Assembly (NCBI GenBank): GCA_902609675.1
Contig: CACLST010000009.1
Coordinates: forward strand, 1-40,625
Direction of reading: 5' to 3'
DNA from: an uncultured Pelagibacteraceae bacterium
GTDB lineage: Bacteria > Pseudomonadota > Alphaproteobacteria > Pelagibacterales > Pelagibacteraceae
Length of the DNA: 40,625 nt
Position numbers and translations under genes: made by a program. Below the pieces are notes generated by a model that was given only the letters and a program-made list of their open reading frames with translations, made no database searches and had not been told where the DNA came from. Shown here piece by piece: positions 1 to 40,625 of this stretch; the first letter of the stretch is position 1; each line of letters begins with the position of its first letter.

Positions 1-1
1 T

Positions 2-1450
2 TTAGAGCTTCAGAATTTAGCTTCAGAATCATTAAGAAAAGGATTAATTGAATATGATAAGAGAAAAGGATGGCGGGGACCTTTAGATAATAGAAAGAAT
101 AAAGATTGGCATAAAAATTTAGATAAGTTTAATTTAGAAAAAACAATAGGTTGGGAAATAGCAATTGTAAAAAGAATAGACAAATTCGAGACGGTAATTC
201 AGACGTCAAATAAGGAAAATGGTATCATAAGCTATGAAGATATTAATTGGACAAGGAAAAATTTTGAGCAAATATTTAAAATTAATGATCTAATTTACGT
301 AGAAAAAATTACTGATGGAATATTTAGTTTAAGACAGTTACCAAACGTAAATGGTGGAATTGTTGTTATGGATCCATACAGTGGTAGAGTATTAGCGATG
401 TCAGGAGGTTTTAGTTTTAAAAAAAGTGAATTTAATAGAGTGTCTCAAGCAAAAAGGCAGCCTGGATCTGCTTTTAAACCATTTATATATGCTCTTGCAT
501 TAGAAAATAACTATACACCATCATCTCTAATCTTAGATGCTCCTATTGTTCTTAATCAAGGAGAAGATCTTAAAATGTGGAAACCTGAAAATTATGGTAA
601 AAAATTTTATGGTCTTTCTACTTTAAGAACGGGCGTTGAAAAGTCTAGAAACTTAATGACTGTGAGAATTTCACAGGACTTGGGAATAGATAAGATTATA
701 AACTTTTCAAAAAAACTTAATATCTATGAAAATCCTGATGAACTATTATCAGTCTCGCTAGGATCAGCAGAAACAACACTATTGAATATTACAAGTGCTT
801 ATAGTTCATTTGTTAATGGTGGCAAATTAGTTACACCAATTATAATTGATAGAATTCAGGACAGTGAGGGAAATACTATTTTTAATAATGAAAAAAGGTT
901 TTGTGAAAACTGCGATAAAATTTCCTTTGAAGGAAATAATGTGCCAACTATCAAAAGTAATTTTAAACAAATATTCTCGCCCCAAACTGCATATCAAATG
1001 ACTTCGATATTAGAAGGGGTAATTCAAAGAGGTACTGGAAAAAAATTGAGGGACTTGAATTTACAACTTGCTGGAAAAACAGGTACAACGAATAATAATA
1101 CAGATACCTGGTTTATTGGTTTCACATCTAATTTAGTAATTGGAGTTTATGTAGGACACGATACCCCAAAAAGATTAGGAAAATATGAAACAGGATCTAA
1201 AACAGCATTACCAGTATTTAAAGAGTTCATAAAAAATGTAGTAAACAATTATGAGGCCAGACCTTTTAAAATTGCCAAAGGTATTAAAATGATGGTAATT
1301 GATGCTGAGACTGGTAAAAAAGCCGATTTTGGATCCAAAAAAACTATTATTGAGTCTTATAAGAAAGAAAAAATTGAAAAACAGATATTTATTAGTAATG
1401 ATAAATATAATTCTAAAAAACTAAGAAAAAATATTTTAAAATTTTATTAA
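2..1450 (+). CDS. mrcA: Penicillin-binding protein 1A, 3' part (5' end outside window)
   Basis: Class A PBP, a membrane-anchored bifunctional enzyme that polymerises and cross-links peptidoglycan in the periplasm. The frame is open from base 2, so only the C-terminal ~482 residues are present; the membrane anchor and glycosyltransferase domain lie upstream. Visible are the linker motif A(S)ESLRKGLIEYDKRKGWRGP typical of PBP1A, the transpeptidase SxxK motif (GSAFKP, nucleophile Ser near base 467) and the KTGT motif (near base 1075). The C-terminus is short and lysine-rich. The stop codon overlaps the prfB start by one base (TAATG), so the two are probably co-transcribed. Identity is sure at family level; 1A rather than another class A subtype rests on the DKRKGWRGP linker. 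Confidence 0.93.
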   Translation, partial: LELQNLASESLRKGLIEYDKRKGWRGPLDNRKNKDWHKNLDKFNLEKTIGWEIAIVKRIDKFETVIQTSNKENGIISYEDINWTRKNFEQIFKINDLIYVEKITDGIFSLRQLPNVNGGIVVMDPYSGRVLAMSGGFSFKKSEFNRVSQAKRQPGSAFKPFIYALALENNYTPSSLILDAPIVLNQGEDLKMWKPENYGKKFYGLSTLRTGVEKSRNLMTVRISQDLGIDKIINFSKKLNIYENPDELLSVSLGSAETTLLNITSAYSSFVNGGKLVTPIIIDRIQDSEGNTIFNNEKRFCENCDKISFEGNNVPTIKSNFKQIFSPQTAYQMTSILEGVIQRGTGKKLRDLNLQLAGKTGTTNNNTDTWFIGFTSNLVIGVYVGHDTPKRLGKYETGSKTALPVFKEFIKNVVNNYEARPFKIAKGIKMMVIDAETGKKADFGSKKTIIESYKKEKIEKQIFISNDKYNSKKLRKNILKFY

Positions 1451-2548
1451 TGGAACAAGAAATCGAAAAATTTAAATCCGAGGTAGTTAAAATTAATCAA
1501 AGAATCAAGGAGTTTCTTTGAAACGCAAAAAATTGAGTCAAAAAGAAACAAACTTAACAATCTTATAGAAGACCCAAAATTTTGGGATGACAGAAAAAAA
1601 GCCGAAAAAATATTAAAAGAAAAAAAAGGATATGATGACCTATTAGAATCTCATAAACAATCAGAAAAAGAGATTGATGAGTTATATGATATCTTCAAGC
1701 TTGCAAGCGAAGAAAATGATAAACAGCTAATTCAAGAAACTTTAGATAAATTTTTAAATTTAAAAAAAGATTTAAAAAAATTAGAAATTAAATGTTTTCT
1801 TTCAAATGAAAACGATACTTTAAATAGTTATTTAGAATTTCATGCAGGCGCAGGAGGTACCGAGAGTCAAGATTGGGCTCAAATGTTAAGAAGAATGTAT
1901 ATGAAGTGGGCATCTGATCGAGGACATAATGTTGAATTAATTAGCGAACATAGAGGTGATGAAGCAGGAATTAAGTCATCAGTTATTAAAATTTCTGGTG
2001 AATATATTCATGGTTTTTTAAAATCAGAGTCAGGTATACACCGTTTGGTAAGAATTTCCCCTTTTGACTCAGGTGCAAGAAGGCATACAAGCTTTGCTAG
2101 TGTTTGGGTTTACCCGGTAATAAGTGAAAATATAGATATTGAGGTATTAGATAAAGACTTAAGAATTGATACTTACAGATCTAGTGGAGCAGGTGGACAA
2201 CACGTTAATACAACTGATAGTGCAGTAAGAATTACTCATATTCCAAGTAAAATTGTTGTTCAATGTCAAAACGAAAGATCGCAACATAAAAATAAAGAAA
2301 CTTGCATGAACATGCTTAAAGCAAGACTTTATGAACACGAAATACAAAAGAGAAAAAAAGAAAGTGATAATATTGAAAGCTCAAAATCAGAAATTGGTTG
2401 GGGACATCAAATAAGATCATATGTATTACATCCTTACAGAATGGTGAAAGACAATAGAACGAACTACGAAAATTCAAATCCAGATAAGGTATTAGATGGA
2501 GAAATTGATGAATTTTTAGAAAACTCTTTATATAAAATAAATGCCTAA
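1450..2548 (+). CDS. prfB: Peptide chain release factor 2 (programmed +1 frameshift)
   Basis: RF2 reads UGA and UAA stop codons and triggers peptide release on the ribosome. The gene is in two frames: ATG at 1450 runs 23 codons to an in-frame TGA at 1519-1521, then a +1 shift continues from 1520 to the TAA at 2546. Joined, the product is about 365 residues, the usual RF2 length. After the shift come the DPKFWDD helix region, the FHAGAGGTESQDWA segment, the SPF stop-recognition tripeptide (2057-2065) and the catalytic GGQ (2192-2200, in SSGAGGQHVN). SPF identifies RF2 rather than RF1. A naive call from 1883 would lose the N-terminal third. The start overlaps the PBP stop and the end overlaps the next gene by 8 bases. 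Confidence 0.97.
1507..1521 (+). promoter_or_regulatory. prfB programmed +1 frameshift site
   Basis: The sequence is AAG GAG TTT CTT TGA: a Shine-Dalgarno-like AAGGAG, three bases, then the slippery CTT followed by the UGA stop. Spacing is the same as in the classic AGGGGG-UAU-CUU-UGA element of E. coli. Known role: when RF2 is scarce, ribosomes pause at UGA and slip +1, so RF2 autoregulates. The base after TGA is A rather than the usual C. Confidence 0.96.
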
Positions 2549-5519
2549 GAAAATATTAATTACAGTAATATCAATTTTATTAATCTTTGGTATATGCATT
2601 ACATATTTAAGTATTTATGGAATAAAAACAGATAAATTTAATAATTTTATAAATAATAAAGTTAAAGATTTTAACTCAAAAGTAACACTTCAAACTGAGA
2701 ATGTTTATATTAAGTTAAATTTAAGTGAGAGAGCGATTATTATTAACTCTAAGAATGCAAATTTAATCGCAGAGTCCAATTCAATTAAAATTTCAAATAT
2801 AGATATTAATTTAAATTTGATAAAATTTTTAAAGAATGAAAGTTCAATAAAAAATATAAAAATAAAATCTGCAAGTAATTTAATAAAGGACGTTACATCA
2901 TTCTTAAATACAATAGACTATAATTTATCTAGATATATATTTTATAGTCAGATCAAAGAAGGATTATTAGATTTTAAAATAGATGCTAAATTAGATAGTA
3001 AAAGACAAGAGTCTCTTTCTTATTTTATTTCAGGCTCAGTGAGAAAAGCAAAACTAAATATACCAGGATATGAAAGTTTAAATGACTTAAATTTTAACTT
3101 TCAGAATAGGGATACAATAACTAAAATTTCAAATTTAAATTTCATTTATCAGAAGATAAAATTTGCATCAAAAAAAATAGATGTAACAGTAGAAAAATCT
3201 GGTGCATATTATGTTGAAGGAGATATAGAAAATACTAAAGCATTAATAAACCCAAACTTAATATTTAAATTTACAAATATAAAACAAGATTATTTGTCTA
3301 ATAAGGATATTTTGCTTCAGAGTCAAAATTCATTCTCTTTTAAATTAAATAAAAATAAGAAAATTAATAATATTAAAATTGTATCAGCTTTAAATTTTGA
3401 CGAAATTCATTTTAATAAAAAATACCAAAATTTAATTTTTTTAAAAGAGGGTACAATTAATTCTAAATTTGAAAATGAAAAATTTACTTCTGAGCTTGAT
3501 ACCCATTTTGCTTTTTTAGAAGATTTAAAATCAAAAAATGAATTTAAAAATAATAATTTAAAATTATCTTTAAATAGCAAAAATAATCAAAAAATAATGA
3601 TAAAAGGAATTATAAGCAATGGAAAAGCACTTTTAGATCCTAAAATCTTTTTAAACTTTATAGATTTAGATCCAAAAATTCTATCTGATAAAAAAGTTAA
3701 TTTTGAATCAGATAATAACTTCAAATTTGAAATTAATAATAAGAAAATAAAAAATTACCTAGTCGATTCTGAAATTTATTTAGACAAATTAGAACTTAAT
3801 AAAGAAATCCAAGACATTCTGTACCTAAAAAATATTAAAACTAAAATAATTTTTGGAGATCAATTATTAAAAGTAGATTTAAAAAGTAATTACTCATTTT
3901 TAGACAAAAATTTTGATAATGAGTCTGAAAATAATATTATAAATCTCAAATTAGACAAAAAAGACGATAAAATCTCTGATGTGGAAATATTTGTGCAGTC
4001 AGATAATAATTCAATCAATACTAAAGAGCTTAAAAAATATTTAAATATTCAAGAACAAGATAATTTAATAAAGGATCAAATAATTAACCTAAATTCAAAT
4101 TTTACAATAAATGTATCAATTGACGATACATTTAACTTTAAAAAATTTGCTATAAAATCAAATTTAAATTTTGATAATTTAAATATTAATTACAGATCAA
4201 ATTTCATAAAAAAATATTTAACAAGTTTTGACAATAAGATTGCTATCAAAAATCCTCAAATCTTGTTTGAATATTCAAATGATATAATTAATTTACAACT
4301 GGATGGAAAATATTTATTACAAAATAAAGAGGATAATTTTTTTATTAAATATAAAGGTAACGAAAATAATTTTGAACTTTATACATTATTGGATTTAGAT
4401 GATAGTGATTTTAAGATTGATGAAATTCAATATCTCAAGAAAAAAAATATTCCATCAAAATTAGAAATTTTGTTAAATAAATCTTTAAATGACTTTAACT
4501 TACAGAAAATCAGTTTTACAGAAAACAAAAATTATATTTCATTGAATAATCTCTATATATCCGATGATTTAAAATTACAGAGTGTGGATAAAATCGATGT
4601 TAATTTTTTTAATAGCAAAGGAGTTCAAAATAATTTCCAAATTAAAAAAAATTCAAACAATTATCAATTTGTTGGAAACCAAATCGATGGAGAAAAAATA
4701 GTTGAAAAATTATTGAGGAGCAATAACAAAACTAAGATTTCTAACTTCTTTGATAATTTAAATACTTCAGTAATATTTAATTTAGAAAAAGTATATTTAG
4801 AAAAAGATGAATATCTTAAAAAATTTGTTGGTGAATTTGATATAAGAAATAATAAATTAATTTTAGCTAAAGCTAATGGAGTTTTGGATAAAGAAAATCA
4901 ATTCTCTTATTCTTATAGAACTACCACTAAGAATGAAAAAATTACAAATATATTTATTCAAGAACCAAGACCATTTATAAATAATTATAAATTTATAAAA
5001 GGTTTTGATGAGGGTGAATTAAAACTTAGTTCAACCAAAATTGATAATACATCTAGGTCAAACCTCAAAATTACTAATTTTAAAGTTAAAGAAGTGCCAG
5101 TTTTAGCAAAAATTCTTACACTCGCATCATTACAAGGAATTGCTGATCTTTTGACGGGTGAGGGAATAAGATTTAATGAATTTGAGATGGATTATAGGAC
5201 AAAAAATAATCTTACAGAGATAGATGAGATGTATGCAATAGGACCAGCTATTTCAATAATGATGGAGGGTTATATTGAGAAAGACAGGATAACAAGTTTA
5301 AGAGGAACCTTAGTGCCTGCAACAACTATTAATAAGAACATAGCCAAAATACCTTTACTTGGTAAAATTTTAGTAGGCAGCAAAACTGGTGAAGGTATAT
5401 TTGGTGTCAGTTTTAAAATTAAAGGACCACCTGATGACTTAAAAAGTACAGTTAATCCAATAAAAACTTTAACACCGAGATTTATCACTAGGACTTTAGA
5501 AAATCTTAAAGGTAATTAA
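2541..5519 (+). CDS. AsmA/YhdP-like envelope protein
   Basis: A 992-residue protein with one N-terminal membrane segment (about residues 5-25) and a long, beta-rich, Asn/Lys/Ile/Leu-rich periplasmic body. The C-terminal ~150 residues carry the recognisable part: VKEVPVLAKILTLASLQGIADLLTGEG, then the GPAISIMMEG and PLLGKILVG segments typical of AsmA-like C-terminal (YhdP/DUF3971) proteins. In the family, YhdP-type proteins are bridge-like lipid carriers between inner and outer membranes; that role here is inference. The start overlaps prfB by 8 bases. The 3' end overlaps the oppositely oriented tyrS by 4 bases. Confidence 0.85.
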   Translation: MPKKILITVISILLIFGICITYLSIYGIKTDKFNNFINNKVKDFNSKVTLQTENVYIKLNLSERAIIINSKNANLIAESNSIKISNIDINLNLIKFLKNESSIKNIKIKSASNLIKDVTSFLNTIDYNLSRYIFYSQIKEGLLDFKIDAKLDSKRQESLSYFISGSVRKAKLNIPGYESLNDLNFNFQNRDTITKISNLNFIYQKIKFASKKIDVTVEKSGAYYVEGDIENTKALINPNLIFKFTNIKQDYLSNKDILLQSQNSFSFKLNKNKKINNIKIVSALNFDEIHFNKKYQNLIFLKEGTINSKFENEKFTSELDTHFAFLEDLKSKNEFKNNNLKLSLNSKNNQKIMIKGIISNGKALLDPKIFLNFIDLDPKILSDKKVNFESDNNFKFEINNKKIKNYLVDSEIYLDKLELNKEIQDILYLKNIKTKIIFGDQLLKVDLKSNYSFLDKNFDNESENNIINLKLDKKDDKISDVEIFVQSDNNSINTKELKKYLNIQEQDNLIKDQIINLNSNFTINVSIDDTFNFKKFAIKSNLNFDNLNINYRSNFIKKYLTSFDNKIAIKNPQILFEYSNDIINLQLDGKYLLQNKEDNFFIKYKGNENNFELYTLLDLDDSDFKIDEIQYLKKKNIPSKLEILLNKSLNDFNLQKISFTENKNYISLNNLYISDDLKLQSVDKIDVNFFNSKGVQNNFQIKKNSNNYQFVGNQIDGEKIVEKLLRSNNKTKISNFFDNLNTSVIFNLEKVYLEKDEYLKKFVGEFDIRNNKLILAKANGVLDKENQFSYSYRTTTKNEKITNIFIQEPRPFINNYKFIKGFDEGELKLSSTKIDNTSRSNLKITNFKVKEVPVLAKILTLASLQGIADLLTGEGIRFNEFEMDYRTKNNLTEIDEMYAIGPAISIMMEGYIEKDRITSLRGTLVPATTINKNIAKIPLLGKILVGSKTGEGIFGVSFKIKGPPDDLKSTVNPIKTLTPRFITRTLENLKGN

Positions 5520-6739
5520 TTTGTAATTTTAAAGTGCTTTTTTTTTCCTATAGATAGCTTAATAAAACCTTTATCTGAGAATAAATTAGGATCAATTATA
5601 TACTTTTCATCTAGTACATTTTCATTATTTAATTTTATCCCGTTTGACTTAATTAATCTTCTTATTTCTGATTTAGAAATATCTTTATTTACAAAAGAAA
5701 TTAGCTCAACTATATTTTTTGATAAAATATCATTATTGACTTTAATCCCAGGAAGATTTTCTCCTTTAGAATTCTTCTTAAAAGTATTTCTTGCGAGTTT
5801 CTCGGATTTTTCAGCTTCTTTTATTCCATGTAGCATTTCTGTTGCATTATTAGCGAGTAAAATTTTTAGTTCATTTATATCCTTATCTTTTTCTTTCTCT
5901 ATTTTATCTAAAGACAGATCAGTAAACATTTTTAAAAACTTTAATACATCTTTATCATCAGTATTTCTCCAAAACTGCCAATAATCATATGGAGATAACA
6001 TTTCTTTATTTAACCATACTGCTCCTTTTTCAGTTTTACCCATTTTAGTACCTGATGCTAATGTTATTAGTGGAGTAGTTAAGCCAAATGCTTGATTTCC
6101 AGATTCTCTTTTAATTAGTTCAACACCGTTTACTATATTTCCCCATTGATCAGATCCACCAATTTGTAAATTACATTTGTTTGATTTATTTAGTTCATAA
6201 AAATCATATGCCTGTAAAATCATATAATTAAATTCCATATAACTTAAAGATTGTTCTCTTTCTAATCTTAATTTAACACTATCAAATGTTAACATTTTAT
6301 TTATTGTAAAATGTTTACCTATGTCTCTTAAAAAATCTATATAATTGAGTTTGCCTAACCATTTATAATTATTCACAAAAATTGGTTTTAATTTTGAATT
6401 ATTTGTTTTAAGAAAAATTTTAAAAACTTTTTTTATATTATTAATATTATTCTCAATTTGCTTATCAGAAAGGATTTTTCTAGTTTCCTCTTTGCCTGAT
6501 GGATCTCCTATTCTAGTCGTGCCCCCACCCAAAAGAACAATTGGTCTATGGCCATACTTTTGTAAAAGTCTAAGACACATGATTTGCAATAAACTTCCAA
6601 CATGTAAACTTGGAGCTGTACTATCAAATCCAATATAAGCATTTGTGCTTTCTTTATTTAAGAGATTTGATAATTCTATTTCATTGGTACATTGATAATA
6701 GTACCCTCTCTCTTTAAATTCTTTTAAAAAATTATTCAT
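5516..6739 (-). CDS. tyrS: Tyrosyl-tRNA synthetase
   Basis: Class I aminoacyl-tRNA synthetase, 407 residues, charges tRNA-Tyr. It shows the HIGH-equivalent HVGSLLQI near residue 46, the GGGTTRIGDPSGK segment, the tyrosine-site region QAYDFYELN with GGSDQWGN, the KMSKS-equivalent KMGKT, and a C-terminal S4-like RNA-binding domain (SKSEIRRLIKSNGIKLN). Full length for bacterial TyrRS. It converges on the AsmA-like gene with a 4-base overlap and is divergent from anmK across a 47-base gap. Confidence 0.98.
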   Translation of the reverse strand: MNNFLKEFKERGYYYQCTNEIELSNLLNKESTNAYIGFDSTAPSLHVGSLLQIMCLRLLQKYGHRPIVLLGGGTTRIGDPSGKEETRKILSDKQIENNINNIKKVFKIFLKTNNSKLKPIFVNNYKWLGKLNYIDFLRDIGKHFTINKMLTFDSVKLRLEREQSLSYMEFNYMILQAYDFYELNKSNKCNLQIGGSDQWGNIVNGVELIKRESGNQAFGLTTPLITLASGTKMGKTEKGAVWLNKEMLSPYDYWQFWRNTDDKDVLKFLKMFTDLSLDKIEKEKDKDINELKILLANNATEMLHGIKEAEKSEKLARNTFKKNSKGENLPGIKVNNDILSKNIVELISFVNKDISKSEIRRLIKSNGIKLNNENVLDEKYIIDPNLFSDKGFIKLSIGKKKHFKITN

Positions 6740-6786
6740 AGGTCTATAATCTTACAATATACATATTTTAATAAAAAAAAATAAGA

Positions 6787-7881
6787 ATGGAAAAAAACTT
6801 ATCTGCACTTGGATTTATGAGTGGTACATCTGGTGATGGTGTTGATACCTCTGTCATCAGTTCTAATGGCAAAGATACTATTAATATCAAATATAATAGA
6901 TTTGATCCTTATCCGACAAGCCTTTCAAATAAAATCCATAGAGTAAAAGAAAGTATTTTAGAAATGCAAGACTTGCTAAAATATTCTTCTGAAATTGATA
7001 AATTAGAATTAGAAATTACTGATTTTCATGTTGATATAGCAATTAAGGTAATTAAAGAGGTTGATTATGACCTAATCGGTTTTCATGGTCACACTATTTA
7101 TCACAATACAGATGAAAAAATTTCAAAACAAATTGGACTTGGTGCTAATTTATCAAAATTAACAAATAAAGATGTAGTTTATAACTTTAGACAAAACGAT
7201 ATTAAAAATGGAGGTGAGGGTGCACCATTATCTCCTATTTATCATCTAGCTTTAATAAAATCACTGTTTAATGAAAATAAAGTTAAAATTCCAATTTCAA
7301 TATTAAATATTGGTGGAATTGCCAATATTACCGAAATTGAGAAAGATTTTAAAATTACAAGTAGAGATATAGGACCTGGAAATTGTCTAATAGATAAATG
7401 GATAAGAAAAAATTCTGATAAATTTTTTGATGAAAATGGAACTTTGGCTGATAAAGGAAAAACAGATAAATTTATTTTTGATCAATATTTGGAAAATTAC
7501 TATTATAGCAAAGTTAACTCTAAAAGATCCCTTGATACAAATGATTTTGATATTTCTTTTGCCAAAGGTCTCTCTTTAGAAAATGGAACAGCAACAATTA
7601 CTGAAATAACATCTGAATTATTATCAAAAAAAATTGGAACTAATGATGTTTATGTTTGTGGAGGCGGTAGGAAAAATAAATTTTTAATAGACTCATTAAA
7701 AAAGAAAATTAATAATAATATTTTTTCTATCGACGATTTGAATATTGATGGTGATTATATTGAATCCCAAGCATTTGCTTTCCTTGCGATAAGATCTTAT
7801 TTTGGATTACCTATTTCGTTTCCTTTCACCACTAACTGTAGAGAACCTACTATAGGAGGAACTATAATTAAAAATTTTTAA
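6787..7881 (+). CDS. anmK: Anhydro-N-acetylmuramic acid kinase
   Basis: Phosphorylates 1,6-anhydro-MurNAc with ring opening to MurNAc-6-phosphate during cell-wall recycling in the cytoplasm. The 364-residue protein has the N-terminal phosphate-binding motif GFMSGTSGDGVD, the GFHGHTIYH motif, NIGGIANIT, DIGPGNCLID, and the C-terminal CGGGRKN and NCREPTIGG segments; all are typical of AnmK. Start chosen because homology begins at MSGTSGDG shortly after the ATG. Its stop abuts the stop of the opposite-strand hydrolase with no spacer. Confidence 0.97.
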   Translation: MEKNLSALGFMSGTSGDGVDTSVISSNGKDTINIKYNRFDPYPTSLSNKIHRVKESILEMQDLLKYSSEIDKLELEITDFHVDIAIKVIKEVDYDLIGFHGHTIYHNTDEKISKQIGLGANLSKLTNKDVVYNFRQNDIKNGGEGAPLSPIYHLALIKSLFNENKVKIPISILNIGGIANITEIEKDFKITSRDIGPGNCLIDKWIRKNSDKFFDENGTLADKGKTDKFIFDQYLENYYYSKVNSKRSLDTNDFDISFAKGLSLENGTATITEITSELLSKKIGTNDVYVCGGGRKNKFLIDSLKKKINNNIFSIDDLNIDGDYIESQAFAFLAIRSYFGLPISFPFTTNCREPTIGGTIIKNF

Positions 7882-8547
7882 CTAATATAGTGCAGTTTCT
7901 TTTTTTATATATTTATTTAGAGACTTTATCAAAGCTAAATCATTTTTGGAAAAAAAATGGTTAGCATCAGGAATAGTTTCAAACTCTACTTTTATACCTT
8001 TTTGTTCACTCAGTCTTTTATTTAAATCATTTATATGTTCTATTGGTACTAGTTCATCTTTTTTTCCATAAATCATAGTTCCCGAGGTAGGACATGGTGA
8101 TAAAAAAGAAAAATCATAAACGTTAGGTTGAGGCGAAACAACTACAAACCTATTTATTTCTGGTCTTCTCATTAACAATTGCATTGCTATTAAAGACCCA
8201 AAAGAAAAACCTGAAATCCAACATTGAGAATTATCAAAGTTTTCTCTCTCAAGCCAATCAAGTGCAGCTGCAGCATCAGCAAGTTCACCCTGTCCATTAT
8301 CAAATTCTCCATCACTTTTGCCAACTCCTCTAAAATTTACCCTACATACTGAAAAATCATTATCTACAAACGTTTGAAAGATATCGACAACAATTTTATT
8401 ATTCATTGTGCCACCATACTGAGGATGTGGATGTAAAACTAATGCAATTGGCGAAGTATTTTTTTTACTTTTAAAATATTTAGCCTCTAATCTTCCAGCA
8501 GGACCTGGAATAAATATTTCTATAATTTTATTATCTATAGATGCCAT
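7882..8547 (-). CDS. Alpha/beta hydrolase (dienelactone-hydrolase-like)
   Basis: A 221-residue serine hydrolase of the COG2945-type alpha/beta fold. It shows the oxyanion-region motif HPHPQYGGTMNNKIV, the nucleophile elbow GFSFGS (Ser near residue 119), a late acidic segment and the catalytic His in DANHFF. The substrate cannot be told from sequence; family members are esterases or lactonases of uncertain role. It is divergent from iscR across a 130-base gap and convergent with anmK. Confidence 0.9.
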   Translation of the reverse strand: MASIDNKIIEIFIPGPAGRLEAKYFKSKKNTSPIALVLHPHPQYGGTMNNKIVVDIFQTFVDNDFSVCRVNFRGVGKSDGEFDNGQGELADAAAALDWLERENFDNSQCWISGFSFGSLIAMQLLMRRPEINRFVVVSPQPNVYDFSFLSPCPTSGTMIYGKKDELVPIEHINDLNKRLSEQKGIKVEFETIPDANHFFSKNDLALIKSLNKYIKKETALY

Positions 8548-8625
8548 TGATTATTACTCTCAAAAAAAAATAAGGTTTTTTCTATCAAAATTGAGTGACA
8601 AAATGCAAGTTTTTAAATATCAATT

Positions 8626-8650
8626 AATCTTGACTAAAATAGTCGGGTAT
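8626..8650 (+). promoter_or_regulatory. IscR type 1 operator upstream of iscR-suf
   Basis: An imperfect palindrome whose core is CTTGACT-AAAAT-AGTCGGGTAT. Compared from memory with the proteobacterial [2Fe-2S]-IscR consensus (ATASYYGACTRWWWYAGTCRRSTAT), 23 of 25 positions fit. It overlaps the likely -35/-10 region, so holo-IscR should repress by blocking polymerase. This explains feedback control of the downstream suf operon. Confidence 0.9.
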
Positions 8651-8657
8651 ATATAAA
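8630..8657 (+). promoter_or_regulatory. iscR-suf promoter
   Basis: -35 TTGACT at 8630-8635 and -10 TATAAA at 8652-8657 with a 16-base spacer, embedded in the IscR operator. The TSS would fall about 15 bases upstream of the iscR ATG at 8678. A GGAAAA ribosome-binding segment precedes the start. The promoter call is inferred from sequence only. Confidence 0.7.
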
Positions 8658-8677
8658 TCCCGTGAATTGCGGAAAAT

Positions 8678-9100
8678 ATGAAATTGTCAAGTAAAGGTAG
8701 ATATGCTGTGATGGCTCTAGCAGATCTAGCAAAATTTAACTTAAACGAGCCTGTATCATTAAGAGATATATCTTTAAGACAAGGTATATCGCTTGTTTAC
8801 TTGGAACAGCTTTTTTCAAAATTAAAAAAGAACCAAATTGTTACAAGCGTTAGAGGTAATAAAGGTGGTTACGTATTATCAAAACAAGCTTCTGAGATAA
8901 AAATTTCAGATGTGTTTATTGCTGTTGACGAAAAAGTAAAAACAGTTGGGTGTGAAAAACACTCCGATAGTGGATGTAATGGTAAGTCCTCGAAATGTAT
9001 CACTCATGATTTATGGGATGAGCTAGAAGATTATATAAATAACTTTTTTCAGCAAAAAACATTAAGTGATTTAATTAATAAGAGAACTTTAAATGGATAA
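8678..9100 (+). CDS. iscR: Rrf2-family iron-sulfur regulator IscR
   Basis: A 140-residue Rrf2 winged-helix regulator that senses Fe-S cluster status. The N-terminus [18 protein letters not shown] and the recognition helix region are standard. Cluster ligands are visible as C92, C100, C107 with H110 in CITHDLW, corresponding to Cys92/Cys98/Cys104/His107 of E. coli IscR with slightly longer spacings. The ITHDLWDEL segment argues for IscR over RirA or NsrR. First gene of the suf operon; it overlaps sufB by 8 bases and is autoregulated through the operator upstream. Confidence 0.93.
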
Positions 9101-10535
9101 CAGACAAAAAGAAATTGATAATCTAAAAGATTATAAGTACGGTTTTACAACTGATATTGAAAACACGAGAGCGCCCAAGGGATTAAATGAAGATGTGATA
9201 AAATTTATCTCTAATGTAAAAAAAGAACCACAATGGATGCTTGATTTTAGATTAAAAGCATATGAAAGATTTAAGCAGTTAAAAGAACCTGATTGGCAAA
9301 AACCAAAATACCCAAAAATAGATTACCAAGATTTATATTATTATTCAGCCCCTAAAAGTATGAAAGATAAACCAAAAAACTTGGATGATTTAGACCCTAA
9401 ACTTTTAGAAACTTACAAAAAATTAGGTATACCACTGCAAGAGCAAAAAAGACTTAATGGGATTGCAGTTGATGCAGTATTTGACTCTGTTTCTGTTGCA
9501 ACAACTTTTAGAGAAGAACTTACAAAACAAGGGATTATTTTTTGTCCAATATCAGAAGCTATACAAAATCATCCTGAATTAGTTAAAAAATATTTAGGTT
9601 CAGTTATTCCAGTTACTGACCATTTCTTTGCAACTCTAAACTCTGCAGTTTTTACTGATGGATCATTTGCCTACATACCTGAAGGTGTACGTTGCCCAAT
9701 GGAGCTTTCTACATATTTTAGAATTAACGCAGCTAACACAGGACAGTTTGAAAGAACACTAATTGTTGCTGACAAGGGAAGCTATGTGAGTTATTTGGAA
9801 GGTTGTACGGCTCCAATGCGAGACGAAAATCAGTTACATGCTGCAAATGTTGAATTAGTTGCATTAGACGATGCTGAAATAAAATATTCTACAGTTCAGA
9901 ATTGGTATCCTGGTGATAAAGATGGAAAAGGTGGAATTTATAATTTTGTTACGAAACGTGGTTTGTGCAAAGGAAAGAATTCAAAAATTTCTTGGACACA
10001 AGTTGAAACTGGTTCTGCCATTACCTGGAAATATCCAAGTTGTATTTTGAAGGGTGATAATTCTGTAGGAGAATTTTACTCTATAGCTATTACAAATAAT
10101 CATCAAAAAGCAGATACTGGAACTAAAATGATACATTTAGGAAAAAACACAAAAAGCAAAATAATATCAAAAGGCATTAGCGCTGGTTTTTCTGATATGA
10201 CTTATAGAGGTTTAGTTGATATTTCATCAAAAGCCGCAAATTCCAATAATTATACTCAATGTGACTCTTTATTAATGGGTAACAAATGCGGGGCCCATAC
10301 AGTTCCATATATTAAAAATAAAAATTCTGAATCCAATATTGCTCATGAAGCAACAACATCTAAAATCAGTGAAGACCAATTACATTACTGTAAACAAAGA
10401 GGCTTGAGTGCTGAGGAGGCGGTAGGATTAATTGTTAATGGATTTTGTAAAGAGGTATTACAACAATTACCAATGGAGTTTGCTGTAGAAGCTCAAAAAC
10501 TAGTTGGTATTAGTTTAGAAGGTAGTGTTGGCTAA
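9093..10535 (+). CDS. sufB: Fe-S assembly scaffold subunit SufB
   Basis: 480-residue core subunit of the SufBC2D scaffold on which new iron-sulfur clusters are built. Typical segments: [22 protein letters not shown] near residue 180, the SYLEGCTAP segment, [12 protein letters not shown], and the C-terminal [19 protein letters not shown] containing the conserved Cys. Full length. The ATG lies inside iscR (8-base overlap) and the stop shares a base with the sufC start (TAATG), so translation is probably coupled. Confidence 0.98.
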
Positions 10536-11269
10536 TGTTAAAAATAAATAAATTAAACGCAAAAATTGATAGCAAAGAAATTTTAAAGGAATTTTCTCTA
10601 AATATTAACCCTGGAGAGGTTCATGCTATTATGGGACCAAATGGATCTGGTAAAAGTACGCTATCAAATATTTTGTCAGGTAAAAAAGGATATGAAGTTT
10701 CAGGAGAGGTACTTTTTGAGGAAAAAGATTTGTTTGAGCTTGAAACAGAGGAAAGAGCACATAAAGGTATTTTTCTTGCCTTTCAATATCCATTAGAAAT
10801 CCCAGGTGTTAATACAAATATATTCTTAAAGACCTCACTAAATGCAGTAAGGAAAGCAAGAGGCGAAAAAGAGCTTGATGCAATAGAATTTTTAAAATTA
10901 GTGAAAGAAAAATCCAAAGAACTCAAATTTGATGAGGAAAAATTAAATAGACAACTGAATGTTGGTTTTTCAGGCGGAGAGAAAAAGAAAAATGAAATTT
11001 TACAAATGTCGTTATTGGCTCCAAAACTATCAATTTTAGATGAAACAGACTCAGGTCTAGATATTGATGCATTAAGAATTGTAGCTGATGGTGTTAATTC
11101 ATTAAGGGATAATAAAAATTCATTTTTAATAATTACACATTACCAAAGATTACTGGATTATATTAAACCTGATTTTGTTCATGTTTTAATGGACGGAAAA
11201 ATTGTTAAATCTGGTGGAGCAGAGTTAGCTTTAGAACTAGAAAAAAAGGGGTATGAAAATTTTCATTAG
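10535..11269 (+). CDS. sufC: Suf ABC-type ATPase SufC
   Basis: 244-residue ABC ATPase that drives conformational change in SufBC2D. Walker [10 protein letters not shown] near residues 34-42, a Q-loop in [11 protein letters not shown], signature [14 protein letters not shown], and Walker B with the family-specific [16 protein letters not shown]. The H-loop is in IITHYQRLL. It is a cytosolic partner of SufB/SufD, not a transporter. It directly abuts sufD. Confidence 0.98.
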
Positions 11270-12517
11270 ATGAAAGAGCAATTACAAAAAGATTTTGATA
11301 ATACTATTAGAAATTTAACTTTATCTCAAAATGATATTGAAATAAAAAAATTCTATTTAGATAATTTTATTAACAAAGGTTTTCCAAACAGAAAAGAAGA
11401 AGACTGGAAATTTTCTGACCTTAACCAAATAATAAAAAAAAATATAGGAGAGCTAAGTTTTTATAGTGACTATACATCCACAAATAAAGTTGATTCTTCT
11501 GCATTTGTTGACGGTTTAGAGCATAATAAAATAGTGTTTATCAATGGTAGAATAGAAAAAATTGATTTTGATTACGAAAAAAAGGACCAAATAGAGATAA
11601 TTGATCAGTCGGAAACTATTAGTAAATTCAACAATAATAGTTCTTTATCTGACTTAAATAGCGCCTTTACTAATAAGTCTTTTAAAATCGCGGTTAAAAA
11701 GGGTTATCAATTAACAAAGCCTCTTATCATTTATCATACAACCAACTCTAAAATCTGGTCTAAAAATATTAATTTAAGATTAAATTTTGAATTATACGAG
11801 AATAGTTCCTTAAGATTAATTGATTTATTTAGAGATACTTCAGAAAAAAATTTCCTAAATATTTTTTACAACTTTGAATTAAAAGAAAATTCTATTTTAA
11901 AAAATTACAAAGTAGATAAGTTTGAGAATAAAAATATTAAGTATTCCTTTAACAATATTGAGCAGGATAAAAATAGTATTTCAGAAACATTTATTTTATC
12001 GTCGGGATCGAATTTTTGTAAGAATGAAATTAATTGTAACTTAAATGGAAAATATTCATCAGCTTTTATAAACGGTATTTTCTCTTTAAATAATAACAAA
12101 CATCATGAAATTAGAACAATAATAAATCACTTAACTGAAAATACGAAAAGCTATCAACTTATAAAAAGTGTTTTAGAAGAAAGTTCTAGAGCAATATATC
12201 AAGGAAAAATATTTGTTAACTCTAAAGCACAAAAAACGGATGGCTATCAACTGAGTAAAGCAATATTATTAAATAAAGACTCCGAGTTTAATGCTAAACC
12301 AGAGTTGGAAATTTATGCAGATGACGTGAAATGTTCACATGGTTCTGCATCAGGTAGTCTTAATGAAGACTCGATATTTTATTTAATGTCTAGAGGATTA
12401 AATTATCAACAATCAAGAGAACTTTTGATAAACGGTTTTCTGCTTGACGTAGTTGAAAAAATTACAGACTCCGAGGTAAAAAATTTAATTAAAAATATGA
12501 TTGGAATAAAGGAATGA
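11270..12517 (+). CDS. sufD: Fe-S assembly protein SufD
   Basis: 415-residue paralogue of SufB that pairs with it in the scaffold and is linked to iron supply. Recognisable N-terminal helical segment with FPNRKEEDWKFSDLN, and the C-terminal conserved block KCSHGSASGSLNEDSIFYLMSRGL. The middle is fast-evolving and Asn/Lys-rich, as expected for SufD. It starts immediately after the sufC stop and overlaps sufS by 4 bases (ATGA). Confidence 0.95.
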   Translation: MKEQLQKDFDNTIRNLTLSQNDIEIKKFYLDNFINKGFPNRKEEDWKFSDLNQIIKKNIGELSFYSDYTSTNKVDSSAFVDGLEHNKIVFINGRIEKIDFDYEKKDQIEIIDQSETISKFNNNSSLSDLNSAFTNKSFKIAVKKGYQLTKPLIIYHTTNSKIWSKNINLRLNFELYENSSLRLIDLFRDTSEKNFLNIFYNFELKENSILKNYKVDKFENKNIKYSFNNIEQDKNSISETFILSSGSNFCKNEINCNLNGKYSSAFINGIFSLNNNKHHEIRTIINHLTENTKSYQLIKSVLEESSRAIYQGKIFVNSKAQKTDGYQLSKAILLNKDSEFNAKPELEIYADDVKCSHGSASGSLNEDSIFYLMSRGLNYQQSRELLINGFLLDVVEKITDSEVKNLIKNMIGIKE

Positions 12518-13734
12518 AAATAGAAAATATAAAAACTGAGTTTCCTATATTTGATGAAAAAATCCAAAATAATGATTTAGTCTATTTAGATAGCGCTAAT
12601 TCATCACAAAAACCAAAAGTTGTAGCTGATAAAATAAATGAATTTTATACTAAACAATTTTCAAATGTTGGAAGAAGCGTTCATTATTTAGCAGTTGCAG
12701 CAACTAACTTATATGAGAACACAAGGTCCTCTGTGCAAAAATACATTAATGCTAAAGATAAAAATGAAATAGTCTTTACCAAAGGAGCAACTGAGGCATT
12801 AAATTTAGTAGCCAATACTTTAGGACAAAAATATTTGAATGAGGGTGACGAAATTTTAATTACAGAGCTTGAGCATCATTCAAACTATGTGCCTTGGCAT
12901 TTCTTAAGAAAATCAAAGAATATAAAAATTAATTTTGCAGAGGTAAATGAAGATGGAGATATTTCTCTGGAGGATATTGAAAAAAAAATAACTTCTAAGA
13001 CAAAAGTAATTGCAATTACTCATCTATCTAACGTTACTGGGGCAATATTGCCTGTTAAAGAAATAACAGATCTTGCCCACTCAAAGGGAATAATAGTTGT
13101 CATTGATGGTTGTCAGGGAGCCCCTCATCTAAAATTAGATATGCAAGACCTAGATTGTGATTTTTATGCAATATCATGCCATAAAATGTACGGACCAACT
13201 GGACTAGGTGTTTTATACGGTAAAAAAAAGTGGTTAGAAGAGCTGCCACCCTATCAAGGTGGAGGTGGAATGATTAGAGAAGTCAAAAAAGATAAAATAT
13301 CTTATGGAGATTTGCCGAATAAATATGAAGCTGGCACCATGGCTACAGCTCAAGTTATTGCATTTGATCAGTCAATAAAGTTTATGGAGAGTGTTGGAAT
13401 AGAGAATATCATGAAACACGAGGCTGATTTAGTTGAATATGGTCAAGAATTGTTACAAAAAAATAATTCAGTTAAATTGATTGGTAGTCCAAAAAATAAA
13501 GGTGGAGTTTTATCATTTACTTTAGAGGGTGTTCACCCACACGACATTGCAACAATACTTGATGAAGATGGTGTTGCAATAAGAGCAGGCCATCATTGCT
13601 GTCAAATATTACATGATAAATTAAATATACCTGCTAGTGCAAGAGCGTCAGTCGGAATTTATAATACTAAAGATGACTTAGATAAATTAAATGAATCTAT
13701 TAACAACTGTAAAAAAATATTTAATTTAAAATGA
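12514..13734 (+). CDS. sufS: Cysteine desulfurase SufS
   Basis: 406-residue PLP enzyme that takes sulfur from L-cysteine as a persulfide for cluster assembly. The PLP lysine is K224 in SCHKMYGPTG, preceded by VIDGCQGAPH. The catalytic cysteine is in RAGHHCC (C362, the position of E. coli SufS Cys364); a second Cys follows directly. The group II signature GPTGLGVLYGK places it with SufS/CsdA rather than IscS. It overlaps sufU by 4 bases, which suggests direct sulfur transfer to SufU. Confidence 0.98.
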   Translation: MKIENIKTEFPIFDEKIQNNDLVYLDSANSSQKPKVVADKINEFYTKQFSNVGRSVHYLAVAATNLYENTRSSVQKYINAKDKNEIVFTKGATEALNLVANTLGQKYLNEGDEILITELEHHSNYVPWHFLRKSKNIKINFAEVNEDGDISLEDIEKKITSKTKVIAITHLSNVTGAILPVKEITDLAHSKGIIVVIDGCQGAPHLKLDMQDLDCDFYAISCHKMYGPTGLGVLYGKKKWLEELPPYQGGGGMIREVKKDKISYGDLPNKYEAGTMATAQVIAFDQSIKFMESVGIENIMKHEADLVEYGQELLQKNNSVKLIGSPKNKGGVLSFTLEGVHPHDIATILDEDGVAIRAGHHCCQILHDKLNIPASARASVGIYNTKDDLDKLNESINNCKKIFNLK

Positions 13735-14195
13735 ACTTAAAAGAACTTTATCAAGAAATCATTTTAGAACATGGAAAAAATCCAAGAAATCTTGGAAAAG
13801 TACATGAGTTTAATAAAGATGCAAAAGGTCATAACCCTTTATGTGGAGACAATGTTCATGTTTATCTTAAATTAAATGGACAAAAAATAGTCGAGGATAT
13901 TTCATTTGAGGGAAGTGGATGTGCTATTTCAATGGCATCAGCTTCAATCATGACTGATTTAATTAAAGGCAAAAATGAACACGAGGCTAAAGAGATAGTT
14001 GAAGATTTTTTAGGAATGATAAAAGAAAATCCAGATTTAAAATCAGAATACTTAAAAGAAGATGAGAAAACTAAATTAATGTGTTTATCTGGTGTTAAAC
14101 AATATCCAATGAGAGTTAAGTGCGCAACATTATCATGGCATACTCTTACATCTGCAATGGATAATTCAAAGGAAATCACTAATACCGAGTCTTAA
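13731..14195 (+). CDS. sufU: SufU-type sulfur acceptor/IscU-like protein
   Basis: 154-residue IscU-fold protein. It has NPLCGDNVHV, the GSGCAISMASASIMT block and KCATLSWHTL, matching the three-Cys-plus-Asp ligands of SufU. The ~18-residue insertion between the second and third motifs is the SufU hallmark versus IscU. In Gram-positive relatives SufU binds zinc and accepts sulfur from SufS; by analogy it replaces SufE here, which is not present in the window. Known family role, inferred in this organism. Confidence 0.94.
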   Translation: MNLKELYQEIILEHGKNPRNLGKVHEFNKDAKGHNPLCGDNVHVYLKLNGQKIVEDISFEGSGCAISMASASIMTDLIKGKNEHEAKEIVEDFLGMIKENPDLKSEYLKEDEKTKLMCLSGVKQYPMRVKCATLSWHTLTSAMDNSKEITNTES

Positions 14196-14199
14196 CTTT

Positions 14200-14496
14200 A
14201 TGGAATTAAAAGAAAAAGTAATTGAAGAAATAAAAAAAATTTACGATCCTGAAATACCAGTAAATATTTACGAACTTGGATTAATTTATGATATTAATGT
14301 AGATGGAAAAAATATCAGTGTAAAAATGACATTAACAACTCCAAACTGTCCTGTTGCAGAAAGTTTGCCAAAAGAAGTTAAAGATAGTATTATGCAATTA
14401 GAAGAGGTAGATAAAGTAGATTTAGATTTAGTTTGGGAACCACCATGGGATAAGTCTATGATGTCAGAGGCAGCAAAATTAGAATTAAACTTATGA
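14200..14496 (+). CDS. sufT: SufT / MIP18-family (DUF59) protein
   Basis: 98-residue DUF59 protein. Motifs: DPEIPVNIYELGLIY near residues 17-31, TLTTPNCP, and a C-terminal WEPPW. SufT-type proteins act in Fe-S cluster maturation or delivery, and the gene's place between sufU and sufA supports that. Four bases separate it from sufU and it overlaps sufA by 4 bases. Confidence 0.93.
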   Translation: MELKEKVIEEIKKIYDPEIPVNIYELGLIYDINVDGKNISVKMTLTTPNCPVAESLPKEVKDSIMQLEEVDKVDLDLVWEPPWDKSMMSEAAKLELNL

Positions 14497-14828
14497 CAAA
14501 ACAAGTTATATCATTGAGCGATCAAGCAGCAGAAAGGATAAAAGAAATTATGTGCTCTGCTGAAAATGACTCTATTGGTGTTAGAGTTGGAGTAAAATCA
14601 GGTGGATGCGCAGGAATGTCTTATATCATGGAATATACAAAGGAAATTAATCCTAATGATGAAGTTATTGAGGACAAAGGTGTGAAAGTTTTCATAGATC
14701 CAGCCGCTGTAATGTACCTTTTTGGAACTGAAATGGATTACAAAAAAGAGCAATTTTCATCACAATTTGTTTTTAATAATCCAAATGAAACTGAAAGATG
14801 CGGTTGTGGAGAATCTTTTAAAGTTTAA
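14493..14828 (+). CDS. sufA: A-type Fe-S carrier SufA/IscA
   Basis: 111-residue A-type carrier that passes iron-sulfur clusters from the scaffold to client proteins. The three conserved cysteines are visible: one in GVKSGGCAGMSY and two in the C-terminal RCGCGESF. Last gene of the operon; no strong intrinsic terminator follows, only weak inverted repeats before glnA. Confidence 0.96.
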   Translation: MTKQVISLSDQAAERIKEIMCSAENDSIGVRVGVKSGGCAGMSYIMEYTKEINPNDEVIEDKGVKVFIDPAAVMYLFGTEMDYKKEQFSSQFVFNNPNETERCGCGESFKV

Positions 14829-14832
14829 TTAA

Positions 14833-14970
14833 TTATTGGTAATAAGAAATAAACCAATATTGGCCTCTTTTATTCATAGAATAAGTCTTATTTTTTCTTC
14901 TCTTAGACTTCCTGATTTCAGGTTTTTTATAACCTATAATATTCTTTAAAGTTGATATGAACCTAATCAT
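14833..14970 (-). CDS. Possible small basic peptide (45 aa), unrecognised
   Basis: An open frame of 45 codons on the minus strand in the gap between sufA and glnA. It begins MIRFISTLKNII, has 13 Lys/Arg residues including the run RKSKRRKNK, and ends with an aromatic tail (QYWFISYYQ). I do not recognise the family. Upstream there is only TAAGGTT directly before ATG, so ribosome binding is weak. It lies downstream of glnA on the same strand, past a hairpin. It is either a real small protein of a streamlined genome or chance; only conservation could decide. Confidence 0.3.
   Translation of the reverse strand: MIRFISTLKNIIGYKKPEIRKSKRRKNKTYSMNKRGQYWFISYYQ
14834..14859 (+). repeat. Weak inverted repeat after sufA
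   Basis: TATTGGT (14834-14840) pairs with ACCAATA (14853-14859) across a 12-base loop, followed by TTGGCCTCTTTTATTC. It could be a weak end signal for the suf transcript, since it lies 6 bases after the sufA stop, but the T-run is poor. It also overlaps the possible small minus-strand ORF. Confidence 0.3.
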
Positions 14971-14996
14971 AACCTTAGTTAACAAAATTTAGTAAA

Positions 14997-15045
14997 ATTA
15001 GAATTCTAATATGGGAATACCTGCTATTACCACAGGTAATCCCAT
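14997..15045. repeat. Palindrome plus 13-bp hairpin in sufA-glnA gap
   Basis: A perfect 14-bp palindrome ATTAGAATTCTAAT (14997-15010) is followed directly by a strong hairpin: ATGGGAATACCTG (15011-15023) against CAGGTAATCCCAT (15033-15045), one A-A mismatch, 9-base loop. It lies 13 bases beyond the glnA stop on the minus strand. No clean T-run follows on either strand, so it is not a textbook terminator. It may be an mRNA 3'-end stabiliser, a bidirectional terminator or part of a small RNA. Confidence 0.6.
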
Positions 15046-15058
15046 AAAATTAAGCTTT

Positions 15059-16465
15059 TTAACAGCTATAATACATGTCGAATTCAATAGGGTGCGGTGT
15101 ATGTTCAAAATTATGAATTTCTTCATATTTAAGTTCAATGTACGCATCTATTTGATCATCAGTAAATACATTACCTTGAGTTAAGAAATTTCTATCTTTA
15201 TCCAAAGACTCCATTGCTTCTCTTAAAGAACCACAAACAGTTGGTACCTTCTTAACTTGCTTTTCTGATAAAGCATAAAGGTCTTTGTCAAACGATTTAC
15301 CTGGATCAATTTTATTTTTTATTCCATCAATTCCAGCCATAAGCATAGAAGCAAATGTTAAATATGGATTTCCTGAAGCATCTGGGAATCTTATTTCACA
15401 TCTTGCACCTTTTTTACTTAATGTGATTGGAATTCTGCATGATGCTGATCTGTTTCTTGCAGAGTATGCAAGTAAAACTGGAGCCTCAAATCCTGGGATT
15501 AATCTTTTGTAACTATTTGTTGTAGCATTAGCAAATGCATTAATTGCTTTTGCATGCTTTAATACTCCACCAATATAGTAGAGAGCAGTCTGTGATAATC
15601 CAGCATATTTATTTCCAGAAAATACCGGAGTTTTCCCTTTCCAAATTGATTGGTGAGTATGCATTCCAGAACCATTATCTCCTTTAACAGGCTTAGGCAT
15701 AAAAGTTGCAGTTTTACCAAAAGAGTGAGAAACCATTTGAACTACATATTTATATAGTTGAACGTTGTCTGCTTGATCAACTAAAGTTCCAAATAACATT
15801 CCAAGTTCATGCTGACTCGGAGCAACTTCATGGTGGTGTTTTTCTACAGTAATTCCAACATCCCTTAGTCCTTTAAGATATTCACCTCTCATATCTTGAG
15901 CACTATCTACTGGTGGTACAGGAAAATATCCTCCTTTTACTCCAGGTCTATGACCCATGTTTCCATTATCATAAGATTTTCCAGAGTTATAAGGACCTTC
16001 TGAACTATCAATTGAAAAACTTGTTTCATTCATATCGTTTTTAATTCTTACGTCATCAAATACAAAAAACTCAGGCTCTGGCCCAAAATAAGCTGTATCA
16101 CCTATACCTGTTTTCTTTAAATAAGCTTCAGCTTTTTTTGCAATTCCTCTTGGATCTCTCTCATAGGGATCCCTCTTAACTGCATCTAAAATATCGCAAA
16201 ATAAAATTAAAGTATTATGAGATGTATAAGGATCTATTACTTTTCTACTTAAATCAGGCTTTAATATCATGTCAGATTCATTAATTGCTTTCCATCCTGC
16301 AATTGACGATCCATCAAAAAATACACCGTCATTTAACATTCCTTCATCTACAATAGTTGTATCCATTGTTAAATGTTGAAGTTTACCCCTTGGGTCAGTA
16401 AATCTAAGATCTACAAACTCAATATTCTTAGACTTCATTAATTTTAGTACGTCCTTAGCGCTCAT
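15059..16465 (-). CDS. glnA: Glutamine synthetase, type I
   Basis: 468-residue GSI that makes glutamine from glutamate, ammonia and ATP; the central ammonium-assimilation enzyme. Motifs include FVDLRFTDPRGKLQH, FDGSSIAGW, metal-ligand region FGPEPEFFVFD, NGSGMHTHQSIWK, and RNRSASCRIP. Tyr397, in DLYALSE, sits exactly where the E. coli adenylylation tyrosine is, so covalent control is possible if GlnE is present. A good ribosome-binding site (AGGAG, 5 bases before ATG) precedes it. Transcribed divergently from the ybaK-like gene across a 140-base gap. Confidence 0.98.
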   Translation of the reverse strand: MSAKDVLKLMKSKNIEFVDLRFTDPRGKLQHLTMDTTIVDEGMLNDGVFFDGSSIAGWKAINESDMILKPDLSRKVIDPYTSHNTLILFCDILDAVKRDPYERDPRGIAKKAEAYLKKTGIGDTAYFGPEPEFFVFDDVRIKNDMNETSFSIDSSEGPYNSGKSYDNGNMGHRPGVKGGYFPVPPVDSAQDMRGEYLKGLRDVGITVEKHHHEVAPSQHELGMLFGTLVDQADNVQLYKYVVQMVSHSFGKTATFMPKPVKGDNGSGMHTHQSIWKGKTPVFSGNKYAGLSQTALYYIGGVLKHAKAINAFANATTNSYKRLIPGFEAPVLLAYSARNRSASCRIPITLSKKGARCEIRFPDASGNPYLTFASMLMAGIDGIKNKIDPGKSFDKDLYALSEKQVKKVPTVCGSLREAMESLDKDRNFLTQGNVFTDDQIDAYIELKYEEIHNFEHTPHPIEFDMYYSC

Positions 16466-16605
16466 ATTATCTCCTATAATTTTTAATTTTCTTATCAGTT
16501 AAGAAAAGATAAATAATGCCTATTAAATAGATATCACTTATGCTTTTTTTACATGTATATTAACCTTAAAAAATTGGAATTTTCAATCAATCTTAAGTTG
16601 CAATA

Positions 16606-17085
16606 ATGAGTTTATTAAATAAAGAGCCAGTTAAAAGAGCTGAAAAAGCATTAAAAGAATTCAATAAGACTTTATCAGTCACAGAATTAGAAAATACCGC
16701 AAGAACAGCGGTTGATGCAGCAAAATCTTTAAATTGTGAAGTGGGTGCAATCGTAAAAAGCTTACTTTTTAAAAATGGTGATAATTATTTTTTATGTTTG
16801 GTCTCTGGTGACAAAAGATGTTCGTTAAACAAATTAAAAAAGTTTTTTAATAGTAAAGACTTAAGCATGGCGTCACCTGATGATGTGAAAGAACAAACAG
16901 GGTATACAATTGGAGGAGTATCTCCGATAGGACACACAAATAGTTTGCAGATATTGGTTGATAGTTCTTTGAACAGATTTAAAGATTTATTTGCTGCGGC
17001 TGGACATCCAAACTGTATTTTTAAAATAAATTTTGCAGATCTTATTAAAATAACTAATGGATCAATAGAAGATATAATTGAATGA
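16606..17085 (+). CDS. YbaK/ProX-type aminoacyl-tRNA deacylase
   Basis: 159-residue protein of the YbaK/EbsC domain family, which removes mischarged amino acids from tRNA in trans. The putative catalytic lysine is in GAIVKSLLF, and the family motif GGVSPIGH is intact near residue 105. Substrate class (Cys-tRNA-Pro versus Ala-tRNA-Pro) cannot be fixed from sequence alone. Overlaps the downstream transporter gene by 4 bases. Confidence 0.93.
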   Translation: MSLLNKEPVKRAEKALKEFNKTLSVTELENTARTAVDAAKSLNCEVGAIVKSLLFKNGDNYFLCLVSGDKRCSLNKLKKFFNSKDLSMASPDDVKEQTGYTIGGVSPIGHTNSLQILVDSSLNRFKDLFAAAGHPNCIFKINFADLIKITNGSIEDIIE

Positions 17086-17975
17086 AATCTCCAAACGCTA
17101 CCGATTATTTCATTCTTACTTTTTTAGCCTTACTTTGGGCTTCAGCTTTTTTTAATATTAAAATTGCAACATATTCTTATGGACCAATTACTATAGCTTT
17201 TTTAAGAATTTTTTTTGGAATGATACCATTATTATTACTTTGTTATTTAAAAAAAATAAAAATTGAAGCGTTTTCTAAAGATTGGAAATGGTTTGCAGCA
17301 ATTGGTATCATTAATTTAGTTATACCCTTTTTCCTTATAGCATACGGGGTTCAAAAAGTTCAAAGTAACTTAGCGGCAATTTTAATGTCAACTACACCTA
17401 TAAGTGCAACAATACTCGCACATTTCTTTGCAGATGGAGAGAAAATAAACGCAATAAAAATATTTGGAATAGTATTAGGCTTTTCAGGAATTGTTTATTT
17501 ATTCTCAGAAAATTTACTTATAAATAATGAAAATTTATTTTCTGCTCTTATGATTCTATTGGGATCTACTTTTTATGTTATTGGAGGAATTTTAACGTTA
17601 AAAATTAGTAATAAGAAAAATGAAAATGTAACAGCATCAATTCTTATTTGGGGAGCTATAATTGCTTGTCCAATATCACTAATAATTGAGCAACCGTGGA
17701 ATTTAAATCCATCATTAGACTCCACATTATCTTTGATTTATCTCGGTATTTTTCCAACTGGAATTGCATGGTTATTAAGATTTATGATTTTAAAGAAAAA
17801 TGGCTTAGTTTTCCAAAGTCAGGTCGCTTATCTAATACCGATTTTTGGTGTTATTTTAGGATTTATTTTCCTAAACGAATTAGTAACACCTAAAATTTTA
17901 ATTGCTTTATGTGCTGTTGTCTTAGGAATTTATTTTGTAAAAAAAGCAGGAGATAAAAAAATACAAGGTATATAA
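17082..17975 (+). CDS. EamA/DMT-family transporter
   Basis: 297-residue integral membrane protein with about ten hydrophobic helices in two EamA repeats (first from FILTFLALLWASAFF; second from LFSALMILLGSTFYVIGG). It is a drug/metabolite-type exporter or importer of unknown substrate. The ATG overlaps the end of the ybaK-like gene (ATGA), so they are co-translated. It ends 7 bases before the convergent iolG stop and marks the end of the core region. Confidence 0.92.
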   Translation: MKSPNATDYFILTFLALLWASAFFNIKIATYSYGPITIAFLRIFFGMIPLLLLCYLKKIKIEAFSKDWKWFAAIGIINLVIPFFLIAYGVQKVQSNLAAILMSTTPISATILAHFFADGEKINAIKIFGIVLGFSGIVYLFSENLLINNENLFSALMILLGSTFYVIGGILTLKISNKKNENVTASILIWGAIIACPISLIIEQPWNLNPSLDSTLSLIYLGIFPTGIAWLLRFMILKKNGLVFQSQVAYLIPIFGVILGFIFLNELVTPKILIALCAVVLGIYFVKKAGDKKIQGI

Positions 17976-17982
17976 AAAATTT

Positions 17983-18999
17983 CTAATTTATTTTTAATTG
18001 TTCAAATTTTTTTGACTTAACTGATTTTAGTGCAGCTTCTGCTAACATTATAGACTTTCTTCCATCTTCAAAAACAGCTCTAGGTTTAATATTTTTTTTG
18101 CAAAAGTTTGCAAGGTCAGACAGCTGCAACCTAAAGGCTTCTACATATCTCTCTATAAAAAAATGAAGGAGAGGGGATTTATTATTTGTCGAATTTTTAA
18201 AAAAGAGATTAGTTTCTGTGTCTCTTTTATTATCTGATATCATCATTCCTTTTGTTCCAAAAAGCTCAACTCTTTGATCATAACCAAAACTACAATGTCT
18301 TGAATTAGTTATAATGCATTGCACTCCCTTTTTCGACTTAAGCACTGTTGTTGCAAGCTCATAGTCTTTTATCTTATTAAATCTTTGGTCTGATATGTTA
18401 CTGCCAGTAGCAAATACTGATATAAATTCATCCGAACCTAAGTAGTATCTTGCCAAATCAAAATCATGTATCATCATATCTTTAAATATACCTCCAGAAC
18501 TTTTTAAATAAGACAACGAAGGAGGAGCAGGGTCCCGACTAGTTATAATAATTTTTTCTAATTTACCTATTTTATTTTTTAACAAATTTTTTTTAAGTAA
18601 ATTATGTCCAGGATCGTATCTTCTATTAAAGCCTATTTGAACTTTAGGATTAAGTTTTTTAATTTTCTTTAGAGATGAATTAATTTTTTTTAAATTTAAA
18701 TCTAGTGGTTTTTCACAAAAGACTACTTTTTTATACTTAGCACCCTTTTCAATAAATTTTAAATGCGTAGAAGTAGAAGAAGCTATAAAAATACATTTAA
18801 TTTCATTATCTTTAAAAGCAATATTTGGATTATTTAATGAAATAGCATTAAATTTTTTTGAAATTTTGTTTGATAGTTTTTTATTTAAATCAAAAACATA
18901 TTTTAATTCAAATTCACTATTTTTTCTTAAATTATTAGCATGCATCTGGCCAATTCTACCAAGGCCAAACAGAGCAGTTTTTATTTTATTTTTACCCAT
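17983..18999 (-). CDS. iolG: Inositol 2-dehydrogenase-like Gfo/Idh/MocA oxidoreductase
   Basis: About 338 residues from the preferred start. Rossmann motif ALFGLGRIGQMHANNL, the EKPLDL segment with the conserved Lys, GFNRRYDPGH, and the GGIFKDMMIHDFDLARYYLG block are all typical of myo-inositol 2-dehydrogenase (inositol to 2-keto-inositol, NAD-linked). Neighbouring IolE and IolD support this role. The start at 18999 (MGKNKIKTALFG) is chosen because the longer start at 19026 only adds a Lys-rich tail inside the upstream gene. It still overlaps that gene by 19 bases, so the two form one operon. Specificity for which inositol isomer is unknown. Confidence 0.85.
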   Translation of the reverse strand: MGKNKIKTALFGLGRIGQMHANNLRKNSEFELKYVFDLNKKLSNKISKKFNAISLNNPNIAFKDNEIKCIFIASSTSTHLKFIEKGAKYKKVVFCEKPLDLNLKKINSSLKKIKKLNPKVQIGFNRRYDPGHNLLKKNLLKNKIGKLEKIIITSRDPAPPSLSYLKSSGGIFKDMMIHDFDLARYYLGSDEFISVFATGSNISDQRFNKIKDYELATTVLKSKKGVQCIITNSRHCSFGYDQRVELFGTKGMMISDNKRDTETNLFFKNSTNNKSPLLHFFIERYVEAFRLQLSDLANFCKKNIKPRAVFEDGRKSIMLAEAALKSVKSKKFEQLKIN

Positions 19000-20126
19000 C
19001 TTTTTTTTCTGTTTGAAACTTTGCATGCATCAATAAATTTTGCAGTTTCAAGTCCCTCATCCTCATTTGGATAAAAATACCTTTTTTTTGCATTATTTTT
19101 CAAAGAAAATGCAAATTCACGATAAATATTTGCAAATGCATCCAAATATCCTTCAGGATGTCCAAATTTTAATCTAGAAAATTTTTTAGACAATTCGGCA
19201 TTAAAAAAACCTCTTTCAATAAATTTAACAGCACCATTAGATGGATTAAGTTTTAAATAGTTTGGATCGTTTTGAACCCATTCCAAACTTCCTTTTGTTC
19301 CAAATATTCTTATTCTTAATCCGTAAACACCGCCTCTAGCCATCACACTAGTCCAAAACATTCCTTTAGCACCATTATTAAAATTAATCATTACTTGAGC
19401 ATTATTGTCCATTTTAACTTTATTTGAAACTTGTTTAATATCTGCAAAAATAGTTTCACCTTTTAAACCTGATATATAAGTTGCCATATGATATGCATGG
19501 GATCCAATTTCATTCAGGACTGCTGAAGTTCCAACAATATTTTTATCTATTTTCCATTTAAACTTTCTCTTCGCATTTTTTTGAGAGATATTTTCTCCAT
19601 CTGACCAATCTTGAACATATTCAACATTTACATATTCAACTTTTCCAATTTTACCTTTTTCAACCAATACTTTTGCTTCTCTAACCATAGGATAAGCAGT
19701 ATAATTATGTGTCAAAGCATACTTAATTTTTTTGTTTGATTTTATTTTTTTAAATAATTTCTTAGCTTGAGTAAGATTTCCAGCAAACGGTTTATCAGAG
19801 ATCACATGAATATTTTTGTCAATAAATTTTTCTGCAATAATTTGGTGACTTGAAGGAGGTGTCATTATTGCCACAACATTAATACCATCTTTTCTTTCCG
19901 CTTCTCTTTCAGCCATCTCTCTAAAATTTGAATAGCATCTCTCTTTTAAAATACCTAGGGTTTGACCAAAGCTTTTAGATAGCTTTGAATTTCTCGAAAA
20001 AACACCAGCAACTATCTCATATTGATTATCAAATCTTGATGAAATTCTATGAACATGACCAATCCAAGATTTTGGACCACCTCCAACTAAGCCAAGCTGA
20101 ATTTTTTTTCCTTTAATTAATCTCAT
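18981..20126 (-). CDS. Gfo/Idh/MocA-family oxidoreductase
   Basis: About 381 residues. Rossmann region LGLVGGGPKSWIGHVHRISS, the SDKPFAGNL segment (Lys of the EKP-type motif), and the GTSAVLNEIGSHAYHMATYISG block define the family. The GGGxxxxIGxVHR variety is often found beside IolE-like isomerases. A likely role is oxidising or reducing a second inositol isomer or a keto-inositol; that is inference. Start set at 20126 because the longer start at 20207 runs back through the divergent iolE. No clear ribosome-binding site precedes it. Confidence 0.85.
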   Translation of the reverse strand: MRLIKGKKIQLGLVGGGPKSWIGHVHRISSRFDNQYEIVAGVFSRNSKLSKSFGQTLGILKERCYSNFREMAEREAERKDGINVVAIMTPPSSHQIIAEKFIDKNIHVISDKPFAGNLTQAKKLFKKIKSNKKIKYALTHNYTAYPMVREAKVLVEKGKIGKVEYVNVEYVQDWSDGENISQKNAKRKFKWKIDKNIVGTSAVLNEIGSHAYHMATYISGLKGETIFADIKQVSNKVKMDNNAQVMINFNNGAKGMFWTSVMARGGVYGLRIRIFGTKGSLEWVQNDPNYLKLNPSNGAVKFIERGFFNAELSKKFSRLKFGHPEGYLDAFANIYREFAFSLKNNAKKRYFYPNEDEGLETAKFIDACKVSNRKKRWVKIK

Positions 20127-20157
20127 GATTAAATATATCTTAACAAATAAAAAATTT

Positions 20158-21060
20158 ATGTCAGTAAAATTAGGTATAGCACCAATTGCATGGAGTAATG
20201 ATGACATGCCCGAGCTAGGCGGAGATACTCCTCTAGAGCAATGTTTGTCAGAAGCAAGTCAGGCTGGATTTGTTGGTATTGAATCAGGTGGTAAATTCCC
20301 AAAAACATCTGAAGAACTATTACCAAAATTAGATAAGTATAACTTAAAATTATGTTCTGGTTGGTATAGCGGGAATCTTAGAAAAAATTCTGTTAAACAA
20401 GAAAAAAATTTAATTCAAGACCAACTGAAATTATTTAAAGATTGTGAAGCTCCATGTATCGTTTTTGCTGAAGTTTTTGGTTCAATACAAGGCGATCCAA
20501 CAGTAAAACTTTCAAGAAGGCCGAAGATGACGGACCAAGAATGGAAAGATTATTGCAAAAAAATTTCTGAACTTGCAAAGTATCTTGAAGATGAAGGTAT
20601 GCCTTTAGCTTACCACCATCATATGGGTACAGTAATAGAAACAGAAGAAGAAACTATTAGATTATTAGAAAATACAGATGATAGTGTAAAATTAACCTTA
20701 GATACCGGGCATATGTTATTTGCTCAGGGAAATTCAATTAATTTAATTAATAAATTTAAGGAAAGAGTAATCCATATTCACTGCAAAGATATTAGAGAAG
20801 AAGTATTAAAAAAGGCTATTTCTGAAGATTTGAGTTTTAGGGACGCTTTTTTAGAAGGTGCATTTACCGTGCCTGGCGATGGATGCATCGACTATAAACC
20901 TCTGTTTGATATTTTAAAAAAAAATAATTATCAGGGTTGGCTTGTTGTAGAAGCTGAACAAGATCCTAAAAAAGCTAATCCACTTGAATATGCTATTAAG
21001 GGTTACAAATATATTACTGATACTTTAAAGAAATCAAATTTAGAGATTAATAATTTATAA
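20158..21060 (+). CDS. iolE: 2-keto-myo-inositol dehydratase IolE
   Basis: About 300-residue TIM-barrel enzyme that dehydrates 2-keto-myo-inositol to 3D-(3,5/4)-trihydroxycyclohexane-1,2-dione. Strong recall match to Bacillus IolE: GIAPIAWSNDDMPELG at the start, AYHHHMGTVIETEEE, TLDTGHMLFAQG, HIHCKDIR and FTVPGDGCIDY, then VVEAEQDPKKANPLEYA. Metal ligands (Glu/Asp/His/Glu of the AP-endonuclease-like barrel) appear intact. Start at 20158 chosen because homology begins at MSVKLGIAPI; the ATG at 20125 would overlap the divergent Gfo/Idh start. Its 3' end overlaps the convergent dehydrogenase gene by 6 bases. Confidence 0.95.
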   Translation: MSVKLGIAPIAWSNDDMPELGGDTPLEQCLSEASQAGFVGIESGGKFPKTSEELLPKLDKYNLKLCSGWYSGNLRKNSVKQEKNLIQDQLKLFKDCEAPCIVFAEVFGSIQGDPTVKLSRRPKMTDQEWKDYCKKISELAKYLEDEGMPLAYHHHMGTVIETEEETIRLLENTDDSVKLTLDTGHMLFAQGNSINLINKFKERVIHIHCKDIREEVLKKAISEDLSFRDAFLEGAFTVPGDGCIDYKPLFDILKKNNYQGWLVVEAEQDPKKANPLEYAIKGYKYITDTLKKSNLEINNL

Positions 21061-22011
21061 TTTTATTTTTTTACTATCCTCAAGTTTACCATCGAAAAAA
21101 TCAAAAATATTTTGAATAGTTTCTTTTGCCATTCTTGTCATGCATTCCTCAGTGAATGCTGCAGCATGAGGACTAAGGAAAACTTTGCCATTTTTTAATA
21201 GAGGATTATCAGCCTCTGGAGGTTCTACCTCAAATACATCAATTCCTGCTCCAAAAATCAAATTTTCATTCAAAGCCCTATCTAAATCTTTTTCATTTAT
21301 AATACCGCCTCTTGCAGCATTTATGATGATGCAGTTTTTCTTCATCGTTTTTAGAAGTTCGTAATTTATAATATTTTTAGTTTGATCAGTTAAAGGTATA
21401 TGGAGTGAGACAGCATCCATATCTTTAATAGCCTCTGATAAATCTTCAACTTTTTTACCACCCATTTTGCTTATTGTTTCTGAATCTACAAATGGATCGT
21501 AAACAAAAACGTTCATTTCAAATCCTAAACATCTTTTAATCAACGCTTTTCCTATTCTTCCAAATCCAGCAATAAGAATGTTTTTATCCCAAATCTCTAT
21601 AGTTTTTGGTAATTTATTTCGTTCAGTAAATTTTCCACTTTTGACTGAATGGTCATACATATTCTTTCTTTTTGAGATACTTAAAAGCATGAAAAGAACA
21701 TGTTCTGCAACTGCCACAGCATTTGCTGTTGCAGTTATTGCTACATCGATATTTCCTTTTTTACAGCTATTTAAATCAATATTATCGTAACCAACTCCAT
21801 GTCTTGAAATTATTTTAAGGTTTTTTGCATTTTCAATTGCCTCAGCAGATAACATCGAAGTTCTTAAAGAAACTGCGTCTGCATCTACAATTCTTTGTTT
21901 CACGTTTTCAACACTTAAATCTTCAATAACTTCGTAACTATAGTCACTATTACTTTTTAATAATTCCATACCTTTTTCATGGATAGGTTGGACAATGAGA
22001 ATTTTTTTCAT
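21055..22011 (-). CDS. D-2-hydroxyacid dehydrogenase (PGDH-like)
   Basis: 318-residue NAD(P)-dependent D-isomer-specific 2-hydroxyacid dehydrogenase. Substrate-side SRHGVGYDNIDL, Rossmann GFGRIGKALIKRC with acidic VYDPF, catalytic Arg in NAARGGIINE, Glu in DVFEVEPP, His in SPHAAAFT. Resembles SerA-type short enzymes, but the catabolic setting suggests a 2-hydroxy/2-keto acid intermediate rather than serine synthesis. Last gene of a four-gene minus-strand operon (24828 to 21055). Confidence 0.92.
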   Translation of the reverse strand: MKKILIVQPIHEKGMELLKSNSDYSYEVIEDLSVENVKQRIVDADAVSLRTSMLSAEAIENAKNLKIISRHGVGYDNIDLNSCKKGNIDVAITATANAVAVAEHVLFMLLSISKRKNMYDHSVKSGKFTERNKLPKTIEIWDKNILIAGFGRIGKALIKRCLGFEMNVFVYDPFVDSETISKMGGKKVEDLSEAIKDMDAVSLHIPLTDQTKNIINYELLKTMKKNCIIINAARGGIINEKDLDRALNENLIFGAGIDVFEVEPPEADNPLLKNGKVFLSPHAAAFTEECMTRMAKETIQNIFDFFDGKLEDSKKIKL

Positions 22012-22027
22012 AATTTTAAAAAAGAAA

Positions 22028-23017
22028 TTATACTAGTCTAGCAAGATCTCTTTTACTATTTCTAAATGTTGGAAGTGGATATTTAAATGCATACTTTCTT
22101 GGAATACATTTATTCTTTGCTTTTTCCCATAAAGCAATCCATTGCTTATAGTTGTGGATCGTAATATTTTTTTTATTTTTACTTCTTACATAAAAATTGG
22201 GCAAAGGTTTCCTGCCAGATGGGGTTCCAGCTCTATTGTATCTTAAATCAGCGCTAATTCTAAAATCATTAGATCTATTAGGCAATGAGCAGTGAATGGA
22301 GTGTTTGTGCAAAATAATAATATCACCAACATTAGCCTCTAGAAAAACTGGCTTGTAATTATCAAGTATTTCACTATCTTTTATTTCAACTTGACCCCTA
22401 TATCCCGATATATGATTCAATAATCCCAATTTATTAATTTTTTTTACTGTAATCATACATCCATTTTTTTTAGTAGTTTTAGTAAATGGAATCCAAACAG
22501 TTACCATATCAGTTAATCTTTGTCCCAAAGATGATAATACCGCTGCATCCTGATGCCATGGTGTTCTACCTGAGAGGCCATCGTGAACGGAATGTTTAGG
22601 TAATTTATTTTCGGGTTGTTTAATTCTTGTATTTTGAACTGGATTTGAAAGTATTTCTGGACCTAATAATTTTTCAACCACATCCAAGATTTTTTTGTGA
22701 TTTATTAAATTCCATAAAGATTGAGATGCAAAATAATCACTATCTTTCTTCACGTGATCTCTTGGAAGTCTAGTATTAAAATATTGATCAAGATCATAAA
22801 TTTTTAATTTTGAAATGTATGTGTATTTTTTTCTAAAGTTATATTTAAAAATTTTTTCTTTCATGTGCTCAGGAGCAAATTTATGAACTAAATTGTCCAT
22901 TACATATTCCATGTCATTTAAAATTGGTTTTAAATCTTTATTGAAGTTAAGAACATTTCTTACTCTTAAGAAGCCATCTCTATCTAAAATACTCTTTAAT
23001 TTAGTCTTAATTTGCAT
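22028..23017 (-). CDS. Phytanoyl-CoA dioxygenase-family 2OG-Fe(II) oxygenase
   Basis: 329-residue PhyH-fold oxygenase. Iron ligands are visible as H155-x-D157 in TPWHQD and H242 in SIHCSLPNRS; the 2-oxoglutarate-binding Arg follows in RISADLRY. The N-terminal domain is Lys-rich. Family members hydroxylate a C-H bond using O2 and 2-oxoglutarate; PhyH enzymes in bacteria act on many small metabolites, not only acyl-CoAs. The substrate here is unknown. Sits 5 bases after a second 2OG oxygenase in the same operon. Confidence 0.9.
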   Translation of the reverse strand: MQIKTKLKSILDRDGFLRVRNVLNFNKDLKPILNDMEYVMDNLVHKFAPEHMKEKIFKYNFRKKYTYISKLKIYDLDQYFNTRLPRDHVKKDSDYFASQSLWNLINHKKILDVVEKLLGPEILSNPVQNTRIKQPENKLPKHSVHDGLSGRTPWHQDAAVLSSLGQRLTDMVTVWIPFTKTTKKNGCMITVKKINKLGLLNHISGYRGQVEIKDSEILDNYKPVFLEANVGDIIILHKHSIHCSLPNRSNDFRISADLRYNRAGTPSGRKPLPNFYVRSKNKKNITIHNYKQWIALWEKAKNKCIPRKYAFKYPLPTFRNSKRDLARLV

Positions 23018-23022
23018 AATTA

Positions 23023-23883
23023 CTAATATTTTAGCAAATAATTTGAATCATGAAAAGATGTAAGCATTCTTTTTTTCGTCGCAACAATATGTGGATGATA
23101 TTCAAAATTTTTATATTTCCATATCACTGGTTTGTTGAGAGCATAACTTCCATAAATAAAATATCTTTTTGGACAGTTTTTTTCCTTAAATCTATTTACT
23201 CCGTGATAAGAATTAGGAGTAGATTTAAAGAAAATTACACTTCCCCGTTTTGGTGTAAATTCCTTTAATTTATCAAGTTCATTAATCTTAGGAAACCTTC
23301 TAAAGTTTTTTCTAAGGTTTTTGTTTGTTTTTTTCTTATATAATGTAAGAGATCCTCCATTTTTTTTTGGTATATCGGTTAAATAGATCAAAAAATTATA
23401 GAGCCTATTCACATCATCTCTATGTGGTCTCAATCTATATCCTCCTTGAGATACTGAGAAATCAATATCTAAATTTAAATTTGGGTTTTTATAATTTTTA
23501 CCTAGTAGTTTTTTTAGCTCTTTGGAATTTACTTTTCTTTTTAGTGTATATTTTTTTTTATTAAATTTTTTTGGTTTAAACAAACTTTCCCATGTATTTG
23601 CCTTAAACTCTGTTTTAAATTTCTTATCAATTTTCTTATAAAACGATTGTGTATTGAAAGTAGTAAAAAGTTTTTTTGAAATTTTAGAACTTGAGATATA
23701 TTTGTTGAAATTATTTGATCCTTTATTAATCCTACTTCTGCCACCCATAATCATATCATCAAAACTTTTTGAGTGAGTTATTTCTTTAATTAAAGAATTG
23801 CAGACTTTTTTACTGATTATTTTTTCTCCAACAATGACTGGGAAGTTTGACTTAATTTTCTTTAGTTTACTAATTTTCAGCAT
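23023..23883 (-). CDS. 2OG-Fe(II) oxygenase superfamily protein
   Basis: 286-residue, very basic protein. The double-stranded beta-helix core is clear: H154-x-D156 in RLRPHRDD, H227 in NSYHGV, and R240 in CPKRYFIYGSY as the likely 2-oxoglutarate anchor. N-terminal ~100 residues are unassigned. Distinct from the neighbouring PhyH protein, so two different oxygenation steps, or subunits, may be encoded. Its ATG abuts the stop of the ApbA-like gene with no spacer, so they are co-transcribed. Confidence 0.85.
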   Translation of the reverse strand: MLKISKLKKIKSNFPVIVGEKIISKKVCNSLIKEITHSKSFDDMIMGGRSRINKGSNNFNKYISSSKISKKLFTTFNTQSFYKKIDKKFKTEFKANTWESLFKPKKFNKKKYTLKRKVNSKELKKLLGKNYKNPNLNLDIDFSVSQGGYRLRPHRDDVNRLYNFLIYLTDIPKKNGGSLTLYKKKTNKNLRKNFRRFPKINELDKLKEFTPKRGSVIFFKSTPNSYHGVNRFKEKNCPKRYFIYGSYALNKPVIWKYKNFEYHPHIVATKKRMLTSFHDSNYLLKY

Positions 23884-24828
23884 TTAGCTGTACATGCCCT
23901 CTTTTACTTTAATCATTTTGTACATAAGGTCATTTAATGGTGTAGCTATTCCATGTTTTTTTCCTATTTTAGATACGGCGCCACTTATGAAATCAATTTC
24001 AGTTTTTCTTTTATAAAGCACATCAAAAGCCATTGAAGACTTGTTTGTTTGTTTTGAGTCAACAATTTTATTAAACATAAATAAACACTCATCTTCAGAA
24101 ACATTAACACCATCTGCTAAAGCAACGTCTCTTGTTTCTAATATTATCTTTTTTCCTAAACTTCTAGAAACGTCGTTGGCATTATTATTTATGTAAAGAT
24201 CTGTATGATGTAAATCAAAAATAGCAGAAAGTGGGCCTATTGCGGTTAAAGCAAAAAGTTTCATCCATTTTCTTTTTTTTACATCTTCAGCTGCAATCAT
24301 TTCTAAATTATGAGCAGTAAAGGTGTCTGCAATTTCGGTTATTCTATCTGAAATCCCACCATCATATTCTCCAATCCAAGAGGGTAGAGCAGCATGATTC
24401 ATAATATGACCAGGGCCTAAGATATTTGATGCTTGAGTTGTTGTTCCCCCGATTACTTTTTCATCGCCAACAATACTTTTGATTATTGCTTCATGTCCAA
24501 TTCCATTTTGAAAAGACATAAAAACTGTTTTATCGTTTATAATGTTTTTAATACTTTTTAAAGCAGGTTCTAGAGCTGTTGCTTTACACATCACTATCAC
24601 AGAATCAACTTTTCCAATTGTAGATGGATCTGATGTTGCTGGTACTTTTATAAATCTATCACCACCATGACCATCCATCTTTAGACCATTTTTATTTATT
24701 TCATCAACATGCTCTTTCCAAACGTCAATGAGCGTTACATTTAGACCTTTTTCTGCTAGTAGGCCTCCAAATAGACAACCCATTGCCCCTGCACCAAGAA
24801 CTGCAACTTTTAAATCTTTATTATTCAT
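23884..24828 (-). CDS. ApbA/PanE-like 2-keto acid reductase, atypical active site
   Basis: 314-residue NAD(P)-dependent reductase of the ketopantoate reductase family. Rossmann GAGAMGCLFGGLLAEKG is intact, as is the catalytic lysine K190 in RKWMKLFALTAIGPL and the C-terminal SSMAFDVLYKRKTEID block. Compared from memory with E. coli PanE, the two substrate-binding Asn four and eight residues after that Lys are Leu194 and Gly198. This suggests a substrate other than ketopantoate. First gene of a minus-strand operon with two oxygenases and a dehydrogenase, divergent from the DUF1907/PanB-like pair. Confidence 0.85.
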   Translation of the reverse strand: MNNKDLKVAVLGAGAMGCLFGGLLAEKGLNVTLIDVWKEHVDEINKNGLKMDGHGGDRFIKVPATSDPSTIGKVDSVIVMCKATALEPALKSIKNIINDKTVFMSFQNGIGHEAIIKSIVGDEKVIGGTTTQASNILGPGHIMNHAALPSWIGEYDGGISDRITEIADTFTAHNLEMIAAEDVKKRKWMKLFALTAIGPLSAIFDLHHTDLYINNNANDVSRSLGKKIILETRDVALADGVNVSEDECLFMFNKIVDSKQTNKSSMAFDVLYKRKTEIDFISGAVSKIGKKHGIATPLNDLMYKMIKVKEGMYS

Positions 24829-24847
24829 TTTTAAAATCGAAATATAT

Positions 24848-24880
24848 TTATGTAAAAAAATTATGCAATATATTATGTAA
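24848..24880. repeat. Three direct TTATG(T/C)AA repeats between divergent operons
   Basis: TTATGTAA at 24848-24855, TTATGCAA at 24861-24868 and TTATGTAA at 24873-24880, at 13- and 12-base spacing. They fill most of the 63-base gap between the divergent ApbA-like and DUF1907 starts. Position suggests a shared operator; the regulator is unknown. In AT-rich DNA chance is possible, but the repeated G is less expected. Confidence 0.45.
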
Positions 24881-24891
24881 CTAATTTATAT

Positions 24892-25860
24892 ATGGAATTA
24901 AAAATAGAAAAAGGAATTTTCAAAAAATTTAAGTTAGAAGAAATATCAAACGCATTAGAAAAAGGTCTGTCAAAGAATTATGACATTGTAAAAGCAGAAG
25001 TAATTGATTGTCCAAATTTAAGAAACTGGGATTGTCCGTCTGAAGGCATGAGTGGTAACCAAAGGATAATCGATGTTGGAGGAGAGCCTTACATGCATGA
25101 TCCTAAATATCTTGGAACTGAATTTGATTATTCAGAAATCTCTAAAATGATTGGATCAGAAAGATCGTACGCACTTGGCGCAGGATCTGGAGCAATGTCT
25201 TGCCTGGATGGACACTGTGGAGAATTGGTTATAAATGAAAACTTTATTACAAAAGAAAATAAATCTTTAATTGCTAGGGTAGGAAAAGATAAAGAATGTA
25301 TAGTAGAGGATTATGCTGCAAGCAAACATGGTGGGCTAGGTAATGTTTATTATTCAGATGGTGTTAAGGGAAAAGTTATATATTTAAAGATAAAAAAAAG
25401 AATTGGAAAACAAGGTTCATTACCTCAATCAATAAGAACAGTTCTTTCAGAAAATCTTAAAATTGGGAATAAAGATCATATTGCTCTTGCTGGCATATTT
25501 AGAGTTTTGAATGGAAAAATAAGATCACATGTACAACCAGATTATAAAGATATAAAACATGAATATTATGACCCACAATTGATGAAATGCACAAAAGATT
25601 TTCTACAATTTTATGAGCCTGTTGGACCAAAATTACAATGCTATACTGTTTTATGGACTGGTGATCCAACAGGGGGAGAATTAAATTTAAGAGAGTCTGG
25701 CGAACATACTCACTTTCACTCATATGAGCATAAGAATGATGCTGGACATTATCATTTTGACGTATCTCCAGATGAAATTGAATATGAAGGATATTTTAAT
25801 ATTGCACAAGAAGTACATAGAGTGAATAATATCTATAAAGAATTAAAAAATATAAAATGA
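24892..25860 (+). CDS. DUF1907 (C11orf54/PTD012-type) zinc protein
   Basis: 322-residue protein whose whole length resembles human C11orf54, a zinc protein with ester hydrolase activity in vitro. Shared segments: VIDCPNLRNW near the N-terminus, RIIDVGGEPY, LGAGSGAM, and a C-terminal HTHFHS...GHYHFD block. The presumed zinc ligands H272, H274 and H288 are present. Physiological function of the family is not settled. The stop overlaps the PanB-like start by 4 bases, tying the two together. An enzyme on a lactone or keto-sugar acid is my inference. Confidence 0.85.
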   Translation: MELKIEKGIFKKFKLEEISNALEKGLSKNYDIVKAEVIDCPNLRNWDCPSEGMSGNQRIIDVGGEPYMHDPKYLGTEFDYSEISKMIGSERSYALGAGSGAMSCLDGHCGELVINENFITKENKSLIARVGKDKECIVEDYAASKHGGLGNVYYSDGVKGKVIYLKIKKRIGKQGSLPQSIRTVLSENLKIGNKDHIALAGIFRVLNGKIRSHVQPDYKDIKHEYYDPQLMKCTKDFLQFYEPVGPKLQCYTVLWTGDPTGGELNLRESGEHTHFHSYEHKNDAGHYHFDVSPDEIEYEGYFNIAQEVHRVNNIYKELKNIK

Positions 25861-26672
25861 AAAAGATTTATACTTGGGCTGCTCAACCTGCTAACAGAAC
25901 TCTTACAGTTGATGATCTTAGAAAAGCAAAAGGAAAAAAAAAATTTACTCAAGTCACAGCTAATACAATAGATGAAGCTGAGGCCGCAGAGAAGGCTGGG
26001 TTTGACATGATAATCTGCAATGCTTTTAATGTGAAACAGGTTAGAGAGGGATCAAAAAATCTATTTTTAACTGCTGCGCTAGTATTAAATAAGTTTGTCA
26101 CTTCGGAAGATATCATGAGAGGAGCGTTTGAAGCCCTAGAAAATGGAGCTGATGCTGTAATGACACCTAGAAGTATGAAGATCATAGAAATACTGGCTAA
26201 TGAGGATGTTCCAGTTATGGGACATCTTGGTTTAGTTCCAAGAAAATCTACGTGGATTGGTGGTTTAAGAGCAGTAGGAAAAAATAGTGAAGAGGCACAT
26301 GAACTTTTTTTAAAATTTAAAAGATTAGAGGATGCAGGAGCTTTTTCTGCCGAATGTGAGGTTATCCCAGAAAATGTAATGGGAGAAATCTCTAAAAGAA
26401 CAAATATAGTTACAGTATCTTTAGGTTCAGGAAAGAAAGCAGACGTAATGTATCTGTTCATGGAAGATATATGTGGAGATACTTTAAATCCTCCAAGACA
26501 TTCAAAAGCTTATGGAAATTTATTAAAATTAAAAAATGAAATAAAAGTTGAGAGAGTTCGAGCTCTTAAAGCATTCAAAAAAGATTCAATGGCAGGAAAA
26601 TTTCCAGGAAAAAAACAATCTTCAAATTTAAATAAAAAAGAGTTCGAGTCTTTTCTTGATAAGCTTGATTAA
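25857..26672 (+). CDS. PanB-like TIM-barrel protein, divergent active site
   Basis: 271 residues, family of ketopantoate hydroxymethyltransferase within the PEP mutase/isocitrate lyase superfamily. Clear PanB landmarks: VMGHLGLVP near residues 120-127, GGLRAVGK, and the catalytic Glu (E168) in ECEVIPENV. Yet the metal-binding GDSLGM segment is CNAFNV (54-59), the second metal Asp (DMPF in true PanB) has no counterpart in LTAALVL, and the K-x-E motif is replaced by VMTPRS (101-106). It likely does other C-C bond chemistry. Co-translated with DUF1907; convergent 4-base overlap with the aldolase gene. Confidence 0.82.
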   Translation: MKKIYTWAAQPANRTLTVDDLRKAKGKKKFTQVTANTIDEAEAAEKAGFDMIICNAFNVKQVREGSKNLFLTAALVLNKFVTSEDIMRGAFEALENGADAVMTPRSMKIIEILANEDVPVMGHLGLVPRKSTWIGGLRAVGKNSEEAHELFLKFKRLEDAGAFSAECEVIPENVMGEISKRTNIVTVSLGSGKKADVMYLFMEDICGDTLNPPRHSKAYGNLLKLKNEIKVERVRALKAFKKDSMAGKFPGKKQSSNLNKKEFESFLDKLD

Positions 26673-27460
26673 TAAGTTTCAGATTCTTTTTTGCTTATTG
26701 AGCCTTTCATTTTTTCAACTATTGCTTTAGCACCTGCACTCATCGCTCTTTGATCTGCACCAATAGTTACAAAGTTAAATCCTTTTTCGATCATTTTTTG
26801 TGCGTACTCTGGTGTTCCATTATGAATTCCTGCACATATATTATTTTTTTTGGCATGCTCTAATATTCTTAATATTTCTGAATAAGCTTTTGTATCTTCT
26901 GCTCTGTCAAACCCAGGCTTTTCTCCTATTGCTAAACTTAAGTCAGCTGGACCAATATATATTCCATCTACGCCATCTGTAGACATAATTTCATCTAATT
27001 TATCTAATGACTCTTTTGTTTCAATCATAGCTAATTTTAAAATTTCATCATTTGCATGGTCGGCATAATCAGCTCCACCATAAATCAATCCTCGAACAGG
27101 ACCAAAACTTCTATATCCTCTTGGAGGATACATACAAGCTTGAACAAATCTTTCCGCCTCTTCTTTGTTACTTACCATTGGACATATAATTCCATAACAA
27201 CCAGCGTCTAAAATTTTCATTATTTGGCCTGGTTCATTCCAATTTACTCTAGCAAGAGGAGTTACATCAGTTGATGAAATTGTTTGAAGCATTGGAAGTG
27301 CATTTGTGTAATCAACAAGTCCATGTTGCATATCTACAGTTAGAGAGTCCCAACCTTGATGCGCCATAACTTCTGCTGATACAGTACTTGGTATTTGTAA
27401 CCATCCATTTACAACAGGCTTACCATCAGCCATCATTTGTTTGACTTTATTTTTTCTCAT
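26669..27460 (-). CDS. HpcH/HpaI-family class II aldolase
   Basis: 263-residue metal-dependent aldolase of the 2,4-dihydroxyhept-2-enedioate / 2-keto-3-deoxy-sugar-acid aldolase family, which cleaves 4-hydroxy-2-keto acids to pyruvate plus an aldehyde. Seen: SAEVMAHQGWDSLTVDMQHG, RVNWNEPG, YPPRGYRSFGPVRG, MIETKES (metal Glu) and IYIGPADLSLAIG (metal Asp). Start codon overlaps the upstream aldehyde dehydrogenase stop by one base, so cleavage and oxidation of the released aldehyde are probably coupled. Related enzymes include RhmA and HpaI; substrate undecided. Confidence 0.92.
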   Translation of the reverse strand: MRKNKVKQMMADGKPVVNGWLQIPSTVSAEVMAHQGWDSLTVDMQHGLVDYTNALPMLQTISSTDVTPLARVNWNEPGQIMKILDAGCYGIICPMVSNKEEAERFVQACMYPPRGYRSFGPVRGLIYGGADYADHANDEILKLAMIETKESLDKLDEIMSTDGVDGIYIGPADLSLAIGEKPGFDRAEDTKAYSEILRILEHAKKNNICAGIHNGTPEYAQKMIEKGFNFVTIGADQRAMSAGAKAIVEKMKGSISKKESETY

Positions 27461-28902
27461 TAATAATTGAGACCGAAGTGAGTATACTTAACGTTCAAAT
27501 AATCTTTGATAGCCATTGAACCACCTTCTCTTCCATAGCCTGTTTGTTTTATTCCTCCAAAAGGCACTTCAGCGAAAGCAATTGTTGGATGGTTTACAGC
27601 ACATGTTCCAGTTTCCATTTTTTCTGAGACTTTGTGCGCTTTTTCTAAAGAATTTGTATAGATATAACTTGCTAAACCAAGGTCATTGTCATTTGCTCTT
27701 TTCACAACTTCATCCGTGTCTTTAAAAGTAAGCAATGGAACTAAAGGTCCAAATGGCTCTTCTTTAGCAATTGTAAAATTATCTTTAACATTATCAAAAA
27801 TAGTTGGTTCATAAAAATACCCTTTGTTAAAACCAGCAGGCCTTTTTCCACCACATAAAACAGTCGCTCCTTCATTTTTAGTTTTTTCTACTAATGCCTC
27901 TATTTCATTTAATCTTTTTTCTGTTGTTAAAGGCCCTAGAATTGTATCTTCATCCATTCCGTTACCAACTTTAAGCTTGGTGACTTTTTCAACTAAAGTT
28001 TTAGCAAATTCATCTTTTTTACTTTCATGAATATAAAACCTTGCAGGTGATATACAAACTTGACCATTATTTCTAAATTTAGCAGTGATTGCCATGTCAG
28101 TTACTTTGTTAATATCTACATCGTCAAAAACAATAAAAGGTGAATGACCACTTAACTCCATGGTAACTCTTTGAACTTTTTCAGCAGCTTGTTTTAAAAT
28201 TAGTTTTCCAACTCTTGTTGAGCCAGTTATAGAAACCTTTTTTACTATGTCAGATGATATTAATTGAGATGAGATTTTAGCTGGATCACCAGATAATAAA
28301 TTTACTACTCCTGGAGGAACACCCGCATCATTTATAATATTCATAAGCTCCATTACACTACCTGGAGTAATCACATCAGGCTTACAAATTACTGAACATC
28401 CTGCAGCTAAAGCAGTGGAAATTTTTCTTGAAGATAAAACTATTGGAAAATTCCAGGGTATTAATCCAGCAACAACTCCAACAGGTTCATATTTTACATA
28501 CATTCTTGTATGTTCAAATCTACTTTCAACTATCTGACCATAAATTCTTTTAGTTTCTTCAGAGTTCCATTCAAAAATATCTGCAGCGCCTCCAACTTCC
28601 CCTTTTGCTTCTGATAGTGGCTTTCCAACTTCTAATGTTAACCACTTAGCCAAAACATCAGTTCTCTCTCTCATAAGGTCGGCAATTTTTCTTATAATTT
28701 TTGATCTTTGCCAAGGTGGAGTATTTCTCCAAACTTCAAGACCTTTTTCTGCAGACTTAAGTGCTTTGTTTACATCTTCTTCACCTGCTTTAGATGCCTT
28801 ACCTAAAACTTCTTCTGTTGCAGGATTTAAAACATCATAAGTTTCATTATTTTGTGACGCTTGCCATTTGCCATCAATGAATTGTCCAAATTTGCTATAC
28901 AT
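27460..28902 (-). CDS. NAD(P)-dependent aldehyde dehydrogenase (SSADH-like)
   Basis: 480-residue ALDH. Cofactor and catalytic motifs: IPWNFPIVLSSRKISTALAAG, Gly-rich SITGSTRVGK, general base Glu in MELSGHSPF, nucleophile Cys in NNGQVCISPARF. FGGIKQTGYGREGG near the C-terminus is typical of succinate-semialdehyde and related dehydrogenases. It does not look like the CoA-dependent methylmalonate-semialdehyde enzyme IolA. Upstream partner of the HpcH/HpaI aldolase; divergent from iolD across 55 bases. Confidence 0.94.
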   Translation of the reverse strand: MYSKFGQFIDGKWQASQNNETYDVLNPATEEVLGKASKAGEEDVNKALKSAEKGLEVWRNTPPWQRSKIIRKIADLMRERTDVLAKWLTLEVGKPLSEAKGEVGGAADIFEWNSEETKRIYGQIVESRFEHTRMYVKYEPVGVVAGLIPWNFPIVLSSRKISTALAAGCSVICKPDVITPGSVMELMNIINDAGVPPGVVNLLSGDPAKISSQLISSDIVKKVSITGSTRVGKLILKQAAEKVQRVTMELSGHSPFIVFDDVDINKVTDMAITAKFRNNGQVCISPARFYIHESKKDEFAKTLVEKVTKLKVGNGMDEDTILGPLTTEKRLNEIEALVEKTKNEGATVLCGGKRPAGFNKGYFYEPTIFDNVKDNFTIAKEEPFGPLVPLLTFKDTDEVVKRANDNDLGLASYIYTNSLEKAHKVSEKMETGTCAVNHPTIAFAEVPFGGIKQTGYGREGGSMAIKDYLNVKYTHFGLNY

Positions 28903-28957
28903 AATTTTTATTTTGTGGTTTATTAGTTGAATATTTGAGGAGAATATAACTAGAAAA

Positions 28958-30802
28958 ATGAAAAAAATAAAGCTTACTTGCGCACATGCCCTAGTTAAAC
29001 ACTTAATTGCACAGAAAATCTATATAGATGGTAAAGTTGAACCTTTATTCCCAGGAGCTTTTGGTATTTTTGGACATGGAAATGTAGCATGTATTGGGCA
29101 AGCTTTAGAGGAAAATAAAGATAAACTTCCAACATTTAGAGGTCATCATGAGCAAAATATGGCTTTAACAGGTGTTGCTTATGCAAGAGCTAAAAGAAGA
29201 AAGCAAATTTTTATTGCAACAAGTTCGGTTGGACCAGGATCTACAAATCTAGTTACAGCATCAGCTGTAGCAATGAGTAATAGATTGCCAATTTTATTTT
29301 TACCTGGAGACACTTACGCAAATAGAATGCCAGATCCAGTTTTACAACAGGTTGAACATTTTTCAAATCCAGGAATGACAGCTAACGACTCATTTAAACC
29401 AGTTACAAAATATTTTGATAGAATTACAAGACCAGAACAAATATTACAGTCACTTCCTCAAGCAATTCAAACCATGTTAGATCCAGCAGAGTGTGGACCT
29501 GCATGTTTATCTTTGTGCCAAGATGTGCAAGGTGAAACTTTTGATTATCCTGAAGAATTTTTTAAAGAAAGAATTCATAACATTAGAAGACCTAGACCTG
29601 ACGATTTTCAAATTAAAAAAGCAGTAGAAAAAATTAAAAATTCGAAAAAACCTATTATAATTTCTGGAGGTGGAGTATTTTATTCTGATGCCATGGATGA
29701 GTTAGGCAATTTTGCAACTAAACATAATATACCAGTAACCCAAACAGTTATGGGATACTCAACAATGAAAAAAGATCATTCTCATTTTGTAGGACCAATA
29801 GGAGGACTTGGAGGAAAGGCTGCAAATAATTTAGCTAAAGAAACTGATTTAGCAATTTGTATTGGTACAAAATTAGCTGACTTTACAACTGGATCATGGG
29901 CGAATTTTGAAAATCCTCAATTTAAACTAGTTTCAATTAATATTGCTAGACACGATGCAAATAAACATTTAGCAGAGGCAGTTATTGGAGATGCAAAAGT
30001 ATCATTAATAGAATTATCAAATGCACTTGGAGATTGGAGATCATCTGATAATTGGCATAAAAAATCACAAGATGAGCTTAAGTCTTGGAATGAATATGTA
30101 GATAAAGAGAGTGGCCCAACTAATCAAGATTTACCAAGTTATGCTCACGCTGTTGGAGCAATTTATAGGAATTCAGATCCAACTGATATAGCTGTTACAG
30201 CAGCAGGAGGTTTGGTCGGAGAAGTTGTTCAAGTTTGGCGGCCAAAAGAATTAAATACCCATGAAACAGAGTGGGGATTTAGTTGCATGAGTTATGAAAT
30301 TTCCGGTGCCCTTGGAATTAAAATGGCAAACCCAGATAAAGATGTCATTGCATTTGTAGGAGATGGTTCATATTTGTTAAACAATTCTGACATATATTCT
30401 TCAGTATTAACGAAAAACAAATTAATAATTATCGTGTGTGATAATGGAGGTCATGCTGTTATAAATAGACTTCAATTGTTCAAGGGTGGAAAAGAATTTA
30501 ATTGTTTATTTAATTCATCAAATGTTCAAGATTTAAAAGAAGTTAATTTTGCTCAACATGCTGCAAGTATGGGAGCAAAATCAGAACATGTTTCTAGTAT
30601 TTCAGAATTAGAAGAGGCATTTAAAAGAGCTAAGCAGTCAGATATCACTTATGTCATTTCAATCAAAACACATAGTTATGAATGGCTTGAGGGATCTGCT
30701 TATTGGGAAAGTCCTACGCTTGAAATACCAACATCAAAAGAAAATGAAGAAGCATTAAAACTCCATAAAGAAGGAAAATCAAAACAGAGACAAGGTGTTT
30801 AA
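28958..30802 (+). CDS. iolD: Trihydroxycyclohexanedione hydrolase IolD (ThDP enzyme)
   Basis: 614-residue thiamin-diphosphate enzyme that hydrolyses the ring of 3D-(3,5/4)-trihydroxycyclohexane-1,2-dione to 5-deoxy-glucuronate. N-terminal ThDP domain with FGHGNVACIGQALEE and RGHHEQNMALTGVAYA, central domain around KPIIISGGGVFYSD, C-terminal ThDP-binding FVGDGSYLLNNSDI. The insertion pattern and RGHHEQNM motif are IolD-like rather than acetolactate synthase. A GAGGAG lies 15 bases before the ATG, rather far for a ribosome site; no in-frame ATG/GTG/TTG is nearer. First gene of a long plus-strand run to the sugar importer. Confidence 0.93.
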   Translation: MKKIKLTCAHALVKHLIAQKIYIDGKVEPLFPGAFGIFGHGNVACIGQALEENKDKLPTFRGHHEQNMALTGVAYARAKRRKQIFIATSSVGPGSTNLVTASAVAMSNRLPILFLPGDTYANRMPDPVLQQVEHFSNPGMTANDSFKPVTKYFDRITRPEQILQSLPQAIQTMLDPAECGPACLSLCQDVQGETFDYPEEFFKERIHNIRRPRPDDFQIKKAVEKIKNSKKPIIISGGGVFYSDAMDELGNFATKHNIPVTQTVMGYSTMKKDHSHFVGPIGGLGGKAANNLAKETDLAICIGTKLADFTTGSWANFENPQFKLVSINIARHDANKHLAEAVIGDAKVSLIELSNALGDWRSSDNWHKKSQDELKSWNEYVDKESGPTNQDLPSYAHAVGAIYRNSDPTDIAVTAAGGLVGEVVQVWRPKELNTHETEWGFSCMSYEISGALGIKMANPDKDVIAFVGDGSYLLNNSDIYSSVLTKNKLIIIVCDNGGHAVINRLQLFKGGKEFNCLFNSSNVQDLKEVNFAQHAASMGAKSEHVSSISELEEAFKRAKQSDITYVISIKTHSYEWLEGSAYWESPTLEIPTSKENEEALKLHKEGKSKQRQGV

Positions 30803-30811
30803 AAACTTTTT

Positions 30812-31972
30812 ATGAATAAGGTTTTTAAAATTGGTTTAATAGGTTGTGGACATATCGCTGAAACATATTTTAGAGCTGAAAAATATTTCAATAATATTAA
30901 AATTGTTAAATGTGCAGATATAAATGTGAAAGCTGCAAAACGTTGTGCATTAAACTATGGAATAAAATTTTTAACTGTAAATGAACTGCTAAAAGATAAA
31001 GAGGTTGAAATTATTTTAAACCTTACAATTCCAAAAGCGCATTATTCAATATCTAAAAAAGCTTTAACAAATGGAAAACATGTATACTCTGAAAAGCCAT
31101 TAGCAATAAATTTAAAAGATGGAAAAGATTTAATAAAATTTTCAAAGAAAAACAAATTATATTTAGGTAATGCTCCTGATACATTTTTGGGTGGTGGAAT
31201 TCAAAAATCAAAAGAACTAGTTGAAAAGAACATAATTGGAAAAATTAAATTAGGCAATGCAGTTTTTGCTTTTCCTGGAATTGAGTCTTATCATCCTAAC
31301 CCTGAACCGTGGTTTGCAAAAAATGAGGGAGGTCCTGTTATTGATATGGGACCGTATTATATTACCGCTTTAGTAAATCTGTTAGGACCTGCAAAAAAAG
31401 TAACTAGCACCATCATTCAAGGTCAAAAATATAGAACTATTGGTATAGGACCTAAAAAAGGAAAAAAATTTAAGGTAGAATGTCCAACTACTTATTTATC
31501 TACAATCAATTTTAAAAATAACTCCGTTATAAGATTAACATTATCATTTGATGTAATAGCTCATCAAAGAAATCACATTGAATTATATGGAGAAAAGGGC
31601 TCAATGATTGTTCCTGACCCAAATATGTTTGGTGGATCAGTGTTAACTTGTAATAAATTAGGGGAAAATTGGAAAGAATTTAAGACTACAAAAATGTCAT
31701 TGGGACGTATTAATATAAGAACACAAAGTTCTAGAGCTAACGAAGCACCAACTAATGCAAACTATCGAGGAGCTGGATTATCTGAAATGGCATATTCAAT
31801 TGAGAATAAAAGAAAACATTTATGTAATGGTGAGATATCTTTACATGTATTAGAAATTATTACTTCTATTATGAAAGCAGCTAAATTTGGAACATCTGTG
31901 TCAATTAATTCTAACTGTGTAAAACCAAAAAAGTTTTTAGAAAAAGATGCAAAAAAATTACTAAATAAATAG
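30812..31972 (+). CDS. Gfo/Idh/MocA-family oxidoreductase
   Basis: 386 residues, third member of the family in the window. Rossmann GLIGCGHIAETYFRA, SEKPLAINLKDG with the conserved Lys, NAPDTFLGGGIQKS, and EGGPVIDMGPYYITALVNLLG. The NAPDTFLGG variant differs from IolG, so a sugar or keto-polyol substrate is likely but unspecified. Starts 9 bases after iolD and is followed after 3 bases by a hydroxyacid dehydrogenase. Confidence 0.9.
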   Translation: MNKVFKIGLIGCGHIAETYFRAEKYFNNIKIVKCADINVKAAKRCALNYGIKFLTVNELLKDKEVEIILNLTIPKAHYSISKKALTNGKHVYSEKPLAINLKDGKDLIKFSKKNKLYLGNAPDTFLGGGIQKSKELVEKNIIGKIKLGNAVFAFPGIESYHPNPEPWFAKNEGGPVIDMGPYYITALVNLLGPAKKVTSTIIQGQKYRTIGIGPKKGKKFKVECPTTYLSTINFKNNSVIRLTLSFDVIAHQRNHIELYGEKGSMIVPDPNMFGGSVLTCNKLGENWKEFKTTKMSLGRINIRTQSSRANEAPTNANYRGAGLSEMAYSIENKRKHLCNGEISLHVLEIITSIMKAAKFGTSVSINSNCVKPKKFLEKDAKKLLNK

Positions 31973-31975
31973 ACA

Positions 31976-32998
31976 GTGAAGAAACATATAGTTATTTCTG
32001 ATCCATATCCAAGAAGATTAGATTTAATCTTTTCAAAAAAAAAACTTAAGGAATTAAAATCAAAATATAAATTAATAACTGCTCCTAAGTTAAATAAAAA
32101 AGTTTTTTATGAAAAAAATATTCATAAAGCTACTTTTATAATGGGTCAGCCAGATCTTGATAAAAATCTTTTATCAAAAGCTTCTAAGTTGAAATGTATT
32201 ATAAATGTCGAAAGTAATTTTATGGATAATATTGACTATGATTTTTGCTTTAAAAAAAAAATTGATGTCATCGCTACATCACCTGTTTTTTCAAAGCCTG
32301 TTGCTGAAATAGCCTTAGGTATGACTTTGTCTATATTAAGAAATATACATAATGCTCATTTTGATTTTGTAAAAGGTAAAGAAAAATATGGTTTAAAGAG
32401 TAATTTGAATGCTTCCCTTTTGGCAAATAAAAAAATTGGTTTACTTGGTTTTGGAGATTTAGCTAAGGCGCTTTATCCATTGCTGCTACCATTTACAAAA
32501 AATATAAATGTTTATGACCCCTGGGTCCCAAATAAAATAATAAAAAAAGCAGGTTTTAAGTCTATTAATTTAAATAAAATGTTTAGTGATTGTGAGATTA
32601 TTTATGTTCTAGCAACTGTCACAACTAAAAACAAAAATTTAATAAGCAAAAAATTATTAAATAAAATGAAGCCTAAATCAGTTTTTGTTTTAATGAGTAG
32701 AGCAGCAATCGTTAATTTTGTGGACCTAAAAAAAAGAATTAAAAAGGGAGATATATATGTCGCAACAGATGTATTTCCTGAAGAACCTGTAAAAAAAAAT
32801 GATCCAATTAGAAAGCTTAAAAATATATTGTTTTCAGCTCATAGAGCCGGAGCTTTAGAACAGGCTTTTTTTGAAATGGGTGATATTGTTCTAAAAGATA
32901 TGAACTTAATTTTAAAAAAAATGCCTCCAAAATTCTGCAAAAGGGCTCAAAGAAAAACGGTAAATCTGTTAGCCTCAAAACCTGTTGCAATTAACTGA
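31976..32998 (+). CDS. Divergent D-isomer 2-hydroxyacid dehydrogenase
   Basis: 340 residues, GTG start. Rossmann LLGFGDLAKALYPLLLPF, dinucleotide Asp in VYDPW, catalytic-type Arg in VLMSRAAIVNF, Glu in DVFPEEPVKK, His in LFSAHRAGALEQ. Much more diverged and Lys-rich than the one at 21055-22011. Likely a reductase/dehydrogenase for a 2-hydroxy acid in the same pathway; not identified further. Ends 22 bases before the ABC ATPase start. Confidence 0.82.
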   Translation: MKKHIVISDPYPRRLDLIFSKKKLKELKSKYKLITAPKLNKKVFYEKNIHKATFIMGQPDLDKNLLSKASKLKCIINVESNFMDNIDYDFCFKKKIDVIATSPVFSKPVAEIALGMTLSILRNIHNAHFDFVKGKEKYGLKSNLNASLLANKKIGLLGFGDLAKALYPLLLPFTKNINVYDPWVPNKIIKKAGFKSINLNKMFSDCEIIYVLATVTTKNKNLISKKLLNKMKPKSVFVLMSRAAIVNFVDLKKRIKKGDIYVATDVFPEEPVKKNDPIRKLKNILFSAHRAGALEQAFFEMGDIVLKDMNLILKKMPPKFCKRAQRKTVNLLASKPVAIN

Positions 32999-33020
32999 TT
33001 TTTTTATATTTTCTTCACTT

Positions 33021-33770
33021 ATGTCATCAATTAATCAATTACTTCTAGAAGCAAAAAGTGTAACAAAATACTTTGGAACAATAACAGCTCTCGAGAATGT
33101 AAATTTAAAGATACATGCAGGAGAATGTCTAGGTGTTGTGGGCGATAATGGAGCTGGAAAATCAACTCTAATGAAGGTTTTATCAGGGCTATACAAACCA
33201 AGTGCAGGCTCATTATTCTTTGATGGTAAAGAGAAGATTTTAGAAAGTCCAAAAGATTCTCAAAATTTAGGTCTTGAAATGGTTTATCAAGACTTGGCAT
33301 TAGCTGGAAATCTTCCTATAGGTGAAAATATTTTTTTAGGGCGTGAACCAACTAAAAATCTTGGACTACTTAAATTTCTAGATTATAAAAAAATTAAAGA
33401 ACTTACTGATGCGCATCTTGGTAAATTAAAAATTAATGTCAAAAGCGCTGATCAAAAAGTAGAAGAACTTTCAGGTGGTCAAAGGCAAGCAGTTGCAATT
33501 GCAAGATCAACAGCATTTAATGCTAAAGTTGTAATAATGGATGAACCAACTGCTGCACTTGCAATTAAAGAAGTTGGTAAAGTTCTAGATCTTATAAATA
33601 GTTTAAAACAAACAGGTGTTGGAGTAATAGTTATCAGTCATAGAATGGATGATATTTTTGCCGTGTGTGATCGTGTGATGGCCTTATTCCAAGGAACAAA
33701 TTTTGCAGAGTCTGAATTATCTAAAACTTCAAGAGATGAAGTAATAGGTTGGATTATGGGTAAAAAATAA
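33021..33770 (+). CDS. Sugar ABC transporter ATPase (FrcA-like, single domain)
   Basis: 249 residues from the ATG at 33021. Walker A GDNGAGKST, signature LSGGQRQAVAIARS, Walker B VVIMDEPTAAL, H-loop VISHRMD. Members of the CUT2 class such as RbsA have two such domains; here there is one, as in fructose-type FrcA systems. A TTG 36 bases upstream is in frame but lies inside the previous gene and is less likely. Followed after 2 bases by the permease. Confidence 0.95.
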   Translation: MSSINQLLLEAKSVTKYFGTITALENVNLKIHAGECLGVVGDNGAGKSTLMKVLSGLYKPSAGSLFFDGKEKILESPKDSQNLGLEMVYQDLALAGNLPIGENIFLGREPTKNLGLLKFLDYKKIKELTDAHLGKLKINVKSADQKVEELSGGQRQAVAIARSTAFNAKVVIMDEPTAALAIKEVGKVLDLINSLKQTGVGVIVISHRMDDIFAVCDRVMALFQGTNFAESELSKTSRDEVIGWIMGKK

Positions 33771-33772
33771 TT

Positions 33773-34786
33773 ATGGAAAATAAAGATCAAGAAAAAAATT
33801 CGCTGTATTTAAAAATAATGCCATACCTTGAAAAGTATGGAATATTATTGCTACTGGTAATAATGATTGTAGTAATGCACTTCCTTCAGCCAGATGTTTT
33901 CTTATCCTGGAGAAATGTTACCAATGTATTCAAGCAAATTTCATGGCAATCGATGTTAGCATTAGGTGTGTTTATGGTGATAGTTACAGCAGGGATTGAT
34001 CTATCGGTTGGATCAATAATGATGTTGTCGTTAATGATACTTGCAATAGTTGCTAAAGCAGGAGCGCCTTGGTACATAGTAGTAATAACGCCTTTGATAG
34101 CAGGATTTCTATGTGGTCTATTTAATGGATTAGGAATAACCCTCCTGAGGATGCCTCATCCTTTCATAATGACTTTAGGAACATTGTATATCTTTAGAGG
34201 AACAGGAAATTTAATTTCAGGTGGAACACCAATAAGTGGTTTTACAGACGAAGTTAGATATCTTGGTCATGGACGGATTGATTTAACTTGGCTTGGTTTA
34301 GAAAAATCACAATATTTACCAGTCAGTTTAGTTCTTATTGCAATTGTTTATATAATTTTTTGGATATTTATGAATAAAACTCGAACAGGAAAATGGATTT
34401 ATGCAATTGGAGGAAATCCTAATGCTGCAAGAGCATCCGGTATAAACGTTAATAAAATTCTTGTAATAGTTTACTCACTTTGTGGGTTTTTATCTGGAAT
34501 TGGAGCACTTATTTTAGCTGGACGAACAGACTCAGGATATCCTAATGCTGGATTACAATCTGAGTTAGATGCAATAGCAGCATGCATTATTGGTGGAGCG
34601 AGTTTTTTTGGAGGAAGAGGTACAGTTCTTGGAGTTTTTGCAGGTGTAATGATCATGGGTATTTTAAGAAATGGTCTTAATCTGATGGATGTAAGTTCAT
34701 TTTGGCAACAGGTTCTAATTGGATCTATTATAGTATTAGCGGTATATATAGACGTTCTTAGAAGAGATCTTGGGACAAGAAAATAA
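33773..34786 (+). CDS. Sugar ABC transporter permease (RbsC/FrcC type)
   Basis: 337-residue inner-membrane permease with about 8-10 hydrophobic helices, of the branched-chain/ribose permease fold. Typical motifs: VTAGIDLSVGSIMMLS, MTLGTLYIFRGTGNLISGG, GNPNAARASGINV and AACIIGGASFFGGRGTVLG. Works with the preceding ATPase and following binding protein to import a sugar or polyol (CUT2 family). 108 bases separate it from the binding-protein gene. Confidence 0.95.
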   Translation: MENKDQEKNSLYLKIMPYLEKYGILLLLVIMIVVMHFLQPDVFLSWRNVTNVFKQISWQSMLALGVFMVIVTAGIDLSVGSIMMLSLMILAIVAKAGAPWYIVVITPLIAGFLCGLFNGLGITLLRMPHPFIMTLGTLYIFRGTGNLISGGTPISGFTDEVRYLGHGRIDLTWLGLEKSQYLPVSLVLIAIVYIIFWIFMNKTRTGKWIYAIGGNPNAARASGINVNKILVIVYSLCGFLSGIGALILAGRTDSGYPNAGLQSELDAIAACIIGGASFFGGRGTVLGVFAGVMIMGILRNGLNLMDVSSFWQQVLIGSIIVLAVYIDVLRRDLGTRK

Positions 34787-34867
34787 CACACCTAATAGTT
34801 GTAATTGTAAATTTGATTGTCTTTTATAAACAGTTGAATTTTTTTTAAAAATTTTATTAAATTAATT

Positions 34868-34883
34868 TTTAATAATTATTAAA
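34868..34883. repeat. 16-bp perfect palindrome before binding-protein gene
   Basis: TTTAATAATTATTAAA is a perfect palindrome whose last bases touch the AGGGG ribosome-binding site (34883-34887). Could be an operator or a weak hairpin near the start. All-AT palindromes occur by chance in such DNA, so weight is low. Confidence 0.35.
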
Positions 34884-34894
34884 GGGGTAAAAAT

Positions 34895-35827
34895 ATGAGA
34901 GAACTAAACAGAAAAATTGTTGTTTTCGTTTCAGCAATTTTTTTATTGATTAGCATGGGGTCAGTATCTTTTGCTGACGGACATGGTAAAAAAATCTTAT
35001 TCAGTATTAAAGGACCTGGATCTGGAAACCCATTCTGGGCTTCTGTAACAAAAGGTGCTGAAGAAGAGGCAAAAAAATTAGGAGTAAAATTAATTTTAAT
35101 TGCTCCTCCACAAGAAGGTGATGTACAAGCTCAGATAAACCAAGTTGAGGACCAACTTGCAAAAGGTGTTGATGCACTAGCACTTGCACCCGGAGATCCA
35201 AACGCTTTTGCACCAATTGTAGACGATGCTATTAAAAGCGGTGTTCCAGTTGTATTTGTTGATACAAAAGGAATTAATGAAGGTGTAACTTTCATTGGGA
35301 CAAATAATATGAACGGTGCAGAATTGGCTGCAAAATTTATTTGTGATAAAACTCCAAAAGGATCTGATGTTGCAATTCTTACTGGGATTGAGTCTCAATC
35401 GACTGCATTACTAAGAAGAGATGGTGCAATTAAAGGATTTAAAAACTGTGGTTTAAACCTTGTTGCTACTCAAACAGCTGAGTGGGATACTGCAAAAGGT
35501 AGATCAGTTACTGAATCAATTATCTTGAAAAATCCTAACATCAAAGCAATCTTTGCTTCTAATGACAATATGGGTTTAGGTGCTATGCAAGCACTAAAAG
35601 ATGCTGATATGAATGATGTGATCGTTGTTGGTTTTGATGCTACTCCAGATGCTGCTACTAGCATCCTAAAAGGAGAGATGACTGCAACAATAGCTCAGTT
35701 CTCATACAACATGGGCGCGTATGGAGTTAAATATGCTCTTGAGCTAGCTAACGGTGGAAGTATTGATCCTAATATTGATACTGGTACACAATTAGTAACA
35801 ACAGAAAACGCTAACGATTTTAAATAA
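34895..35827 (+). CDS. Sugar ABC transporter periplasmic binding protein
   Basis: 310-residue precursor with a Sec signal peptide (hydrophobic VVFVSAIFLLISMGSVSF; cleavage likely after SFA, mature start DGHGK). Ribose-binding-protein fold (Peripla_BP_4): KGPGSGNPFWASVTKGA, VDALALAPGDPNAFAPI, FASNDNMGLGAMQAL, VVGFDATPDAATSILKG. Ligand not known; family includes ribose, fructose and inositol binders. Strong ribosome site AGGGG 7 bases upstream and a strong terminator follow, as for an abundant binding protein. Confidence 0.95.
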   Translation: MRELNRKIVVFVSAIFLLISMGSVSFADGHGKKILFSIKGPGSGNPFWASVTKGAEEEAKKLGVKLILIAPPQEGDVQAQINQVEDQLAKGVDALALAPGDPNAFAPIVDDAIKSGVPVVFVDTKGINEGVTFIGTNNMNGAELAAKFICDKTPKGSDVAILTGIESQSTALLRRDGAIKGFKNCGLNLVATQTAEWDTAKGRSVTESIILKNPNIKAIFASNDNMGLGAMQALKDADMNDVIVVGFDATPDAATSILKGEMTATIAQFSYNMGAYGVKYALELANGGSIDPNIDTGTQLVTTENANDFK

Positions 35828-35847
35828 TCTTTAGAAAAATCAAAATT

Positions 35848-35880
35848 AAAAGGGTGGAATTTTATTTCACCCTTTTTTTT
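35848..35880 (+). terminator. Rho-independent terminator after binding-protein gene
   Basis: Stem GGGTGGAAT (35852-35860) with ATTTCACCC (35864-35872; one G-T pair), loop TTT, flanked by AAAA and a run of eight T from 35873. Ends the transporter transcript 20 bases before the next start codon. Confidence 0.93.
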
Positions 35881-35899
35881 TATATAATATAGTGGCCAA

Positions 35900-36364
35900 A
35901 TGCTAATTAAAATTAATCCAATTTTAAGCCCTGAGCTCCTATATCAGTTAAGGGCAATGGGTCATGGTGATAAACTTGTTTTAACTGATGCTAATTTTCC
36001 AGCATATTCTCACTCTTTAAATAATAAAGTAATTAGACTAGATGGAGTAGATATTTATGAAGCTACAAAGGCTATTCTTTCTGTTTTTCCATTAGATAGT
36101 TTCATTGATTCAGCTGCAAACAGAATGCAGGTTGATAACAAACCTGATGAATTAACTGATTGTCATAAAGATTTTATTAAAGCTGTAAAAGAAACTTCTG
36201 GAGAAAATTGGAAGATTGGTTCAATTGAAAGACAAGAATTTTATAAAGAGGCAAAAAAATCTCAATTAATAGTATCAACTTCTGAAATGAGACCATATGG
36301 GTGTTTTATATTAACAAAGGGAGTGATTAAACCAGATGGTAGTGTTTGGGTTCTTGATAAATAA
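35900..36364 (+). CDS. RbsD/FucU-family sugar mutarotase (FucU type)
   Basis: 154-residue cytoplasmic mutarotase that interconverts sugar anomers after uptake. The N-terminus MLIKINPILSPELLYQLRAMGHGDKLVLTDANFPAYS with the catalytic His in MGHGD is closer to FucU (fucose) than to RbsD (ribose). A TATAAT box at 35883-35888 is only 11 bases before the ATG, immediately after the terminator, so a leaderless transcript is possible. Overlaps the kinase gene by one base (TAATG). Confidence 0.92.
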   Translation: MLIKINPILSPELLYQLRAMGHGDKLVLTDANFPAYSHSLNNKVIRLDGVDIYEATKAILSVFPLDSFIDSAANRMQVDNKPDELTDCHKDFIKAVKETSGENWKIGSIERQEFYKEAKKSQLIVSTSEMRPYGCFILTKGVIKPDGSVWVLDK

Positions 36365-37278
36365 TGAGCTCAATATGTGTATTTGGAGTATTTGTAGCTG
36401 ATCTTTGTTTTTTTGCTGACAAAATTCCAATCAAAGGTGAAACAGTTTTAGGTAAAAATCATATAGTTGGTCCAGGTGGAAAAGGGTCAAACCAAGCTAT
36501 CGCTGCTGCAAGACTTGGTGGAAATGTAAATTTTATAACTAAGATAGGAGATGATCAAAATGCCAAGATGGCTCTTAAGTTGTATAAGGAAGCTGGAATT
36601 AATACAGACTCAATAATTCAAGATCCAAATCAGTCAACTGGTGTTGCAGGTATAATGATAAATGAAAAAACAGGGGATAATGCAATTAATATTGTACCTG
36701 GAGCTGCTGGTTCTGTATCTAATGAAGATATTGACAACAATATTGAGTTTATAAAAAAATCAGAAATTTTTTTAACTCAACTAGAAACACCTAATGATGT
36801 AACTAGTTATGCCCTCAATAGAGCAAAAGAGACAGGATCTATTACAATTTTTAATCCAGCACCTGCATCAGATATAAAAGAAAGTGATTTTAAGTGTATT
36901 GATTATTTTACTCCTAATGAAACTGAAGCAAGTTTTTATTTAGGTAAAAAGGTTGAGAGTAAAACAGAAATTGAAGAGTCTGCAAAAACTTTTTTAGAAA
37001 AAGGAGTAAAAAATATTATCATTACATTAGGTCCAAAAGGCCTATACTTTGCAAACTCTGAGGAGAGTTTTTTTATAGATGTTTATAGTTTAAAGGATAA
37101 AGTTATAGATACCACTGGAGCAGGTGATGCTTTCAACGGAGCTTTTGCATATGCTTTATCCAATAAATTAAAAATTAAAGATGCTCTAGAATTTTCAAAT
37201 AAAGTAGCTGCAATTTCCACAACAAAAGCAGGCGCAGCTAATGCAATGCCCAATCTAGATGAAGTAGAACTCTATTAG
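36364..37278 (+). CDS. PfkB-family carbohydrate kinase (ribokinase-like)
   Basis: 304-residue kinase with PfkB signature 1 GPGGKGSNQAIAAARLGG and signature 2 DTTGAGDAFNGAFAYAL carrying the catalytic Asp. Substrate-contact Asn/Asp positions are ribokinase-like. Co-translated with the mutarotase, so it probably phosphorylates the imported sugar. It could also be a non-ribose kinase. It does not show features that would make it the inositol-pathway IolC. Stop abuts the convergent dehydratase gene. Confidence 0.93.
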   Translation: MSSICVFGVFVADLCFFADKIPIKGETVLGKNHIVGPGGKGSNQAIAAARLGGNVNFITKIGDDQNAKMALKLYKEAGINTDSIIQDPNQSTGVAGIMINEKTGDNAINIVPGAAGSVSNEDIDNNIEFIKKSEIFLTQLETPNDVTSYALNRAKETGSITIFNPAPASDIKESDFKCIDYFTPNETEASFYLGKKVESKTEIEESAKTFLEKGVKNIIITLGPKGLYFANSEESFFIDVYSLKDKVIDTTGAGDAFNGAFAYALSNKLKIKDALEFSNKVAAISTTKAGAANAMPNLDEVELY

Positions 37279-38454
37279 CTATTCTATAATTTTGAAATCA
37301 GACTTAAATTTATCAGTAATTGTTAAACCTAAACCTGGTTTGTTATCATCTAAATCTATATATCCATTTTCTGGGGCAGGATCACCTTCAAATATATAAT
37401 AAAATAATTCATTGCCAATTTCTACGTCATGGACAGGAAAAAATTCAGATATTGGACAATTAAAATTTGACATTGTTAAATGATAATTATGCATTTGACC
37501 AGCATGAGGAATAACTGGTACTTGATAAGCTTCTGCCAATGCATTTATTTTATTTGCAATTGTAAATCCACCAACTCTATTATTGTCATATTGAATATAA
37601 CTGACTGCTTTAATGTCCAACAATTGTTTAAACCCAAATAAGTTGAATTCATGTTCTCCACCAGAAATTGGAATTGCATTCATATTATTTAATTCAGCAT
37701 ATCCATGAATATCGTCTGCTATAACTGGTTCTTCCAACCATCTAGGGTTAAATTTTACCAATTTTGGTATCATCCTTTTTGCATAATCCAGGTTCCAACC
37801 CATATAACATTCCATCATCAAGTCAGTATCATATCCAATAACTTCTCTAACTACTTCAGCTAACTCAATATTTTTTTTCATGCCTTCAGGTCCATCTTTT
37901 GGACCCCACCCAAATCTCATTTTAAACATTTTAAAACCTTGCTTAACATAGCTTTCAGCTTCTTTTTGCAAGTCCTTGATTGGTTGGCTGTAAAGTTTAG
38001 ATGCGTAAACAGGAATTTTTTCTTTTGTTCTCCCACCTAATAATTTAAATACAGGTTTATTTGTAATCTTTCCCATTATATCCCAGAGCGCGATATCAAT
38101 TGCAGAAATAGCTACCATACCCAAACCTCTTCTTCCCCACGCATGTGTTCTTCTGTACATTTTTTCCCAGATATAAGAATAATCAAAAGGATCTTCACCT
38201 AGTACTAACGGCGTTAAATAAGTATCGATTGTTTTTTTAACCAACTGAGGTGCGAGTGCCGCGTTTCCAATTCCAATTATTCCATCATCAGTTTCAACTT
38301 CACATATTAACCATTCATGAAACCTAAAAGAGCCCATAGCATCTGATTTTTCAAACAAAAGGTCTGATGCATTTGTGCAAAAATTGTTTTGTGGAGGAAC
38401 TGTTTTACCATTCCATTGATATACCTTGGTACGAATACTTTTTATTTTAGACAT
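37279..38454 (-). CDS. Acid-sugar dehydratase, enolase superfamily (RhmD-like)
   Basis: 391-residue mandelate-racemase-like enzyme, most like L-rhamnonate dehydratase as I recall it: [103 protein letters not shown] and the His in [12 protein letters not shown]. Metal ligands D/E/E appear intact. Expected reaction: dehydration of an aldonate to a 2-keto-3-deoxy acid. Adjacent to and downstream of the PdxA-like gene. Exact sugar acid uncertain. Confidence 0.88.
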
Positions 38455-39450
38455 TTAATTGTTTTTATTTTCTGCCATTGTTAATGCAATTTTAAATGAA
38501 TTCAAAGTAGGTTCTAAGTTTGCCACATTTTTACCTGCAATATCAAACGCTGTACCGTGAGCAGGAGTGGTAATAGGTAAAGGTAAACCTCCTTGAACGG
38601 TTACACCTCGATCAAATCCAAATGCTTTTAAACCTGATTGTAAAGCATCATGATACATACCAACAATACAATCATGATTTCCATATTTATAAGCAGTAAT
38701 AAAAGAAGTATCACACGGCAAAGGTCCATCAGCATTAATACCTAGTTTTTTTGCCTCTTCTATTGCGGGTATAATTTCTTCTTTTTCCTCAGTTCCAAAT
38801 TCAGCATGAGGATTCAGTGCTTGAACTGCTACTCTTGGACTTTTAATACCATTTAATTTCATAGCTTCATTTATAAGTTTAATTGGCTTAATAATTTTTT
38901 CCTTTTTTACATGTTCTGGAACTTCTTTTATTGGAATATGTGATGATACCCTTGCTGTCCAAAAATTATCAATAACATTAAATTCACAAAAAAAATTTTT
39001 AACCTTTAACTTTTCAGCCATTAAATGTAATTCGTCAGAATATTTATTTCCTCCAAGTTTAAGACTTGTTTTATTAAAAGGTCCAAAGTTTATTGCATGA
39101 ATTTTATTTTCTTTAGCAAGATCTAAAGCTAAATTTAGCGAAGCTAAGACGCTTTCTCCCGCCTCTTTAGAGCACTCAGATAATTTATAATTATGATTTT
39201 TACCATTAGAGATATCTAGAAAAAATTTATTACCCTTCGCAAAATCAATATTATCGAAATCTTCTACAAAATTTAGATTATGTGATTTGCCTGAAATTTT
39301 ATTTCCACTTTCTAATATATTTTTTTCACCTATGATAATTAAATTAGCCTTGTTAGTGATTTCCTCTGACAATAGTTTTGAGACCAATTCGGGGCCTATA
39401 CCAGAAGGGTCCCCTAAAAGAACTGCTATGTTAATTTTATTTTGAGCCAT
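38455..39450 (-). CDS. PdxA-like dehydrogenase (PdxA2 type)
   Basis: 331-residue 4-hydroxythreonine-4-phosphate dehydrogenase family protein. N-terminal LLGDPSGIGPELVSK, and the three metal His in SSHIPIKEV, ALNPHAEFG and GMYHDALQSG, plus PAHGTAFDIAGK. Next to a sugar-acid dehydratase it is more likely a PdxA2-type enzyme acting on threonate/erythronate-4-phosphate or a related acid than a vitamin B6 enzyme; no pdxJ or DUF1537 kinase is in the window. First gene of the operon with the dehydratase, divergent from tctC. Confidence 0.88.
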   Translation of the reverse strand: MAQNKINIAVLLGDPSGIGPELVSKLLSEEITNKANLIIIGEKNILESGNKISGKSHNLNFVEDFDNIDFAKGNKFFLDISNGKNHNYKLSECSKEAGESVLASLNLALDLAKENKIHAINFGPFNKTSLKLGGNKYSDELHLMAEKLKVKNFFCEFNVIDNFWTARVSSHIPIKEVPEHVKKEKIIKPIKLINEAMKLNGIKSPRVAVQALNPHAEFGTEEKEEIIPAIEEAKKLGINADGPLPCDTSFITAYKYGNHDCIVGMYHDALQSGLKAFGFDRGVTVQGGLPLPITTPAHGTAFDIAGKNVANLEPTLNSFKIALTMAENKNN

Positions 39451-39484
39451 TTTTTACTTTACGCTATGTATCAGATTATGTTTA

Positions 39485-39498
39485 TATATTTAAATATA
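39485..39498. repeat. 14-bp AT palindrome in pdxA-like/tctC gap
   Basis: TATATTTAAATATA, a perfect palindrome about 25 bases before the tctC start in a 71-base divergent gap. Possible operator for a shared regulator, or chance in AT-rich DNA. Confidence 0.3.
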
Positions 39499-39521
39499 AA
39501 TTAACTAAAAAGAGGGAAATA

Positions 39522-40496
39522 ATGAAAAAAAGTTTTAAATTATTTTTAGCTGCCGCATTTTTGGTAACTGAATTTTTTGTTGTTGCACTTCCACTTATGA
39601 TTACTTCTGCAAAAGCAGATGGTCACCCAATTCAAGCTATTACACACGCTGGTTTTGGTGGTGGTACAGACGTAACTACTAGAATGATGTTGTTAAGAAC
39701 TAGAAGGTATCTAAAACAAGATATGCAATTAGTTAACAAGAAGGGTGGTGGTGGAGCTGCATCTATGGATTACATGATGACTTTACCAGCAGATGGTCAA
39801 CATACTTTAACTTGGACTACAGGACATGCTGTTTCTATGGCATTAGGAAAAACAAAAGTTAAATTAAGTGATATGCAACCACTTGCTAGAGGAACTGATG
39901 ATCCTCAATTATTTGTAGTAAATTGTAAAAATGATATTAAAGATGCTAAAAAATTTATTAGCGCTCAAAAATCAAAATCATTAAAATATGGTACTACTCA
40001 CGTTGGTGGTATTGATGATGTAAGTGCTATCGCTTTTACAAAAAAAGGAAAATTAACAGACCCAACAATTGTTCCTTATAAAGGTGTTGGTCCTATTAAA
40101 ACTAATCTTATCAAAGGAGATATTGATGTAGGTGTTTTAAACTTAGGAGAAGCTGTAACAGAAATTGAAGATGGTACATTGTGTGTTTCAGTTGTACTTG
40201 CTAGTAACAGAATGGAAAAATTAAGTAATGTTCCTACTGCTACTGAGTTAGGAATTCCAGTTGTGCTTTCAACAGTTAGAGGTTTTGTAACAAGAAAAGG
40301 TGTCCCAGGCGATAGAAAAAAACAACTTGAAGATGCAATGATTAAAGCAATGGAACATAAATATTTCCAAAGTTTTTTAACTGATATTGGCCTTGATTCA
40401 ACTAGTGTTGTTGGAGCTGATGAGTGGGGCAAGCAAATGGAAGTCATGCTTGCAGAGATGACTGCTCAACTTAAAGCTTTGGGTTACATTAATTAG
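39522..40496 (+). CDS. TTT-family (TctC) periplasmic substrate-binding protein
   Basis: 324-residue precursor with a signal peptide (LFLAAAFLVTEFFVVALPLM; cleavage likely after AKA, mature start DGH). TctC/Bug fold: GGGTDVTTRMMLLRTRRYL, NKKGGGGAASMDYMM, YGTTHVGGIDDVSA, VPYKGVGPIKTNLIKGDIDVG, and VPTATELGIP. Delivers a carboxylate to a tripartite tricarboxylate transporter; given the neighbours, a sugar acid is plausible. Ribosome site GAGGG 5 bases before ATG. The next gene is probably tctB. Confidence 0.93.
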   Translation: MKKSFKLFLAAAFLVTEFFVVALPLMITSAKADGHPIQAITHAGFGGGTDVTTRMMLLRTRRYLKQDMQLVNKKGGGGAASMDYMMTLPADGQHTLTWTTGHAVSMALGKTKVKLSDMQPLARGTDDPQLFVVNCKNDIKDAKKFISAQKSKSLKYGTTHVGGIDDVSAIAFTKKGKLTDPTIVPYKGVGPIKTNLIKGDIDVGVLNLGEAVTEIEDGTLCVSVVLASNRMEKLSNVPTATELGIPVVLSTVRGFVTRKGVPGDRKKQLEDAMIKAMEHKYFQSFLTDIGLDSTSVVGADEWGKQMEVMLAEMTAQLKALGYIN

Positions 40497-40506
40497 TCAT
40501 AAGAAA

Positions 40507-40529
40507 GTACATTTTTATGAATAATGTAC
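40507..40529 (+). repeat. Small hairpin after tctC
   Basis: GTACATT (40507-40513) pairs with AATGTAC (40523-40529) over a 9-base loop that contains the ATG of the next open frame. It lies directly before the terminator-like hairpin and could mask that start codon. Confidence 0.45.
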
Positions 40530-40625
40530 GAAATAAAAAAAGGGCAAACAAAAGTTTGCCCTTTTTTTTTAAAGATGAATTTAAAGTTTTTTTTGTAATT
40601 ATATTTGTTTCGACAATATTATTAG
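40517..40625 (+). CDS. Putative TctB membrane subunit, 5' end (runs off window)
   Basis: An open frame from ATG 40517 to the window end (36 codons, no stop). It starts with a basic segment MNNVRNKKRANKS and continues into a hydrophobic stretch FKVFFVIIFVSTILL, like the first helix of TctB, the small membrane subunit expected after tctC. The terminator-like hairpin lies inside codons 7-18. An alternative TTG start at 40556 would also fall in the hairpin. Short and truncated, so tentative. Confidence 0.45.
   Translation, partial: MNNVRNKKRANKSLPFFFKDEFKVFFVIIFVSTILL
40535..40570 (+). terminator. Rho-independent terminator after tctC
   Basis: Stem GGGCAAAC (40542-40549) and GTTTGCCC (40554-40561), loop AAAA, extended by seven A on the left pairing into a nine-T run (40562-40570). 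Structurally a textbook terminator 38 bases after the tctC stop; it overlaps the putative tctB start. Confidence 0.92.

Follow-up and report, generated by a model that had tools for sequence, protein, structure and literature searches.

What does a SAR11 bacterium do with a second PanB-like protein, encoded next to a PanE-like reductase and a DUF1907 protein, when an ordinary PanB is also encoded in its genome? The window analysed here, a stretch of 40,625 nucleotides from a SAR11 (Pelagibacteraceae) genome, raises this question by its gene order. On the plus strand, the gene for a DUF1907/C11orf54-family protein, a predicted beta-oxo-acid decarboxylase (24892..25860; PF08925, 193.5 bits), shares four bases (25857-25860) with the gene for a PanB-like protein of the TIM-barrel family that lacks the metal site of PanB, hereafter PanBL (25857..26672; Pantoate_transf, 122.9 bits against a cut-off of 28.7). 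Divergently, on the minus strand, lies the gene for an ApbA/PanE-type dehydrogenase with an altered substrate asparagine pair (23884..24828; Pfam ApbA and ApbA_C). ORF coordinates and Pfam matches thus concur with the divergent pair and the 4-base overlap described in an earlier note on this DNA. The minus-strand unit runs on past ApbA into two Fe(II)/2-oxoglutarate oxygenase genes (22028-23883), namely a 2OG-Fe(II) oxygenase abutting ApbA (23023..23883, minus; PF13640, 44.4 bits) and a PhyH-type Fe(II)/2OG oxygenase (22028..23017, minus; PF05721, 65.5 bits). These two genes directly behind ApbA, as well as the wider PanBL family, were absent from the earlier note.

Downstream of PanBL follow an HpcH/HpaI-type aldolase, a regular partner in Pelagibacter (26669..27460, minus; PF03328), an aldehyde dehydrogenase (27460..28902, minus; PF00171, 555 bits), the trihydroxycyclohexane-1,2-dione hydrolase IolD (28958..30802, plus; TIGR04377, 793.9 bits, cut-off 715) and a Gfo/Idh/MocA-type oxidoreductase (30812..31972, plus; PF01408). 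A ribose-type ABC transporter of ATPase, permease and binding protein (32985..35827, plus) has PRK10762, PRK09512 and PRK09701 as best models, all scoring below cut-off, and its binding protein also matches the rhizopine-binding model NF052284 (69.9 bits against a cut-off of 420). Upstream lie two variable neighbours, an IolE-type inosose dehydratase (20125..21060, plus; TIGR04379, 413.3 bits, cut-off 290) and an IolG-like dehydrogenase (17983..19026, minus; TIGR04380, 346.1 bits, just below the cut-off of 355).

PanBL belongs to the same sequence family as E. coli PanB (1m3u), but differs from it at the active site. Two NCBIfam PanB models score it far under their cut-offs (107.6 bits against 272, and 96 bits against 207.55), the split between PanBL and PanB has a support of 0.999, and the solved structures matched by a profile of 25 PanBL sequences were limited to five of PanB and a single designed barrel. 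An AlphaFold model computed from an input of 19 near-identical sequences reached a pLDDT of 38.4 and a pTM of 0.29, too low for the model to be of use. The earlier note had read the GDSLGM motif as CNAFNV; the motif is indeed lost, but about 20 residues around that segment are missing altogether, and the CNAFNV found in its place is unconserved among PanBL orthologues (SNAKNI in locus L095, GSASNV in L118). In the window protein, Ala stands for the Asp of DMPF and Met-x-Pro for K-x-E, while GHLGLVP (GHLGL..P in the comparison with 1m3u) and the Glu of ECEVIP are retained, both as claimed before. The loss of metal and substrate residues is of the same kind throughout the 51 PanBL sequences aligned: Asp84 is present in one, Glu114, Lys112 and Ser46 in none, and Asp45, which falls into the gapped stretch, in three, as opposed to 12 or 13 of 13 PanB sequences for each. 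According to the structure literature on PanB, Asp84, Glu114 and Asp45 bind the metal, and Lys112 and Ser46 the substrate. The catalytic His136 and Glu181 of PanB are conserved in 51/51 PanBL, and Glu166, His215 and Arg233 are newly invariant in these 51 relative to the 13 PanB.

Could PanBL and ApbA nonetheless be genuine pantothenate genes that diverged quickly? Their database names and Pfam families would say so. Against this stand the lost metal residues, the patchy presence of PanBL in SAR11, and a canonical PanB with intact motifs elsewhere in the genome (C11, 306 bits). Besides, rescue of a panB mutant, which the earlier note had named as evidence that would speak for pantothenate function, had already come out negative in 2011 for a relative from Rhizobium etli, RHE_PE00443, the result being given as data not shown in the excerpted text (PMC3082293). 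The lack of PanB function of this relative is already in print, to the extent of that excerpt. We equated RHE_PE00443 with RHE_RS26335 by plasmid and annotation; this PanB-annotated protein, in the p42e stretch examined, shares 38% identity with PanBL across 260 residues and has lost and gained the same kind of residues. Taken together, PanBL very probably lies off the pantothenate pathway, and we give the pantothenate reading next to no credence. Only marginally better do we rate decay into a pseudo-enzyme. Some strains have lost PanBL, and an internal TGA interrupts one strong match (G603), yet 25 diverse PanBL share 20 invariant residues, including charged ones new to the family, and the remaining strong SAR11 matches listed are free of internal stops. 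In the literature, we found no description linking ketopantoate hydroxymethyltransferase with Pelagibacter, none on PanB with formaldehyde and demethylation, and no PanB-named enzymes together with rhizopine.

The reductase scores above the cut-off of the PanE family model TIGR00745 (235.6 bits against 141.35) and shares Lys176, Asn98, Ser244 and Glu256 with E. coli PanE/KPR, all four being conserved in its SAR11 orthologues. It differs from PanE in having Leu for Asn180 and Gly for Asn184, four and eight residues after the catalytic Lys. This replacement, first seen in the earlier note, is fixed in 84/84 distinct SAR11 orthologues; of 86 sequences compared, the two with both Asn correspond, judging by their residue 194, to E. 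coli PanE and to a second ApbA-type protein encoded in the same genome (C17). We take the Asp in the ApbA stretch LIDVW to be typical of NAD-dependent relatives. In a published model of PanE, as far as the excerpted text goes, Asn184 touches the substrate carboxylate (PMC10127515). With a canonical PanB and a second ApbA-type protein in the genome, automatic pantothenate names for the two window proteins are misleading, as had been suspected. The accompanying idea that both proteins were repurposed stands in part: PanBL very probably left the pathway and the reductase lacks two PanE asparagines, whereas the new reactions are still a matter of prediction.

For the DUF1907 protein, the earlier note had proposed a zinc hydrolase or isomerase. 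This found no support; its human relative C11orf54 is reported to be a 3-dehydro-L-gulonate decarboxylase (PMC12435205, a commentary on Malatesta 2025). The window protein matches the C11orf54 structure 1xcr nearly end to end (E 9.1e-36) and has the DUF1907 domain and the HTH and HYH motifs in common with C11orf54/PTD012; the corresponding zinc histidines (H272, H274, H286 and H288) are invariant in 101 SAR11 sequences. By analogy, it is best read as a predicted beta-oxo-acid decarboxylase, though it is bacterial and sits in a gene module with oxygenases, and may differ in substrate. The protein had no match in the plasmid records, and beyond the window's own genome none in the class sample (1/385, its own) or the phylum sample (1/388, its own). 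Searches of a viral collection with DUF1907, three PanBL proteins and E. coli PanB found no relatives.

How constant is this gene set within SAR11? Counting a gene as present when it matched with more than 60% identity over half its length anywhere in the locus, strict adjacency not being required, the 2OG-Fe(II) and the PhyH-type oxygenase each occurred in 65/65 Pelagibacter loci whose sequence extends 9 kb or more upstream of PanBL. Likewise, the HpcH/HpaI aldolase, the aldehyde dehydrogenase, IolD and the Gfo/Idh/MocA oxidoreductase were each found in 61/61 loci extending 6.5 kb or more downstream; the aldolase had no match in the g277 and g279 stretches examined. IolE-type and IolG-like genes were present at above 60% identity in 45 and 42 of 65 loci, respectively. 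The 4-base overlap does not hold throughout: a 138-aa gene that in L095 separates DUF1907 from PanBL is present in 30 of the 65 loci. All five genes from PhyH to PanBL are found together in two dissimilar gene settings of SAR11, and a PhyH-type gene lies within 3 kb of PanBL in 5/5 SAR11 contexts. PhyH, ApbA and DUF1907 recur in further SAR11 settings, while the presence of PanBL and of one oxygenase varies; in L139, for example, PanBL is cleanly lost and PhyH, ApbA and DUF1907 are retained. Across 397 related genomes, in hand-compiled lists with PanBL defined by E below about 1e-90 and G550 (40% identity) left out, 84 had both proteins, 21 (of 105 with DUF1907) had DUF1907 without PanBL, and 5 and 287 fell into the two other combinations; given the relatedness of these genomes, the Fisher value for the co-occurrence should not be taken as a true probability. 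Locus L151 has DUF1907 without PhyH or ApbA within the 14 kb examined. By eye, genes near L124 and L125 were read as Xsc, Tpa and Ald, and genes in L129 as acyl-CoA synthetase, crotonase, enolase-superfamily protein and citE.

Outside SAR11, the PanBL family had matches in 21/385 alphaproteobacterial genomes sampled (the window's own included) and in 264 plasmid records at E 1e-40 or better, and it is annotated as pantothenate synthesis wherever the matches listed carry a name. In 15/15 plasmid records examined, PanBL lies next to either rhizopine mocDEF or an oxygenase of the sterol-desaturase type, in two architectures; mocD/mocE genes adjoin it in nine of these, with inositol genes nearby in some. 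MocDEF demethylates 3-O-methyl-scyllo-inosamine. Instead of MocDEF, the window has 2OG-Fe oxygenases, ApbA and DUF1907, and MocD-, sterol-desaturase- or Rieske-ferredoxin-type ORFs were found nowhere in its 40.6 kb. The R. etli p42e protein, too, differs in its oxygenase type: it adjoins a MocD-type desaturase, a MocE ferredoxin and an FAD reductase, with no DUF1907 annotated in the 22 kb examined. The oxygenase query families were taken from the SAR11 and plasmid loci, the class sample thus being the only independent test. There, a PhyH, MocD, sterol-desaturase or Rieske-type gene lay within 3 kb of PanBL in 10 of 20 loci and in none of the other ten. Sixteen such ORFs lay within 3 kb against one farther off (p 8.6e-7), a statistic that counts neighbouring ORFs of one operon separately and includes same-genus loci (L207/L210/L211; L202/L203/L204; L208/L212). 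A Rieske-type neighbour in L204 came from a laxer pass with drifting profiles and disappeared in the stricter pass that was counted. The oxygenase-free loci include L194, the closest relative beyond SAR11 (61% identity), as well as L195 and L213, where a contig end lies close to PanBL; Pfam searches on ten ORFs around these loci revealed no shared theme, ORF prediction being crude in GC-rich contigs. Of five folate or formaldehyde genes sought, PurU was near PanBL in 1/41 loci (L212), and FolD, GcvT, FrmA and FrmB in none of the 41.

From the observed gene content, order, residues and recurrence, we infer every reaction step of the following proposal, which we put forward tentatively and at somewhat less than an even chance: the five genes at 22028-26672 may form a module by which SAR11 catabolises a small substituted polyol or hydroxy acid, with PanBL handling a one-carbon or aldol product. 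As a first guess, the substrate would be an O-methylated cyclitol or sugar acid. Hydroxylation by PhyH and the 2OG-Fe enzyme would come first, probably at a methyl group, whereupon formaldehyde would leave; the ApbA-type enzyme would oxidise a hydroxy acid, and DUF1907 would decarboxylate the resulting beta-oxo acid. PanBL, presumably no longer a ketopantoate hydroxymethyltransferase, might act on the product of the oxygenase step, be it a one-carbon compound or an aldol, through a re-made active site without the PanB magnesium site, with His123, Glu166, Glu168, His215 and Arg233 as candidate residues. We counted in favour of such a module the oxygenase-type genes beside PanBL in SAR11, on plasmids and in half of the class sample, together with the exchanged active-site residues of PanBL and its split from PanB, the joint occurrence of the five genes in two settings, the function of C11orf54 and the failure of the R. 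etli relative to rescue panB; the loss of PanBL with PhyH, ApbA and DUF1907 kept fits an accessory step. Counted against it were the oxygenase-free half of the class sample, the near absence of the folate and formaldehyde genes sought, the genomes with DUF1907 and no PanBL, and L151. As transporters differ by setting (ribose-type in the window, branched-chain-type elsewhere), one common substrate is not established.

A narrower version, in which PanBL gave up that half of the PanB reaction which involves the 2-oxo acid and retained the formaldehyde-folate half, capturing formaldehyde from demethylating oxygenases, seems to us unlikely, if worth a test. PanBL might instead catalyse a main-line step as a (retro-)aldolase or lyase whose substrate is the hydroxylated carbon skeleton itself, free formaldehyde and folate being uninvolved. 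Carbanion chemistry may well remain, given the retained His136 and Glu181, and the aldolase and aldehyde dehydrogenase adjoining PanBL in Pelagibacter would suit such a step, as would a hydratase-like gene (below family cut-offs) adjoining DUF1907 in other genera. That PanBL can vanish while the remaining module stays argues the other way, as do the unrelated families of its partner oxygenases, which suit a common by-product better than a common skeleton; we regard the aldolase or lyase as possible but doubtful. We consider it rather improbable that the module is a sugar-acid pathway mirroring human CRYL1 and C11orf54 (C3 dehydrogenation, then decarboxylation to a ketose), which oxygenases and PanBL would only feed from various sources. 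ApbA represents a different dehydrogenase family, the known members of which use 2-oxo or 2-hydroxy acids as substrates, and PhyH occurs about as regularly as ApbA. Still, the end-to-end match to C11orf54 with its His motifs kept, the dehydrogenase and decarboxylase genes staying together in most loci, and the DUF1907-dehydrogenase fusions of rotifers (PMC12435205) fit this parallel.

In summary, PanBL is a separate family in marine and root-nodule bacteria, probably with a different job from PanB. SAR11 rank with the most abundant cells of the sea, and their demethylation and C1 oxidation are a studied carbon route. According to excerpted text, the slow formaldehyde oxidation of strain HTCC1062 is likely due to the lack of a formaldehyde-activating enzyme (PMC3160333), and the uncatalysed reaction of formaldehyde with folate was, in another excerpt, judged unlikely as an effective route (PMC7073904). 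A PanB-derived family often found beside oxygenases would be a testable candidate for the formaldehyde-activating step, and C11orf54-type decarboxylation would gain a bacterial setting. At a minimum, annotating PanBL as pantothenate synthesis misleads predictions of vitamin need; if the one-carbon proposal were true, SAR11 and rhizobia would possess in PanBL a folate-linked formaldehyde-activating enzyme that databases file under vitamin B5 synthesis.

The three genes on which the earlier note was built, an ApbA/PanE-like reductase gene (ApbA; 23884-24828, minus strand), a DUF1907 gene (24892-25860, plus strand) and a PanB-like gene (PanBL; 25857-26672, plus strand), were confirmed by ORF calls and family matches as genuine reading frames of the proposed families, with a 4-base overlap between the latter two. 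Its residue observations were likewise correct, both in an alignment of 51 PanBL with 13 PanB sequences and across 84 of 84 ApbA orthologues, and its warning that a pantothenate annotation would mislead was borne out by model scores, residue losses and a canonical PanB elsewhere in the genome. NCBIfam PanB models gave PanBL 96 bits (cut-off 207.55) and 107.6 bits (cut-off 272), and contig C11 of the same genome (71% complete) encodes a separate PanB with 306 bits and every motif present. At E. coli PanB reference positions, Asp45 occurs in 13/13 PanB versus 3/51 PanBL (those three in a gapped stretch), Ser46 in 13/13 versus 0/51, Asp84 in 12/13 versus 1/51, Lys112 in 13/13 versus 0/51 and Glu114 in 12/13 versus 0/51, while His136 and Glu181 are retained in all 51 PanBL. 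In PanB, the five lost residues serve metal and substrate binding. Three further residues, numbered as in the window protein, are invariant in the 51 PanBL, namely Glu166 (Val at the equivalent position in 12/13 PanB), His215 (Phe in 13/13) and Arg233 (a gap in 13/13). The same 64 sequences split into PanBL and PanB with a support of 0.999 (FastTree), and the matches of a profile of 25 diverse PanBL members among solved structures (E 0.01) were PanB sequences (five) and a designed barrel. That PanBL has no pantothenate role is well supported. A 170-residue antisense ORF inside PanBL (25949-26461, minus strand), from a mechanical ORF listing, was treated as spurious.

For one family member, a non-PanB nature has in effect already been published. 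Rhizobium etli CFN42 is reported to have a second putative PanB, RHE_PE00443 on plasmid p42e, which shows five of the 12 active-site residues described as invariable and in which no metal domain was detected; the R. etli panB mutant was auxotrophic despite this gene, and a clone expressing it failed to rescue the mutant ("data not shown" in the source; PMC3082293). This outcome is in line with the earlier note, which had named rescue as what would refute its reading. The PanB-annotated gene in the p42e stretch examined, which we take to be RHE_PE00443 from plasmid and annotation, shares 38% identity with PanBL across 260 residues, shows the same residue losses and gains, and lies downstream of genes for an FAD reductase, a MocE ferredoxin and a MocD-type desaturase. 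Our literature search found no paper on the PanBL family as such or its gene neighbours.

Behind ApbA lie two oxygenase genes absent from the earlier note, encoding a 2OG-Fe(II) oxygenase (23023-23883, minus strand) and a PhyH-type oxygenase (22028-23017, minus strand). The surrounding genes specify IolG-, IolE- and IolD-type proteins, Gfo/Idh oxidoreductases, an HpcH-type aldolase, an aldehyde dehydrogenase (ALDH) and a ribose-type ABC transporter. We compared 80 PanBL loci, all named Pelagibacteraceae or Candidatus Pelagibacter; judged by these relatives, the window's genome belongs to the Pelagibacteraceae. PhyH, 2OG-Fe, ApbA and DUF1907 were found in all 65 loci that extend 9 kb or more upstream from PanBL (IolE in 45, IolG in 42), and HpcH, ALDH, IolD and Gfo/Idh in all 61 that extend 6.5 kb or more downstream. 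A 138-residue protein encoded between DUF1907 and PanBL (e.g. L095:9588-10004), present in 30 of these 65 loci and unmatched in Pfam at E 0.001, looks like a small winged-helix regulator. In one locus (L036:13600-16438), a second, inverted set of DUF1907, ApbA, 2OG-Fe and PhyH follows the ABC gene; this is probably a chimera from single-cell assembly.

In the SAR11 genus g279 (e.g. L115, L118, L122), the five core genes adjoin a branched-chain-type ABC transporter, an EamA-like transporter, a hydratase-like protein and an SDR; IolD, HpcH and ALDH had no matches within the stretches compared. Farther along in genus g277 (L128, L129) and one g279 genome (L130), we identified by eye acyl-CoA synthetase, crotonase, enolase-superfamily and citE-like genes. 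For each of two more SAR11 PanBL types (68% and 40% identity), a PhyH-type gene lies within 100 bases. A 2-keto-4-pentenoate-hydratase-like protein is repeatedly encoded next to DUF1907 or in the vicinity of PanBL (L118:7764-8543, L129:14384-15154, L198:3023-3796). Two divergent PanBL copies, at L124 and L125, lie near genes that by eye resemble taurine catabolism (sulfoacetaldehyde acetyltransferase, taurine-pyruvate aminotransferase, alanine dehydrogenase, TauA-like); they may share an insertion site.

Among 397 Pelagibacteraceae genomes, 84 carry both DUF1907 and PanBL, five PanBL alone, 21 DUF1907 alone (105 with DUF1907 in all) and 287 neither. The five PanBL-only cases include four (G479, G498, G531, G598) in which the gene lies within 400 bases of a contig end. 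In 12 of the 17 DUF1907-only loci examined (L139-L144, L146-L150, L154), DUF1907 is followed on the map by the gene that usually comes after PanBL, whether or not the 138-residue gene is there; in L139, the DUF1907 and HpcH alignments end ~20 bases from each other. The 2OG-Fe gene is kept without PanBL in L142, L147, L149 and L150, whereas g277 shows the reverse, this gene not being found in the five PanBL stretches compared (L116, L120, L127, L128, L129). PanBL and the 2OG-Fe gene are gained or lost independently; the steadier core is PhyH, ApbA and DUF1907, with L151 (14 kb read) as an exception.

Outside SAR11, PanBL was detected in 264 plasmid records (E 1e-40 or better) and, counting the window's own genome, in 21 of 385 alphaproteobacterial genomes (E 1e-35 or better). 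Within 3 kb of PanBL, nine of 15 plasmid records encode MocD and a Rieske ferredoxin and six a sterol-desaturase-type protein; the R. etli CIAT 652 copies are annotated mocD, mocEa and mocFa. In Marivivens and Aestuarium, inositol dehydrogenase and 5-dehydro-2-deoxygluconokinase genes follow downstream. PhyH, MocD or Rieske-type genes lie within 3 kb in ten of 20 class-sample loci and in none of the other ten, and across this sample such ORFs numbered 16 in 112 kb near PanBL versus one in 200 kb farther off. Since the partner oxygenase families are mutually unrelated, this points to PanBL serving some feature common to them. Genome G161 has four PanBL matches, including a tandem pair beside a tandem PhyH-type pair (L196:9232-10922 and 11019-12559). 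On a Mesorhizobium plasmid, a 105-residue PanC-like stretch (L159:6779-7093; 53% identity to E. coli PanC), apparently a remnant, lies 4.9 kb from PanBL.

The proposal of the earlier note that DUF1907 is a hydrolase or isomerase was not upheld: its human relative C11orf54 is reported to be a 3-dehydro-L-gulonate decarboxylase with an acetolactate-decarboxylase-like fold, whose zinc is coordinated by three His (PMC12435205). The sole solved relative is 1xcr (E 9.1e-36), and the matching His motifs (272-274 and 286-288) do not vary among 101 SAR11 sequences; by this comparison, the assignment should become that of a putative decarboxylase. Apart from the window's own genome, neither the class sample (385 genomes) nor the phylum sample (388) contained DUF1907, and the family is well conserved in eukaryotes and present in some bacteria (PMC12435205), so a eukaryotic origin by transfer is possible. 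In ApbA, Asn180 is Leu and Asn184 is Gly in all 84 orthologues; a published model of E. coli PanE has Asn184 contacting the substrate carboxylate (PMC10127515). Asn98, Lys176, Ser244 and Glu256 are retained, and the Asp of "LIDVW" would suit NAD use. The second-best solved relative is 3wfi, an NAD-dependent D-mandelate dehydrogenase.

Beyond gene content, every pathway step is inferred. The oxygenases would hydroxylate a substrate, with demethylation as a first guess, given that the substrate of MocDEF is an O-methyl inositol amine; ApbA would then dehydrogenate, DUF1907 would decarboxylate, and PanBL might act on the one-carbon or aldol product. PanBL may have a one-carbon role, given that the PanB reaction itself shifts a formaldehyde unit to or from folate. 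At one locus, a PurU-like gene (L212:12815-13642; 38.6% to E. coli PurU) lies 3 kb from PanBL in a cluster with IolG-, IolD- and MocE-type genes. Moreover, methyl-group oxidation in SAR11 is reported to run via folate (PMC3160333), and the spontaneous formaldehyde-folate reaction is judged too slow as an effective route (PMC7073904). On the other hand, one of the folate or formaldehyde genes sought is nearby in only one of 41 loci, and half of the class-sample loci are without a nearby oxygenase. This most interesting reading of PanBL is directly testable in laboratory strains.
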